From the NCBI GenBank assembly GCA_913051775.1, contig CAJXCL010000010.1:1-50711 (forward strand): DNA of 50,711 nt, given 5' to 3'. The notes below the pieces were generated by a model, which made no database searches, had not been told where the DNA came from, and was given only the letters and a program-made list of their open reading frames with translations. Positions 1-50,711 of the stretch are shown piece by piece (positions within the stretch are counted from its first letter, which is position 1; the number at the start of each line of letters is the position of its first letter). The DNA is from an uncultured Nitrospirota bacterium. Its GTDB lineage: Bacteria; Nitrospinota; Nitrospinia; CAJXCL01. The position numbers and the translations under genes were made by a program.

Positions 1-45
1 GCTATCAAAGGAAAAATTACCCATCCGAAAGAAATTGTTTCGTAA
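1..45 (+). CDS. C-terminal tail of an upstream gene (partial)
   Basis: The first 14 codons of the window stay open in frame 1 and end with TAA, giving a tail that reads AIKGKITHPKEIVS. It is too short to assign to a family. It lies 94 bases before the PilZ gene on the same strand and may be the end of the preceding gene. This is only a reading-frame observation. Confidence 0.3.
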   Translation, partial: AIKGKITHPKEIVS

Positions 46-139
46 AGAAATGCAGTAGAATGAAAAGGTACACCAGTTCGTCCTCAATAATATAAAAAAC
101 GCCGGGGTTATTTTCATTTAGTTTAAAGAGAAAAAATAT

Positions 140-700
140 GTGGGCAGACTTGTTGAAAGCAAGCTTGGTGAGAAGGTTGTTCCAAAAGTAGATAGCTATT
201 TATGTTCAAAGGTGCTGAGAGGAGATCCTATAGCTCTTCGGATCATTTCGGGTGAAGGTACCATTGTAGCATTTGAGAGTGAGCTGATAGAGAAGAAACT
301 GCCAAAACTGGTTCTCAAGTTTCCTGAAAAAGAAAGTGACAAAGACCTTCGAACCACCGGGCGCACGCCGGCAGGATTACGAGCAAAGATTGTTGCAAAA
401 AGCAGTGAAAATACAGTGATTCCAGAGGACACTTCTGCCGTAGGAACTGTGCAAAACTTAAGTGATAGCGGATGCTCTGTCACAGCAAGTGTTAACCTGA
501 AAATGTCAGATATAGTTAATTTTTCCATCACATTGTCTGTAAAATACGTAAACAAAGTGTTTGATCTGCGAGGTGCTATCCGAAGAAAGAAGACTGATGA
601 ATACGGAAGAAACAATTCCGGAATAGAATTTTTTGATGACGACAGGAAGATATTAAGCGGAATCAGGAAGTTTGTGGAGAGCCAGAAAAAAACTTCTTAA
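140..700 (+). CDS. PilZ domain protein (probable c-di-GMP receptor)
   Basis: The 186-residue protein looks like a YcgR-type two-part PilZ protein. The N-terminal part (about 1-75) is a beta-rich domain, and the C-terminal part (about 78-180) is PilZ-like. An Arg-containing stretch near residues 71-82 precedes the motif NLSDSGCSV, which matches the family's [D/N]xSxxG signature that contacts cyclic di-GMP. PilZ proteins are effectors that tie c-di-GMP level to motility or envelope functions. The start is GTG; an ATG two bases upstream is in another frame that soon stops. It converges on the minus-strand TMTC-like gene with a 50-base gap. The Arg motif is imperfect, so ligand binding is inferred. 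Confidence 0.7.
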   Translation: MGRLVESKLGEKVVPKVDSYLCSKVLRGDPIALRIISGEGTIVAFESELIEKKLPKLVLKFPEKESDKDLRTTGRTPAGLRAKIVAKSSENTVIPEDTSAVGTVQNLSDSGCSVTASVNLKMSDIVNFSITLSVKYVNKVFDLRGAIRRKKTDEYGRNNSGIEFFDDDRKILSGIRKFVESQKKTS

Positions 701-750
701 ATTTTTTTTTACAGTGTAATAGTATAAATTGTGCTGCTTTTTTTCTGTGG

Positions 751-2988
751 TTATTTATTGAGAATTTTTTTTACTGCTTCCATTACGGATTTTGCGTCTG
801 GTTGAGAAGGGTTAATTTTTAGTGACTTTTGGAAGTAGTATACTGCTTGAGACGGTTTATTTTTGTATCGCAAATAGATTAATCCAAGATTATTGTGTGC
901 GGTAAAATTATCAGGGTCTAATTTTAAAATCTGCTGAAAGGATTCTTCCGCCTTATCATAGCTTCCTCTCATCATAAGAATGTTTCCTAAAGCGATTCTG
1001 GCAGGAACATAGCTGCTGTCCAGTTTCAAGGCCTTTGAAAAATAGCTGAAGGCCATGTCTATGTTCTCTGTTTTCATATAAATTTTGCCGAGTTCAAAAT
1101 AGGCTGCCGGGTATAATTGTTTGTTTTTCAGATATGCTAGATAATCATCTTTGTATCTCTCATATGCTTGATAATCATTGAAGTCACTGACGCTTAACAG
1201 ATCGGTATCAGCGTATTTCAGAAATTTTTGATAAGTGCTGATTGCCTTCTTGTATGACTCTCTTCTCGAATAAATGCTCGCGAGATTAAAGTATGCTTGG
1301 TAGAAATCACGTTGTTGTCCAATAGTCTTTAAGTATTCCTGAACTGCCTCATCCAACATTCCTTTCATCTCATAGGCTTTTCCAAGATTATAATGCGCTT
1401 CCGTGAATTGATCATTAACCTTTAAGACATGCAGGTATTCCTTAATAGCGAGATCAAATTGATTTAGCTTTCCGTACACAGTGCCGAGATTATTATGTGC
1501 ATAGTCATAGTCGGGAGCAAGAGAGACGGCTTTTTTAAAAGAGTGAATAGCTTTTTGATAGTCCGCTTTTTTCTCATAGGATTCGCCAAGGTTGGTAAAT
1601 GGTCTTGGTTTCAAGGGAGACTTTTCAGCAGCGTCACTCCACAAAGACACATCATCTTTCCATGTAAAATTACGCTGAATGGTCAAGGAAGATAAAATTA
1701 CTATAGGAGCAATAATAAAAATCAGGCTTGCTATCAGTCCGGCTGTACTCTTTTGATTCTTTTTGTAAAAGGCACTCAAAAAAACTGAAAAAATTATGGC
1801 AATTCCTACGAAAGGAAGATAAATACGATGCTCAGCAACCGGGTCTAACAGTGGAATAATACTGGAAGTGGGGAGTAGAGTGATATAAAACCAGAAAATT
1901 CCAAAGGTGATGAGAGGATTTTTCTTATAAAAATATAATCCTATAATCAGGAGTAAAATGATAAGAAACAAACAAAATAGTACAGGAATATCTGTTAGCC
2001 CCTGTGCAATATGAAAATCAGGATCAACATTTTGATTAAAAGGGAAAAAAATAATTTTCAGGTAGTAAAAGACGATTACTTTGAATTCTGTTAGCAAATA
2101 AAGAAAACTTGAAATATAATCTTTTGTTACATTCAATGCCATAGTCACAGGCCTCAGAAGAGAATTTATTAGAGATAAAGGCTTGATATTTATGGCCGAC
2201 AACCATTGCGAGTTTATGTATTTTGAAAATACAGTCAAGATCAGAGGGCTTGCTATTATACAAAAACCAATGCTGCTTGTGAGTTTATTTAGGAGGTCTT
2301 TCTTTATTGCTGATGATTTTTGAGAAAGAAAAAAAAGGTAATAAATAATAAATACTGCCGGAAAGGAAATAATTATTGGTTTTGAGCCGAATCCCATCAA
2401 TAGGGATATTGCTGACAGGAAAATAAAAGAAAATGCTGATGAATATAGTGCCGAACGAGTGTATTTAATAAGAAAGAAAAAAGATGAAAGAAAAAAAAAT
2501 GTAGCTAACAACGTTGATCGATTTGAAATATAAGTAACGGCCTGAGTATTTATCGGATGAACCGCAAACAAAAGACTGGATAAAAGAGGTATATTGATTC
2601 CAGCATCTGATTTGAATCCATTTTTTGAAAAACGAAAATTACAGAGCGTTTCCTTGAGCAATACAAAAATCAACAGGCAGGTTAATATGTGAACAGAGAT
2701 ATTGAAAATATGAAATCCGAAAACATTAAAACCCCCAACAGAGTAATTTAAAAAAAAGGAATCCATAACTACGGACCGATTTTCGAGATTTAAAAGAGTA
2801 AAGACAATAGGATCAACTGGCTTAAAAGTTGTAGGATGCCGAAAATATTCTTTTAATCCTTCGTTATTAACAATATATCCGAAATCATCAAAGTGAAAAC
2901 TATTTTCAAAGATATTAAAGTAAGATAATAAAGAAATTAGAATAATAACTGCGAATGAACATGCCTCTCGCTTATTTAGCATAACCAC
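751..2988 (-). CDS. TMTC-like multi-pass membrane protein with C-terminal TPR repeats (probable GT-C glycosyltransferase)
   Basis: The protein has 745 residues in two halves. Residues about 1-440 hold roughly ten or more hydrophobic segments. The first external loop carries the acidic motif FHFDDFGYI, the position where GT-C glycosyltransferases (PMT, ArnT and TMTC families) have their catalytic Asp pair. Residues about 455-745 form around seven tetratricopeptide repeats (for example AHNNLGTVYGKLNQFDLAIKEY). This matches bacterial relatives of animal TMTC O-mannosyltransferases; a lipid-linked sugar donor is inferred. It is the last gene of a minus-strand run after AsmA-like, methyltransferase and pgeF, with a 29-base gap from pgeF. 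Acceptor and sugar are unknown. Confidence 0.7.
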   Translation of the reverse strand: MVMLNKREACSFAVIILISLLSYFNIFENSFHFDDFGYIVNNEGLKEYFRHPTTFKPVDPIVFTLLNLENRSVVMDSFFLNYSVGGFNVFGFHIFNISVHILTCLLIFVLLKETLCNFRFSKNGFKSDAGINIPLLSSLLFAVHPINTQAVTYISNRSTLLATFFFLSSFFFLIKYTRSALYSSAFSFIFLSAISLLMGFGSKPIIISFPAVFIIYYLFFLSQKSSAIKKDLLNKLTSSIGFCIIASPLILTVFSKYINSQWLSAINIKPLSLINSLLRPVTMALNVTKDYISSFLYLLTEFKVIVFYYLKIIFFPFNQNVDPDFHIAQGLTDIPVLFCLFLIILLLIIGLYFYKKNPLITFGIFWFYITLLPTSSIIPLLDPVAEHRIYLPFVGIAIIFSVFLSAFYKKNQKSTAGLIASLIFIIAPIVILSSLTIQRNFTWKDDVSLWSDAAEKSPLKPRPFTNLGESYEKKADYQKAIHSFKKAVSLAPDYDYAHNNLGTVYGKLNQFDLAIKEYLHVLKVNDQFTEAHYNLGKAYEMKGMLDEAVQEYLKTIGQQRDFYQAYFNLASIYSRRESYKKAISTYQKFLKYADTDLLSVSDFNDYQAYERYKDDYLAYLKNKQLYPAAYFELGKIYMKTENIDMAFSYFSKALKLDSSYVPARIALGNILMMRGSYDKAEESFQQILKLDPDNFTAHNNLGLIYLRYKNKPSQAVYYFQKSLKINPSQPDAKSVMEAVKKILNK

Positions 2989-3017
2989 TTAAATCCAATC
3001 CTACATTCTAAAAGGTT

Positions 3018-3695
3018 CTAATTTTTCATCATTATAAACCCAAACATTCGACCTGTTTTACCTTTTTCAGCACGATAAGAAAAAAAAATATCGTTTCTGC
3101 AAGAAGTGCATTGATCAAGATTTAAAATATTTTCTTTTAAAACTCCTTTTTTTATCACTTGTTCTATATTTGCCTCAAATAAATCAACTTCATAACAGCA
3201 TTTTTTTATACCGGGACCAATGCCTGCAATTAAATCTTCAGGTATTGTGCCGAAAAGGATTCTCATTCGTTCGATTGCTGCCTCTACAATGGAAAGCATA
3301 GTTCCATTCCTGCCGGCATGAATTGCCGCAATAGCTTTTTGTTTTTTATCTATAAGCAAAATTGGAAGGCAATCAGCTGTTACAACAGCAAGAATAACGT
3401 TTGACTGGTTTGTAAGCAGGCCGTCTCCCGTCATTTTTTGGATTTCCTGAGGAGTATTTTTTTGAAGGTCTACGTTGATAATTTTGTTGTGATGAACCTG
3501 GCGGCATGAAATTACAGGGACTGATGGAAAACCAATAAGTTTGGTTAATATCTTTAGATTTTTTTCAACATGGTTTGATTGATTGTAATTGTATAAATTC
3601 AGGTTAAAATTTTGCCCATTATCCAGTTTTCTAAGAGTAAAACCATGCACAATGAAAGGAATTTTAGAAAGCGCTGGTAGGGCAACAAAACTCAT
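3018..3695 (-). CDS. pgeF: Peptidoglycan editing factor PgeF (YfiH/laccase-domain family)
   Basis: The 225-residue protein has the usual length for the family once called polyphenol oxidase or multicopper laccase domain. E. coli YfiH removes L-Ser wrongly built into peptidoglycan stem peptides, and other members act as purine nucleosidases. The zinc/catalytic triad is visible: H68 in CRQVHHNK, C109 in VTADCLPIL and H126 in HAGRNGT. The usual HAGWRG reads HAGRNG here. The tail contains IGPGIKKCCYEV. Its ATG overlaps the stop of the upstream methyltransferase gene by four bases (ATGA), so the two are probably translationally coupled. Confidence 0.9.
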   Translation of the reverse strand: MSFVALPALSKIPFIVHGFTLRKLDNGQNFNLNLYNYNQSNHVEKNLKILTKLIGFPSVPVISCRQVHHNKIINVDLQKNTPQEIQKMTGDGLLTNQSNVILAVVTADCLPILLIDKKQKAIAAIHAGRNGTMLSIVEAAIERMRILFGTIPEDLIAGIGPGIKKCCYEVDLFEANIEQVIKKGVLKENILNLDQCTSCRNDIFFSYRAEKGKTGRMFGFIMMKN

Positions 3696-4309
3696 TTGTT
3701 ATTAACAGCCATGACAACCTTCCATAAGTCGAATTTATTCATTTTGTATTTTGAATTAACGAGAAGATTGCTTTCAGAAATCAAATGATCCAAATCCAGG
3801 TCAGTTCTCCAGCCGATTTTTCTGCAAATTGGGTTCACCATATCTTCAATTCTAGCCATAAGCTTATTATTGCTCTGAAAATGGTTAATTATAATTAGGT
3901 TACAGTCTTTTTTGCATACTCTCTTCATTTCTGAAATAACTTTTACCGGGTCCGGCACCACACTGATAACAAAAGTAGCGATAACCTGATCGAAGGTGTT
4001 GTTTTTAAATTGAAGGTTCATGGCATCCATTTGCTTTAACGTAACATTTTTAAGACAATGCTTTTTTATCTTTTTATGGGCCTTTTTGAGCATTTCTTCG
4101 GAAAGATCAACTCCGGTTACATGGCAGTAATCAGGGTAAAGTGGGAGGGCCAATCCGGTACCGACCCCAACGTCGAGAATTTTGTCATCAGGCCGGATAT
4201 TCATCTGTTCAATTACATGTTTATGGCGAGGGTGAAAAAACTTTTTGAAAATAAAATCATATACATTAGAATAGCCTGCATATATCCGTTTTATATCTTC
4301 CGCAGTCAT
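3692..4309 (-). CDS. Class I SAM-dependent methyltransferase (PmtA/UbiE-like)
   Basis: The protein has 205 residues and a Rossmann-fold methyltransferase core. Motif I is DVGVGTGLALPLYP near residue 46, and an acidic residue follows in VTGVDLSEEML. The N-terminus (YAGYSNVYDFIFKKFFHPRHK) resembles Rhodobacter-type phosphatidylethanolamine N-methyltransferases and UbiE-like enzymes, so a lipid or quinone substrate is possible but unproven. It lies between an AsmA-like gene (34-base gap) and pgeF (4-base overlap). That context fits envelope metabolism. Family assignment is firm, substrate is not. Confidence 0.8.
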   Translation of the reverse strand: MTAEDIKRIYAGYSNVYDFIFKKFFHPRHKHVIEQMNIRPDDKILDVGVGTGLALPLYPDYCHVTGVDLSEEMLKKAHKKIKKHCLKNVTLKQMDAMNLQFKNNTFDQVIATFVISVVPDPVKVISEMKRVCKKDCNLIIINHFQSNNKLMARIEDMVNPICRKIGWRTDLDLDHLISESNLLVNSKYKMNKFDLWKVVMAVNNK

Positions 4310-4343
4310 TAATTTAAAGTCCTTCTTTTTCAGTTATCATATA

Positions 4344-7300
4344 TTATTTTGACGGAACTAAAATTTCTTTTGGTGCCTGGAATATTCCTTTGAACAAACT
4401 AACCATCTTTTTACCTAATGACTTTATGGGGACAGATTTAACTTCAGGGGATCCCATTTTGCCTTTCACGTTATAATAACTTATAAACAAACCTTTACCA
4501 TCATTTCCAGTCACAATGGTTCCTACAATTGGAATTTTTGACATTTTTTTATTCAAGTTTTGCCAGGGAGCAACTCCAACTGAAAGATCAAGTTTCTTAT
4601 TTCCTAAATCGAGAGAGCCAATAACAGAAGTTCTGCGCTCAGGGGTGTCAATAACATAATTCTCTGTTATTGCGACTCCATTATCTATAACAAAATTCCC
4701 TTTAATCTGATCATATTCCATAGAAGCAGTTAGAGGAATATCGCTTTCAGTTATTTCAGATCCAAAGCCTAAAATTTGTTTAATTCCAGAAATTAAATTT
4801 TGCTTATTATAATCACCTTTAATCAAAAGTAAAGACAAATCACCGGATAATGTTGGAGCTATCTGTTCCAGGTTAGAGCCTTTTCCCATTAAACGACTTG
4901 TCAGAGAAAGCCTGCCGGTTATGCCATCCTTGAAGTATTGCTGGAAAACGCTTTCAAATTTTTTTGCCTCGAAAGATTTACCACGTAGCTTGAGAGAAAA
5001 GTCAAGACCGTGGTCAGAAAGAAAATTAAGATTTGCATCCGCGGAAATGTACTTTTTGCTAAAGAAAATCTTCATTCGGTCAAATATAAATACTCCATCT
5101 TTTAGCTGGATTTTCCCGTTTAAGTGGGGAAACTTTAAGAAACTGAATTCCCCTTTTTCGGTATCAAGATCAATCTTACCGCTAGTTACAAGAAATAAAG
5201 GACTATTTTTTAGTAAAGAGTTGATTTCATTAATGGACCTAATCTTGCGGGGAAGAAATTGATTTAAATCCAAATTTTTAGATTTTAGCTTAAGGGTAAA
5301 AACAGGTTTATCAAAATTGACTATCTCACCTTTTATGGTGGCATCCGATTTACCGGCTAACATGGATAAGTTTTTGATAGAAACTTTTTGATTGTTGAAG
5401 CTAAATTTGGCTTTTATGTTGCTAATTGTGTTTGGAGAAAAATCAAATTTAAAACTACCGTTGTTGATAGCTGCCTTTCCTTTAACTTCAAGCGGTTTTT
5501 TTCCCTTTAAATTCCCCTTGACATTGAACGAAGTTGACAGTTTTCCCGAAGTTAATTCATTATTAAAAAAAACTGCAAGCTTTGCTGCATCCGCAAGCTT
5601 AAAATCATCAGCATAGATATTAATATTCAAATGTGGTTTTATTAAACCCGAAATTGCTCCATTTCCAATAATTTTATTTCCTTCATAAGTTGCTTCAAAT
5701 TTTTCAAAGTAAAAGTTATTAAGCTTTTCAATTAACCCATCCCAGGTAACAGTATTTTTTTGGTCGATTCTTTTCTTAATCCATTTTTTGTACTGATAGA
5801 ATGATTTTGTCAGATCAAGTTCCCCGGTGGTTTTAATAGCATTATAATCACCATTGAGGTTTAATTTAATTCCGGTTGTTCCATTAAAAACAAAATTTTC
5901 TTTTCCATCTATATTTAAAATATTCCAAATTTCGTTTAGATCGGCGTCGCCATTAACCTTCAAAGCTATTTTTGGATTCTTTGATGCATAATCAAGTGTT
6001 TTCCCATTTATACTGAAAGTTGAATTGCCAATTAAACCATTAAGGCCTTTCCATTCAAGTTTGTTTTTTGTAAAAAAAATATTTCCTTTCAGTCTTGAGA
6101 AAAACAAAGGAAACCTATTGTGAGAGGCATGCACATCATTTAACCGCAAGCCTCCTGAAATATCCCATCCATTGGTCTCTGATAAATTATTGTTTATTTG
6201 AACTATCACCTTGCTTCTCCCAGATATAATATTAACATTATTCATATCTTCGAAAGCATCATTTACATTTAAGTAGGTGACAAGGATTGGATGTATCTCA
6301 TTCAATAGAGCATCTATTTCGATTTTCAGGTTTAATACTGGTTGAATCGAACTATCCAAAATCCCTCCTGTTATATTCAGAATTTCAGATTGCCCGTATT
6401 TTCCGGACAAACTGGAAATATAAAATAACTTCCCTTTTTCTGAATCACTTTTTATTATTTTATGTAAAAAGTCCGTCATATCTTTATCTTTACTGGGAAC
6501 TAAAGAGCGGTTGCTGTAAAACTTTACTTTTCCATTTATATTGCTTAAATTATGAACTAAGTCATTATGGGTGAAAGCAACATTTTTAAGCTCTATATTC
6601 CCGGAGTGCCTGAGTTTCAGTGGCTTTTTTACGTCACCGGACAAATGAATCTGAATTTCCGCTTTTCCGGAAATAGCATCGATTTTTTCATTTTTCCAAA
6701 CATTATCGAAAAAAGATGGTTTGGATGCCAGCACAGGGAAAAGTTGGTCCAATTGCAGCGAAGCCCGTGTCGAGATATCTATCGCAGGATCTTTAAAGGG
6801 TTTGGAGATTATGCCAGAAAGCATTGAAATTGTAGAGTTTTTATACGCACCGGACATGTTTGAAAGTTTTACGGACTCTTCATCAAATAGAAGTTCACCA
6901 GTAATATTTTTAGCTGTTATTCCATCTAGGCCAATTCTGAAGTCGACTTTTTCAGCGCTAATTTCACCGTTAAAAAGTTTAAAATTTTCCATCAGATGAA
7001 TGTTCTTCAATTGATGAAACTTTCCATTAAATTTCAGTGTTTTAAACTTTAATTTCCCTCTAAGCGCTCTATTCTGGAATTCGCGCAAGGATGACGGCAA
7101 TAAGGATAGAGGAATGTTACTAAAAAAGGATTTTAGTTCAAAAGGAGTGCTTTGAAGTTCAAAGCCGATAAAAGGATTTTTTGAGAAAGGTTGCTCTATT
7201 AAAGTTTTTCCCGTTAGTGTTAGATCAGTTGACTTGATTTTGAATTTATTAATATCTAATTTTTCTTTATCCAAGAATAAATCATAATCTATTCCCCACT

Positions 7301-8228
7301 GGTGAACTTTTAGTGGGTCGGATAAAACAAGACTCTGAGATAAGCCTAAAGATCTAAATTCGGTTTTACCAATAGATTTAACCCCCCCTGCAAAAGATCC
7401 TTCATAGATAGCATTCAAATCTATAATTCCATTCCATTTTTTAGCCCGGAAAAATTGTTTTATATAAGGTTGAAACTGATTTATATTTAATGAGCTTAAA
7501 TTAATATTTCCTTTTAAAACCAGGTTTTCTAATTTAAGATCACCCGCCATTTTTTTAATCTCAGTTTCTATCCTGAATGATGTGGGCTGCATATCATTAA
7601 GGATCTTTCCTTGAATTATACCGGTAACGGCTCTTTTCATAAGTGGTCGAACTAGCTCCAAATTAAAATCGGAAACTTTGGTTATTAACGGTGTTTCTGA
7701 AACTTTCGTGTCCTGTAAAATAAGTTGCCCATTTTTTATTATCAATTTTTTCATTATGGGTAGAAGGATTTTTTTTGTCTGAATTTCAGAAAAGAATTTG
7801 TTTGGAATTACCTCGTTAATCCAGTTTACGAGGTTGGTTTTTCCTTCATGCGACCGATAAATCTGAACACGTGGACCTATTATCTGAACTTTTTTAATAG
7901 CGAGATGCTTTTTAAATATTAAATATTTAAATAAAGGTAAAAAATAAAAGGATACTACAAACCGATTAGAGGTTATAAAATTTTCTTCTTTATCTTTTTC
8001 TTTAATAGCCACATTTTCCAGAATAATATCCAGCCCTTTTACGAAACTTAGTCTGGCGTTACCAATCGATACTTTTCGCTTTATTGTCTTTTCGATTTCT
8101 TGTGCTATCTGGAGCCTGTATTGACTTATGTCCATAAATCGAAAGACGAGGTTTAAAGTAACGGTAGCAAAAAGGAATAAAGTGGCAAGAGCAGTCAGTA
8201 TTAAGACAATTTTTCTTTTACGTATCAT
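4344..8228 (-). CDS. Large AsmA-like envelope protein
   Basis: This 1294-residue protein begins with a short cytoplasmic tail (MIRKRK) and one membrane anchor, followed by an AsmA N-terminal pattern (MDISQYRLQIAQEIEKTIKR, then VSIGNARL). The remainder is beta-rich with many repeated 'L.G.....' strands and ends with an AsmA C-terminal-like region (residues about 1100-1280). The AsmA superfamily (AsmA, TamB, YhdP) forms hydrophobic-groove bridges implicated in phospholipid transport to the outer membrane. The length is close to YhdP. It is the first intact gene of a minus-strand operon with the methyltransferase, pgeF and TMTC-like genes. The exact subgroup is not resolved. Confidence 0.8.
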   Translation of the reverse strand: MIRKRKIVLILTALATLFLFATVTLNLVFRFMDISQYRLQIAQEIEKTIKRKVSIGNARLSFVKGLDIILENVAIKEKDKEENFITSNRFVVSFYFLPLFKYLIFKKHLAIKKVQIIGPRVQIYRSHEGKTNLVNWINEVIPNKFFSEIQTKKILLPIMKKLIIKNGQLILQDTKVSETPLITKVSDFNLELVRPLMKRAVTGIIQGKILNDMQPTSFRIETEIKKMAGDLKLENLVLKGNINLSSLNINQFQPYIKQFFRAKKWNGIIDLNAIYEGSFAGGVKSIGKTEFRSLGLSQSLVLSDPLKVHQWGIDYDLFLDKEKLDINKFKIKSTDLTLTGKTLIEQPFSKNPFIGFELQSTPFELKSFFSNIPLSLLPSSLREFQNRALRGKLKFKTLKFNGKFHQLKNIHLMENFKLFNGEISAEKVDFRIGLDGITAKNITGELLFDEESVKLSNMSGAYKNSTISMLSGIISKPFKDPAIDISTRASLQLDQLFPVLASKPSFFDNVWKNEKIDAISGKAEIQIHLSGDVKKPLKLRHSGNIELKNVAFTHNDLVHNLSNINGKVKFYSNRSLVPSKDKDMTDFLHKIIKSDSEKGKLFYISSLSGKYGQSEILNITGGILDSSIQPVLNLKIEIDALLNEIHPILVTYLNVNDAFEDMNNVNIISGRSKVIVQINNNLSETNGWDISGGLRLNDVHASHNRFPLFFSRLKGNIFFTKNKLEWKGLNGLIGNSTFSINGKTLDYASKNPKIALKVNGDADLNEIWNILNIDGKENFVFNGTTGIKLNLNGDYNAIKTTGELDLTKSFYQYKKWIKKRIDQKNTVTWDGLIEKLNNFYFEKFEATYEGNKIIGNGAISGLIKPHLNINIYADDFKLADAAKLAVFFNNELTSGKLSTSFNVKGNLKGKKPLEVKGKAAINNGSFKFDFSPNTISNIKAKFSFNNQKVSIKNLSMLAGKSDATIKGEIVNFDKPVFTLKLKSKNLDLNQFLPRKIRSINEINSLLKNSPLFLVTSGKIDLDTEKGEFSFLKFPHLNGKIQLKDGVFIFDRMKIFFSKKYISADANLNFLSDHGLDFSLKLRGKSFEAKKFESVFQQYFKDGITGRLSLTSRLMGKGSNLEQIAPTLSGDLSLLLIKGDYNKQNLISGIKQILGFGSEITESDIPLTASMEYDQIKGNFVIDNGVAITENYVIDTPERRTSVIGSLDLGNKKLDLSVGVAPWQNLNKKMSKIPIVGTIVTGNDGKGLFISYYNVKGKMGSPEVKSVPIKSLGKKMVSLFKGIFQAPKEILVPSK

Positions 8229-8241
8229 TTTTTATATGCTA

Positions 8242-8431
8242 TCAGGAAAGAAATAGAGGCACACAAATCAGCAGTGTTTCGATTAATGCCAATACAAGCC
8301 AATGGGAGTAACTACTGCTCCGATAATGTCAAAAGGTTTCGCAGGTTAAAAGAGGCCCATAGTTCACAACCTATCGCGAAAACACCTGTAATAGTCATAA
8401 CTATCTTAATGACTATCAATAAGTTCTCCAT
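8242..8431 (-). pseudogene. Possible frameshifted small membrane protein upstream of the AsmA-like gene
   Basis: A minus-strand ATG at 8431 opens a 39-residue frame ending at 8312. It contains a hydrophobic stretch (LIVIKIVMTITGVFAIG). A second frame then carries another hydrophobic stretch (WLVLALIETLLICVPLF) and stops at 8242, 13 bases before the AsmA-like start. Together they look like a two-helix membrane protein of about 65-75 residues broken by one frameshift. I recognise no family. The rest of the 8229-8684 gap shows nothing else except a weak plus-strand promoter-like site. Confidence 0.25.
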
Positions 8432-8589
8432 GAAATATATAACAGCCCCTAAGCTATCAGAAGTTAGGAAGCAGCAAAAGAGTAAAGCCGTAAGCCATAT
8501 AAATATATTATATACACCATAATATCATAATTCAATAATTCCATTTATGTGCTGATTAGCTTGCTTCTGTGCTGCGAGTTATAAATGCC

Positions 8590-8618
8590 TTGACTTGCCT
8601 TATGCTGGGTGATAAAAA
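8590..8618 (+). promoter_or_regulatory. Candidate sigma70-type promoter for the lipoprotein-DUF350 genes
   Basis: TTGACT and TAAAAA are separated by 17 bases, about 67 bases upstream of the lipoprotein ATG. The -35 box is good and the -10 box is poor. The assignment rests on spacing only. Confidence 0.3.
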
Positions 8619-8684
8619 GAATTTAACCTATAGTAGAAATACAGACAATTGTAACTTCAAAAGACATTTTTTCTGTAGTTTAAC

Positions 8685-9380
8685 ATGAAAAAGACCTTTC
8701 AATTTCTAATCCTATTTCTTTCTTTCACGATTTTAATTAGCTGTGGTAGGCAAAGAGAACCGTTGGAAAAACTTGTCGCGAATTTTGCTGGAGCGCCGGA
8801 ATATTCCATTATCCTGCAGGATATGAAAGAGGAGGGAGGGTTTTCCAGTTCTTATTACCATAAATATAAAGTCATTCAAGGGGAAAAGTCTTTTCTTACC
8901 GAATGGCTGAGAGTTTCAAGGGGTAACTACCAAAACAATCAAAATTTTCTCGGTATGACACTTGTTTCAAAAACAAAGGATGGAGTAAGCAATACACCAC
9001 ATCCGCCCGGCTACCAGTATATGGGGAACTCGCAGTATGGCGAGTGGCGTAAAGACAGCGGTGGAAATTCCTTTTGGGCGTTTTATGGCCAATATGCTTT
9101 TTTCACCCATATGTTCGGCTGGGGCAATCGCACTTTTTATCGAACGGACTATGATGCCTATCGGACCTCTCAAGCAAGTCGCAGGCCATTTTTCGGACGG
9201 AACAAAGAGTATGGAACAGGAGGAAAATTTACAAAGCGAACCAACCCGAACTTCTTTGATCGCAAGATGTCAAAACAACGGATGGCAAAAAGCCGATTTT
9301 CCGATCGGGTTGGCCGCCGCTTTGGAGGAAGCCGCAGTAGTTTTGGCGGAGGAAGAGGTTTTGGAAGTTTTGGAAAATAA
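8685..9380 (+). CDS. Lipoprotein of unknown function with Gly/Arg-rich tail
   Basis: The 231-residue protein has a short lipoprotein signal peptide ending in the lipobox LISC, with Cys at residue 20. The mature part has many Tyr and Trp residues (SSSYYHKYKVIQGEK; GEWRKDSGGNSFWAFYG). The last 60 residues are rich in Arg, Lys, Gly, Ser and Phe (FGGSRSSFGGGRGFGSFGK), a tail seen in DUF350-locus lipoproteins. It precedes the DUF350 gene by 91 bases on the same strand. DUF4247-type lipoproteins occur beside DUF350 and spermidine synthase-like genes, and this may be a distant member, but I cannot confirm it. No strong ribosome binding site precedes the ATG. Confidence 0.7.
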   Translation: MKKTFQFLILFLSFTILISCGRQREPLEKLVANFAGAPEYSIILQDMKEEGGFSSSYYHKYKVIQGEKSFLTEWLRVSRGNYQNNQNFLGMTLVSKTKDGVSNTPHPPGYQYMGNSQYGEWRKDSGGNSFWAFYGQYAFFTHMFGWGNRTFYRTDYDAYRTSQASRRPFFGRNKEYGTGGKFTKRTNPNFFDRKMSKQRMAKSRFSDRVGRRFGGSRSSFGGGRGFGSFGK

Positions 9381-9401
9381 ACCACTAATTACACTGATTT
9401 T

Positions 9402-9439
9402 TCTCCGCAGATTAGATCATAGAAGAATATCTGCGGAGA
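9402..9439. other. Perfect inverted repeat between lipoprotein and DUF350 genes
   Basis: TCTCCGCAGAT at 9402-9412 and ATCTGCGGAGA at 9429-9439 form an 11-bp perfect stem with a 16-base loop. No T-run follows on either strand, so it is not a standard intrinsic terminator. It may act as an mRNA processing or stabilising hairpin inside a shared transcript. Confidence 0.6.
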
Positions 9440-9471
9440 CTTGAATTCATTGATTAGAGAGTATTAAATAA

Positions 9472-10317
9472 ATGAATATAGATAATCTTTTATTAGCGGT
9501 AATTTATCTCATATGCGCATGTGTTCTCTTTTTGATTGGCAAGATTGCACACGACGGAATTAACCGCTCATATAAATTAAATGAAGAATTGGTCAAAAAG
9601 GATAATTCTGCTCTTGCCGTAGCAATGGTTGGCTATTACCTGGGACTTACCCTGGCAATAGGTGGGGTCATTTTAGGACCTTCAGCCGGTTTGACGGAAG
9701 ATCTTATCGATATCTTTATTTATGGTCCACTGGCCATTATTTTGATGAATATATCCGCGGTTATCAATGACAGATTTATCCTGTTTAAATTTAACAATGT
9801 TAAAGAGCTTATCGAAGATCAGAATGTGGGAACAGGAGTTGTAGAGTGCGCGGTATACTTGGCTACAGGCATGATTATCTTCGGATCTCTCTCTGGGGAA
9901 GAAGGCAGTGTTGTTACTGCCATCGCATTTTGGGGTTTGGGTCAGGTCGCCCTTATATTAACCGGTCTGCTTTATAACTTTATTACTCCTTATGACATTC
10001 ATGAACACATTGAAAAGGACAATGTTGCTGTTGGAGTGAGTTTCGCGGGAGCGCTCATTGCCGTTGGCAACATTATTCGCCATGGAGTCAGCGGTGATTT
10101 CATTTCCTGGAATGAAAATTTGATTACTTTTGTCAGCTTCGTCGTTCTGGGATTTGTTTTTCTGCCGATTATCCGCGTTTTGACAGATAAGATTCTTTTG
10201 CCCGGTGAAAAGATTACCGACGAGTTGATTAATCAGGAAAAACCAAATCTTGGTGTTGCTTTTATCGAAGCATTTTCATATATTGGCGCTTCCTTTTTTA
10301 TAGTTTGGAGTTTGTGA
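9472..10317 (+). CDS. Tandem DUF350 (YjfL-family) integral membrane protein
   Basis: The 281-residue hydrophobic protein is built from two similar halves of about 140 residues. Each half has a short polar segment (for example DNSALAVAMVGYYLGLTLAIGG and DNVAVGVSFAGALIAVGNII) between membrane helices, characteristic of the DUF350/YjfL family. About eight transmembrane segments are visible. The function of DUF350 is unknown. The family often sits with polyamine aminopropyltransferase-like proteins, PspA relatives and ATP-grasp enzymes. Here a membrane-bound spermidine synthase lies about 1.1 kb downstream on the same strand, and a lipoprotein lies just upstream. Confidence 0.85.
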   Translation: MNIDNLLLAVIYLICACVLFLIGKIAHDGINRSYKLNEELVKKDNSALAVAMVGYYLGLTLAIGGVILGPSAGLTEDLIDIFIYGPLAIILMNISAVINDRFILFKFNNVKELIEDQNVGTGVVECAVYLATGMIIFGSLSGEEGSVVTAIAFWGLGQVALILTGLLYNFITPYDIHEHIEKDNVAVGVSFAGALIAVGNIIRHGVSGDFISWNENLITFVSFVVLGFVFLPIIRVLTDKILLPGEKITDELINQEKPNLGVAFIEAFSYIGASFFIVWSL

Positions 10318-10333
10318 CATAGCAGGGATTAGA

Positions 10334-10520
10334 TTAATATTTTTCCTCAATTCCGGTTATACCAGGCCACATATTACCGCGTACCTCTTCTTCATTTACT
10401 TTTTCTATAATCACTAATCAAAACGCGACCCCAGCCTCTGCTTTAAAGTTAACAGCAGACTTTACTCCTTTACCTTGACCCCCTATCGCCCAACTATCCC
10501 TTTCAAAAGCTCACGTTTTT
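10334..10520 (-). pseudogene. Decayed minus-strand reading frame, family unknown
   Basis: One minus-strand frame reads as protein-like sequence (SWAIGGQGKGVKSAVNFKAE; then EKVNEEEVRGNMWPGITGIE). It is interrupted by a TGA at 10418-10420, with another TGA further upstream, and ends with TAA at 10334. It could be the remains of a small exported or beta-rich protein. No family is recognised, and chance cannot be excluded. The rest of the 10318-10730 gap shows nothing I can identify apart from a short palindrome (TACCCGGGTA) near 10588. Confidence 0.22.
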
Positions 10521-10730
10521 AGAGCATCTGGCATCTGGATTACTCCCCATTACAATCGTTGAAATTATAAAAAATAACTTGAATTTACCCGGGTAGCATT
10601 ATTAAAAAAATGAGTAGAGCTACCAACCAAAAATAGGTACTGCTATCTATTTACCTTTATGTCATGTTTTGCTTAGTATGAATTACCTTATAGAATCATT
10701 ATTACTGCTTTTCAAAGGAGGCTCTTTGTA

Positions 10731-10946
10731 ATGAAAACTTTTTCATTCACTTCTATGATAGCTTGTTTTCTTTTTTTCACATATTTTTTTGCGGCAGGAT
10801 GCGCTAAGAAAGCTTCTGTTGCTCCCACTCCTCCCCCGGTTGTAAAAATACAGCCTGAAGACATAAAACATGGAGCTAAAGCAGCTGGATCAGAGTTTAC
10901 TTACGAGGAAATAAGTGCTTTTCGATTCTTTTTTTTAAGAGAGTAG
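10731..10946 (+). CDS. Short lipoprotein, probably truncated
   Basis: The 71-residue frame has a textbook ribosome binding site (AAAGGAGG, about 8 bases before ATG). Its lipoprotein signal peptide ends in FAAGC (Cys at about residue 24), followed by a Pro-rich linker (SVAPTPPPVVKIQPED). Such starts are typical of OmpA/Pal-like or other outer-membrane lipoproteins that are normally much longer. The frame ends only 47 residues after the lipobox, with an odd tail (FRFFFLRE), and an R1 repeat begins 17 bases later. It is therefore probably the 5' end of a gene cut by repeat insertion or deletion, though a small intact lipoprotein is possible. Confidence 0.5.
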   Translation: MKTFSFTSMIACFLFFTYFFAAGCAKKASVAPTPPPVVKIQPEDIKHGAKAAGSEFTYEEISAFRFFFLRE

Positions 10947-10962
10947 GCACGTTAGGTTAGTT

Positions 10963-11075
10963 AAAGTGTTTAGCGAACGCATTCCCCGATGCTTGCGGCG
11001 TGGTTAGAGGGCGAACTTAAAAAAATTATACTTTCCACTGAAGATTTCCTGTTACTTGCAGCAGAGAACTTCAAT
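10963..11075 (+). repeat. Dispersed repeat R1, copy a
   Basis: It begins AAAGTGTTTAGCGAACGCA, contains a stem CCCCGATGCTTGCGGCG and ends with an imperfect palindrome (GAAGATTTCCTGTTACTTGC, then GCAGAGAACTTCAAT). The same phrase order recurs at 47573-47655, and a shortened inverted version lies at 20251-20302. It looks like a non-coding palindromic (REP/MITE-like) element. Confidence 0.6.
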
Positions 11076-11387
11076 AAACTAAAGAACTATACATCAGCCG
11101 CTTCAAGCTGTAAAAATTATAGGTTACAAAGGGAGTTGTCAACATCTCCATCTGCAATTCTTATTTTATGGGCGAGGTCAGCATAAAGTATGCTAATGTT
11201 ACAGTTGACCATGCCGGTAAAAATATGAGACTACCGCCAAGGCTAGGACCTAACAACCAATGTAGACATAGGGTTTCACTTATAAAGGTTTGGGTAATTA
11301 AACGTCTCCGAAATTCCACAACGCCCAGGATACTATCAATGTTTTGCTATATAGACAGCTTTATAATGAAACTGATATACTACGGCG
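11076..11387. other. Non-coding gap before the spermidine synthase gene
   Basis: No gene with recognisable protein character is visible on either strand. Short open frames here lack ribosome binding sites and family features. It may be debris from the gene whose 5' end survives as the short lipoprotein at 10731. Confidence 0.4.
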
Positions 11388-12971
11388 ATGACATACCAGT
11401 CACCAAAATCCGCAATTCAAAATCCGAAATTTAAAATCAACTCAAGTCGTTATCTCAAATTAAGTCTCTTCGCAACCGGCTTTGCCGGTATTGTGGCTGA
11501 ATTTGTATTAGCCACTTTGGCAAGCTATCTTATCGGTAATCCTATCCTACAGTGGACACTTGTCATGTCGTTCATGCTATTTGCAATGGGGGTTGGCAGC
11601 CGTATCAGCAAATATCTCCATAACTGTCTGCTGGATAGTTTTATCTGCATCGAATTTCTACTGTCTATTTTTTGCGCGACATGCGCCGCGATCAGCTACT
11701 CTGTTATCCCTTATACAACTCACACCAGCTTGATCATCTACACAATTGCTGTAATCATCGGCCTGCTCATCGGTATGGAAATCCCTTTAGTAACAAGGAT
11801 CAATGATTCTTATGAAAGCCTGAGGGCTAACATATCATCGGTAATGGAAAACGATTATTACGGAGCATTAGCGGGCGGATTGGTATTCGCGTTTTTCGCC
11901 CTGCCAAAACTTGGCTTGACCTACACGCCGGTAGCATTAGGGATGATCAACTTTTCCATAGCCGGTATTCTTTTGTGGAAATTTCATCATCTGATTAAAT
12001 ATAAAAGTATTCTGAAATATTCTTTTGCCGCGATTTCAGTGTTCATGATTGTTTTTCTTATCCTCATCGAACCGATTATGCTTCATGGGGAACAAAGCAG
12101 GTACCGGGATAAGATTATTTTTTCAAAACAAACGAAATACCAGAAAATTGTGGTAACCCGGTGGAAAGATTTTTACTGGTTATATATTAATGGGCATGTT
12201 CAGTTCAGCAGTTATGATGAAGAGAAATATCATGAACCGCTGGTTCACCCGGCCATGCTGCTTTCTCCATTGCCAATGTCCGTGCTCATTTTAGGCGGGG
12301 GAGATGGTCTGGCGGTAAAAGAGGTATTAAAGTATAAAGAAGTAAAGAACATAACTGTCGTGGATATTGATCCTGCAATGACGGACCTTGCCAAAACTCA
12401 TCCTGCTTTCCGAAAACTGAACGGAGATTCTATGAACAATTCAAAAACTCATATTGTCAACCAGGACGCCTACAAATTTCTGCAAAAGAGTGAAGATTTG
12501 TATGATGTTATAATTATTGATCTGCCTGACCCAAATTCCATTCAATTAGCCCGGCTTTACTCTCGCGGCTTTTACACTTTTTGCAAGAATCATTTAACCA
12601 AATTTGGGGTGATTGTCACCCAGAGCGCCAGTCCGCTTTACACAAAAAAGGCATTTCTAACGATTATGAAAACAATGGAATCCGTGGGCATTACCGTACT
12701 ACCTTACCATAACCAGATTCCAACGATGGGTGAGTGGGGCTGGAACCTGGGAGTGCGTGATGAGTTGATAGGCAAGAAAGAACTTAAGGGAAAAGTTCAG
12801 AAATTAGATTTTAATAAAATTCCTACACGATTTTTAAACCAGGACGCTATGATTTCTATGACACATTTTGGAAAAGGAATTTTTGATATAGAGGAAGATC
12901 TGGAGGTCAATACTGAACTTAATCCTGTTCTGGATCAATATTACAGGGAAGGCTCATGGGCTTTGTACTGA
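11388..12971 (+). CDS. Membrane-bound polyamine aminopropyltransferase (spermidine synthase-like)
   Basis: The protein has 527 residues. Residues about 22-230 contain about seven membrane helices, and residues about 235-510 form a spermidine-synthase methyltransferase-like fold. Conserved elements are EEKYHEPLVHPAML, LILGGGDGLAVKEVLKY (dcSAM-binding loop, near residue 303), VVDIDP, the catalytic-region motif DLPDPN and GEWGWNLG near the C-terminus. Soluble relatives transfer aminopropyl groups from decarboxylated SAM. Membrane-fused versions accompany DUF350 proteins and their substrate is unproven. The first 17 residues come from a repeat-like sequence with no clear ribosome binding site, so the true start is uncertain. 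The helicase gene begins only 3 bases downstream, suggesting cotranscription. Confidence 0.85.
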   Translation: MTYQSPKSAIQNPKFKINSSRYLKLSLFATGFAGIVAEFVLATLASYLIGNPILQWTLVMSFMLFAMGVGSRISKYLHNCLLDSFICIEFLLSIFCATCAAISYSVIPYTTHTSLIIYTIAVIIGLLIGMEIPLVTRINDSYESLRANISSVMENDYYGALAGGLVFAFFALPKLGLTYTPVALGMINFSIAGILLWKFHHLIKYKSILKYSFAAISVFMIVFLILIEPIMLHGEQSRYRDKIIFSKQTKYQKIVVTRWKDFYWLYINGHVQFSSYDEEKYHEPLVHPAMLLSPLPMSVLILGGGDGLAVKEVLKYKEVKNITVVDIDPAMTDLAKTHPAFRKLNGDSMNNSKTHIVNQDAYKFLQKSEDLYDVIIIDLPDPNSIQLARLYSRGFYTFCKNHLTKFGVIVTQSASPLYTKKAFLTIMKTMESVGITVLPYHNQIPTMGEWGWNLGVRDELIGKKELKGKVQKLDFNKIPTRFLNQDAMISMTHFGKGIFDIEEDLEVNTELNPVLDQYYREGSWALY

Positions 12972-12974
12972 ATA

Positions 12975-13958
12975 ATGAAAATTTCATCTTTCATCAACCT
13001 TTTAAAAAACTCTGAAGATTTTGGAAATCTCATTGCTCACCATCACATCATTCCTCAAAGAAAGGCGGCTCATTGCGGCAATGAATATTTTCTGGCCAAA
13101 GAAGTAAATGACGCCTTGAAACATCTTGGCATTAACCAGTTATACTCCCATCAATATGAATCAATAAAAGCCGCTCGTGAAGGAAAGAATATCATTCTTT
13201 CCACTCCAACTTCTTCAGGAAAAACTCTCGCGTACAATATCCCTGTTTTTGAATCCGTTTTATCGGATGATATGACAAGAGCTTTTTATATATTCCCTTT
13301 GAAAGCCCTGGGACAGGATCAGTTAAAGACCCTGATAGACTTCTCTTCTAAATTACCAGGTAAAGATATAAAGGCGGAGATATACGACGGAGATACACCT
13401 TCCCATGTCCGTAAAAAAATAGCAAATAACAATCCGCACATTATTATTACCAACCCTGATATGCTTCATCTCGGTTTTTTAGCATATCATCATAATTGGG
13501 CCGATTTTTTTAAAAACATGAAATATATCATTATTGATGAATTGCATACTTACAGGGGAGTATTTGGGTCTCATATTGCCCAGATACTGCGACGTCTTCG
13601 CCGCATTTGCCTTCTCTATGGTTCCAATCCGTACTTTATAACCTGCTCGGCAACCATTGACAATCCTTCACAATTTGCTGAAACCCTTACAGGGGTACCT
13701 TTTCATTCGATAACAGAAAACGGTGCTCCAAACGCCGGTGGGCACTTCCTTTTTTTAAACCCAGCTTTAAGCGCCTACACTGAAACAGCTAAACTGTTCA
13801 GGCTTTTATGCAGCGACGGCTTTAAGATCATTGCATTTACCAAGTCGAGAAAGGCAACTGAACTGATTTACACGTGGATTAGCCAAGTAGATGCCTCATT
13901 AAGAAAAAAGTCAGTTCATACCGCGCCGGTTTTTTGCCGGAAGAAAGAAGGGAGATAG
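12975..13958 (+). CDS. DEAD/DEAH helicase, N-terminal half (MrfA/YprA-like), reading frame broken at 13904-13910
   Basis: The frame encodes RecA domain 1 of a superfamily 2 helicase. It shows a Q-like LYSHQYESI, motif I TPTSSGKT, motif Ia FPLKALGQDQ, motif II DELH, motif III CSATIDNP and the start of domain 2 (FTKSRKATELIYTWI). After Lys312 the frame reads into a non-homologous tail and stops at 13956. A -1 shift at A AAA AAG (13904-13910) restores the family sequence, giving VSSYRAGFLPEERREIE. The complete product would be about 962 residues, joined to the next entry. Relatives such as B. subtilis MrfA (YprA) work with exonuclease MrfB in repair of mitomycin-type DNA damage. Homopolymer sequencing error, mutation and programmed frameshifting are all possible. 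Confidence 0.85.
   Translation: MKISSFINLLKNSEDFGNLIAHHHIIPQRKAAHCGNEYFLAKEVNDALKHLGINQLYSHQYESIKAAREGKNIILSTPTSSGKTLAYNIPVFESVLSDDMTRAFYIFPLKALGQDQLKTLIDFSSKLPGKDIKAEIYDGDTPSHVRKKIANNNPHIIITNPDMLHLGFLAYHHNWADFFKNMKYIIIDELHTYRGVFGSHIAQILRRLRRICLLYGSNPYFITCSATIDNPSQFAETLTGVPFHSITENGAPNAGGHFLFLNPALSAYTETAKLFRLLCSDGFKIIAFTKSRKATELIYTWISQVDASLRKKSVHTAPVFCRKKEGR
13904..13910 (+). other. Slippery heptamer A AAA AAG at the helicase frameshift
   Basis: The heptamer is in the zero-frame phase required for -1 slippage (codons AGA AAA AAG), the same sequence used in E. coli dnaX. Slipping rejoins the two halves of the helicase. I see no Shine-Dalgarno-like stimulator just upstream. Downstream there is only a short CCGG/CCGG stem about 16 bases away, so programmed frameshifting is possible but unsupported by strong accessory signals. 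Confidence 0.6.
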
Positions 13959-15862
13959 AAGCAAAACTTTTTTCCGATGAGCTACAGGGTGTTATTGCGA
14001 CCAGCGCTCTGGAGATGGGAATCGACGTTGGTGGCCTGGATGTCTGCTTGTTAGTCGGTTACCCAGGCACTGTAATTAATACATGGCAGCGTGGAGGCAG
14101 AGTAGGGCGGGGAACCATGGAATACTTGATCATACTCATAGCACAGCAGGATGCACTAGACCAGTACTTTATGCGTAATCCGACGGACTTTTTTCAAAGA
14201 GGATACGAAAGGGCTGTGCTTGACCCCGACAACCCGGAAATAGTTAAGCAGCATTTAGTATGCGCCGCTTCGGAATCTCCTTTAAATGTTGATGATCAGG
14301 TATTTAATGTAAAAGAACATATTGATATTCTGCACCAATTGTCATTAGACGGACAATTACAACCAGACGAAGAAAATAAAACCTGGTATTCTTCAAGAAA
14401 AAGACCGCATCGCCTGGTGGATATCCGATCCGTTGGAGAGGGATTTACTATATTTGAAGACAGCACGAACAGGGTCATAGGAAAAGTATCGGGAGGACGT
14501 GTTTTTACAGAATGCCATAAAGCAGCGGTTTATCTCCACAAGGGAAGTCAGTATGCTATTAGCCGTTTTGATCTGGATAAAAAAAATATTTACGCTATAA
14601 AAAGAAATGAATCCTACTACACGAGGGCCAAAGAAGAAAAAGAGACGGAAATTCTCTCTTTGTTCGGATCAAAACCGGTGATGAACTTTATTGTTAAAAA
14701 TGGAAGATTAAAAGTTACAAGCAAGGTAACGGGATATGAAAAAAGAATAATTTCAGGACAGGAACTTTTGTCTCATCATGAGCTAAACCTACCGGAGCAA
14801 ATATTTGAAACAGTAGGATTTTGGATTGAGATTGATGACACAATTAAATTAAAAATTGAAAACAAAGGAAATCACCATATGGGAGCTATCCACGCGGTGG
14901 AACACGCGGCAATTTCAATGTTCCCGTTATTTGTGTTGTGTGACAGAGATGATATCGGTGGCATTTCATATACTTACCACCCGCAGATAAAAAAAGGAGC
15001 AATTTTTATTTATGACGGCCACCCGGGAGGAGTGGGTTTGGCAAAACGAGGGTTTGATGTTATATGTGAACTCCTGCAAGCTACTCTGAAATTAATCATT
15101 GAATGCAAATGCGAGGAGGGCTGTCCTTCCTGTATACATTCTCCAAAATGTGGTTCAGGCAACAAACCTTTAGATAAACAGGGAGCTCTTGAATTACTTA
15201 AACTTCTTTTAGACAAAAGCAGGCTTAAAGCAACAAAAGAAAAAACAAAATCATTAGTGGAGGAAAAACTTATGGCAATAGAACCGGTAGAAAATATCAA
15301 ACGTGATTATAGAATTTTATTTTTTGATATAGAAACACAACGAAGCGCATCTGAAGTAGGGGGATGGAAAAATCTGCATTTAATGAAAGTAGCTGTTGCA
15401 GTGGTATATGATTCTCTTGATCAGAAATTTATTTCTTACCTTGAAGAAGAAATGGAACAGTTGGTAGAAAAGTTGAAATCTGCTGATTTAGTCGTCGGGT
15501 TTAACCTGCTGAATTTTGATTATGGGGTTTTGCAACCCTACACCATAGAGGATTTAAAAAAATTAAAAACTTTTGACATTTTGGATGATATTAGAAAGAG
15601 GCTTGGTTTTCGATTAAGTTTAAATCACCTGGCAAATAAAACTTTAAAAGTTGAAAAAAGTGCCGATGGTCTTCAGTCTTTGCAATGGTTTAAAGAAGGG
15701 AAAATAGACCTGATTACTGAATATTGCACAAAGGATGTTGAAATAACTCGAGACCTTTTTCAGTTTGGCATTGAAAATGAGTACCTGCTTTATGAACGTA
15801 GAGATGGGGGCGTAGTTCGGCTGCCATTGGACTGGGAGTTGGATCAACTGGTACTATTATAA
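13934..15862 (+). CDS. Helicase C-terminal half with MZB zinc domain, fused to DEDD exonuclease (MrfA-MrfB-like fusion)
   Basis: The second frame carries helicase domain 2 (VIATSALEMGIDVGGLDV; motif VI as QRGGRVGRG). It then has the DUF1998/MZB region with four clustered Cys (CKCEEGCPSCIHSPKCG, residues about 393-409). The last 190 residues form an RNase H-like 3'-5' exonuclease: FDIET (Exo I), GFNLLNFDY (Exo II) and YCTKDVEITRDLF (Exo III, DEDDy type). In Bacillus the helicase MrfA and exonuclease MrfB are separate adjacent genes; here they are one polypeptide. Homologous sequence starts upstream of the ATG at 13934, at about 13910, so this ATG is probably not a genuine start and the segment is read through a frameshift from 12975. 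Confidence 0.85.
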   Translation: MPEERREIEAKLFSDELQGVIATSALEMGIDVGGLDVCLLVGYPGTVINTWQRGGRVGRGTMEYLIILIAQQDALDQYFMRNPTDFFQRGYERAVLDPDNPEIVKQHLVCAASESPLNVDDQVFNVKEHIDILHQLSLDGQLQPDEENKTWYSSRKRPHRLVDIRSVGEGFTIFEDSTNRVIGKVSGGRVFTECHKAAVYLHKGSQYAISRFDLDKKNIYAIKRNESYYTRAKEEKETEILSLFGSKPVMNFIVKNGRLKVTSKVTGYEKRIISGQELLSHHELNLPEQIFETVGFWIEIDDTIKLKIENKGNHHMGAIHAVEHAAISMFPLFVLCDRDDIGGISYTYHPQIKKGAIFIYDGHPGGVGLAKRGFDVICELLQATLKLIIECKCEEGCPSCIHSPKCGSGNKPLDKQGALELLKLLLDKSRLKATKEKTKSLVEEKLMAIEPVENIKRDYRILFFDIETQRSASEVGGWKNLHLMKVAVAVVYDSLDQKFISYLEEEMEQLVEKLKSADLVVGFNLLNFDYGVLQPYTIEDLKKLKTFDILDDIRKRLGFRLSLNHLANKTLKVEKSADGLQSLQWFKEGKIDLITEYCTKDVEITRDLFQFGIENEYLLYERRDGGVVRLPLDWELDQLVLL

Positions 15863-15891
15863 ATCCATAAAACTCACTATATTGAGCATAT

Positions 15892-15933
15892 AAAGATATT
15901 AACAAAAATATGTTGTGGTTAATATCTTTTTTT
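15892..15933 (+). terminator. Intrinsic terminator after the helicase gene
   Basis: AAAGATATTAAC (15892-15903) pairs perfectly with GTTAATATCTTT (15918-15929) across a 14-base loop, and the run of seven T begins within the right arm and ends at 15933. It lies 30 bases after the helicase stop codon. The stem is AT-rich but long. Confidence 0.75.
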
Positions 15934-16032
15934 GGCTTGACTAGTGATTTTTTTTAGTACACTATTACCATACTGCAAGGGATCATTCCAGCCTTAAAGC
16001 AAACAATCCCATATATTATTTAATAGAAGTAT

Positions 16033-16731
16033 ATGAATATTTTTGGTAGTTATAAAAATTTAACTTTTACTCTGTCTGTCGCGTTTGTTTGCCTCTATTT
16101 TGCCAACCTTTCTCTTGCCTTTATTTCTTATCAGGTAAATGACAGAATTTTCACGTATGAAAAAGAGAAATATTTCTTAAGAATAGCAAAAAACATGGAA
16201 CAAACCAGGCTGCTGAAAGAAAATGAAGTAAAAAAAAGGCTGATGAAAGAAAATGAGGTAAAAAGGAAAACGCTCAATGTCCTTTCCAAATATCGCACAG
16301 GGTTAAATCCAGTTCAATTGAGGCAAACGGTAAGGGTAATTCATCAGGAAGGAAAAAAATTCGGATATGATCCTATGTTTTTGGTGGCACTTATAGTGAC
16401 AGAAAGTTCCGCTTACAATTGGGCGGTTTCAAATGTTGGGGCAAGAGGTTTAATGCAGCTAATGCCTTTTACCGCGGAGGAGATTGCTTCTGAAACCGCG
16501 CTTCAATGGAAAGGAAAAAAAACACTCTATGACCCGTTATTAAATATAAAAATGGGCACCTATTATCTGGGTAAAATGGAAAGTAAATTCGGGAATTTGC
16601 AATTAGCACTTGAGGCTTATAATCAGGGACCGAAAAGACTCAACAAAATGCTAAACAGAGGCTATTTGCCTACCCGCTATTCAAACAAGGTTTTTAGCGC
16701 TTATGAGAGAATAAAGCAGGGTAGAATTTAA
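16033..16731 (+). CDS. Membrane-anchored lytic transglycosylase (SLT domain)
   Basis: The 232-residue protein has an N-terminal membrane anchor (residues about 10-33), a charged coil with a tandem repeat (LLKENEVKKR then LMKENEVKRK, residues 60-79) and a soluble lytic transglycosylase domain (residues about 95-228). The catalytic Glu is E124 in LVALIVTESS. Other family motifs are GARGLMQLMPFTA and AYNQGP. These enzymes cut the MurNAc-GlcNAc bond of peptidoglycan in the periplasm with anhydro-ring formation. It follows the helicase terminator and is followed 3 bases later by a two-CxxCH lipoprotein gene, so those two genes are probably cotranscribed. Confidence 0.9.
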   Translation: MNIFGSYKNLTFTLSVAFVCLYFANLSLAFISYQVNDRIFTYEKEKYFLRIAKNMEQTRLLKENEVKKRLMKENEVKRKTLNVLSKYRTGLNPVQLRQTVRVIHQEGKKFGYDPMFLVALIVTESSAYNWAVSNVGARGLMQLMPFTAEEIASETALQWKGKKTLYDPLLNIKMGTYYLGKMESKFGNLQLALEAYNQGPKRLNKMLNRGYLPTRYSNKVFSAYERIKQGRI

Positions 16732-16734
16732 AAA

Positions 16735-17052
16735 ATGAGATCATTGAAGATATCTGCCTATTCTGCTATTTTAATTATTATCATTGCTTCCTGCACTACT
16801 CATTCTATACAAAGAGCCTTTGACGGTGAATTTTCAAAAGTAGAAAACAACAGGGTAATTTTTGAATACTGCCAGAGTTGTCACGTCCATAACGATTTAA
16901 TCCCCGCGCCGCATGTAGCGGAAAAAACCGGCTCTTATCAAAGCAAAAAATTTAGGGAAACCAAAGAATGTAGAACCTGCCATTTTATAAAGGAAAATCT
17001 TTTTGGGGACATTGAAAGGAAAACAATAAGGCCGAGGAAAGGGAAGATATAA
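16735..17052 (+). CDS. Small lipoprotein with two CxxCH haem-binding motifs
   Basis: The 105-residue protein has a signal peptide ending in the lipobox IIASC (Cys about residue 20). CQSCH and CRTCH (near residues 46 and 80) are potential covalent haem c sites. Additional His residues (HVHND, PHVAE) could be axial ligands. It resembles short multihaem cytochromes of anaerobes, but no named family is recognised. The motifs could instead bind zinc. It sits directly behind the lytic transglycosylase gene, with a 3-base gap, and converges on larE. Confidence 0.7.
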   Translation: MRSLKISAYSAILIIIIASCTTHSIQRAFDGEFSKVENNRVIFEYCQSCHVHNDLIPAPHVAEKTGSYQSKKFRETKECRTCHFIKENLFGDIERKTIRPRKGKI

Positions 17053-17103
17053 AGGTTAAGAAATGCTTGATGAAAGTGGAGCTTCTTTCCGTGGAAATCT
17101 AAG

Positions 17104-17922
17104 CTATGGAGCTTTTTTCAGAGTGTCATTCATACTTCCAGAGCGGTATCCTTCAAGATCGACAGTAACATACTTGTAACCAAGTCTTTTTAGTTCCGTA
17201 ATCACTTTTTCTGAGATCCCGTTGTTTAAAAACCGGTGAAGATTTTCTTTCACCACCTCAATCCTGGCTATATCATCATGATGTCGCAAGCGGAATTGGG
17301 GAAATCCTAAATCATGTAAAATATTTTCCGCTTCCTCTACGATTGAGAGTTTTCCTTCGGTAATGGTAGTACCGTAAGGAAAGCGTGAGGCAAGACAGGC
17401 AAAAGAAGCTTTATTCCAGGTGGGAAGATTTTTTTCTTTCGATAAATGTCGGATGTTTTCCTTTGTCAGTTTTGCCTCTTTTAAAGGGCTTCTGACCTTG
17501 AGGTTTTCAGCCGCTTTAGAGCCGGGTCTGTAATCTCCTGTATCGTCCAAATTAGCCCCGTCAAGTACATAAGGGATGTTTTTCTCATCCGCAATTTTAT
17601 TTAATTTAGAAAACAGATCGCTTTTGCAATAATAACAGCGGTCAGGAGGATTTTCCTGGTAATTTGCGTCTTCCAACTCTTCTGAATCAACTAAAAGATG
17701 ATCAGCCTTTAATATTTTTGCAAGTCGAATGGATTCGTTTAGTTCTCTTTGTGGAAAAGACGCCGATCTGGCTGTTACCGCTAGGACATTTTCACACAAA
17801 ACTTCTTTGGCACAGCAGAGTAGAAAAGTGGAGTCTACACCAGCAGAAAAAGCCACTAAAACCTTTTTCATTCCCCCTAAAATGCTAAAAAGCTTTTTGT
17901 GTTTAAGTTTTAACTCGTTCAT
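17104..17922 (-). CDS. larE: ATP-dependent sacrificial sulfur transferase LarE
   Basis: The 272-residue protein is the typical LarE length. It has the PP-loop ATP pyrophosphatase motif VAFSAGVDS (residues 23-31) and the conserved ACLASRFPYG with Cys176, the sulfur-donating Cys in Lactiplantibacillus LarE. LarE converts the two carboxylates of the nicotinate-derived precursor to thiocarboxylates for the nickel-pincer nucleotide used by lactate racemase-type enzymes. LarB and LarC are not in the window. CYYC (96-99) adds further cysteines. It is a single gene convergent with the two-CxxCH lipoprotein; the stop lies next to a weak interrupted hairpin at 17080-17105. Confidence 0.9.
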   Translation of the reverse strand: MNELKLKHKKLFSILGGMKKVLVAFSAGVDSTFLLCCAKEVLCENVLAVTARSASFPQRELNESIRLAKILKADHLLVDSEELEDANYQENPPDRCYYCKSDLFSKLNKIADEKNIPYVLDGANLDDTGDYRPGSKAAENLKVRSPLKEAKLTKENIRHLSKEKNLPTWNKASFACLASRFPYGTTITEGKLSIVEEAENILHDLGFPQFRLRHHDDIARIEVVKENLHRFLNNGISEKVITELKRLGYKYVTVDLEGYRSGSMNDTLKKAP

Positions 17923-18146
17923 AATGGTTAATTAACATAGCGTGGCTAGGAGCCACAACCAAATGGAGCTACCGATCCAATCAGCGAATAAAACTTTGTT
18001 AAAAAAAATACAGTTTTGCAAGATTCTAATACAAACTATGAATAGAGTCAATTAATGGCAACGTGAAAATCTGTGTCCAATACTCTTTTCCTTTCCTAAT
18101 TGTGGTTGATAATTACTGAGCTATAGGCTACCCTAAAAAATTTTGT

Positions 18147-19193
18147 ATGGGAATAAATAAAATAAAAAAAAAGTTATCGAAATATCCGAAAACTTGGCTG
18201 ATTACAGGTGTGGCCGGATTTATCGGTTCCAACTTGCTGGAAGAACTGTTGAAACTTGGACAAACTGTAATCGGGCTAGATAATTTATCCGCAGGATATC
18301 AAAAAAATTTGGACGATGTGCAGGCTCAGGTTGGCGAAAATGCATGGGAAAGTTTTACTTTCATTAAAGGTGATATTAGAAATATAGATGATTGTCGAAA
18401 GGGATGCTCTGGCATCGATTTTGTTTTACACCATGCAGCACTTGGCAGTGTGCCGCTTTCTATCAAAAACCCAATCACAACCAATGAATCTAATGTAAAT
18501 GGATTTGTAAACATGCTCGTTGCTGCACGGGATGCTGGTATAGAGCGCTTTATTTATGCGGGATCATCCGCAATTTATGGAGATAATTCTGACTTACCTA
18601 AGGTAGAGGATGTTGTCGGAAAACCATTATCGCCCTATGCAGCGACAAAGCATGCTAACGAACTTTACGCAGGTGTTTTTGCTGCAACTTATGATATGGA
18701 ATGTATAGGGTTAAGGTATTTTAATGTTTTTGGCTCCAGACAGGATCCTGAAGGAGCCTATGCAGCGGTAATTCCGCGTTGGATAGGAGAATTGTCAAAC
18801 TGTACTGTCCCAACCATCTTTGGTGATGGTAAAAGCAGCAGGGATTTTTGTTATATAGATAATGTTATTGAGGCTAACCTTCTTGCTGCCTGTGAAGAGA
18901 ATCCTGATTCTGTCAACCAGGTTTACAATATTGCCTGTGGAGTTAGTACCACGTTAAACCAGTTGTATGAAATGATTCGTAACAGTCTGATTCGATTTCA
19001 ACCGGGAACAGCGAAAATTCAACCGTACTATAGAGATTTCAGAACTGGTGATGTCCGGTATTCAGAAGCAGATATATCAAAGGCAAAAAAAATACTGGGG
19101 TATATTCCTGCCTATGATGTTTCGAAAGGGTTGAATGAGACTGTTCGATGGTTCGTGGAAAACATGCCAAGACGTCAGAATTCCAAAACATAG
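18147..19193 (+). CDS. UDP-N-acetylglucosamine 4-epimerase-like SDR (WbpP/TviC/WbgU type)
   Basis: The 348-residue extended SDR has the NAD-binding motif [16 protein letters not shown], the catalytic GSSAIYG with downstream YAATK (YxxxK), and [15 protein letters not shown], a phrase typical of WbpP-type epimerases. These interconvert UDP-GlcNAc and UDP-GalNAc (or their uronic acids) for surface polysaccharide. The glycan role is supported by the neighbouring UDP-glucuronate epimerase gene 11 bases downstream. The start at 18147 leaves about 16 residues before the fold, which fits the WbpP group. Confidence 0.85.
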
Positions 19194-19204
19194 AGGGAAA
19201 AGAA

Positions 19205-20212
19205 ATGAGCAAAATACTGGTTACAGGTTCTGCCGGTTTTATAGGTTTTTGTCTCTGCAAAAGACTCCTGGAAAACGGGATACAAGTTATCGGACTGGAT
19301 AATTTAAATGATTACTATGATGTCTCGCTCAAACAGGATAGGCTGAAACAAATTGAGAAGGAAAAAAACTTTAAGTTTATCAGGATTGATATTGCAGAGA
19401 GAGATTCGATGGCCTCTCTTTTTCGCGAAGAAAAGTTTGATGTAGTGGTGAACCTGGCTGCGCAGGCAGGGGTAAGGTTTTCTTTAAGCAATCCTCATCC
19501 TTATATAGACAGCAATATTGTTGGATTTATGAATATTCTGGAAGGATGCAGGCATGGTAAAATAAAGCATCTTGTTTATGCGTCTTCGAGTTCAGTTTAC
19601 GGAGCCAGTGCGGATATGCCTTTTTCAGTTCATCAAAATGTCGACCATCCTATGTCGCTTTACGCAGCTACTAAAAAGGCAAATGAACTGATGGCACACA
19701 CCTACGCGAGTTTATATAAGCTGCCATGCACTGGTCTCAGGTTTTTTACCGTATATGGTCCATGGGGACGCCCTGATATGGCGCTATTCCTTTTCACAAA
19801 AGCTATATTGGCAGAAAAACCGATAGATGTTTTTAATTATGGAAATATGAAGAGGGACTTTACTTATATAGATGACATTGTAGAAGGGGTTATTAGAGTT
19901 ATTGATAAAACTCCGGAGCCTGATCTTAACTGGAAAAGTGATAATCCTAACACTTCATCAAGTTATGCTCCATATAGATTGTATAACATAGGAAACAATA
20001 ATCCTGTTGAGCTTATCTATTTCATAGAAGTACTGGAAAACTGTCTTGGCAAAAAAGCTGAAAAAAACCTATTACCGATTCAATTAGGCGATGTCCCTGC
20101 AACATATGCGAATGTGGATGATTTAAAAAAAGATGTTGGATTTAAGCCAACCACTTCAATTGAGGATGGTGTTAAGAAATTTGTCGACTGGTATCGAGGA
20201 TATTACAATTAA
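19205..20212 (+). CDS. UDP-glucuronate 4-epimerase-like SDR
   Basis: I chose ATG 19205 because AGAGG lies about 8 bases upstream and the Rossmann motif [13 protein letters not shown] follows at once; an upstream TTG/GTG extension overlaps the previous gene and adds no fold. The 335-residue protein has [20 protein letters not shown] (YxxxK) and [20 protein letters not shown], a signature of UDP-glucuronate/UDP-galacturonate 4-epimerases (CapI/LpsL/GAE). The product UDP-GalA can be used for LPS core or capsule. It is cotranscribed with the preceding epimerase. Confidence 0.88.
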
Positions 20213-20250
20213 AGTGTAATGACTTAAAATCCCATGTTTATTATTTCATT

Positions 20251-20302
20251 TAATTGAAGCTCCTCGCATCAAGCTACGAGGGATACGTTCGCTAAAAACT
20301 TT
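20251..20302 (-). repeat. Dispersed repeat R1, copy c (shortened, inverted)
   Basis: Read on the minus strand it gives GTTTTTAGCGAACG, then TCCCTCGTAGCTTG, then GCGAGGAGCTTCAATTA. This is the start of R1 joined directly to its palindromic end. It separates two convergent genes and could serve as a bidirectional terminator. Confidence 0.5.
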
Positions 20303-20312
20303 CAACTGATAG

Positions 20313-22160
20313 TTATATTAAACCCTTCAGAGCTTTTAACGCAGTATCAACCCCTCCAACAGGCGCCATAATATAAGCTCCGTTAGCCTTATCCTTCATT
20401 TTCAGAAACGCCTCTCTGGCTATTTCGATTCCTGTTTCTTTGGCTTTATTGGCAGCGTCTGCTTTTTTCATTCTTTTGCGAATATTTTCAGGGATGCTCA
20501 TGCCCGGGACTTCGTTATGTAAAAACTCTGCGCTTCTGTAAGAAGTTAAAGGAAGAACTCCAAGAATGATCGGAATATTAAGATCTTTATTTCTTTCTAA
20601 AAAATTAAAAAAAAGTTTTTCTTCAAAAACAGGCTGTGTGAGAACAAATTCTGCTCCCGCCTCTACTTTTTGCCTGAATCGTCTTTCCTCTTCTTCAATA
20701 TTAATAGCTCCAGGGTTTACTCCTACACCGATATGTATACCGGCCGGTTTTCCAATAGGGTTTTTAGCGACATCAAGTCCATGATTTAAATTATTAATCA
20801 GTTTCACAAGCCCTATAGCGTCCACATCATAAACAGCAGTAGCGTCTGGATAATTTCCCAACTTTGGAGGGTCGCCGGTAACCGCAAGAATGTTTTTGAT
20901 TCCCGCTGCTTCCGCACCAAGTATGTCTGATTGCATTCCTAACAGGTTTCTGTCCCTGCATGTATAATGGACTATCGGTTCAATACCAACTTCACGTAAA
21001 AATAATCCAGCGAGGGACATTGAACTCATTCTTGCTGAAGCTCTCGGTCCATCCGGAATATTGGAATTGTCTACTCCTGCTTCTTTTAATTTTTTAGCCG
21101 CTTCTAAAACTTTTGAAGGGTCACATCCTTTAGGGGGAAGAAGTTCAACAGATACGACAAATTTATTGTCGGAAAGTTTTTTTGCCAGATCGCTTTTTTG
21201 CGCTGTTAATAGAGGAGTAATTGTTTTAGGAGTTTTATCACTTTTTGCGGTTTCAGTTATTTCGATTCTGGATGGTGAAATCGCTTTCACCGCAGAACAG
21301 ATCAGTTTGATGTGTTCTGCGGTGGTTCCGCAGCAGCCGCCAACAATCCGGACTCCGCTGCGAATAAAGCGTTTCGCATAAGTTGCAAAATATTCTGGTG
21401 TGCTAAGATATATTTGTCTCCCTTCTACTATTCTTGGAAGACCGGCATTTGGCATAACAGACAGAGGAATTGAGCACGATGCCGCCATTTTCCGGATACT
21501 TTCAAACATAGGCTGAGGTCCTATGCTGCAGTTAGCGCCTGCTGCATCCGTTCCCCAGCTTTCCATTTCTTTTACAGCCCTTACTGGGGAGACGCCGTAA
21601 AAAGTATTCCCATCATCTTCAAAAGTTATCTGAGTTATTATAGGCTTCTCTACAGCATTTTTCGTGCATAATTCTCGAATAGCGAAATATGCCTGGTGCA
21701 GTTCATTAAGATCGGAGAAAGTTTCTAATATAAAGAGGTCCACTCCGCCATCCAGCAATCCTTTAGCCTGTTCAATGAAAGCTTCTTTTGCCTTTAGCTT
21801 TGAAAGTTTTCCTAAAGGCTCAATTCCTCCTCCAATGGGTCCTATGGCGCCTGCGACAAAGACGCCCCCTCTCGCTTCATCTTTAGCGATAACCGCGCTG
21901 GCTTTGTTAATATCATAAACCTTGCTATCCAATCCATAACGTTGAAGCTTAAACCGGTTTGCTCCAAAACTGTTTGTTTCGATAATGTCTGCCCCGCTCT
22001 TGATGTACTCGCTATGAATTTCCCGGATTAAATCAGGATTGGTTAAATTAAGTTCATCAAAACAGCGGTTGATAAAGATTCCCTTGCTATAAAGTGCGGT
22101 TCCCATAGCTCCATCACAAACAAGAAATTTATTTTTTAGAGCTTCTTTAAACGATTCCAT
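20313..22160 (-). CDS. Bifunctional homocysteine S-methyltransferase / methylenetetrahydrofolate reductase (YitJ-like)
   Basis: The 615-residue protein joins two enzymes. Residues about 1-300 form a homocysteine/betaine methyltransferase barrel with zinc ligands C211 (AGANCSIGP) and C276-C277 (GGCCGTT). Residues about 330-610 form a MetF-type flavin barrel (VSVELLPPKG, HYTCRDRN, AVTGDPP, GVGVNPGA). The N-terminal half normally moves a methyl group to homocysteine, and the C-terminal half makes or oxidises 5-methyl-THF. The fused form is known from B. subtilis YitJ and many anaerobes. It is monocistronic, with a good promoter at 22243-22271 and a short leader in which I see no riboswitch. Confidence 0.9.
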   Translation of the reverse strand: MESFKEALKNKFLVCDGAMGTALYSKGIFINRCFDELNLTNPDLIREIHSEYIKSGADIIETNSFGANRFKLQRYGLDSKVYDINKASAVIAKDEARGGVFVAGAIGPIGGGIEPLGKLSKLKAKEAFIEQAKGLLDGGVDLFILETFSDLNELHQAYFAIRELCTKNAVEKPIITQITFEDDGNTFYGVSPVRAVKEMESWGTDAAGANCSIGPQPMFESIRKMAASCSIPLSVMPNAGLPRIVEGRQIYLSTPEYFATYAKRFIRSGVRIVGGCCGTTAEHIKLICSAVKAISPSRIEITETAKSDKTPKTITPLLTAQKSDLAKKLSDNKFVVSVELLPPKGCDPSKVLEAAKKLKEAGVDNSNIPDGPRASARMSSMSLAGLFLREVGIEPIVHYTCRDRNLLGMQSDILGAEAAGIKNILAVTGDPPKLGNYPDATAVYDVDAIGLVKLINNLNHGLDVAKNPIGKPAGIHIGVGVNPGAINIEEEERRFRQKVEAGAEFVLTQPVFEEKLFFNFLERNKDLNIPIILGVLPLTSYRSAEFLHNEVPGMSIPENIRKRMKKADAANKAKETGIEIAREAFLKMKDKANGAYIMAPVGGVDTALKALKGLI

Positions 22161-22242
22161 AAGAATTAATTAATCCGGATTTCATAGTTCGATATTTATA
22201 TCGATCAGATTCTACTTGATAAATCTTTTATTTAGTCAAAAA

Positions 22243-22271
22243 AGTATAGCACCTGCATTGTTTTTTAACAA
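22243..22271 (-). promoter_or_regulatory. Sigma70-type promoter for the methyltransferase/MTHFR gene
   Basis: On the minus strand TTGTTA and TATACT are separated by exactly 17 bases, about 83 bases before the start codon. It shares the 310-base gap 22161-22470 with a divergent promoter; nothing else is seen in that gap. Confidence 0.55.
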
Positions 22272-22364
22272 TCGAGCCTTCAATTACAATAGTGGAGTAA
22301 CTAATTGCAAGATTTCTATCTAAATGTGTAATTCAGTTATGATCTTACTGATTAATCCTCTTAT

Positions 22365-22393
22365 TTGACTTACCAATTTAGTTTTGATTTAAT
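22365..22393 (+). promoter_or_regulatory. Sigma70-type promoter for the LPS gene run
   Basis: TTGACT and TTTAAT are separated by exactly 17 bases, about 78 bases before the GT2 start codon. It fits transcription of the GT2, O-antigen ligase and msbA genes. Confidence 0.6.
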
Positions 22394-22470
22394 AGAAAAA
22401 ATGTGGAGTATTATTTAATCTACAGGGCTGTAAAGCCGCAATCAAAGATAAGTTTTTTATTATAAGGCCG

Positions 22471-23232
22471 ATGCAGAAAAGACTTCCATTATCCGTATCT
22501 CTTATTTCTTTTAATGAAGAAGATAACATTGCAAGAACATTAAGTAGTATTAAAGACATTGCGGCTGAAATTATTATTGTTGATTCTCATTCTACGGATG
22601 AAACAAGGGAAATTGCGAAAAGTTACGGTGCAAGGGTATTTGACGAAGACTGGAAAGGATATATCGCTCAAAAAAACTCTGCCATTGAAAAATGCACTGA
22701 AGAATGGATTTTATCATTGGATTGTGACGAAGTCGTTTCTAGAGAGTTAGAAGAATCTATTATTGAAAATATCCGGAATTCTGAAGCAGATGGTTATTTT
22801 ATTAACAGAAAGACTTACTACATGGGAAGGTTCTTAAAGTATGCCTGGCAGCCGGATTGGAAGTTACGAATTGTAAAAAGATCAGCAAATCCAAAGTGGA
22901 ATGGATATCATCTGCATGAATTTTTAAAAATTAGTGGATCGATTAAAAATTTGAGAGGTGATTTGTCTCATTATTCCTACAAAAACCTTGAAGATCATTT
23001 TTGCCGAACTGTCAAATACGCTAAACTTTCTGCTAAATCTTATTATGAAAAAGGTAAAAAATTTAAATGGTATAAATCCCTGCTAAATCCTATTATAGCG
23101 TTTGCGAAAGTTTTTTTTATCCAACGCGGTTTCTTGGACGGGTATCGAGGATTTATTATTGCTGTGAGCAGTTTAACCTATACTTTTTTGAAGTATGTTT
23201 TCTTGTGGGAAATCGAAAGGAATAATGAATAA
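22471..23232 (+). CDS. Family 2 glycosyltransferase, WaaE/KdtX-like (LPS core)
   Basis: The 253-residue GT-A glycosyltransferase has the nucleotide-sugar motifs SLISFNEEDNIARTL and VDSHSTDETREIAKSYGA, then LDCDEVVS (DxD, residues 84-86). The order and the phrase WKGYIAQKN match WaaE-type inner-core glucosyl/heptosyl transferases. The C-terminal 40 residues are hydrophobic and probably associate with the inner membrane. Its stop overlaps the ATG of the broken msbA copy by 8 bases. The sugar and acceptor are not determined. Confidence 0.85.
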   Translation: MQKRLPLSVSLISFNEEDNIARTLSSIKDIAAEIIIVDSHSTDETREIAKSYGARVFDEDWKGYIAQKNSAIEKCTEEWILSLDCDEVVSRELEESIIENIRNSEADGYFINRKTYYMGRFLKYAWQPDWKLRIVKRSANPKWNGYHLHEFLKISGSIKNLRGDLSHYSYKNLEDHFCRTVKYAKLSAKSYYEKGKKFKWYKSLLNPIIAFAKVFFIQRGFLDGYRGFIIAVSSLTYTFLKYVFLWEIERNNE

Positions 23233-23640
23233 CATCTTTAAAGAGGTTTCTCCGAAACAGTGGAAAAACGACATTTATACGATCAAAGAGTTGACGAAAA
23301 GTCATTCCCTGAGGCTTGCATTAGCTTGTCTCAGCGGGTTGCTTCTCTCCTCAATCAACGGTGCCATTGCCTGGTTTGTTAAACCGGTACTGGACGGCCT
23401 GTTTTTTGAAAAAAACAATGCTCTTTTAATGGTCCTTCCGATGGGGGTCATTTTTCTCTTTGTCCTTTGTGGTTTGTTTGCTTTCTCTAATAATTACCTG
23501 ATGTTTTCTACCGGAGCAAAAATTGTGAGAGTGTTTAGACACTCTGTCTTTGACAGAAATACTGAGGTTTCCCATTCCCTTTTTTTCACAAAAATCAAGC
23601 GGCTCGATAATATCGAGAGTGCTGATTGATATGAAAAAAC
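23225..23640 (+). pseudogene. Truncated duplicate of the msbA 5' end
   Basis: Residues 1-110 match the N-terminus of the full MsbA encoded at 24975, with about 18 differences by eye (shared LTKSH, SSINGAIAWFVKPVLDG). The frame then shifts. The DNA stays recognisably similar to about 23625 (ACACAAAAATCAAG-like phrase), but the translation becomes unrelated and stops at 23627-23629. No nucleotide-binding domain follows. It begins inside the end of the GT2 gene, so this was probably the original msbA position before a duplication placed the ligase gene between two copies. Confidence 0.85.
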
Positions 23641-23663
23641 TCTAACAATAATGAAATAAACCA

Positions 23664-24890
23664 ATGAATGCAAAGAGCATAATTAGGATTTCTAATTATT
23701 TTTTTGCTCTTAGTATGCCTATATCCCATTCAGTCGCATATATAGCATGTGGCATTGGTTTTTTTCCTGCCCTCAGGTTTTGGAAAAAGTTACGCTCTGA
23801 ACCGATTATTCTATGGGTAACAATTTTTATTGTCTATGGATTAATACACAGTTTTTTTTCAACCAAACCCGTGGTGGGATATAACACCATGTTTAACTAT
23901 TTTAGCCACTGGTTACTTCCATTTATTCTTGGTTATTCCTTATCTGAAAGAAAAAACATTCATTTTGCATTTTGGTTATATTACTGGTTACTGTTATGTT
24001 TGATATTCTTTTCAATTTTAGCTTACTTTGGACTTTTCTGGAAGAATATTGGCAATAATTATCTGGTCAATGAAGGGTTATTAAAAGGGTTTAGGCACCA
24101 TATTACCCTAGCTGCTTTGTCAATCAATCTTGCGTTTTTATCTTTTGCAATCGGGTTTTTTAATAAGGATATGAATACTAAAAAGAGATCATTTTTTATA
24201 TTAATGGGTCTGTTTCTTGTTGGTGCTGTAGGTCTTACCACTTCACGGGGTTATTATATTGCGTCGAGTATAGGTCTCTTTATCTTTTTAATTTGGTTAA
24301 TCGTTTATCATAAAAAATATTTGTTTGGTGGTGTCGTATTTATTTTTCTTATTTTAATCTCAGCCGGAGTCTATTTTGCTTCTCCAAAAGCTCGTTTAAG
24401 ATTGGAATCAGCAATAAATCTGTCTGATATTAATGTTACTGAAAGAATAAAACTATACAGAATAGCGGTAATGGAAATTGAGGACAAACCTATCTTTGGA
24501 TTTGGTCCGGGGCAATCAGTGTATCAAAAGCAATACTTCGACAAAATAGATACTGGAAATACATTTACCGAAGATGGAAACCCCAAGTATAGTCACCTGC
24601 ACTCATTTTATTTAAATCTGGCAGCCGAATTTGGATTAACCGGATTCTTGATTTTTGTCATTATTTTCTCACTCTTATTTGTAAAGTTACTTTCAATTTA
24701 CAAAACAGAATTATGTTTATCAAAGGCAGTTGGGGTAGGATTATTGTTTGGTTTTTTTTCTGTCATGGTTGGAGAATGTTTTGATACACAGTTTAGAGGT
24801 CCTCAAGTAGCAATGGATCTTTTTTGGATGGTAGGCATTATGAGTGGTGATAGCGCAAATAAAAAGGTGGCGCTCCCTGCTTTTAATTAA
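23664..24890 (+). CDS. O-antigen ligase/polymerase family membrane protein (WaaL/Wzy-like)
   Basis: The 408-residue polytopic protein has about 10-12 membrane helices and one large periplasmic loop (residues about 275-325). The loop carries GFGPGQSVYQKQYF and the family motif HLHSFYLNLAAEFGLTG (H...E.G..G). WaaL ligases attach O-antigen to lipid A-core on the periplasmic face; Wzy polymerases share the fold and cannot be excluded from sequence alone. Location between msbA copies and close to lipid A and core genes favours the ligase. An upstream remnant of msbA leaves it 35 bases after that broken frame. Confidence 0.8.
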   Translation: MNAKSIIRISNYFFALSMPISHSVAYIACGIGFFPALRFWKKLRSEPIILWVTIFIVYGLIHSFFSTKPVVGYNTMFNYFSHWLLPFILGYSLSERKNIHFAFWLYYWLLLCLIFFSILAYFGLFWKNIGNNYLVNEGLLKGFRHHITLAALSINLAFLSFAIGFFNKDMNTKKRSFFILMGLFLVGAVGLTTSRGYYIASSIGLFIFLIWLIVYHKKYLFGGVVFIFLILISAGVYFASPKARLRLESAINLSDINVTERIKLYRIAVMEIEDKPIFGFGPGQSVYQKQYFDKIDTGNTFTEDGNPKYSHLHSFYLNLAAEFGLTGFLIFVIIFSLLFVKLLSIYKTELCLSKAVGVGLLFGFFSVMVGECFDTQFRGPQVAMDLFWMVGIMSGDSANKKVALPAFN

Positions 24891-24974
24891 CGTGTGCTTT
24901 ATAATATTATTTTGAAGGAAAATACTATAATTTTCGATTGCTTCACATAGTTTTAAATACTTATAAAAAAGGTA

Positions 24975-26744
24975 ATGGATAATATTTTTAGAGAAGTTTC
25001 TCCAAAACAGTGGAAAAATGATATTTATACGATTAAAGAGCTGACGAAAAGTCATTACCTGAGGCTTGCATTAGCCTGTGTTAGTGGGTTGTTTCTCTCC
25101 TCAATCAACGGTGCAATTGCCTGGTTTGTTAAACCGGTATTGGATGGACTGTTTGTTGAAAAAAACAATGCTCTTTTGATGGTCCTTCCGATTGGAGTCT
25201 TTTTCCTTTTTGTCTTTCGTGGTTTGTTTGCTTTCACAAATAATTATCTGATGTATTCTACCGGGGCGAAAATAGTGAGGGCAGTCAGGCAGGCGGTTTA
25301 TGAAAAAATATTGAGACTTCCCATGTCTTTTTATACACAAAAATCAAGTGGTTCTTCAATTTCAAAATTGCTTAACGATATTAAAATTCTTGAAGATCTC
25401 ATCGCCCATACAGCAAAAAACTTTTTAGTACAATCTGCTACAGTAATCGTTCTAGCTTTTGTTGCTCTATACAGAAGATGGGACCTGGCTCTTCTTTCTT
25501 TTTTTCTAGCGCCGCTTGTTGTAGTGGTTTTTGACAGGTTCGGCACAAGGATGAAAAAAACAAGCCTCAACACCCTAAAACTTATTTCCAGTGTAACAGA
25601 GATTCTCCATGAAACTTTGATGGGAATTAAAATCGTAAAATCATTTACTATGGAAAAGGAAATGAAAAGGAATAATGAACTTTCCGTCGCAGAGCATTAC
25701 AGGAATGTTATGCGGGAAGTTAGAATTAATGAATTCACGACCGTTTGTATGGAAATTATTTCTGGAGTGGGAGCAGCTGTAATCCTATGGTATGGTACTT
25801 ATCTCATAATCAGCGAAAAACTTTCCGTGGGAGAGTTTTTTTCATTCGTCACTGCGGTACTGATGATTAACACGCCTCTTAAGAGACTGAGCCAGGTCAA
25901 TAATAATTTTCAGAGAATAAGATCAGCTTTGCACAGGGTAAAGCTGATCTTTATTCTTGAAGATGAACAGGAGGGAAAAGTTGAAAAAACAGATATAGAG
26001 GGGAAAATATTGTATAAAAATGTTTCTTTTAAGTATCCAGAGTCAAAAGAAAGGGCTTTAAGTAATATTAACCTTGAAATTATGCCTGGAGAGACGGTTG
26101 CGATAGTGGGATACAGCGGCGCTGGTAAAAGCACACTTACAGACCTGCTGCTTGGATTCTGGAAAAGTTATTTCGGAGAGATTTTAATCGATGGAATTAA
26201 TATAAAAGACTTTTCTTTGCATAATATCAGGTCTCATATAGGAATTGTTTCTCAGGATATCATCCTATTTAATGATACAGCTAGAAACAATATTCTGTTT
26301 GGTAAACCGGATGCAAGCGATGAAGATATTTTGCAAGCGGCTAAAGCAGCCTATGCTCATAAGTTCATTAATGAAATGCCTCAGGGTTACGACTCTATTA
26401 TTGGAGAGCGAGGAATTAAGCTTTCTGGTGGACAGAAACAGAGAATTTCCTTGGCAAGGGCACTCATAAAAAATCCAAAAATTCTTATTTTAGATGAGGC
26501 GACATCATTGCTGGATACGGATTCTGAGATTAAAATTCAAAAGGCTCTTGAGAGTTCCATGAAAGAAAGAACAACTATAATTATTGCTCATAGATTGTCC
26601 ACAGTTCAAAAAGCGGACCGAATTATTGTTATGAACGAAGGTAACGTTATCCAGCAGGGAAATCATTCTGATCTTTCTCGACAGGACGGAGTTTATCAAG
26701 AGCTTTACAGTAAGTCTGCAATAACAGAGGCTACGGATGTTTGA
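24975..26744 (+). CDS. msbA: Lipid A flippase MsbA (ABC exporter)
   Basis: The 589-residue half-transporter has a six-helix membrane domain (residues about 20-320) and one ABC domain. Walker A is GYSGAGKST (about 379-387), the Q-loop lies in IVSQDIILF, the signature is LSGGQKQRISLARAL (about 482) and Walker B with catalytic Glu is ILILDEATSLLD (about 503). MsbA flips lipid A-core across the inner membrane using ATP. It is intact, unlike the truncated copy at 23225. Its position near an LpxL-type acyltransferase and the ligase supports the lipid A role over a generic multidrug exporter. Confidence 0.9.
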   Translation: MDNIFREVSPKQWKNDIYTIKELTKSHYLRLALACVSGLFLSSINGAIAWFVKPVLDGLFVEKNNALLMVLPIGVFFLFVFRGLFAFTNNYLMYSTGAKIVRAVRQAVYEKILRLPMSFYTQKSSGSSISKLLNDIKILEDLIAHTAKNFLVQSATVIVLAFVALYRRWDLALLSFFLAPLVVVVFDRFGTRMKKTSLNTLKLISSVTEILHETLMGIKIVKSFTMEKEMKRNNELSVAEHYRNVMREVRINEFTTVCMEIISGVGAAVILWYGTYLIISEKLSVGEFFSFVTAVLMINTPLKRLSQVNNNFQRIRSALHRVKLIFILEDEQEGKVEKTDIEGKILYKNVSFKYPESKERALSNINLEIMPGETVAIVGYSGAGKSTLTDLLLGFWKSYFGEILIDGINIKDFSLHNIRSHIGIVSQDIILFNDTARNNILFGKPDASDEDILQAAKAAYAHKFINEMPQGYDSIIGERGIKLSGGQKQRISLARALIKNPKILILDEATSLLDTDSEIKIQKALESSMKERTTIIIAHRLSTVQKADRIIVMNEGNVIQQGNHSDLSRQDGVYQELYSKSAITEATDV

Positions 26745-26800
26745 TTTAATGAAAATTAATTATTATCATAAATAGATATAAAATCCTGTTTTTATATATT

Positions 26801-27111
26801 GTGAAGATTGCTATTAATATAGAGTACTTTTCAATGACTAAAGGTGGAGCAGAACGATCCGCATCACAATTAGCCGAAGCCTTGCCGGAGAAAGGATACT
26901 GAGAATTGGCTAGATGGATTTGTTCTTGAAGATTTACGAGATTACGCTTTGCTGTCTGAAAAACTGATGCTTTTTTCTGGCAAGAATCTCAAAGTAAGGA
27001 ATGGGAAAAAACACGCGTAAAAAAATTGAAAAATATTCTTTGCAGCGAAAAAATCAGAAAATGCTTGTTTTAGGCGAAGCAATGGCTTCCATTATGAAAA
27101 CAGTTCTTTAA
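26801..27111 (+). pseudogene. Family 4 glycosyltransferase remnant with internal deletion
   Basis: A GTG at 26801 opens MKIAINIEYFS then KGGAERSASQLAEALPEKGY, the classic N-terminus of GT4 LPS glycosyltransferases, and stops at 26902. In other frames just after it are DGFVLEDLRDYALLSEKL and KIEKYSLQRKNQKMLVL, which look like the GT4 C-terminus (GFVLEDP... and KYSxxR.. phrases). About 250 central residues are missing. The remnant follows msbA by 56 bases and runs into the end of the convergent lpxL gene. Nothing else is visible in the 26745-27091 gap. Confidence 0.65.
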
Positions 27112-28051
27112 TATTTTCATACTCTTTCCAGCGTCTGTGTATCCACAAATATTGTTCAGGGTATTTGCGAACGATATATTCAGTTTTTTTGTGTATTTCT
27201 TCAGTAAGGCGGTAAATTTCCTGTTTTTCACTTTTGTAGTCCTTGGCCGGCCATATCGGGTCGCTGAGAAACCCTTCAAATTGAAAACTGTTATTTTTTC
27301 TGCAGCATGCCACCACAACAATTGGTCTTTGATAGGTTACGGCAAGTACTGCCGGTAGAGGTGTAGTATTAGCTTTACGGCCGAAAAAATTGACGGCTAT
27401 TCCTTTCATGGTTCCCTGGTCGGGAAGAATCCCTATAGATTTTCCTTTGCGAAGAAAATTTTTAAGGGTAAACAGGGCATTTTTTTTTTTAATAATAATC
27501 TGGCCGCTTGCAGAGCGATTTTTAAATAACATATTTTCTAGGAAAATATTGTCAAGTGGCCGCACTACAATTGCAAGAGGAATTCCTATGACTGCGCTGG
27601 CATACAGGAGGAGTTCCCAGTTTCCAATATGTGGAGTGATAAATATACACCCTTTTGACTCGTCATGTATCTTTTTTGCTTTTTGAAAAAGCTTTTTAAT
27701 CTCCTCTGTTATCTCTAAAGAATTTTGATCACCAGAAGCTTCTTTTGAGAGAAATCGGAACTTTAAAATTTCTGAAAGCATCAAAAAAAACGAATGAAAG
27801 CTTTGGAGAGCAATATGCTTTATTTCCTTTTCATCTTTTTGACCGTTAAATGCGTTTCGTATATTGTCAATTGCAACCTGGCGTCGACTTGGTACAAAAA
27901 CATAAAGTAAATAAGCAAGAAAATGACTGAATAAATTCATAAAGCTGAATGGCACAATTCGGAAGAGAAACATCGCGGAATATATTAATGCGTATTCACA
28001 GAAATAAATAAACTTTCCTTTTCTCCATTTCTTTTTCCGTTTTTTTTTCAT
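27092..28051 (-). CDS. lpxL: Lipid A secondary acyltransferase (LpxL/HtrB family)
   Basis: The 319-residue protein has a basic N-terminus, a membrane segment (residues about 14-52) and the acyltransferase signature HIGNWE (H141, E146; HX4E). Further motifs are ILPDQGT and FFGRKANTTPLPAVLA. LpxL enzymes move an acyl chain from ACP to the hydroxyacyl group of Kdo2-lipid A at the inner membrane. Its start overlaps the stop of the upstream ketosynthase gene by 4 bases, so it is the last gene of the fatty-acid cluster and the likely user of its product. LpxM or a phospholipid acyltransferase of the same family are alternatives. Confidence 0.85.
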   Translation of the reverse strand: MKKKRKKKWRKGKFIYFCEYALIYSAMFLFRIVPFSFMNLFSHFLAYLLYVFVPSRRQVAIDNIRNAFNGQKDEKEIKHIALQSFHSFFLMLSEILKFRFLSKEASGDQNSLEITEEIKKLFQKAKKIHDESKGCIFITPHIGNWELLLYASAVIGIPLAIVVRPLDNIFLENMLFKNRSASGQIIIKKKNALFTLKNFLRKGKSIGILPDQGTMKGIAVNFFGRKANTTPLPAVLAVTYQRPIVVVACCRKNNSFQFEGFLSDPIWPAKDYKSEKQEIYRLTEEIHKKTEYIVRKYPEQYLWIHRRWKEYENIKELFS

Positions 28052-29337
28052 TTGGTTTCAACCAATACTGACGTGGATTGTCCGCCTATTCCGTAGCTGA
28101 TGGATAAAAAACGATCTTTATCACATGATTGGTGGGAGTTTGATATATTTAATTTTAAAAATTCTTTCTCAGCTTTTTCAAAATTTAATGTAGCAGGAAT
28201 CATTCTATCAGTTACAGATTTTAATCCTAAAATAATCTCTCCCACATCGCTTGCAGCCCCTATATGCCCAGTATATGACTTAAAGCCGCAAATCGGTATT
28301 TCAGGTTTCTTATTATTTGATATTTTGATGATCGAGCTTAGTTCTGAGGCGTCCCCTTTTTTAGTGCCGCTTCCATGCAAGCTAATAAAAGCAAGATCAT
28401 TTATGCAAGAGTCAGCCTCTTTCATAATCATTTCAATATTTCTTTTAATGATATTGGGTGTAACAGTTAACCCCGGGTCAGGTGAAGGTTCAAAACAGTT
28501 TTCAAATTTGCTTAATTTTCCAAGTATCTCTGCACCTCGATGATTTGCCGCATCAGCTGATTCTAAAAAAATGGCAGCACCGCCTTCTCCGGTTATAAAC
28601 CCATCTCTATTTTTATCAAATGGTTTGAATGAAGATATCCCATTTTTGCATTTTGAGAGTATTCCTAAGCCATGAAGTTCCTGAAGAGGCACTTCAGTTA
28701 TCCAATTCCCGCATCCAACCGCTAAGGCAACATCTGCCTCGTTGTGCGCAATACTTCTGTGCGCCAATTCGAGAGCATGTATGCCGCAGGGAGATAGAGA
28801 TGCCAGAGTTGTATTGGGACCCATAAACTCAAAATAAGCGGATAAAAAGCTGAACAAATTGTTTGCAATAGACTGAAGAAGAAAAAAGGGGTTAACCTTG
28901 TTCAAGGCCGAACTATTTAATTTTTCAAAATCCATCTTCTGCCATTTGTTATCAGTCCCATCCTTTATCGCAGGGTACATGAAATGGCTGTCAATTTGAG
29001 AAAAATCTCCAGAAGCAATGTATAACGCGCGTCGTTCAGGAGGAACATCAGAAATATTAATCTCAGAATGAGTGAGAGCTTCACATGCAGAACTGAATCC
29101 GAGCAAAGAACCTCGGTTCAGGAACTTCCTCTGGCTTAATAGTTTAGGGTGAATGTTTTCCGGGATATCAAACTCTGCTACTTTACCGTAATATTGTAAA
29201 TATTCCGGTAGCCCATCTTCAGGGAAATAAGCTATCCCAGTTTTCATTGCCTTCAGGTTTTCCCAATTCTCCTTAACATTTTTGCCGAGAGGCGTAACAA
29301 TCCCCATTCCTGTAATTACAACTTCTCTATTAGACAT
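28048..29337 (-). CDS. Divergent beta-ketoacyl-ACP synthase (KAS-A of the cluster)
   Basis: The 429-residue thiolase-fold condensing enzyme has all three catalytic residues: C184 in SLSPCGIHALE, H321 in SLHGSGTKKGD and H358 in SYTGHIGAASD. The Cys and His surroundings depart from the usual FabF wording (TACASG, HGTST), which suggests an unusual acyl substrate. It condenses acyl groups with malonyl-ACP in fatty acid elongation. It is followed by lpxL with a 4-base overlap and preceded by a 148-base gap containing repeat-like debris. It is the most divergent of the three Cys-containing synthases here. Confidence 0.88.
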   Translation of the reverse strand: MSNREVVITGMGIVTPLGKNVKENWENLKAMKTGIAYFPEDGLPEYLQYYGKVAEFDIPENIHPKLLSQRKFLNRGSLLGFSSACEALTHSEINISDVPPERRALYIASGDFSQIDSHFMYPAIKDGTDNKWQKMDFEKLNSSALNKVNPFFLLQSIANNLFSFLSAYFEFMGPNTTLASLSPCGIHALELAHRSIAHNEADVALAVGCGNWITEVPLQELHGLGILSKCKNGISSFKPFDKNRDGFITGEGGAAIFLESADAANHRGAEILGKLSKFENCFEPSPDPGLTVTPNIIKRNIEMIMKEADSCINDLAFISLHGSGTKKGDASELSSIIKISNNKKPEIPICGFKSYTGHIGAASDVGEIILGLKSVTDRMIPATLNFEKAEKEFLKLNISNSHQSCDKDRFLSISYGIGGQSTSVLVETK

Positions 29338-29485
29338 AATATTGTCCAGCGGCCAGGGACCAGGTTACAGGGACACGAGTTTTTGTTTTTGATCCCCGAT
29401 AACTGAACCCTGACTCCTGAATTATTAATCTTTATGTCTCAGCGCCCCTTCGGTAAATTAAACCTGGTTGCACCTGCTACGCGTA

Positions 29486-29944
29486 TTATATTTTTAAGTT
29501 GAGCTTCCTGGTTAAAACTTGAAAGAATCTCTTTTGTTCATCAGTATTTTCTATTTCTGAAAGAGGGATTATTTTTCCCTCGAATTCCGACTTGATTATC
29601 TTTTTCCCACCAACAGTCCCGGTTCCTTTATAAGTTTTTACTGAAGAGTTTGGTTCAGCCATTGTTTCCATTACCAGTTCAACCTGATCCCCGGGGTATG
29701 CAAAGCCATAAAAATTGGATTTGTTAACCTTATTTATTAAGAACCAGTTGTTAAAATCAGAGGACACTGCCTCAAGCCAGCCCGCAAGCTGAACTAATGC
29801 CTCCAATAATAGCACTCCTGGCATAATCGGGTTTTTTGGAAAATGGAATTCAAGGAAATCTTCACTCATTGTTACATTTTTAATTCCCTTAATTTTTTCT
29901 TTACTTTTCCATTCAACAATATGATCAATTAACAAGTAACGCAT
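29486..29944 (-). CDS. FabZ-like 3-hydroxyacyl-ACP dehydratase (hotdog 1)
   Basis: I chose ATG 29944, which gives 152 residues starting MRYLLIDHIVEWK. This matches the start of the paralogue at 33311, whereas the longer frame adds 17 unrelated residues. The hotdog core shows H34 in EFHFPKNPIMPGV and E48 in LLLEALVQLAGW, the FabZ catalytic pair. It removes water from 3-hydroxyacyl-ACP. A duplicate dehydratase lies at 32859; two may serve different chain lengths or subunits. Confidence 0.85.
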   Translation of the reverse strand: MRYLLIDHIVEWKSKEKIKGIKNVTMSEDFLEFHFPKNPIMPGVLLLEALVQLAGWLEAVSSDFNNWFLINKVNKSNFYGFAYPGDQVELVMETMAEPNSSVKTYKGTGTVGGKKIIKSEFEGKIIPLSEIENTDEQKRFFQVLTRKLNLKI

Positions 29945-30063
29945 AATTAATAGTTTCCCTTTACGAATGTTGATTGACGAATAAAACAACACCATTTATA
30001 AATTGCAAGCTTAAATCTAAAATCGTAAATCGTCAACCGTAATTTGGTTGCGGCTCTGCCGCG

Positions 30064-30831
30064 TTACGCTATGCTCAATCCTCCATCAATGGAAATTGCT
30101 TGGCCGGTAATGTAATTTGACTTTTCAGAGGCAAGGAACAATACAAGGTTTGCAATCTCAACGGGTTCTCCAAATCTTCCAACCGGAATATTTTTAAGAA
30201 TTTCCTCACCTGCTTTCTTTCTGATGCGTTTACTCATTGCAGTTAAAATCATTCCCGGTAGAACAGCGTTTACCTGAATACCCTTTCCAGCAAGCTCAAC
30301 AGCGCATGCTCTTGTAAAAGAAATCAAACCTCCCTTGGCAGCTGCATAATTAGTCTGTCCACGGCCGCCTTTTATAGAGCTTATAGAAGCGATATTTATT
30401 ATTTTCCCATAATGATTAAGCATCATCATTTCTGCCGCGCATTTGGTACAGAGAAATGCTCCTCTCAAATTAACATCCTGCACCACATCCCAATCTGAAA
30501 GTTTCATGCTTAATAACAAGCTATCTTTAATAGTTCCAGCATTATTGACAAGGATGTCCAATTGATTAAACTTTTTTCTAATAAAATCGAAAAGGGTAAA
30601 GACCTCCTCGCTGTTTGAAACGTCGGCTTTAAAAACATCAGCTTTATGGCCAAAAGTGGAGATTTCTTTTTTAAGTATTTCCGCGCTATCCCCTGATTTG
30701 TTGTAATTGATAATAACTTTTGCCCCGGCATTAGAAAGAAGCAGACTAATGTCCTTTCCAATTCCTTTTGCTCCCCCTGTAACCAGGGCAACTTTACCTG
30801 ATAAATCCAATTTCATTTCTTTTAAAGGCAT
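30064..30831 (-). CDS. fabG: 3-oxoacyl-ACP reductase FabG
   Basis: The classical SDR has TGGAKGIG (cofactor loop), NNAG, IASISS and YAAAK (Y162, K166), so all catalytic residues are present. The 255-residue form starts at ATG 30831; ATG 30816 (MKLDLSGKVALV) is equally possible, and an upstream GTG at 30849 falls in repeat-like sequence. FabG reduces 3-oxoacyl-ACP with NADPH. It lies between KAS-B and hotdog 1 in the same direction, and is the only fully canonical ketoreductase of the cluster. Confidence 0.9.
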   Translation of the reverse strand: MPLKEMKLDLSGKVALVTGGAKGIGKDISLLLSNAGAKVIINYNKSGDSAEILKKEISTFGHKADVFKADVSNSEEVFTLFDFIRKKFNQLDILVNNAGTIKDSLLLSMKLSDWDVVQDVNLRGAFLCTKCAAEMMMLNHYGKIINIASISSIKGGRGQTNYAAAKGGLISFTRACAVELAGKGIQVNAVLPGMILTAMSKRIRKKAGEEILKNIPVGRFGEPVEIANLVLFLASEKSNYITGQAISIDGGLSIA

Positions 30832-30887
30832 TTTTGCCACGATGATCACGAAGAGTAGAAAGGAAACGAAATCATAAGAAGGAATTT

Positions 30888-30916
30888 CTTCGTGTTTTTC
30901 GTGTGCTTCGTGGTTT
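30888..30916 (+). repeat. Dispersed repeat R3 (CTTCGTG phrase), copy in the KAS-B/fabG gap
   Basis: CTTCGTGTTTTTCGTGTGC continues with TTCGTGGTTT. Related phrases occur at 33367-33394, 37577-37601 and 43459-43481, all in intergenic DNA. Confidence 0.5.
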
Positions 30917-30964
30917 CATATCATCAGTGTAGTTTGTGAAATCTGCGGTTCTATTTCTTTTTGG

Positions 30965-32248
30965 TTATGCTCTATATTTCTTTACAACAATTGTTGCGTT
31001 CTGCCCGCCAAATCCAAATGAATTGGATATCGCGGCCCTGACAGGCCTCTTTCTTTTCCCACTACTCACATAATCCAGATCGCATTTAGGATCAGGATTG
31101 GTAATATTTATAGTAGGATGAATTTGATCTCTCTCAACACTTAAGACTGTAAACACAAACTCAGGTCCACCAGAAGCCGCTATAAAATGCCCAATAAGGG
31201 ATTTGCTGGAGCTTATGGAGATGCCGTTGGCATTTTCCTTAAAAACCTTTTTAATTGCAAGTGTTTCTGTGGAATCATTCAGTTTTGTACTTGTACCGTG
31301 AGCATTAATATAATCTATCTCATCAATCTTCATATGAGCGTCTTTCAGCGCGGCATTCATTGACTGCTCTGCTCCGTTTCCTTTAGGATGCGGGGCCGTG
31401 ACCTGAAAGGCATCCATAGAGGAGCCATAACCCGCAACTTCCGCGTATATCTTCGCTCCTCTTTTAAGCGCATGAGATTCTTCCTCAAGAATTGCTGTAC
31501 CCGCACCCTCGCCCATTACAAGTCCGGACCTTTTTCTGTCAAAAGGACGGCAGAGTCCATGAGAATTAGAAGAAGAAACGCATGCTGCCTGAAGTAGAAC
31601 AAAAAAGACAAGTCCCATTGGATTTATCATAGAATCTGCTCCGCCCGCAACCATAAGATCAGCATCGCCTCTTTGAATTGTTTTGTATGCTATGCCTACG
31701 GCTTGTGTGGCTGAAGCGCAGGCAGACGTAATCGTATAGTTGGCTCCTTTTAAACTAAACTTTCGGGCAATTAAAGAGGCAGCTCTATTAGAATTGTTTT
31801 TTACAATAGATTCTTTGTGCGCATTTTTATATTTTTTACTGAATTGATCACAATCGAACTCTCCTTTCTTGTTCATAAAATTTTGCACATCTTCCAATCT
31901 GGTAATCCCAAGCCCGGCGGCAAAAGCAACTCCAAAACGGTTACTATATTTCTTGTCTTGATTAACACCGGCATCATTAAGAGCTGACTTTGCCGTCCAT
32001 AACCCAAACAGTGTTCTTCTCTCGCCTTCGCATGATACATACTCCTTAAACTCTTCTTTTATCTTATTCCAATTTTCTTCTTTTATCTTTCCAACAGCCT
32101 GAACAGGTGACTTTTCAGCGCCGAGATAAGCAAGCCGGCTGATACCGGACTCACCGGCAAGCGCCTTTTCCCAATTTTCCTCAACATCAAGACCAAGTGG
32201 TGTGGCCAACCCAAGCCCTGTAACAACGACCTTTTTTTTGACAGTCAT
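30965..32248 (-). CDS. Beta-ketoacyl-ACP synthase II-like (KAS-B of the cluster)
   Basis: The 427-residue FabF-type synthase has an intact triad: C177 in SACASATQAVG, H317 in INAHGTSTKLND and H354 in LIGHFIAASG. The N-terminus is VVVTGLGLATPLG. It carries out malonyl-ACP dependent chain elongation. It lies downstream of a hicBA remnant and 115 bases upstream of fabG. Of the four synthases it is closest, with KAS-D, to ordinary FabF. Confidence 0.9.
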   Translation of the reverse strand: MTVKKKVVVTGLGLATPLGLDVEENWEKALAGESGISRLAYLGAEKSPVQAVGKIKEENWNKIKEEFKEYVSCEGERRTLFGLWTAKSALNDAGVNQDKKYSNRFGVAFAAGLGITRLEDVQNFMNKKGEFDCDQFSKKYKNAHKESIVKNNSNRAASLIARKFSLKGANYTITSACASATQAVGIAYKTIQRGDADLMVAGGADSMINPMGLVFFVLLQAACVSSSNSHGLCRPFDRKRSGLVMGEGAGTAILEEESHALKRGAKIYAEVAGYGSSMDAFQVTAPHPKGNGAEQSMNAALKDAHMKIDEIDYINAHGTSTKLNDSTETLAIKKVFKENANGISISSSKSLIGHFIAASGGPEFVFTVLSVERDQIHPTINITNPDPKCDLDYVSSGKRKRPVRAAISNSFGFGGQNATIVVKKYRA

Positions 32249-32280
32249 ATGGGAAAAAGTAAACTATATTATAGGCAGCT

Positions 32281-32724
32281 TCATTCTTTAATATTAATAT
32301 TCCTTCCTATTATATTTTCTACTTCTTGTATCATCATACGAAGTTGAGGTATGGAATATTCAGAATTGGAGGGAATTGCTAAAACGGTGATGTTCGTAGC
32401 CCATAAACTGAAGATAAATAGCTGAAATTGGACCGTCAAAACCAAGTATACGCAATCGTCCAATAAAAACTCTACGTTTTTACAGGGATCTAACGGCCCA
32501 TGAGCAGTCTCCTTGTTCAGGTCAATATTTTCAATCACAGGCAAGGAATGCCCCAATTTGAGGCCAATCCAAATCCAGTCCTCTAAAGTGGAATGCAGTC
32601 TATCCTCACAGTCTCGCAATGTATTTCCAAATGCTACAACTCCTTTGCAAGAAGGAATCTTCCCTACAAATGTGCCGTCTTCCAGCTTGTCATATGAAGC
32701 ATGTGATAAAGCCTTTTCTACATA
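32281..32724 (-). pseudogene. Degenerate hicB-hicA toxin-antitoxin remnant
   Basis: Reading the minus strand, 32724-32509 gives VEKALSHASYDKLEDGTFVG then TLRDCEDRLHSTLEDWIWIG and LKLGHSLPVIENIDLN, the HicB antitoxin pattern, but a TAG precedes it and no start codon is in frame. From about 32500 a second frame gives RLRILGFDGP and LQFMGYEHHRF, the HicA toxin core, then stops. A frameshift restores IPSNSEYSIPQLRMMIQEVE, the HicA C-terminus. HicA is an mRNA interferase and HicB its antitoxin; neither can be made here. The remnant sits between two fatty-acid genes. Confidence 0.7.
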
Positions 32725-32858
32725 TTGCTAAGAATGTACCGGACCACCATTTTACAACTCTCTTACTATTGTTTTCTAAATATATGTCAACATAGATTAG
32801 AATAATCTGATATAGCCTGAGAAATATAATATATAATATCAAAAATTTGCTGAAATAG

Positions 32859-33311
32859 TCAAACAACCCCTTTTTCTTTCAGTCCGCTGTAATAGGTGAA
32901 TAATTTTTCTAACTCTTCTGAACGAACTTTATGAAAATGGCTGTAAATGATGCGGTCCATTGAGGCAATTGTTTTACCATCCACTAAAATCTTTGCTTTG
33001 CCAAGCGAGTCTCTACTTGAGGTAGAAATAATTTCTCCCTTAATCTCTGCTTTAAAACCCGGTCTTAAATTATAAGAAATATTTACGTTTTCCACTAAAG
33101 ACATAATCGCGGAAAGTTTGAAATCATTAGAGTAAATGATCAACCAGCCAAGAAGCTGTGCCATAGCCTCAATAAAAATCACTCCTGGAACAAAAGCAAC
33201 TTTGCTGAAGTGACTCCTGAGAAATTCTTCTGAAAGAGAAAAGGTTTTAACTCCGGTTATGGATTTTCCTTTCTCTATATGAGTTACGTTATCGTAATAT
33301 AAAAATCGCAT
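32859..33311 (-). CDS. FabZ-like 3-hydroxyacyl-ACP dehydratase (hotdog 2)
   Basis: The 150-residue single hotdog protein begins MRFLYYDNVTHIEKGK, like its paralogue at 29944. The catalytic pair is H34 (RSHFSKVAFVPGV) and E48 (FIEAMAQLLGW). The usual HFP(G/K)xP reads HFSKVA, so the active-site loop is divergent. It could be a second dehydratase or a partner subunit of hotdog 1. It lies 89 bases downstream of the Cys-less synthase KAS-C, across a palindromic repeat. Confidence 0.82.
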   Translation of the reverse strand: MRFLYYDNVTHIEKGKSITGVKTFSLSEEFLRSHFSKVAFVPGVIFIEAMAQLLGWLIIYSNDFKLSAIMSLVENVNISYNLRPGFKAEIKGEIISTSSRDSLGKAKILVDGKTIASMDRIIYSHFHKVRSEELEKLFTYYSGLKEKGVV

Positions 33312-33329
33312 AAATAAATTGAATTTGCT

Positions 33330-33394
33330 ACGAAGACAGTCCCCTTACGGGGGATTAAGGGGGATGTCTTCGTGTCTTCGTACCTTTGTGGTAA
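33330..33394. repeat. Palindromic repeat with C-rich core plus R3 phrase
   Basis: GAAGACAGTCCCCTT and AAGGGGGATGTCTTC form the arms around ACGGGGGATT, followed by GTGTCTTCGTACCTTTGTGG. It is related to the C-rich palindrome at 43097. It occupies most of the gap between KAS-C and hotdog 2. Confidence 0.55.
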
Positions 33395-33400
33395 AAAAAA

Positions 33401-34690
33401 TCATTTCACAGCCTCAATGATCAAAGATGCACACTGTCCTTCATAAGATTGACAGTTTACCATAATTCTTTTTGGAATTGCTCGTAATAGAGATTTATTG
33501 ACGAGATTGAACTTGATATTTTTATCAGAAAGTAAGGAATTAAGAGTCGGAGGAATTACACCATTTTTTAGCATATAAATTCCTAAAACAGTATCAACTG
33601 CAGCTGCGCCTGCCAGTAAATGACCTAAAGCGCCTTTTGAAGAATATACATTCACAGTATCTATACAATCTGAAAAAACCAGGTGTATTGCTTCAATCTC
33701 ATTTTTATCCCCAATACATGTACCATCACCATGAACAATTATTGCGTCAATATCCGATGACTGAATCTCTGCTTTGTCAATTGCTTCTTTCATAGCATGA
33801 GAGATGGCTCTTGCCGTAGGACCTGAAAATTCTTCTTCGCTCTCAAAAGCGAAGCCGTAACCAGCAATACCGGCCAGAGACTGGACACCCCGTTTATTTG
33901 CGGACGAACGCGATTCCAGAGTCATCATGCCGCAACCCTCTCCTAAAATAGTCCCATTCCTGTTAGCGGCAAAAGGACGACATAACATTTCACCGTCTCT
34001 TTCCGATGTGTTTAATATTTTAAAAAGATGAGCACGTGCAAGGCTTAAAGGAGATACTTTTTCGCTGACACCACCCGCAAGAACTGCCTTTGCTCTTTTA
34101 CCACGAATGGCATTCATGCCTTCGATAATAGCCTGCACCCCGGAGTCGGAGTGCGGAGAAAACACCGCGTTTTCACCTTTGAGGTTTAAACTGATTGCTA
34201 CCTGGCAAAATGTTATATTGTTCAGCATTGAAAGAGGCCATAAGGGATATATCTCCTGGTATCCACCTGAATAAAACAAGCTGTAATCAAGATTAGATTC
34301 AGAATCCAATGATTTCATAACTGAAGGCATGAGATCCTGAACTTTATAATCAACCATCCCCATACCGACAAAAAAACCGATGTCTTCTTCTTTAAGAGGT
34401 GTTTTGTCCAGGCTGGAGTGCATGAATGCGTCACGAGTGCATTTCAGAAGCATATAGGAATGTTTATCCATTATCCGGGCGTCCCTTGGATGAACATCCA
34501 ACGAAGAATGGTCAAGACCCTGAACCTGGGCGGCAACCCGGCATTCAAATCCTTTTGCGTCAAAATCTTTTATCGGCAGGGTTCCGTGCTTTCCGGAAAG
34601 TAACACATCCCATGTTTTAGATGCAGTCAGGCCCAGGGAAGATACCAATGCTACTCCGGTAACAACAACACTCTCATCCTCATTTTTCAT
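33401..34690 (-). CDS. Ketosynthase-like protein lacking the active-site Cys (KAS-C, chain-length-factor-like)
   Basis: The 429-residue protein has the FabF fold (VVVTGVALVSSLG; CRPFAANRNGTILGEG). The nucleophile position reads FSPHSDSGVQAI, with Ser181 where Cys is expected; H320 (HGDGT) and H357 (ALGHLLAG) are kept. It therefore cannot form the normal acyl-Cys intermediate and probably acts as a KSbeta/chain-length-factor partner or a decarboxylase. Its start overlaps the end of KAS-D by 11 bases, the arrangement of KSalpha-KSbeta pairs and of the two fabF genes in rhizobial acpXL loci. It is complete and not decayed. Confidence 0.85.
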   Translation of the reverse strand: MKNEDESVVVTGVALVSSLGLTASKTWDVLLSGKHGTLPIKDFDAKGFECRVAAQVQGLDHSSLDVHPRDARIMDKHSYMLLKCTRDAFMHSSLDKTPLKEEDIGFFVGMGMVDYKVQDLMPSVMKSLDSESNLDYSLFYSGGYQEIYPLWPLSMLNNITFCQVAISLNLKGENAVFSPHSDSGVQAIIEGMNAIRGKRAKAVLAGGVSEKVSPLSLARAHLFKILNTSERDGEMLCRPFAANRNGTILGEGCGMMTLESRSSANKRGVQSLAGIAGYGFAFESEEEFSGPTARAISHAMKEAIDKAEIQSSDIDAIIVHGDGTCIGDKNEIEAIHLVFSDCIDTVNVYSSKGALGHLLAGAAAVDTVLGIYMLKNGVIPPTLNSLLSDKNIKFNLVNKSLLRAIPKRIMVNCQSYEGQCASLIIEAVK

Positions 34691-36077
34691 ATTCGCCTAA
34701 GCATAAGCACGAGTTCTGACCCCCAAAACCAAAAGAATTTGAGATCGCTTTCCGGTGTTTTTTACTTCTTGCCTCATTCGGCACATAATCGAGATCACAC
34801 TTTGGATCAGGATGATCATAATTAATGGTAGGTAAGAGAATTGAACGGTTTATACCTATAAGCGTTAAAATAAACTCTATAGCGCCCGCCGCGGCAATCG
34901 TATGTCCTAACATTGATTTATTGGAATATACCGGAATACCTTCTGCCTTTTCTCCGAATATTTCTTTGATTGCCCGGGTTTCAGTTAAATCATTTTGCTG
35001 AGTGGATGTTCCATGCGCATTAATGCAATCGATGTTATCCGAGCTAATAGAGGCGTCTTCCAAAGCTCTTCTCATGGCTATTTTAGCTCCCTCTCCTTTG
35101 GGATGTGTATCAGTAATTCTATACGCATCCGCAGAAGAGCCGTATCCAAAAAGTTCACCTGATATTGGAATACCCCTTGACCTGGCATGTTCTAATTCTT
35201 CTAAAATAACAACTCCGGCGCCTTCAGACAATACAAACCCATTTCTTCTCCTATCGAAAGGTCTGGAAGCTGTTTGAGGTGTTTTATATTTTTCCGTTAA
35301 AGCCTTTAGCAGAACAAATCCCATAAGACCAGTAAAATCCAGAGTAGCCTCACCGCCTCCCGCGATCATAACATCACACTTACCTTCCTGAATTACTTTA
35401 TATGCCTCTCCAATAGCCTGTGAACCGGCCGCACATGCGGATACTAGGGAAAAATTATGTCCTTTGCAGTTAAATAACTTTGAAAGGATAGATGCCGCTA
35501 CATCAGGTTTTCTGCGAAAAAATTTAAGATACGAATACCCGCCTGCCTGCGTGAGCCTTTTCATATCCCAATTTCCGTTCCCGTCATAAAACTTGTGCAG
35601 GAACATCATGTCTTCTACTTTGGGGTTGTCTCCGTGGGTGCCGATTGAAACGCCGATTTTTTCGCGGTTTGTTACTTTATTGAGTTTTGCCTGTTGTACG
35701 GCTTCAAGAGTTGCAATTCGTAATAATTTAAGCGCGCGGGAAGAAAATTTTTCCAACCTTTGTGCCTGACTATTTTCACTATTGTTATTCAGGCATGCGT
35801 CATCAACTTCTCCACCTATCCGGCAGGGTAGTCCTTTAGTTTCAAAAGAGGAGATAAAATCAATGCCGGAACGACCATTACTGGCGTTTTCAAATGTTTC
35901 TTCAGTATTTTTTCCTAAAGGAGTGATCATCCCGTAGCCGGTAATCACTACTCTGCGCTGCGAATTTGTAAAATTATGTTTTTTTAGCAAAGATTTTGTT
36001 AAGCAATTTGGCGGTAGCCCTTTTGGTACTGGCCCTGCCATCCTGCGCTTAGAAGACGTTTTTTTCTTTCTGGACAT
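34680..36077 (-). CDS. Beta-ketoacyl-ACP synthase (KAS-D, catalytic partner of KAS-C)
   Basis: The 465-residue FabF-type enzyme has C215 in SACAAGSQAIG, H355 in INAHGTSTQQND and H392 in MLGHTIAAAG, all intact. An extra basic N-terminus of about 40 residues precedes VVITGYGMITPLG; a start at the Met at residue 13 is possible. It overlaps the ACP gene by 29 bases upstream and KAS-C by 11 bases downstream, so the three are probably made together. It should perform the condensation for the KAS-C/KAS-D pair. Confidence 0.9.
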   Translation of the reverse strand: MSRKKKTSSKRRMAGPVPKGLPPNCLTKSLLKKHNFTNSQRRVVITGYGMITPLGKNTEETFENASNGRSGIDFISSFETKGLPCRIGGEVDDACLNNNSENSQAQRLEKFSSRALKLLRIATLEAVQQAKLNKVTNREKIGVSIGTHGDNPKVEDMMFLHKFYDGNGNWDMKRLTQAGGYSYLKFFRRKPDVAASILSKLFNCKGHNFSLVSACAAGSQAIGEAYKVIQEGKCDVMIAGGGEATLDFTGLMGFVLLKALTEKYKTPQTASRPFDRRRNGFVLSEGAGVVILEELEHARSRGIPISGELFGYGSSADAYRITDTHPKGEGAKIAMRRALEDASISSDNIDCINAHGTSTQQNDLTETRAIKEIFGEKAEGIPVYSNKSMLGHTIAAAGAIEFILTLIGINRSILLPTINYDHPDPKCDLDYVPNEARSKKHRKAISNSFGFGGQNSCLCLGEYEK

Positions 36078-36609
36078 TTTTCAACCATTCTTTAATTAAA
36101 TCATCTCCATTAGCAAAAACAGCATATTCTTCGCATGATCCGCATTTAATGCGTGTTTTTTTATCTAATTTCCATGCTGAATTACCGCACGCGCATTTTT
36201 CAGGAAGAGAATTGAGGATATCCATAACACCACTTGTGATTGACTGGACCGTAATTAAGGCAGGTACTTCATCAACATCCGCACCGTGGTTTAAATCAGG
36301 AAGATCATCTTCGAACCGTACCTTCAAGAGTTCGATAGCTTTATCAGTCAGCTGATTGTTTTCATCAATAGCAGAGCCCTCACCAAACATCTCTTCAATA
36401 TGTTCAAGGATAAAGTGGCGCGCCATTTTAATCCCGAAGCTCTGTTCCAGCCTATAATTTATATCAAGAAAATCTAGGGATTCAGCGCCTATATCATTTA
36501 TCAGAGAACTTTCAGGTTTAATAGTTTCTTCCTTAGCGCTTAGCGTTTCAACGATAGCTTTTTTCATCTCATCAATAACCATTTGTTCAGAAATGAAATT
36601 TTGTTTCAT
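36049..36609 (-). CDS. AcpXL-like acyl carrier protein fused to a C-terminal zinc ribbon
   Basis: The 186-residue protein starts after a clear GGAGG. Residues about 8-100 are an ACP with the phosphopantetheine Ser44 in DIGAESLDFLDINYRLEQ. This wording, followed by SFGIKMARHF, resembles rhizobial AcpXL (the very-long-chain ACP) more than FabC/AcpP. Residues 101-135 are a linker. C139, C141, C156 and C159 (CACGN, then KCGSCEE) form a zinc-ribbon-like knuckle. Normal ACPs are about 80-95 residues, so the tail is unusual and may dock partner enzymes. The gene lies between the FabL-like SDR (17-base gap) and KAS-D (29-base overlap). Confidence 0.85.
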   Translation of the reverse strand: MKQNFISEQMVIDEMKKAIVETLSAKEETIKPESSLINDIGAESLDFLDINYRLEQSFGIKMARHFILEHIEEMFGEGSAIDENNQLTDKAIELLKVRFEDDLPDLNHGADVDEVPALITVQSITSGVMDILNSLPEKCACGNSAWKLDKKTRIKCGSCEEYAVFANGDDLIKEWLKNVQKEKNVF

Positions 36610-36626
36610 AATTCCTCCGAAAAATT

Positions 36627-37391
36627 TTATCTATAAAGTCTACTGCTGAGCCCTTTGTCAACAACAATAGTTTGTCCATGCATTCCCCTGCTTGCCTCAT
36701 CACATAAAAACAATACCACATCCGCTATTTCATCCGGTTTCACAAACATATCATCCGGTATTTTATTTACTTCTTCCATGTATTGTCTCAATACTTTAAA
36801 AGAGTCGGTTTTAACAAGCCCTGCACAAATGCCATTAACAGAAATGTTTTTTTCTTTAAGACTCTCCGCACAGTCTCTTACAACACTTTCCATGGCGGCT
36901 TTCATGCTTCCGAGTGGGTAGGATTCATTGTAAAAGCGGCTTCCAAGACTTGAGATAAAGATCACCTTGCCCCCGGATTTTTCCAGCAGCGGAAGTGCTT
37001 CCTGAATACAGAAGATGTTTCCCATGTAATTAGTTTCAACCAACTGCCTGAGTTCCCGCTCAAAAAGTTTTTCAATTGGTTTAAAAGGAGCTTTTGCGGC
37101 ATTCAAAATAAGAAAATCCAGCCTACCGTATTTTTCATTTGTTCCATTGAACAATGCCTTAACAGAATCTTTTTTAGAAATATCAGCCTGGATAAAAAAT
37201 GCCTTGCGACCCATTTCATTTATTTCATTGCATAAAGTCTCTCCCTGTTTTTGAGACGTGCCGCCAGCTTTGCGGTAATTTATAATAACATCCGCGCCTG
37301 ATAAAGCGAACTTTTTAGCAATCGCACTCCCTATACCGCGGGAACTGCCAGTTATTAAAGCGACTTTATTATCAAACAAAACTTTCCTCAT
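36627..37391 (-). CDS. FabL-like SDR, candidate enoyl-ACP reductase
   Basis: I chose ATG 37391 (254 residues); a longer frame runs into repeat R2a and gives a non-SDR N-terminus. The fold shows TGSSRGIG, ILNAAKAPFKP and ISSLGSRFYNESYPLGSMKAA. The SSLGS..Y...Y phrase is that of FabL (enoyl-ACP reductase III). FabL has Y-x6-K; here Y158 and K164 are spaced Y-x5-K, so activity is likely but not certain. It could instead be a ketoreductase. It is the first gene of the cluster, downstream of the promoter at 37534-37562. Confidence 0.75.
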   Translation of the reverse strand: MRKVLFDNKVALITGSSRGIGSAIAKKFALSGADVIINYRKAGGTSQKQGETLCNEINEMGRKAFFIQADISKKDSVKALFNGTNEKYGRLDFLILNAAKAPFKPIEKLFERELRQLVETNYMGNIFCIQEALPLLEKSGGKVIFISSLGSRFYNESYPLGSMKAAMESVVRDCAESLKEKNISVNGICAGLVKTDSFKVLRQYMEEVNKIPDDMFVKPDEIADVVLFLCDEASRGMHGQTIVVDKGLSSRLYR

Positions 37392-37420
37392 AGGTTTTAA
37401 GAAGTGTAAGTTTATTTGAT

Positions 37421-37490
37421 TTCGGCCATCCATGGCCTCAACCCTTCGGGCGGCTTTCCTTCGGAAACCGTCCAATTCGATTTTCCTTAC
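37421..37490 (+). repeat. Dispersed repeat R2, copy a
   Basis: It contains GGCCATCCATGGCC and a hairpin GGGCGGCTTTCC/GGAAACCGTCC followed by AATT. Other copies are at 43335-43380 (inverted) and 44484-44540. Confidence 0.65.
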
Positions 37491-37533
37491 CTAATTGTCT
37501 CTGTTAAATCTGCAATTTCAATAAACTTCACAC

Positions 37534-37562
37534 ACTATAAAATTTTAAACTAATAAGGTCAA
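37534..37562 (-). promoter_or_regulatory. Sigma70-type promoter of the fatty-acid cluster
   Basis: On the minus strand TTGACC and TATAGT are separated by exactly 17 bases, about 143 bases upstream of the FabL-like start. The leader between them contains repeat R2a. The remaining 37392-37777 gap holds R2a, R3 and no gene. Confidence 0.65.
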
Positions 37563-37576
37563 TTAATTTATTTTTT

Positions 37577-37601
37577 TCGTGCTTTTCGCGTGTTTCGTGG
37601 A
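37577..37601 (+). repeat. Dispersed repeat R3, copy upstream of the cluster promoter
   Basis: TTCGTGCTTTTCGCGTGTTTC continues with GTGGA. It matches the R3 phrase at 30888 with a few changes. Confidence 0.45.
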
Positions 37602-37777
37602 TGATAATTGTGATTTCGGCAAAGCTGAGGTTAGCATAGCACAATTTTTGTTAACAGCATCATGGCGGTAGCTAATATGGCTGAGGACCCGTGGCCGCTC
37701 CTTGCCGAATTATACTTGCGGCAATGTTACGCTTAGTATATAAGTGGCTAACTGTATTATATTAAACTATAAATCTT

Positions 37778-38530
37778 ATGATAAATCTTAAAGACAAAGT
37801 TGCTGTTGTAACCGGCGCTGCTAATGAAAAGGGTAGGGCAGTCTGCAAAGCTCTGGCAAATAACAAGGCAAAAGTTGTTATTCACTACTTTAAAAATCAG
37901 GAAATGGCAGAATTTCTTCTTAATGAGATTAAAAAAGAAGAGGGGGAAGCGTTTATTTATCAGGCTGATATTAGGAACCAGAAAGAAGTGAAAAACTTAT
38001 TTAAAAAAGTAACAGCCAAATATGGTTCGGTAAATGTACTGGTTAATAATGCCCATGAGAAAATCAAAAGAAATTTCTTTGTAGACACAACATGGGAAGA
38101 GCACCAGACGCAAATAGATGTGATAACAAGAGGGAGCTATTACTGTATTCAGGAATCCTTGAAGGCAATGTTGAAAAACAGTGAAGGTTCAATTATTAAT
38201 ATACTGAACACTCAGGTTAATATGCCGGTAAAAGGCTACAGCAGTTTTACAACAGCTATGTCTGCGATGGTCGGAATGACCCGGAATCTTGCGCGGGAAG
38301 TGGGACATGATGGTGTGCGCGTAAATATGATTGCCCCTGGGTTTATTGTAGGCAAAAAATCAGAACACGCCCCTTTTTTCATTCAGGAGAAAATTATTGA
38401 GCAGACCCCTCTCAAAAGACTTGCAACTCCGGAAGACATTGCCAATGCGGTACTTTTCTTAGCTTCAAACCTTTCCGGTTTTGTTACCGGCGGCTATCTC
38501 GTTGTAGATGGTGGCATGGTCATGCTTTAG
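37778..38530 (+). CDS. Divergent SDR with altered catalytic site
   Basis: The 250-residue Rossmann protein begins VAVVTGAANEKGRAVC and ends with a normal SDR tail (GGYLVVDGGMVML). Key sites are changed: the NNAG motif reads NNAH, the catalytic Ser region reads INILNTQVN, and the Tyr/Lys pair reads YSSFTTAM (Y154, M161), so the catalytic Lys is Met. It is probably not a standard reductase; a structural or regulatory role is possible. It is transcribed away from the fatty-acid cluster, whose first gene also encodes an SDR. The reading frame is intact. Confidence 0.75.
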   Translation: MINLKDKVAVVTGAANEKGRAVCKALANNKAKVVIHYFKNQEMAEFLLNEIKKEEGEAFIYQADIRNQKEVKNLFKKVTAKYGSVNVLVNNAHEKIKRNFFVDTTWEEHQTQIDVITRGSYYCIQESLKAMLKNSEGSIINILNTQVNMPVKGYSSFTTAMSAMVGMTRNLAREVGHDGVRVNMIAPGFIVGKKSEHAPFFIQEKIIEQTPLKRLATPEDIANAVLFLASNLSGFVTGGYLVVDGGMVML

Positions 38531-39105
38531 GATGGAAAACTTTTCAGCAACAAAGAGTTAACCGCTGACCCCCAATTGCGAATCACAGTAAATGCACGAA
38601 GTCTTGTTGCCCTGGCCCTTCGATAAACTCAGGACAGGTTTTATGGAAGGGTCTCTCGCTTTTATCAATCCACTATTGATAGGGTATTCATGAACAGTAA
38701 TACATTAGCAAATTTGCGTTGCTTCAGGGTGCCGCTTTAGCGGCATGACGACTTTTTCTTCTTTTAGTTTTCATCCATACCTAAACAGCCAGTAAGATGT
38801 AGGGGAATTGTGCTGCACAGCGGTTAAAAATAGTGTCTCTATCTCTAAAAAAGTAATACTGTGACATCACTTAGTTTAAATAGAGCCCATGGTTTTTTGT
38901 GGAAAAGCAAAATAGGGTATGCTACGTTTTAAATAAGTTCATATATAGGAATTACCTTTTTTATTTTTTTCACGGGATGAACAGGATAAACTGGATTTAT
39001 TTTGGAGCGCAATGACTTTGCCATTGCGTTTATCGTCTTAATCCCGTTAATCTTGTCTAAAAAAAATCCCGCTGAAGGCGATTAATTTATATAAATAGTT
39101 TGCCT
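38531..39105. other. Gene-free gap with repeat phrases
   Basis: I see no gene in these 575 bases. It holds common palindromic phrases: CCCTTCGATAAACTCAGG (about 38619), GGGATGAACAGGAT (38974-38987, also at the end of the cysZ-like gene near 44270) and the hairpin CGCAATG/CATTGCG (39008-39014 and 39022-39028). Confidence 0.5.
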
Positions 39106-40044
39106 ATGGCAGTTTATAATGCAATATTGCTTGCCGGTGACAGGCGTGGTGCAAAGAGTGTTTTTGGAAAAAATAAGGCGCTGTTGGAGATTAAAGGAAT
39201 ACCCTCCTTTATCCGTGTGCTCGCGGCTCTTCAGAATGTGGAATCTGTTGGAGAAATCAGGATTGTAGGACCAACAGAAGATATTAACTCCCTTCTTAAA
39301 AAACATTCCAAAGCTTCTCAAGGGTCTAAAACTGTAAAGGTAGTTCCGCAAAAAGAAAATATTATTGATAACGTGTGGACAGGTTTTCTTGATATGCTAC
39401 CAGACTATAGGGTAGGAATGGAAGTCTCTCCGAGACTAAAAGAAATAGCAGTCCTAGTTGTTGCAGGCGATATCCCCATGCTTATCCCGGATGAAATCAG
39501 TGAATTTATTTCCAACTGCAATTTAAGCCTGTTCGATTATTACGTGGGAGTTGTCTCGAAAAAAACACTTTCTCATTTTACACCGAAAAAAGGGCGTAAA
39601 CGTATCAGGTTGGCTGTTCTTCCATTTAAAGAAAATAAATACCGCCTCAATAACCTTCATTTGCTTAAACCATTTAAGATAGCTAACAGATACAGACTTC
39701 AGGTTATGTATGAACTCCGCTATCAGCGAAGGTTGCAAAACATTTGGAAAATGCTTATCAAGTTAGTGCGCTTGAAAGGGATCAAAGACGCCGCTTTTTT
39801 TTATATCCTCATCCAAGCCGCGCTTTTCTTCCGCAAAATCGGATTTGATGAAGTTTCCAGGAAAATTAGTTCATTTTTAACACTGAGTAAGCTTACGGGC
39901 ATTGTCGGCAGGATTCTAGGAACAAGTATTTATATCGCGGAGACTACCTATGGAGGAGCGGCGCTCGACATCGACAATAAAACAGATTTTAATATTATTA
40001 ACGAAAATTTTGAGGAGTGGATGGAACATCAGAAGAAAAAGTAG
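39106..40044 (+). CDS. Nucleotidyltransferase-like protein (MobA/NTP-transferase fold)
   Basis: I chose ATG 39106 (312 residues) over a TTG two codons upstream. The N-terminal 160 residues form a GT-A NTP transferase: NAILLAGDRRG, then FGKNKALLEIKGIPSFIRVL and the metal-site phrase VVAGDIPML. The C-terminal 150 residues are basic and helical with no recognised domain. Relatives add nucleotides to sugars, cofactors or phospho-alcohols. It precedes a zinc phospholipase C-like gene by 86 bases on the same strand. Confidence 0.75.
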   Translation: MAVYNAILLAGDRRGAKSVFGKNKALLEIKGIPSFIRVLAALQNVESVGEIRIVGPTEDINSLLKKHSKASQGSKTVKVVPQKENIIDNVWTGFLDMLPDYRVGMEVSPRLKEIAVLVVAGDIPMLIPDEISEFISNCNLSLFDYYVGVVSKKTLSHFTPKKGRKRIRLAVLPFKENKYRLNNLHLLKPFKIANRYRLQVMYELRYQRRLQNIWKMLIKLVRLKGIKDAAFFYILIQAALFFRKIGFDEVSRKISSFLTLSKLTGIVGRILGTSIYIAETTYGGAALDIDNKTDFNIINENFEEWMEHQKKK

Positions 40045-40130
40045 AATAATTTTTTTTAATTTCCACTCCGTCGCTTGGATCTTCCCCTCCTTGCGAAGCA
40101 GGAGATTATAGAGAGGCTAGAAAAATTTTT

Positions 40131-41015
40131 ATAAAAACTCTTTTATTTATTACTGTTTGTTTCTTTATTGTTCTCTTAACTCCAGAAAACGCCTTTGCTT
40201 GGGGGGCCGGTTTTCACATCATGCAAGGTTCATATATTCTCAAACACCTGAACCTTATTTGTCCGAACATAGCCGCAATATTAAAAGCATTCCCCAATGA
40301 TTATTTGTATGGCTGTATAAGCGCGGATATTTTTATCGGTAAGGGGGTAAAAAAGAGATTGGACCATTGCCATAACTGGTCAATGGCTAATAACATGCTT
40401 TCAAGGACTGACTCAGACGATACAACTGCTTTTGTTTATGGATACCTTTCTCATCTTGCCGCAGACATCATTTCTCATAATTTCTATGTACCGAATCAAT
40501 TTTATCTGACAAGCTCCACTAAAAGGTTCGGACATATATATTGGGAATCCCGGTCAGACGAATTTATAAATAAAAAGTACTGGAAAACTGCTCAAAGGGT
40601 AATTAAGAAGTGCAATCATCATAATGACGTCTTTTTGCAGGAAATGGTAAAACGAAAGCTGGTGTCATTTAAAATGAAAAAAATATTTTTCTTCCATTCT
40701 GTTAAATTGAGCGATCTTGCCATATGGCAAAAGGCAGTAGCGATGGTTTCAAAAAAATCAAGATGGGATGTGGAAAAAACTTATATCGAAGAATTGAACC
40801 GGCATTCGCTTAATCTCATAATTGACTTCCTGAAACATGGGGAAAAATCTATTTGTCTTAAATTTGATCCTGTGGGGTCGGAAAAGCTGCTATTGGCAAA
40901 AAAAAAGAGAAGAGAAGATAAAAAAGTATTGGGAACCAAACCCAAACGCGCTTTATTAAGAATTCCAGCGAAAATAAAAAAACTATCCTATGTGAAAACC
41001 GCAACTCTTCTTTAA
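40131..41015 (+). CDS. Exported zinc-dependent phospholipase C-like protein
   Basis: The nearest ATG (40221) gives 264 residues but lacks a signal peptide. The same frame is open upstream and reads KTLLFITVCFFIVLLTPENA then FAWGAGFHI, a clear signal peptide with cleavage before Trp. In B. cereus-type zinc PLC the N-terminal Trp is itself a zinc ligand, so this extension is probably real. Its start would be ATA (40131) or ATT (40125), not ATG; the original ATG may have mutated. Further His/Asp residues fit the Zn_dep_PLPC family (DHCHNW, YGYLSHLAADIISHNFYVP). It acts outside the inner membrane; the substrate is unknown. Confidence 0.75.
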   Translation: MKTLLFITVCFFIVLLTPENAFAWGAGFHIMQGSYILKHLNLICPNIAAILKAFPNDYLYGCISADIFIGKGVKKRLDHCHNWSMANNMLSRTDSDDTTAFVYGYLSHLAADIISHNFYVPNQFYLTSSTKRFGHIYWESRSDEFINKKYWKTAQRVIKKCNHHNDVFLQEMVKRKLVSFKMKKIFFFHSVKLSDLAIWQKAVAMVSKKSRWDVEKTYIEELNRHSLNLIIDFLKHGEKSICLKFDPVGSEKLLLAKKKRREDKKVLGTKPKRALLRIPAKIKKLSYVKTATLL

Positions 41016-41076
41016 ATCTTTCTCTTTGTACTGCAAACTTATAAATAAGTTTTTCAAAATTATTTGATAAACGGTA

Positions 41077-41580
41077 TTATGTCATGCTCAATATTTTGTC
41101 TGATAATTCATGTCTATTACTCTCTGTCGCTTCAATAATTTTCATGTCACATCTTTCTTTAATCTTTCTTATAAACTCTGTTCCACTTATCGCAATGGTA
41201 CCAATAACCGTATTGTTTGAGTCTAATGCTTGAAGAGCCGCTTCCTTGAACTTTTTTGAAAAGCATTCCATTTTCCCAATTTCATCAAGAATAATTATCT
41301 GACTTTGATTATCCGGGATTATAGCGGGAACAGCAATATTATCTATGTTTTCAATGCTAACCCCATACTTCGAAACAGTATAATCGCTTTTAATATCCCT
41401 GTGTCCTAATAGTCCTTCTTTTCCGGCAAGCGTTATCATTTTGAATCCCTGGCGTTTGCCGTCAACACGGATTTCTTCAGTATAGAACCCTTTTGCTGGT
41501 CTTTTTAGTCCTGTTATAATTTTTTTGATAACTGTTGTTTTTCCTGATGAGGGTGGTCCGGTGAGAAAGATATTTTTCAT
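41077..41580 (-). CDS. THEP1-type nucleoside triphosphatase
   Basis: The 167-residue P-loop protein has Walker A GPPSSGKTT (residues 7-15) and Walker B IIILDEIGKMECFS, the signature of the THEP1/NTPase_1 family of archaea and anaerobic bacteria. Members hydrolyse ATP/GTP slowly and their cell role is unclear. Its start overlaps the aldehyde dehydrogenase stop by 4 bases, so the pair is coupled. Confidence 0.88.
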   Translation of the reverse strand: MKNIFLTGPPSSGKTTVIKKIITGLKRPAKGFYTEEIRVDGKRQGFKMITLAGKEGLLGHRDIKSDYTVSKYGVSIENIDNIAVPAIIPDNQSQIIILDEIGKMECFSKKFKEAALQALDSNNTVIGTIAISGTEFIRKIKERCDMKIIEATESNRHELSDKILSMT

Positions 41581-43004
41581 TGGGGCAGATTCAATATCAA
41601 AGCTCTCAGTTCCGTCATTTCCTCTATGGCGTAGCGGATACCTTCTCTGCCGAGTCCGGAACTCTTTACTCCACCATATGGCATGTGGTCTATTCTAAAA
41701 GTCGGGACGTCTCCTACGACCAGGCCGCCGACTTCGATTTCTCTATAGGCACTGTAAATTAAATCCAGATCTTTACAGAAAATACCGGCCTGGAGTCCGA
41801 AATCCGAATTATTAACTTCTTTTACCGCGGCATGAAAATCAGAATAGCTCACCAGAGTCACTACTGGAGCAAAAAGCTCCTGACAACTGACTTTCATGTC
41901 TGGTTTTACATCAGTTAATACTGTCGGTGTTAACATGGATTTATTTCTTTGCCCACCGTTCAGTATTGTTGCGCCATTATTTACAGCTTCCTTGACCCAC
42001 TCTTCAGCGCGTTTTGCCTCCTTTTCAGAAATCATTGGTCCAACGTCAGTATTTTCATCAAGAGGATCGCCAGACTTTAATGATTTAACTTTTTTAATAA
42101 ATTTTTCCTTAAATTTTTCAATAATATCTCTCTGCACAAAAATTCTCTGGACGGAAATACAAGTTTGTCCGGCATAGCCGAAGCCACCCATAATTATTCT
42201 ATCCACTGCATAGTCAAGATCAGCGTCATTGTGAACAATAACTCCAGCATTCCCCCCTAATTCAAGGGTTATTCTCTTTCTTCCGCATCGCTTTTTAAGA
42301 CCCCATCCTACGGCAGGGCTTCCGGTAAATGTCAGCTTTTTTATTCGCTCATCTGTTATTAAAGGTTCAGCTACCTGTGCTGAGCAGGGAAGGATGTTTA
42401 ATGCGCCTGCAGGTAGTCCCGCCTCCATAGCTATTTCTCCTAATTTAAGAGATGAGAGCGGGGTCTGAGAAGCAGGCTTTAGGATCATAGTATTCCCTGA
42501 TGCAATGCATGGAGCAACTTTATGAACTACCAGGTTCAAAGGGAAGTTAAATGGAGAAATTCCCGCAATAGGGCCTATAGGAAATCTGGAAATATTACAG
42601 ATTCTGTCCTTTCCATAGGGATGAATATCCAGAGGAATTATCTCGCCATTAATTCTCTTTGCTTCTTCTGCGGCTATGGTGAAAGTGAGGATGGATCTTT
42701 CAGCTTCAATTCTGGCTGCTTTTATCGGCTTCCCTGCTTCTGCCGCAATGACCTGAGCCATTTCCTCCTTTTTGTTCTGTAATCTTCGGGCTATGTTGGA
42801 AAGAATCTCCGATCGCTGATAAGGGGGCATTTTTTTAGTAATCTCAAAGGCCGCGGTAGCCACCTTTATAGCGTTTTCCACATCATCAGTGGTTGGGCGA
42901 TAGCTCGTTCCAATGACTTTACCGTTATACGGTGATTTAACATCATGCTTTTCAGGAGACGTAAGCCATTGGCCGTTGATTAAAAATTTATATTCTTTAC
43001 TCAT
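41577..43004 (-). CDS. NAD(P)-dependent aldehyde dehydrogenase
   Basis: I chose ATG 43004 (475 residues), which follows GGAGG by 9 bases; the longer frame adds 17 poor residues. Family motifs are present: FPLNLVVHK, FTGSPAVG, catalytic Glu in LELGGNAG, catalytic Cys in GYAGQTCISVQR, and PYGGVKSSGLGREG. It resembles lactaldehyde/phosphonoacetaldehyde-type ALDHs, but the substrate cannot be fixed from sequence. It is cotranscribed with the THEP1 gene behind a promoter at 43046-43074. Confidence 0.9.
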   Translation of the reverse strand: MSKEYKFLINGQWLTSPEKHDVKSPYNGKVIGTSYRPTTDDVENAIKVATAAFEITKKMPPYQRSEILSNIARRLQNKKEEMAQVIAAEAGKPIKAARIEAERSILTFTIAAEEAKRINGEIIPLDIHPYGKDRICNISRFPIGPIAGISPFNFPLNLVVHKVAPCIASGNTMILKPASQTPLSSLKLGEIAMEAGLPAGALNILPCSAQVAEPLITDERIKKLTFTGSPAVGWGLKKRCGRKRITLELGGNAGVIVHNDADLDYAVDRIIMGGFGYAGQTCISVQRIFVQRDIIEKFKEKFIKKVKSLKSGDPLDENTDVGPMISEKEAKRAEEWVKEAVNNGATILNGGQRNKSMLTPTVLTDVKPDMKVSCQELFAPVVTLVSYSDFHAAVKEVNNSDFGLQAGIFCKDLDLIYSAYREIEVGGLVVGDVPTFRIDHMPYGGVKSSGLGREGIRYAIEEMTELRALILNLPQ

Positions 43005-43045
43005 TGTTTTATCCTCCATTTGGTAATAGGGGAAACTCAATTTAA

Positions 43046-43074
43046 ATTTTAACAAGTTAGGCTATCCTGGCCAA
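43046..43074 (-). promoter_or_regulatory. Candidate promoter for the aldehyde dehydrogenase gene
   Basis: On the minus strand TTGGCC and TAAAAT are 17 bases apart, about 42 bases before the chosen start codon. Confidence 0.45.
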
Positions 43075-43096
43075 CTTTTTCAAAATTCCTAAAACT

Positions 43097-43147
43097 GCTA
43101 GCCCCCCCTTAATCCCCCCTAGAGAGGGGGATTAAGGGGGGGCTAGC
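43097..43147. repeat. Near-perfect C-rich palindrome
   Basis: The left arm GCTAGCCCCCCCTTAATCCC (continuing CCCT) pairs with the right arm AGGGGGATTAAGGGGGGG (continuing CTAGC) across AGAG, about 23 base pairs with one bulge. The same C-rich phrase forms the palindrome at 33330. It could fold into a very stable hairpin in RNA or DNA. The rest of the 43005-43533 gap holds repeats R2b and R3 and no gene. Confidence 0.8.
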
Positions 43148-43334
43148 GGACTTTTGAGCTTGCACCTGCGGCGCAATAAATAAGGAAACATTGAAATTCC
43201 TATATATAAATATAGCAACTAAATTAAGAATGCAATTATAAAAGTAGATTAGAGTTATTTACAATAATACGCTTTTTAAAAACAAAAAGTTTTGAAAACA
43301 GCCTTTTTAATCGGCAAGTTGCCGCAACCACAAG

Positions 43335-43380
43335 TCCGTAAGGAAAACCGTCCGAAGGGTTGAGCCATGGATGGCCGATA
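43335..43380 (-). repeat. Dispersed repeat R2, copy b (inverted)
   Basis: Minus strand reads GGCCATCCATGGCTCAACCC then TTCGGACGGTTTTCCTTACG, matching R2a with small changes. Confidence 0.6.
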
Positions 43381-43533
43381 ATTAAAAGTAATTTGCTAAG
43401 CTAAGCTTTACCAGTAAGTCACAAAGGAAGGGGTGGCTCACTTTCTCCTGATTTTTTTTGTGTCTTCGAGTCTTAGTGGCTAATAAATAAAAAGATTTGA
43501 AACTACCTGCATATCAAATTACAATCTACGACT

Positions 43534-44277
43534 ATGTATAATCCTCTTAAAGGCTTTTACTATTTGCTGCGAGGTGCGAAGATGATCATAAAACCGGGCA
43601 TCCGGGAGGTTGTGATGATCCCACTGACAATTAACATAATACTTTTTGGGTTGCTGATATGGTATGGCGCGGGACAGTTTTCTGATTTTATCGAATGGCT
43701 TTTGCCGGATAAAGCGGAGTGGCTTAGAAGGTTTCTTTGGCCGATCTTTGCCTTAGTCACGCTCATTATAGTCTTCTTTGCTTTTACGCTTGTTGCCAAT
43801 ATCGTGGGAGCTCCATTTAACGGCCTGTTATCGGAGAGGGTGGAGGAACATCTGACAGGAATAAAATGTGATCAGTCCGGAGGATGGCGCAAAATGATAA
43901 ATAACTTCATACCTGTTTTTATTGCAGAACTTAAAAAACTACTTTATATAATACTTCTAATGTTATTGTATTCTTTGATATTCATAATTCCAGTTATTAA
44001 CGTAATTGCGCCGATTTTATGGGTATTTTTCAGTGCCTGGATGCTTGCACTGGAATATGTGGATTACCCCATGTCTGCTCACAATATTTCTTTTAAAGAA
44101 CTCAGGAAAAGATTAAAAGAGAGGATGCTTTTAACTTTTGGTTTCGGATTTTCAACCCTTGTTATAACAACCATTCCATTAATTAATTTCCTTGCCATGC
44201 CTACCGCTGTTGCCGGCGCTACCGTCATGTGGGTTGAAGAATGGGGTGAAAAAAGAAGTGAAGCTTTGGCAGGATGA
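43534..44277 (+). CDS. cysZ: CysZ-like EI24-domain membrane protein
   Basis: The 247-residue protein begins NPLKGFYYLLRGAKMIIKPG and has about four to five hydrophobic segments. It carries the EI24/CysZ phrase ANIVGAPFNGLLSERVEE and ALEYVDYPM. CysZ is a sulfate permease in proteobacteria, though distant members may move other ions. No other sulfate genes are near. Its last codons (LAG, stop) fall in a repeat phrase (AGGATGAACAGGATT) also seen at 38974. Confidence 0.85.
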   Translation: MYNPLKGFYYLLRGAKMIIKPGIREVVMIPLTINIILFGLLIWYGAGQFSDFIEWLLPDKAEWLRRFLWPIFALVTLIIVFFAFTLVANIVGAPFNGLLSERVEEHLTGIKCDQSGGWRKMINNFIPVFIAELKKLLYIILLMLLYSLIFIIPVINVIAPILWVFFSAWMLALEYVDYPMSAHNISFKELRKRLKERMLLTFGFGFSTLVITTIPLINFLAMPTAVAGATVMWVEEWGEKRSEALAG

Positions 44278-44343
44278 ACAGGATTGATGGGATATAATTT
44301 AGAGCAGAATCTCAAAGATTTTCAACCAGAGAGACATAGATGG

Positions 44344-44373
44344 TTCGGCAGAGCCTGTCTTGAGCCTGCCGAA
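44344..44373. repeat. Inverted repeat TTCGGCAG/CTGCCGAA
   Basis: Eight-base arms enclose AGCCTGTCTTGAGC. The phrase is related to the CCCTTCGATAAACTCAGG phrase near 38619. Confidence 0.5.
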
Positions 44374-44420
44374 AGGCTCACCATAGACAGCTTGTTGTTA
44401 TATTTCATAGCGCTATTATG

Positions 44421-44445
44421 TAAGGCTGAGCTTGTCGAAGCCTTA
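44421..44445. repeat. Inverted repeat TAAGGCT/AGCCTTA
   Basis: Seven-base arms enclose GAGCTTGTCGA. It lies 48 bases after the preceding inverted repeat in the gene-free gap 44278-44663. Confidence 0.5.
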
Positions 44446-44483
44446 TTGTCTGATAGTGCTTATTATTTTAATTGTTGTCATCC

Positions 44484-44540
44484 TTGGCCGTAAACCTAAG
44501 GGCGGTCTTCCTTTGGAATCCGTCCAATTAGCTTCGCAAG
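44484..44540 (+). repeat. Dispersed repeat R2, copy c
   Basis: TTGGCCGTAAACCTAAGGGC then GGTCTTCCTTTGGAATCCGT and CCAATTAGC repeat the R2 hairpin. Confidence 0.6.
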
Positions 44541-44663
44541 TTGGCCCAAAGGAGAGTAGCTATGAAGATTTGAATTCGGTTTTCCTGCCGAATTGTGGTT
44601 GTGGCCATTGGCCATGCTGTGTATCTCTCTGGTAAACTATACTTTTTTTTAAAGGATAAAGGT

Positions 44664-45662
44664 ATGAATGTATTGGTTGTAGGTGGGGCAGGATATATTG
44701 GGTGTTTCATTAATCGCCTACTGTTAGAGCAAGGCTATAATACAATGGTTATCGATAATCTCTCCACCGGTCACCGGACTTCTCTTTCTAATAAAACTGA
44801 ATTTATTGAAGGAGATATAGCGGATTACAGTCTGCTTAAGGAGACGCTTCAATCATATAAGGTAGATGTGGTAATGCATTTTGCCGCCTTTGCCCTAGTA
44901 GGGGAGTCAGTGAAAAATCCTGGCGCTTATTATGAAAATAATGTAGTCAATTCCTTAAACCTGCTGATGGCTATGAAGGAAACAGGGGTTAAATATTTTA
45001 TTTTTTCTTCGACTGCCGCAGTATACGGCGAACCGCAGGACATTCTTATTACGGAAACGCATCCTGTTAAGCCTATAAACCCTTACGGTTCTTCCAAAAC
45101 ACTGGTTGAACAAATTTTAACCGGTCTATCCATTACTGATCATCTAAAATACGTTTCGTTAAGGTATTTCAATGCAGCAGGAGCGCACCCTGATGGAAGC
45201 ATTGGTGAGGATCATGAAAATGAAACGCATTTAATACCTCTAACCCTCAAAGCTGTCCTAAATGAAAAGGCAGGGGGTGAGCCTCTGAAAATTTTTGGAA
45301 CTGACTATGATACGAGAGATGGAACCTGTATCAGAGACTATATCCATGTATTGGACCTTGCGGAAGCACATATTCTTGCCATGAAGCACCTTCTTGATGG
45401 AGGGGAAAGCGATATATTCAACCTTGGTAATGGAAATGGTCATTCCGTGTTAGAGGTCATTGAAACTGCCGAAAAAATAACAGGCAAAAAAGTTCCTGTG
45501 GTTAATGATAAAAGGAGGTCTGGGGACCCTGCTGTTCTGGTAGCAAGTTCAGAAAAAATTTCTAAAAAACTCGGGTGGAAGCTACGATACGCAGGCCTTG
45601 AAACCATTATTGAAACCGCCTGGAAATGGCATTCAAACCATCCGGGAGGATACAGAGGATGA
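44664..45662 (+). CDS. galE: UDP-glucose 4-epimerase GalE
   Basis: I chose ATG 44664 (332 residues); the longer frame adds 23 residues from repeat-like sequence. NAD-binding VGGAGYIGCFINRLL, catalytic SSTAAVYGEP and YGSSK (YxxxK), and LRYFNAAGAHPDGSIGEDHE are GalE hallmarks. It interconverts UDP-glucose and UDP-galactose for LPS or exopolysaccharide. Its stop overlaps a short signal-peptide-like frame. Confidence 0.92.
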   Translation: MNVLVVGGAGYIGCFINRLLLEQGYNTMVIDNLSTGHRTSLSNKTEFIEGDIADYSLLKETLQSYKVDVVMHFAAFALVGESVKNPGAYYENNVVNSLNLLMAMKETGVKYFIFSSTAAVYGEPQDILITETHPVKPINPYGSSKTLVEQILTGLSITDHLKYVSLRYFNAAGAHPDGSIGEDHENETHLIPLTLKAVLNEKAGGEPLKIFGTDYDTRDGTCIRDYIHVLDLAEAHILAMKHLLDGGESDIFNLGNGNGHSVLEVIETAEKITGKKVPVVNDKRRSGDPAVLVASSEKISKKLGWKLRYAGLETIIETAWKWHSNHPGGYRG

Positions 45663-45727
45663 TAATGATAAAGCTTTCAGTTTTAAGCTTTTTATCCATT
45701 CTCCTGGCAGGTGAGTTTGAAAGTTAA
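45659..45727 (+). CDS. Signal-peptide-like mini-ORF overlapping galE
   Basis: ATGA overlaps the galE stop by 4 bases, with GGGAGGA about 9 bases upstream. The 22-residue product (MIMIKLSVLSFLSILLAGEF) looks like an N-terminal signal peptide and then stops. It may be the remnant of an exported protein gene. The hairpin GATAAAGCTT/AAGCTTTTTATC (45667-45696) lies inside it and could instead be a weak galE terminator. Confidence 0.3.
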   Translation: MIMIKLSVLSFLSILLAGEFES

Positions 45728-45736
45728 GTTATAACT

Positions 45737-46132
45737 ATGAATCAAAAGATGTTCTGCAATAGAAGTCTTTTTTGCTTTTTAGTTTGGCTGCCGACTGTTG
45801 CCTATTGTGGGCTAATTTTTTATTTATCTTCTCAAGAAATTCCGATTAAAGTTAGCCTGTTTGCAATGCAGGATAAAGCGATTCATTTTATGGAGTACGG
45901 TATATTAAGCGTTCTTTTTTTCATTTCTCTCAGAAAATCAACGCCGGGTTATAATATCAAAGCTATTGCAATTCTGGCGATAATATTTTCAGGTTTGTAT
46001 GGGGTTAGTGATGAGGTACATCAATATTTTGTTCCTGGAAGGGAGTCTTCAATCGGTGATGTGACAGCGAATCTTATTGGAGCGGTTGTTTTTCAGAGTA
46101 TACATATCTTAAAACTCAAACTCGGTTTTTGA
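45737..46132 (+). CDS. VanZ-like family membrane protein
   Basis: The 131-residue protein has about four helices and the family signature SDEVHQYFVPGRESSIGDVT followed by ANLIGAVV. VanZ-like proteins are named for a teicoplanin resistance gene, but the function of most members is unknown. Its 3' end overlaps the convergent dapL gene by 24 bases. Confidence 0.85.
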   Translation: MNQKMFCNRSLFCFLVWLPTVAYCGLIFYLSSQEIPIKVSLFAMQDKAIHFMEYGILSVLFFISLRKSTPGYNIKAIAILAIIFSGLYGVSDEVHQYFVPGRESSIGDVTANLIGAVVFQSIHILKLKLGF

Positions 46133-47344
46133 AAGTCTTTTTTTTATTTCTGCTACTATTCTTTTTTCATCCTCTATTCCTTTTGTTTCAAAAGTAGCAG
46201 AGAAGCGAACAAATGATCCGCAATCATCCCAGGGAACCGAAGAGATTAATTTTTCCGTAATAAGATATTGAGAAAAATCTTCCGCTGATTTAAATTTCTT
46301 GCCTTTTTTAATCCCTTTTGGGATTTTCACATAAAGGTAAAAAGTTCCTGCCGGTAGAGTTGCGCTGAAGCCGGTACTGTTCAGGGCGTCCACAAGCATT
46401 CCTAAACGGCGTTTATATTTGTTTTTAATTTCATTCGTAATTTCCGGGTGTTGAAGGGCGTGGATTCCCGCCTTTTGGATAGCTATAAATTGTCCTGAAT
46501 CATAATTATCTTTCACATTCGCGAAACCACTGACGACCAGTTCGTTCCCGGCAACAAAGGCAAGCCTCCAGCCAGTCATGTTATACGCTTTAGATAAAGA
46601 GTGGATTTCAATTCCCACTTCCAGAGCGCCGGGGATTGATAAAAAGCTTAAAGCTTTTTCCGTATAGGATAAAGCGGCATAGGCAGCGTCCTGCACGACT
46701 ATAATATTATTTTCTTTGGCAAATTCGACGACTTTTTTGTAAAAGTCTTCTGTAGCTGCCGCTCCTGTCGGGTTATTGGGATAATTAAGGTAAAGCAGTT
46801 TTGCTCGTTTTTTTGTTTCGTCGTCAATTGCGGCTAGATCTGGCAGGAAATTGTTTTTCTCCTTTAGCGGCAGGTTTACAACATCTCCGCCGTACCATTT
46901 GGTGTGGGTTCCCATGACAGGATATCCTGGCACCGTCATTAAAATAATATCACCGGGATTAATATATGCGGCAGGGATCATTGCCAAAGCCGGTTTTGAA
47001 CCTATGGAGTGGTTTATCTGTTTTGCAGGATCAAGATCTTTGACACCAAAGTTTCTTTCAAGATATTTAGCAGCCGCCTCTTTAAACTCAGGTATTCCGT
47101 TATCCGCGTAACCTCTGTTTTCAGGATTTTCGATTTCATTCTGCATTTTGCTTACTACCCCAGGAAATGCCATTTCGTCAGGCTCTCCAACCCCAAGGTC
47201 AAAAAGTTCTTTCCCCGGGTTTTGGGCGAGAGCGGTCTTTTTTGCTCGCTTTATTTTTTCGAATTTATATATTTTGGTGTCTTTCCCAAACAAATCCCCT
47301 CCCAGCCTGTCGGCAAAAAGAGACTGTATATAATTTTCACTCAT
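46109..47344 (-). CDS. dapL: LL-diaminopimelate aminotransferase DapL
   Basis: The 411-residue fold-type I aminotransferase matches the DapL length and wording: FDLGVGEPDEMAFPG, GYADNGIPEFKEAAAKYL, YPNNPTGA and the PLP Lys252 in SLSKAYNMTGWR. DapL makes LL-DAP directly from tetrahydrodipicolinate, giving lysine and peptidoglycan DAP without succinyl or acetyl intermediates. AGGAGG lies unusually far (about 15 bases) from the ATG. It is monocistronic. Confidence 0.92.
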   Translation of the reverse strand: MSENYIQSLFADRLGGDLFGKDTKIYKFEKIKRAKKTALAQNPGKELFDLGVGEPDEMAFPGVVSKMQNEIENPENRGYADNGIPEFKEAAAKYLERNFGVKDLDPAKQINHSIGSKPALAMIPAAYINPGDIILMTVPGYPVMGTHTKWYGGDVVNLPLKEKNNFLPDLAAIDDETKKRAKLLYLNYPNNPTGAAATEDFYKKVVEFAKENNIIVVQDAAYAALSYTEKALSFLSIPGALEVGIEIHSLSKAYNMTGWRLAFVAGNELVVSGFANVKDNYDSGQFIAIQKAGIHALQHPEITNEIKNKYKRRLGMLVDALNSTGFSATLPAGTFYLYVKIPKGIKKGKKFKSAEDFSQYLITEKLISSVPWDDCGSFVRFSATFETKGIEDEKRIVAEIKKRLSKTEFEF

Positions 47345-47572
47345 TACTTTAATTAAAAACCTCCTATAAAAAAATCATCTGAAATTATCAGAGCAGAAGC
47401 TTAAAGTCAAAAATTATTTCGTTCTATAAAGATCCTGAAATGTAAAAAGATAAAATCTGTAAAATAAATTTTTTGTAGATAAAATTAAAATGACACTTTT
47501 GCCCATCTTTCTTTCTGAGGGAGCACTTCTCTTTGTGCAGCATAAGCTCCGCAACTGAAGAATCTCTACATT

Positions 47573-47655
47573 GAAAGTGTTTAGCGAGCTGACTTAAAAT
47601 GTAATCATACTCTACACTGAAGATTCCCAGTAACTTGCTATGGGGAGATTCAATA
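47573..47655 (+). repeat. Dispersed repeat R1, copy b
   Basis: GAAAGTGTTTAGCGAGCTGA, ATACTCTACACTGAAGATTC and CCAGTAACTTGCTATGGGGA follow the same order as R1a at 10963. It lies in the 47345-47737 gap, where no gene is visible. Confidence 0.6.
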
Positions 47656-47737
47656 CAGGTGGAGTACGTAAAAGTAGAAGTTAAAAGACTGGTAAACTAC
47701 AAAGCATAAATATGCAGCACTATAACTAAATACAACT

Positions 47738-48514
47738 TTATTCATTGAGGTTCCAGTTAAAATCAAAATATTTAATGGAATAACTTCCTTTTTCGACGTA
47801 TTTTAAATATTGCCTTGCTTCTATTGGAGCATGTTTTTTTATACACGTGAGAACTCCCCCATGTTTTTGAAAATCCTTTTTAAACCAGTTGAAAATTTGT
47901 GAAATGTAGATTGCCGATTCGGTTTGATGCACAAAAAAACCTTTTGCTTCATTTGCAAGGAGACGCTCCATCTGATAATCCAACTGTGAATTGAGCTCGT
48001 CTGGCTTGTAGCTCTTTGTTGCTAAATTAGGGCAACTTACTGAGGCACAAACAATGGCAGCATGAATATGGGGATCTCCCATTTTCCTTAAAATTCTATG
48101 CTCTATATCGTTCAGTGAATAAGCTTTTCCTCCAACAATACCGGCATTTTTATTCCATACAGGGGTAAGCCATCCCCCTATATTCTTAATGCTTTTAACA
48201 GGATAATGATCAGCAATTATTTTTACGGCCATGATATTATAAACGTTTATCCAAAAGGAGAGTTTTTCATTGTAAGACTCGAGGCTACTTACAGGAAATT
48301 TTTCCAGCTTACTAATTAAATCTTTAAACTGTTTATCATTTTTTAAGAAGATGTACTTAACTGAAGTCAGGTGCACATTTTCTTTAGTGGTATCGTAGGT
48401 ATATTTTTTTAATAAAGCATCCCAATCGGAAAAATCAAAGAATGCCGCTTCGACTGTCCGAAAGCTAAAAACCAAGAAAAAGGCAACAACTATAAAAAAA
48501 CTTATTTTTCTCAT
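47738..48514 (-). CDS. Exported DUF547 protein
   Basis: The 258-residue protein has a signal peptide (residues 1-23, ending VEAA) and one DUF547 domain with the diagnostic phrases SFWINVYNIMAVKII and CASVSCPNLATKSY. Function is unknown; the family occurs in periplasmic or outer-membrane settings. It is the last gene of a run with EcfT (16-base gap). Confidence 0.85.
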   Translation of the reverse strand: MRKISFFIVVAFFLVFSFRTVEAAFFDFSDWDALLKKYTYDTTKENVHLTSVKYIFLKNDKQFKDLISKLEKFPVSSLESYNEKLSFWINVYNIMAVKIIADHYPVKSIKNIGGWLTPVWNKNAGIVGGKAYSLNDIEHRILRKMGDPHIHAAIVCASVSCPNLATKSYKPDELNSQLDYQMERLLANEAKGFFVHQTESAIYISQIFNWFKKDFQKHGGVLTCIKKHAPIEARQYLKYVEKGSYSIKYFDFNWNLNE

Positions 48515-48530
48515 AAGAAATTTAAACTAA

Positions 48531-49247
48531 TTATAATTTTTCTATTACATCAAACCCATGAATATCAATTTCTTTTGCTAGTTCATCTGCCCTGTGAAAC
48601 GAATTAATCACAACTGGCGTTACCAGAGAAATAGTTTCTTTAATTCTCTGGCGGAAATTCCATTTCATATCCTTAGAAGATTTACCGTGAGGGAGAGAAG
48701 CAACTTTAGCAGTTTCTTGAAAAAGAATCGGAATAAATTTTAGCGAAATTAGTATCATCATAGAAAAATTCCTTACCGGGAATCCAAACAACCTCAATGG
48801 CCACAAATACCACTCAATTGCATTTACCATTTTTTGAGGCGATGTGGTTAGTGTAAGAATGCAGGATAAGTATATAAGCACAATCAACCTGAAATCAATT
48901 ATTATGCCTTGGTGAAAACCTTCTTGAGTAGCACCTAAATTTCCCAAGAAAAAAAAATGGATTGGTCTGCCTGGAGTAAGGAACAGGTGAAATAAAAATG
49001 TGAATAAAAATAAAAAAAGAAACGGTTTGAGACCTTTGATTAAAACTTTAAAAGGAACTCGAGATAACATTCCAAGAACAATTGAAAAAAATCCTATAAA
49101 AAAAATTGGATAATAAGGTGGAATAATGGTAGCAGAGATTATTAAGAAAATGATAAGAAAAAACTTTATCCTGGAATCCATCCTGTGAATTATAGAATCA
49201 GAAGGGAAATAATTCCCTATTGTAATATTTTGCAAACTGTTCAGCAC
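48531..49247 (-). CDS. Energy-coupling factor transporter transmembrane protein (EcfT/CbiQ-like)
   Basis: The 238-residue protein has about five to six membrane helices and an EcfT C-terminus with the coupling motif FHRADELAKEIDIHGF (usually ARG near its end, HG here). The N-terminal IHRMDSRIKFFLIIFL is also typical. EcfT couples ATPases to a substrate-binding S component for vitamin or metal uptake. Neither ATPase nor S component is in the window, so the substrate is unknown. Confidence 0.85.
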   Translation of the reverse strand: MLNSLQNITIGNYFPSDSIIHRMDSRIKFFLIIFLIISATIIPPYYPIFFIGFFSIVLGMLSRVPFKVLIKGLKPFLFLFLFTFLFHLFLTPGRPIHFFFLGNLGATQEGFHQGIIIDFRLIVLIYLSCILTLTTSPQKMVNAIEWYLWPLRLFGFPVRNFSMMILISLKFIPILFQETAKVASLPHGKSSKDMKWNFRQRIKETISLVTPVVINSFHRADELAKEIDIHGFDVIEKL

Positions 49248-49358
49248 TTTAGCCTTTAATAAAATTAGATTTAAACAGCATTATTTCGAACAAGCAATTC
49301 AAGTCTCCGTAGGTACTTTTCTATGAGCGAACCTTGGTGTTTTATCCATAATTTTGAA

Positions 49359-49499
49359 TTACGAGAAGCATTTAACCCTTCTAAGTTCTACGGTTCCTTG
49401 ATCAGCGGTTAGATATTCAAGACAAGCACGGTTATCTCCGTGCTTGACGTATTGCAGTTCCGGAAAAATTTTGCGAACAAGATTAAGGTAATATATCAT
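49359..49499 (-). CDS. Small protein coupled to the ClC channel gene
   Basis: The ATG overlaps the ClC stop codon by 4 bases (ATGA). The 46-residue product, MIYYLNLVRKIFPELQYVKH then GDNRACLEYLTADQGTVELR, is a well-balanced polar sequence that reads like a real protein. I do not recognise the family. The coding sequence includes a perfect CAAGCACGG/CCGTGCTTG inverted repeat (49460-49483 area), which may be coincidental or form a hairpin after the channel gene. Confidence 0.5.
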   Translation of the reverse strand: MIYYLNLVRKIFPELQYVKHGDNRACLEYLTADQGTVELRRVKCFS

Positions 49500-50711
49500 T
49501 CAACATCAGATAAAAGTACTTTTTTGTTATAGGCTGAAATCAGGTCCCCCCTGCTAAGCATACCGATTACGCGATCCTGGTTTTTCGAATCTACTACCGG
49601 CAGTTGAGCTACATCGATCGCTACAAATTTTTCCAGGGCTTTATTCAGGTTATCTTTTGGACTTAAACTTATAACATCAGTTGCCGCCAAGTCTTTTGCA
49701 ACTACCAGGTCTTTTAGTCCCTCTTCAAACATAACTTCTCGAATGTCAGAGAAAGAAAGGATAGCAACCATTTTATGTTTTGAATTAACGACAGGAAAGT
49801 ATGAATTAGTTGACTTCGAGAAAATAGCTAAAATTCTTTTGAACGGGGTTGTTTCTAAAATGGTTTCAACCTTTCTGTCCATCACATCACCAACTTTTAT
49901 AGATCCCATAATGGAAACTTCCCTCCCCTGTTGGATGTTAATACCCCGCCTGCGTAATTTTAAAGTATAAATCGAATCCTTGGATAAATATCGGACGACA
50001 GAAGTCGCAATAATGCAACTCGCCATAATGGGTAGAATAATTTTGTAATCATTAGTTAATTCAAACAGAATCAGTATATTCGTCATGGGAGCATGAGCGG
50101 CAGCAGCAATAACAGATCCCATTCCTACTAAAGCGTATGCTCCCTTAGTAGCTGTAATATCTGGGAAGATGAAATGAACTAATGAACCAAAGGTACCTCC
50201 CAGCATTGCCCCAATAAATAAAGAAGGGGCAAAAACACCGCCGGAACCACCGGAACCCAGGGTAATGGAAGTTGCAATTATTTTCATAAAAATTAAAATG
50301 AATGTGATGTACCAGACCATTTGTCCATTGAGAGCCATATCCATTGCTTCATATCCATTCCCCATGATTTGAGGTAAGAATATAGCCAGACAACCAATAA
50401 GAAGACCTCCAATCGCAGGTTTTAGAACCGGGTGAATATTTATTTTTTTTTCAAAATAATCTTCGGACCAGTAAAGAGTGACAATATAGAACCAGGCGAT
50501 TAAACCGCTTAAAAGACCTAAGATTATATAAAATAAAATTTCCCAATAACTGACAATCTGGTAGGACGGCACTATAAATGCCGGAGTATTGCCATGAAAC
50601 GCGTGAGAAACAACTGTAGCAGTCACTGATGAGATAACAATGGGAGTAAATGTACTAATTGAAAAAACTCCTAAAATAATCTCCATGGAAAATATGACAC
50701 CCGCCAATGGG
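49496..50711 (-). CDS. ClC-family chloride channel/antiporter with two CBS domains (5' end outside window)
   Basis: The 403 visible residues begin inside the membrane domain; the frame runs off the window edge, so the start is missing. GSGGSGGVFAPSLFIGAMLGG is the ClC anion-pathway motif, and GMGSVIAAAAHAPMTNILILFE follows. The C-terminal 130 residues form two CBS domains (near 275-335 and 335-395), which bind nucleotides and regulate gating. The segment that would show the gating Glu is not included, so channel versus H+/Cl- exchanger is open. It is coupled to a small downstream gene. Confidence 0.9.
   Translation of the reverse strand, partial: PLAGVIFSMEIILGVFSISTFTPIVISSVTATVVSHAFHGNTPAFIVPSYQIVSYWEILFYIILGLLSGLIAWFYIVTLYWSEDYFEKKINIHPVLKPAIGGLLIGCLAIFLPQIMGNGYEAMDMALNGQMVWYITFILIFMKIIATSITLGSGGSGGVFAPSLFIGAMLGGTFGSLVHFIFPDITATKGAYALVGMGSVIAAAAHAPMTNILILFELTNDYKIILPIMASCIIATSVVRYLSKDSIYTLKLRRRGINIQQGREVSIMGSIKVGDVMDRKVETILETTPFKRILAIFSKSTNSYFPVVNSKHKMVAILSFSDIREVMFEEGLKDLVVAKDLAATDVISLSPKDNLNKALEKFVAIDVAQLPVVDSKNQDRVIGMLSRGDLISAYNKKVLLSDVE

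Follow-up and report, generated by a model that had tools for sequence, protein, structure and literature searches.

A dedicated type II fatty-acid synthase cluster ending in an LpxL-family gene, with a probable role in lipid A acylation

Introduction

The stretch of DNA analysed here (50,711 nucleotides, hereafter the window) carries a run of fatty-acid synthase (FAS) type genes that ends in a gene of the lipid A secondary acyltransferase family, which raises the question of what acyl chain is made and whether lipid A receives it. A known precedent is the rhizobial acpXL-fabZXL-fabF2XL-fabF1XL-lpxXL system, which makes 27-hydroxyoctacosanoate and attaches it to lipid A. An earlier note, made from the sequence of the window, proposed an analogous but distinct set making a special lipid A chain. 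In the collection of papers searched, none linked Nitrospirota and lipid A to very-long-chain fatty acids.

Gene content of the cluster

Profile searches revealed a minus-strand run of ten genes in the order SDR-ACP-KS1-CLF1-DH1-KS3-FabG-DH2-CLF2-LpxL. Every gene named earlier is present at its coordinates with a matching family, including four ketosynthase (KS) folds, two FabA/FabZ-like proteins and two SDRs. The set thus comprises two KS/CLF pairs, FabG, two FabZ-like dehydratases, a FabL-like SDR, a zinc-ribbon ACP and LpxL. The features are as follows.

36627..37391, minus strand: SDR, FabL-like putative enoyl-ACP reductase, first gene (FabL match, 3oic match, Y-x5-K)
36049..36609, minus strand: long ACP, AcpXL-like domain (GAESLDFLD) and C-terminal four-cysteine ribbon (PP-binding match, identity to AcpXL)
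34680..36077, minus strand: KS1, active-type ketosynthase (SACAAG; Cys-His-Lys-His present; Nitrospirota orthologs at 61-74% identity)
33401..34690, minus strand: CLF1, ketosynthase fold without catalytic Cys (PHSDSG; Cys replaced by Ser/Ala in all orthologs aligned)
32859..33311, minus strand: DH1, FabZ-like 3-hydroxyacyl-ACP dehydratase (FabA/FabZ families; 61-74% identity in conserved loci)
32281..32619, minus strand: degenerate HicB-type remnant between DH1 and KS3, outside the pathway (UPF0150-like match over 26 aa)
30965..32248, minus strand: KS3, active-type ketosynthase (SACASA; FabF family, 429 bits; catalytic residues present; Nitrospirota orthologs)
30064..30849, minus strand: FabG, 3-oxoacyl-ACP reductase (TIGR01830, 277 bits; 61-76% identity in conserved loci)
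29486..29995, minus strand: DH2, FabZ-like dehydratase (FabZ, 95 bits; orthologs found)
28048..29337, minus strand: CLF2, ketosynthase fold without catalytic Cys (SLSPCG; Cys replaced by Ser in all orthologs aligned)
27092..28051, minus strand: LpxL-family lipid A secondary acyltransferase, last gene (HIGNWE, H-x4-E; PF03279, 140 bits)

The LpxL end at 27092 lies tail to tail with the end of an MsbA-type ABC transporter gene at 26744, as had been described, and a Wzy_C O-antigen ligase is encoded at 23664-24890. The family search gave LpxL a Lip_A_acyltrans match of 1e-40, and an Rfam search of the window gave no match. The good promoter claimed in the earlier note did not hold up: a promoter-like site is present at 37562-37534 (10 of 12 matches), but it is no evidence because such sites are not above the shuffle level (34 in the scan, compared with 29.4 +/- 6.0 in shuffles).

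Ketosynthases and their partners

The four ketosynthases named earlier are indeed four KS folds, but only KS1 and KS3 retain the catalytic Cys. Since CLF1 and CLF2 have lost this residue, both in the window's proteins and in all the relatives included in the alignment, their sequences mark these two proteins as chain-length-factor-like partners, not active ketosynthases. KS1 adjoins CLF1, and KS3 and CLF2 sit in the same run, so that a KS is encoded together with a Cys-less KS homologue, as in type II polyketide synthase (PKS) and FAS KS-CLF systems. A repeat inserted in frame is also present in KS1 close to the N-terminus, at about aa 13-42.

In the KS tree, the cluster proteins fall outside both housekeeping FabF and the clades of E. 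coli ApeO/ApeR, the aryl-polyene reference being E. coli APE sequences only; this was the outcome expected in the earlier note, which had proposed such a comparison. Separate housekeeping genes occur elsewhere in the window's genome (FabF and ACP on C41, a FabI-like gene on C42), which shows that the cluster is not the housekeeping set. It is accordingly neither built on FabF-clade ketosynthases nor the only FAS set of the genome. Every enzyme type in the cluster is an FAS II type, as a duplicated ordinary FAS II set for common fatty acids would have, but such a duplicate is very improbable given these separate genes, the placement of the KS and CLF clades outside FabF, the conserved Cys loss in two of the four KS-fold proteins, and a divergent dedicated AcpS in relatives.

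KS1 groups with a Streptomyces polyene-type KS (support 95/89). KS3, CLF1 and CLF2 are sister to proteins of the ACP-KS-CLF-KS-CLF cluster on pDA100 of Photobacterium sp. DA100, their nearest outgroup, which has the same double KS/CLF layout beside a long ACP. Unlike the window cluster, it includes an aminotransferase-containing protein, SDRs and an MMPL exporter, and lacks LpxL; with these gene differences the end product must differ, and the same kind of core therefore serves another product there. This neighbour counts against a lipid A role.

These groupings, together with the cataloguing of Nitrospirae KS-CLF pairs as putative type II PKS (PMC10132072), favour a highly reducing type II PKS of the polyene or aryl-polyene sort, whose partly unsaturated chain the LpxL homologue would attach to lipid A or to a different glycolipid of the outer membrane. 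The SDR could then be a second ketoreductase. This explanation is nevertheless unlikely. The E. coli CFT073 ApeA-R aryl-polyene cluster shares with the window a KS/CLF pair, FabG, dehydratases, ACPs and acyltransferases, but the window cluster lacks acyl-CoA synthetase, MMPL exporter, LolA-type and methyltransferase genes and its KS belong to other clades. Neither the window cluster, as the earlier note had said, nor the contiguous loci read contain an AMP ligase, ammonia lyase, methyltransferase or MMPL exporter, and no aryl-polyene-type exporter or ligase adjoins the loci read. The presence of the FabL-like SDR in 30 of 30 SDR-ACP-KS1 loci and the lpxB-waaA-lpxK adjacency described below also argue against it.

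The SDR and the acyl carrier protein

The SDR is a putative enoyl-ACP reductase, judged from its closest matches: FabL is the best NCBIfam match (210 bits, under the cut-off of 328), and B. subtilis FabL (3oic) is the best PDB sequence match (138 bits; next 108). Its reaction is uncertain, since the conserved Y-x5-K motif fits neither the Y-x6-K of FabL nor the Y-x3-K of FabG. The predicted structure (pLDDT 74) has low-confidence catalytic loops, and a fold search gave FabG, FabL and other SDRs alike. The reading frame is open to a TTG at 37475, but the extension from that codon overlaps a genome repeat; the ATG at 37391 is the better start and agrees with relatives.

The ACP shares 50% identity with S. 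meliloti AcpXL over 50 aa, and its nearest PDB entry is 2kw2, a 'specialized acyl carrier protein'. The Cys residues of its ribbon are conserved in relatives; its predicted structure has a pLDDT of 53.

Distribution and gene order

Among 396 Nitrospirota genomes sampled, 38 have the long ACP. In several Nitrospirota genomes the complete cluster forms one unbroken run in the order of the window, so the search for the same order in related genomes that had been suggested was answered positively. As the order is conserved in other genomes, chance clustering of the genes is excluded. In other genomes the cluster is split into SDR-ACP-KS1 and CLF1-DH1-KS3-FabG-AcpS-DH2-CLF2-LpxL. The parts are co-inherited: CLF2 occurs in 37 of 39 ACP-positive and in 0 of 41 ACP-negative Nitrospirota genomes (hypergeometric 8.6e-21, a value not corrected for shared ancestry).

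The ACP search of the window's own phylum found one positive among 77 genomes, the window's genome itself. The possibility that the window is a Nitrospirota contig contaminating the bin was rejected, as its GC and tetranucleotide profile match the rest of its genome (distance 0.07-0.12 to the mean of its own genome, compared with 0.19-0.28 to the nearest Nitrospirota locus).

A probable link to lipid A

Of the 29 readable CLF2 loci, 22 have LpxL directly after CLF2. In four fetched loci lpxB comes next to it, accompanied in three of them by waaA and lpxK; two further partial loci likewise have lpxB after LpxL. One locus has the SDR-ACP-KS1 part close to lpxD-fabZ-lpxA-lpxI-gnnA/gnnB, and another has it close to gnnA/gnnB. 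The cluster LpxL is the sole PF03279 gene in the window's genome, which also has LpxK, and in four relatives (G077, G079, G081 and G082). It is 52-57% identical to the cluster LpxL of six Nitrospirota genomes, and closer to LpxXL (28%) than to E. coli LpxL (21%); comparison with the APE acyltransferases gave no significant similarity.

The remaining seven of the 29 loci, which are divergent, lack an adjacent lpxL, an observation that weighs against a lipid A function. In its place, three of them carry GDP-heptose-type genes and another one carries genes of the lipase-like and condensation-domain types; a condensation-domain protein also follows LpxL in G077. Such neighbours would fit a dedicated synthase whose product goes to a different lipid, such as some other glycolipid or a surface polymer that carries acyl groups, given that LpxL relatives can use other acceptors. 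That reading is slightly less probable than the polyene one, being opposed by the single LpxL copy in five genomes and by the adjacency to lpxB-waaA-lpxK and to the lpxD, lpxA and gnn genes.

Comparison with the rhizobial system

The hallmark of the AcpXL-LpxXL system is a C26-C30 (omega-1)-hydroxy acid on lipid A. The rhizobial acpXL-fabZXL-fabF2XL-fabF1XL-adhXL-lpxXL genes and the window cluster have in common a similar dedicated ACP, a FabZ-type dehydratase, a putative reductase and a terminal LpxL-family acyltransferase. The rhizobial system likewise pairs a KS with a Cys-less partner, FabF2XL having E at the Cys position, but has one such pair where the window has two. In contrast to it, the window cluster possesses its own FabG, two dehydratases, a different gene order, an extra C-terminal zinc-ribbon-like domain on the ACP and, in relatives, a dedicated AcpS; a FabL-type SDR replaces the zinc-binding dehydrogenase AdhXL. 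On the KS tree, FabF1XL groups with Photobacterium KS1 (98/79) and is neither orthologous nor sister to the window's KS1 or KS3. The cluster appears to be a counterpart that was assembled separately and has not been described before, similar to the AcpXL-LpxXL system in its working but not a member of it. The KS tree and the loci that keep lpxL support the distinct lipid A set originally proposed.

Proposed function

The reading preferred here, with a probability of roughly 0.68, is that a dedicated type II FAS makes a saturated, probably longer chain, which LpxL puts on lipid A. The synthase would load, elongate and fully reduce the chain on its own AcpXL-like ACP. Condensation would be carried out by two KS/CLF heterodimers, either KS1-CLF1 and KS3-CLF2 or the reverse pairing. 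FabG, DH1/DH2 and the FabL-like SDR, if the latter acts as an enoyl reductase, would complete the cycle and yield a saturated chain. Its length would be set by the CLF subunits and probably exceeds the housekeeping C14-C18; a very long chain for lipid A is plausible. The terminal LpxL would move the chain from the ACP to lipid A, most likely as a secondary (acyloxyacyl) substituent.

A broader version is offered only tentatively: two type II PKS-like KS/CLF pairs may build a very long or partly unsaturated chain, which the sole LpxL adds as a secondary acyl group of lipid A, as a normal trait of a Nitrospirota branch that one or more other phyla would have acquired.

Biological implications

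Rhizobia and related bacteria provide the best-known examples of lipid A with very long chains, and in them this feature is linked to the stability of the outer membrane. The preferred reading yields a direct prediction on lipid A chemistry. If it is true, KS-CLF genes counted as type II polyketide clusters in genome surveys would be reassigned, and private lines of fatty acids for lipid A would have evolved more than once, here in Nitrospirota and one member of another phylum.

Organisation of the gene cluster

The minus-strand run described in the earlier note, with an acyl carrier protein (ACP), ketosynthase-fold genes, FabG, an SDR, two dehydratases and LpxL, was borne out by family scans, which confirmed each gene.

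37391 to 27092, minus strand: SDR, ACP, KS1, CLF1, DH1, KS3, FabG, DH2, CLF2 and LpxL, in this order
34680-36077, minus strand: KS1
33401-34690, minus strand: CLF1
30965-32248, minus strand: KS3
28048-29337, minus strand: CLF2

Most of these genes are separated by short gaps or overlap, and DH1 and KS3 are set apart by 600 bases that include a degenerate HicB-type ORF (remnant at 32281-32740, also HicA-like by eye). At its LpxL end the run meets an MsbA-type ABC transporter gene tail to tail, as had been claimed, with an O-antigen ligase and a glycosyltransferase of family 2 alongside. Beyond the O-antigen ligase gene, the N-terminal part of the MsbA-type transporter occurs a second time, as a truncated copy (23195-23629) with 76% identity over 123 aa to 24975-26744. 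Upstream, the cluster is flanked by a second SDR gene in divergent orientation (37778-38530, plus strand), which has no counterpart among the first seven Nitrospirota loci checked.

An interspersed repeat of this genome is present upstream of the SDR (37413-37495), and a second piece lies in frame within KS1 (35951-36025), where some 30 extra residues, present in no ortholog, separate SKRR from VVITG. The repeat also occurs at 43340-43386 and on other contigs of the genome (L147, L148, L150, L151 and L155). The insertion in KS1 is reminiscent of palindromic elements inserting in Rickettsia proteins.

The ACP contains an AcpXL-like domain that shares 50% identity with AcpXL of S. meliloti across 50 residues, and its nearest solved structure is 2kw2, a ‘specialized acyl carrier protein’. 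The domain is followed by a long extension in which four conserved cysteines are spaced as in a zinc ribbon, in agreement with the earlier description. The SDR is, as proposed, closest by sequence to B. subtilis FabL; the FabG tyrosine position is absent, and the motif present is Y-x5-K, with a spacing one residue less than that of FabL in the alignment. Enoyl reduction is its likeliest predicted role. Two relatives retain the SDR in a cluster from which FabG is absent. The clusters of relatives include a divergent AcpS; these proteins share 60-79% identity with one another and about 36% with the other AcpS encoded in the same genomes. The window's cluster has no AcpS, and the window's genome has a single one elsewhere.

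Ketosynthases and chain-length-factor-like partners

When aligned with FabF and FabB of E. coli, only two of the ‘four ketosynthases’ reported before, KS1 and KS3, keep the Cys-His-Lys-His residues. CLF1 (PHSDSG) and CLF2 (SLSPCG) have Ser at the catalytic Cys position, which is Ser or Ala in all aligned CLF1 orthologs and Ser in all aligned CLF2 orthologs; since this Cys is replaced throughout, both are chain-length-factor-like partners.

On phylogenetic trees each of the four proteins forms a strong clade with Nitrospirota orthologs, with the window sequences inside. The KS1 clade joins a Streptomyces polyene-type ketosynthase (95/89). KS3, CLF1 and CLF2 group with their counterparts in a double KS/CLF cluster of Photobacterium (100/98, 98/91 and 96/86, the CLF branches being long). 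FabF1XL of S. meliloti groups with Photobacterium KS1 (98/79), and E. coli ApeO, ApeR, FabF and FabB are placed elsewhere. Because of these placements, the cluster genes belong neither to housekeeping FabF nor to the aryl-polyene ketosynthases, and they are not specific sisters of FabF1XL.

The Photobacterium cluster, on plasmid pDA100 of Photobacterium sp. DA100 (L130, 18007-32114), encodes KS-CLF-KS-CLF and a long ACP, along with a large aminotransferase-type protein and two SDRs; it also has an MMPL exporter and a gene resembling those for outer-membrane lipoprotein sorting. Its product is probably of a long-chain amino type.

Rhizobial FabF2XL likewise has no catalytic Cys (Glu instead), and therefore the rhizobial system (acpXL-fabZXL-fabF2XL-fabF1XL-adhXL-lpxXL) also combines one ketosynthase with one Cys-less partner, compared with two such pairs here. 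The earlier view of an analogous but distinct set is supported: the cluster works like the AcpXL-LpxXL system, and its gene order, ketosynthase phylogeny and reductase type place it outside that system.

Conservation and origin

A KS1 search with one genome per species matched seven Nitrospirota-type genomes (66-72% identity) and, distantly, one Myxococcales. All seven retain the SDR-ACP-KS1 triad, and six have a CLF2 ortholog (57-62% identity) at a site away from it, where the second part of the cluster, CLF1-DH1-KS3-FabG-AcpS-DH2-CLF2-LpxL, is whole or partial. In a wider sample, the long ACP was found in 38 of 396 genomes of the Nitrospirota phylum and the triad in all 30 loci read. CLF2 occurs in 37 of 39 ACP-positive versus 0 of 41 ACP-negative genomes (8.6e-21 by hypergeometric count, uncorrected for common descent).

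Both parts share one contig in eight genomes, 5 to 11 kb apart and in the window's order. Five of them have an AcpS between FabG and DH2, two lack FabG, one lacks LpxL, and in one more the contig stops short of LpxL. The gene order sought in related genomes is therefore present, and the contiguous run of the window is a conserved cluster rather than a local accident.

Among 77 genomes of the window's own phylum, the ACP is found in the window's genome only, to which the contig belongs by composition. Since the window sequences are nested among Nitrospirota ones, acquisition by horizontal transfer from a Nitrospirota-like donor would be the simplest explanation.

Association with lipid A genes

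The earlier note would have taken conserved loci that lack lpxL and bear an exporter or ligase as evidence against its reading. CLF2 is directly followed by LpxL in 22 of the 29 loci readable on that side, lpxL is not adjacent in seven divergent ones, and an aryl-polyene-type exporter or ligase is next to none of the loci read. Three of these seven have GDP-heptose-type nucleotidyltransferase and kinase genes, one has lipase-like and condensation-domain genes, and three have unrelated neighbours. In two genomes the CLF2/LpxL end is followed by a similar trio, encoding a condensation-domain protein, a lipase-like protein and a methyltransferase-like membrane protein: G077 (L080, 4553-7597) and G466 (L201, 88-3739).

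In four fetched loci lpxB is the next gene or a near neighbour after LpxL, followed in three by waaA and lpxK (families confirmed in one locus), and lpxB is present in two further partial loci. The triad lies near lpxD, fabZ, lpxA, lpxI and gnnA/gnnB-like genes in one genome and near gnnA/gnnB in another; lpxD, lpxA and two gnn-type families were confirmed by family search. The window's genome and four relatives (G077, G079, G081 and G082) have no PF03279 gene other than the cluster LpxL, and LpxK is present in the window's genome.

Predicted product

In the proposed pathway the KS/CLF pairs would carry out condensation, FabG ketoreduction, DH1/DH2 dehydration and the SDR further reduction, with LpxL making the final transfer. 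Nearest KS/CLF relatives serve polyketide-like pathways, Nitrospirae KS-CLF pairs have already been surveyed as putative type II PKS (PMC10132072), and the reaction of the SDR is predicted rather than proven, so that a partly unsaturated polyketide-like chain is the main rival product. The lower likelihood previously given to an aryl-polyene-type product is consistent with the ketosynthases falling outside the E. coli Ape clades and with a cluster devoid of ligase and exporter. Because these genes form a complete dedicated line, which also has no thioesterase, the most direct expectation is a saturated chain of more than usual length attached to lipid A. Through LpxXL activity, the lipid A of wild-type Agrobacterium receives the VLCFA, and that of cluster mutants receives ordinary C16-C18 chains (PMC11901934); by analogy a similar division of labour would be expected here.

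Follow-up and report, generated by a model that had tools for sequence, protein, structure and literature searches.

The window (i.e., the whole 50,711-nucleotide stretch of DNA analyzed here) contains the gene for an acyl carrier protein (ACP) of 186 aa that appears to represent a conserved ACP type, undescribed so far, in which the carrier domain is followed by a zinc-ribbon-like hairpin. We refer to this protein, encoded at 36609..36049 on the minus strand, as ACPZ. A search of the open-access literature, which does not prove novelty, found no relevant paper on a zinc-ribbon ACP. ACPZ is probably the dedicated ACP of a specialized type II fatty acid pathway that feeds lipid A, as AcpXL does, with a Cys4 ribbon holding structural Zn(II) as its recognition module. 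The architecture, the cysteine conservation, and the gene context (a conserved gene triad and lipid A genes) were computed; the zinc, the docking, and the product we infer.

Architecture of ACPZ

The gene and its parts are as follows.

36049..36609, minus strand: ACPZ, ACP with inserted helices and a predicted C-terminal zinc ribbon, 186 aa (PF00550, homologs, AlphaFold2)
36478..36480, minus strand: Ser44 codon, predicted 4'-phosphopantetheine attachment site in DIGAESLDFLD (invariant in alignment A1)
36256..36423, minus strand: insertion between ACP helices II and IV, approximately residues 63 to 118, with helices 67-75 and 89-102 (AlphaFold2, comparison with ribbonless ACPs)
36052..36210, minus strand: predicted zinc ribbon (Cys139, Cys141, Cys156, and Cys159; strands 146-149 and 153-156) and C-terminal helix 168-183 (AlphaFold2, homologs, profile matches)

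The start codon is the ATG at 36609, preceded by a good ribosome-binding site, ggaggaattATG, and the opposite (plus) strand is closed by many stops. A sequence-only reading of this DNA had placed an ACP with a C-terminal Cys motif at 36049-36609; the coordinates were right, and the strand, which it did not give, is minus. The architecture for which it proposed a search combined a PP-binding domain with a zinc ribbon. The former was found, with PF00550 matching residues 15 to 70 at 22.8 bits (gathering score, 20.8). The latter was recovered in part, through profile matches to solved zinc ribbons; the named Pfam zinc-ribbon families gave only weak matches, all below cutoff.

The full-length AlphaFold2 model, built from a 28-row alignment, had a mean pLDDT of 89.9 and a pTM of 0.85. 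It places helix I at residues 8 to 23, helix II at 44 to 58, two extra helices at 67 to 75 and 89 to 102, helix IV at 121 to 132, and a final helix at 168 to 183. The helical fold is that of an ACP, and ACPs were the best Foldseek matches. The AcpXL-like character proposed earlier was borne out: the best sequence match in the PDB was 2kw2, and Foldseek aligned 2kw2/3lmo over 120 columns. The expectation that the ACP would end at about residues 80 to 95 was not, since helix IV lies at 121 to 132 and the tail begins near 134. An insertion of about 50 residues separates helix II from helix IV, so that the modeled carrier domain extends to approximately residue 133, and the extra module comprises residues 134 to 186 only. 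The insertion is absent from the AcpP of the window genome, which has separate canonical ACPs (TIGR00517 type).

Conservation and fold of the C-terminal tail

ACPZ contains exactly four cysteines (139, 141, 156, and 159), spaced CxC-X14-CxxC, and the modeled beta hairpin (146-149/153-156) sits between the two pairs. Homologs from 34 loci found in a genome-collection search were combined with those from whole-genome searches, and removal of duplicates left 53 distinct proteins. All 53 carry CX1-2C-X13-15-CX2C, so the Cys positions, whose variability had been named in advance as a possible objection, are invariant. The first pair is CXXC in 49 proteins (44 of them with X14) and CXC in 4, including the window protein; these four forms show that the geometry of the putative metal site tolerates change. 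No further Cys was present in the part compared in 42 of the 53. Alignment A1 revealed other invariant tail residues, namely, W146, A163, G168, D169, L171, W175, L176, and Q180. Because the tail recurs in 53 proteins from three phyla, it is not a piece of some neighboring gene.

The zinc-ribbon identity suggested for the tail was upheld by the conserved Cys4 set, the modeled hairpin, and the profile matches, the best of which was to eS27 (E = 0.0028). Foldseek comparison of the tail-only model with the PDB gave mostly ribosomal zinc-ribbon proteins as top matches, none of them significant. The model shows, at high confidence, a zinc-ribbon-like hairpin plus a C-terminal helix in the tail, with zinc as the presumed metal. 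The ribbon had a pLDDT of approximately 92 to 95 in the full-length model versus 70 for the tail folded alone, and these confidence values suggest that it packs on the ACP body.

Ribbonless relatives and origin of the ribbon

Desulfobacterota genomes encode ACPs of approximately 132 aa that have the helix II-IV insertion and no ribbon, located inside multi-ketosynthase clusters (L074 to L081). Three further loci (L095 to L097) likewise show such ACPs in Desulfobacterota clusters of several ketosynthases, and the L095 cluster includes a thioester-reductase-like gene. Since these ribbonless proteins carry the same insertion, the insertion is the more widespread of the two traits, and this ACP type presumably gained the ribbon, loss of the ribbon being less likely. 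In a tree of the ACP domain only, the ribbon proteins formed one side of a single branch (support, 97), which fits a single gain, with the reservation that the ribbonless proteins are few and have long branches.

These relatives also bear on whether the ribbon is purely structural, i.e., whether with the C-terminal helix it stabilizes the enlarged ACP or shields a very long acyl chain and makes no contact specific to a partner. The apparent packing of the ribbon on the body and its constant association with the insertion would fit such a role. However, insertion-bearing ACPs exist without a ribbon in multi-ketosynthase clusters, so the insertion can do without the ribbon, and we regard a purely structural role as rather unlikely.

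A gene cluster for a probable specialized fatty acid pathway

ACPZ lies in a cluster of ten genes (27092-37475), beyond which, across a short gap from the LpxL end, are an MsbA-like exporter, an O-antigen-ligase-like gene, and a glycosyltransferase. The genes other than ACPZ that define this context are as follows.

36627..37475, minus strand: FabL-like SDR, probable dedicated enoyl-ACP reductase, directly upstream of ACPZ (PDB match, NF005975, synteny)
34680..36077, minus strand: FabF-like ketosynthase (KS), Cys/His/His intact, directly downstream of ACPZ (TIGR03150, 431 bits; active-site residues; synteny)
33401..34690, minus strand: ketosynthase-like protein without the active-site Cys, chain-length-factor (CLF)-like (PF00109/PF02801; SACAAGSQA replaced by PHSDSGVQA)
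32859..33311, minus strand: FabZ-like dehydratase (PF07977)
30965..32248, minus strand: second FabF-like ketosynthase, active site intact (profile match, active-site residues)
30064..30849, minus strand: FabG-like ketoacyl-ACP reductase (TIGR01830, 276.8 bits)
29486..29995, minus strand: second FabZ-like dehydratase (PF07977)
28048..29337, minus strand: third ketosynthase-like protein (PF00109; SLSPCGIHA at the active-site motif)
27092..28051, minus strand: LpxL-type lipid A late acyltransferase (PF03279, 140 bits; PRK08419, 149.5 bits)
24975..26744, plus strand: MsbA-like lipid A exporter, LPS context (TIGR02203, 508 bits, below the cutoff of 602)
23664..24890, plus strand: O-antigen-ligase-like protein (Wzy_C), LPS context (PF04932, 69 bits)

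The only PDB match of the FabL-like SDR at an E value of ≤1e-30 was the enoyl-ACP reductase 3oic/3oid (3.3e-39); its score against the FabL model NF005975 was 210 bits, below the cutoff of 328. The ORF of the adjacent FabF-like ketosynthase (34680-36077) has a basic N-terminal extension of approximately 38 aa and overlaps ACPZ by 29 bp. Its true start is probably internal, because most homologs are about 431 aa long and have no such extension.

Several other details of the locus were recorded. Between FabZ and the second ketosynthase, approximately 610 bp (32249-32858) hold no clear gene; the sole recognizable piece is a UPF0150-like fragment (ORF 32281-32619), and the stretch is perhaps a decayed insertion. 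A further SDR gene (37778-38530) lies divergent from the cluster just past its upstream end. Upstream of the MsbA-like transporter gene (24975-26744), at 23195-23629, part of it is repeated as a truncated copy (123 aa at 76% identity); the O-antigen-ligase-like gene lies between the copies, and the LPS locus is thus partially duplicated. In the related clusters of L085, L086, L107, and L109, a holo-ACP synthase gene lies between FabG and FabZ; the window has none at this position (29996-30063), and therefore another phosphopantetheinyl transferase must activate ACPZ. A search of the window against Rfam gave no match.

Full and compact loci and the link to lipid A

The order FabL-like reductase-ACPZ-FabF-like KS was found in all 34 loci of the first survey (in L029, the contig ends within the reductase gene). 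The full form runs reductase-ACPZ-KS-CLF-FabZ-KS-FabG-(AcpS)-FabZ-KS-LpxL, seen with small differences in the window, L086, L107, L109, and L110; LpxL closes the full cluster in the window, L086, L089, L110, and L111. In the compact form, the triad (reductase-ACPZ-KS) stands alone. A tree of ACPZ plus KS requires at least three changes between the two forms.

Triad-only genomes keep their CLF and LpxL parts at other sites, so the pathway is split in them, not lost. A CLF homolog 42 to 61% identical to that of the window was located elsewhere in 9 of the 10 compact-form genomes searched, and in 4 of those 9 it was on the same contig, near the LpxL homolog. The genome G079 keeps ACPZ and LpxL and has no close CLF.

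Lipid A genes also occur beside compact triads. Genes for lpxI, gnnA, or gnnB lie within 6 kb of the triad in eight compact loci, and kdsA-kdsD-kdsC does so in a ninth; in the majority of compact loci, no lipid A gene lies within that distance. On the complete chromosome of G079, lpxD-fabZ-lpxA-lpxI-gnnA-gnnB is followed by mltD (on the other strand) and then by the triad, GnnA and GnnB being assigned from below-cutoff family matches plus position. This adjacency is not fully independent evidence, because it is common to related genomes. In the window genome, where LpxC is present, a whole-genome search found the LpxL-type gene at 27092..28051 to be the only PF03279 member. The link proposed earlier, with an LpxL-type acyltransferase and with dedicated ketosynthases, is thus supported by the position of LpxL at the end of full clusters, its uniqueness in the window genome, and the CLF and LpxL genes elsewhere in triad-only genomes. 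Gene content and order make a link between the ACPZ pathway and lipid A well supported.

We consider it unlikely that the cluster product is instead an aryl-polyene-like or other polyunsaturated membrane lipid, attached elsewhere by an LpxL-like enzyme. A KS with a CLF-like partner, two FabZ-like dehydratases, and an acyltransferase do recall aryl polyene clusters. The KS/CLF pairing that marks such clusters is present here (the KS at 34680 is intact, and the CLF-like protein at 33401 lacks the Cys), and there were weak matches to cispentacin Amc models. However, the FabL-like reductase is constant in the triad, which suggests full reduction, and all ten cluster genes (27092-37475) were given a family, with no ammonia lyase, ligase, or other aryl-starter gene among them. 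Moreover, triads can adjoin lpxD-fabZ-lpxA, and the cluster LpxL is the only one that the window genome has.

Distribution and probable transfer between phyla

ACPZ homologs were found mostly in Nitrospirota and in a few Desulfobacterota. Among genomes sampled from the phylum of G079 (Nitrospiraceae labeled), 38 of 396 had ACPZ, and a 39th match (G107) was ribbonless. For the phylum of G083 (Desulfosarcina labeled), the count was 4 of 395. In the window's own phylum, it was 1 of 77, namely, the window genome itself. Misbinning of the contig as the cause of this absence was ruled out by an aminotransferase gene on the same contig (46109-47344). Its product is 65 to 74% identical to full-length copies in the window's phylum and 34 to 44% identical to those of ACPZ-bearing Nitrospirota/Desulfobacterota genomes (except G716, at 64%); being closer to own-phylum copies, it indicates that the contig belongs to its genome. 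Window ACPZ, in turn, is up to 75% identical to the copy in a Nitrospiraceae-labeled genome, and horizontal acquisition is therefore the simplest reading of its presence in the window.

Proposed role of the ribbon

In the lipid A pathway that we favor, Ser44 of ACPZ would be primed by a holo-ACP synthase. The enzyme set suggests that the KS/CLF-like pair, FabG, the two FabZ proteins, and the FabL-like reductase would then build a special chain on it, probably long and either saturated or hydroxylated. Judging from gene context, the LpxL-type acyltransferase, or LpxA/LpxD, would transfer this chain to lipid A. The Cys4 ribbon would hold structural Zn(II) and, packed together with the final helix, form a rigid knob on the ACP. 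The likeliest job of the ribbon is protein-protein recognition, for which it may dock the always adjacent FabF-like ketosynthase and/or the reductase, and it may also keep generic FAS enzymes off ACPZ. Such a role would best account for a ribbon that is invariant and apparently rigid, given neighboring enzymes that are always present.

It had also been suggested that the tail senses metal or redox state, and such a Cys4 site might switch acyl delivery. CxxC pairs can in principle be redox active, and the window protein has the CxC variant; the regular zinc-ribbon spacing, the very high conservation, and the fact that no regulatory gene was regularly linked in the loci inspected give this idea no support and make it very improbable. 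An accidental fusion or annotation artifact is ruled out by the 53 homologs with the same tail, which form one group on the ACP-domain tree.

We tentatively put forward a bolder version of the recognition hypothesis, which may well not hold in full: ACPZ would define an undescribed ACP class whose ribbon is a private docking key for one ketosynthase, one reductase, and one lipid A acyltransferase, excluding generic FAS, in a pathway mobile between phyla. ACPs are among the most uniform of small proteins, and how several ACP pathways are kept separate in one cell is a standing question. With an invariant metal ribbon fused to the carrier, ACPZ would offer a removable module for a direct test of carrier specificity. 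ACPZ also points to a specialized acyl chain on the lipid A of Nitrospirota and some Desulfobacterota, about whose outer membranes little is known.

Comparison with known systems

Canonical AcpP (TIGR00517) shares the PP-binding fold and the Ser site with ACPZ, but it is 77 to 80 aa long and has neither insertion nor ribbon. The ribbonless ACPs of about 132 aa (L074 to L081) have the same core and insertion and adjoining KS, FabG, and AcpS genes; unlike ACPZ, to which they are approximately 33 to 39% identical, they end at helix IV, without the ribbon or the C-terminal helix.

For the tail, zinc-ribbon ribosomal proteins (eS27, eL37, and related proteins) have the same two-CxxC hairpin fold, whereas they bind RNA; the matches were weak or nonsignificant, and common descent is not claimed. 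DUF35/PhlB proteins are Cys4 zinc-ribbon proteins that assemble thiolase-superfamily enzymes in thiolase/HMGCS complexes (PMC6392133). A profile search found no sequence relation between them and the ACPZ tail, and their ribbon is attached to an OB fold instead of an ACP; by analogy only, they are a functional precedent for docking by the ACPZ ribbon.

The nearest solved ACP in both sequence and fold is AcpXL (PDB 2kw2 and 3lmo), the rhizobial carrier of the lipid A VLCFA. The rhizobial genes acpXL-fabZ-fabF2-fabF1-adh-lpxXL are an established lipid A VLCFA cluster (PMC11901934). Like AcpXL, ACPZ is longer than an ordinary ACP and is clustered with fabZ, two fabF genes, and an LpxL-type acyltransferase gene (AcpXL gene order from PMC11901934). 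AcpXL, however, is approximately 92 to 101 aa long and has no Cys4 ribbon. On this evidence ACPZ probably acts as AcpXL does, but we do not class it as AcpXL, since its score with the AcpXL model (NCBIfam PRK06508/NF005079) was 42.6 bits, below the cutoff of 83. The partner genes differ as well, ACPZ being accompanied by a constant FabL-like reductase and a CLF-like ketosynthase.
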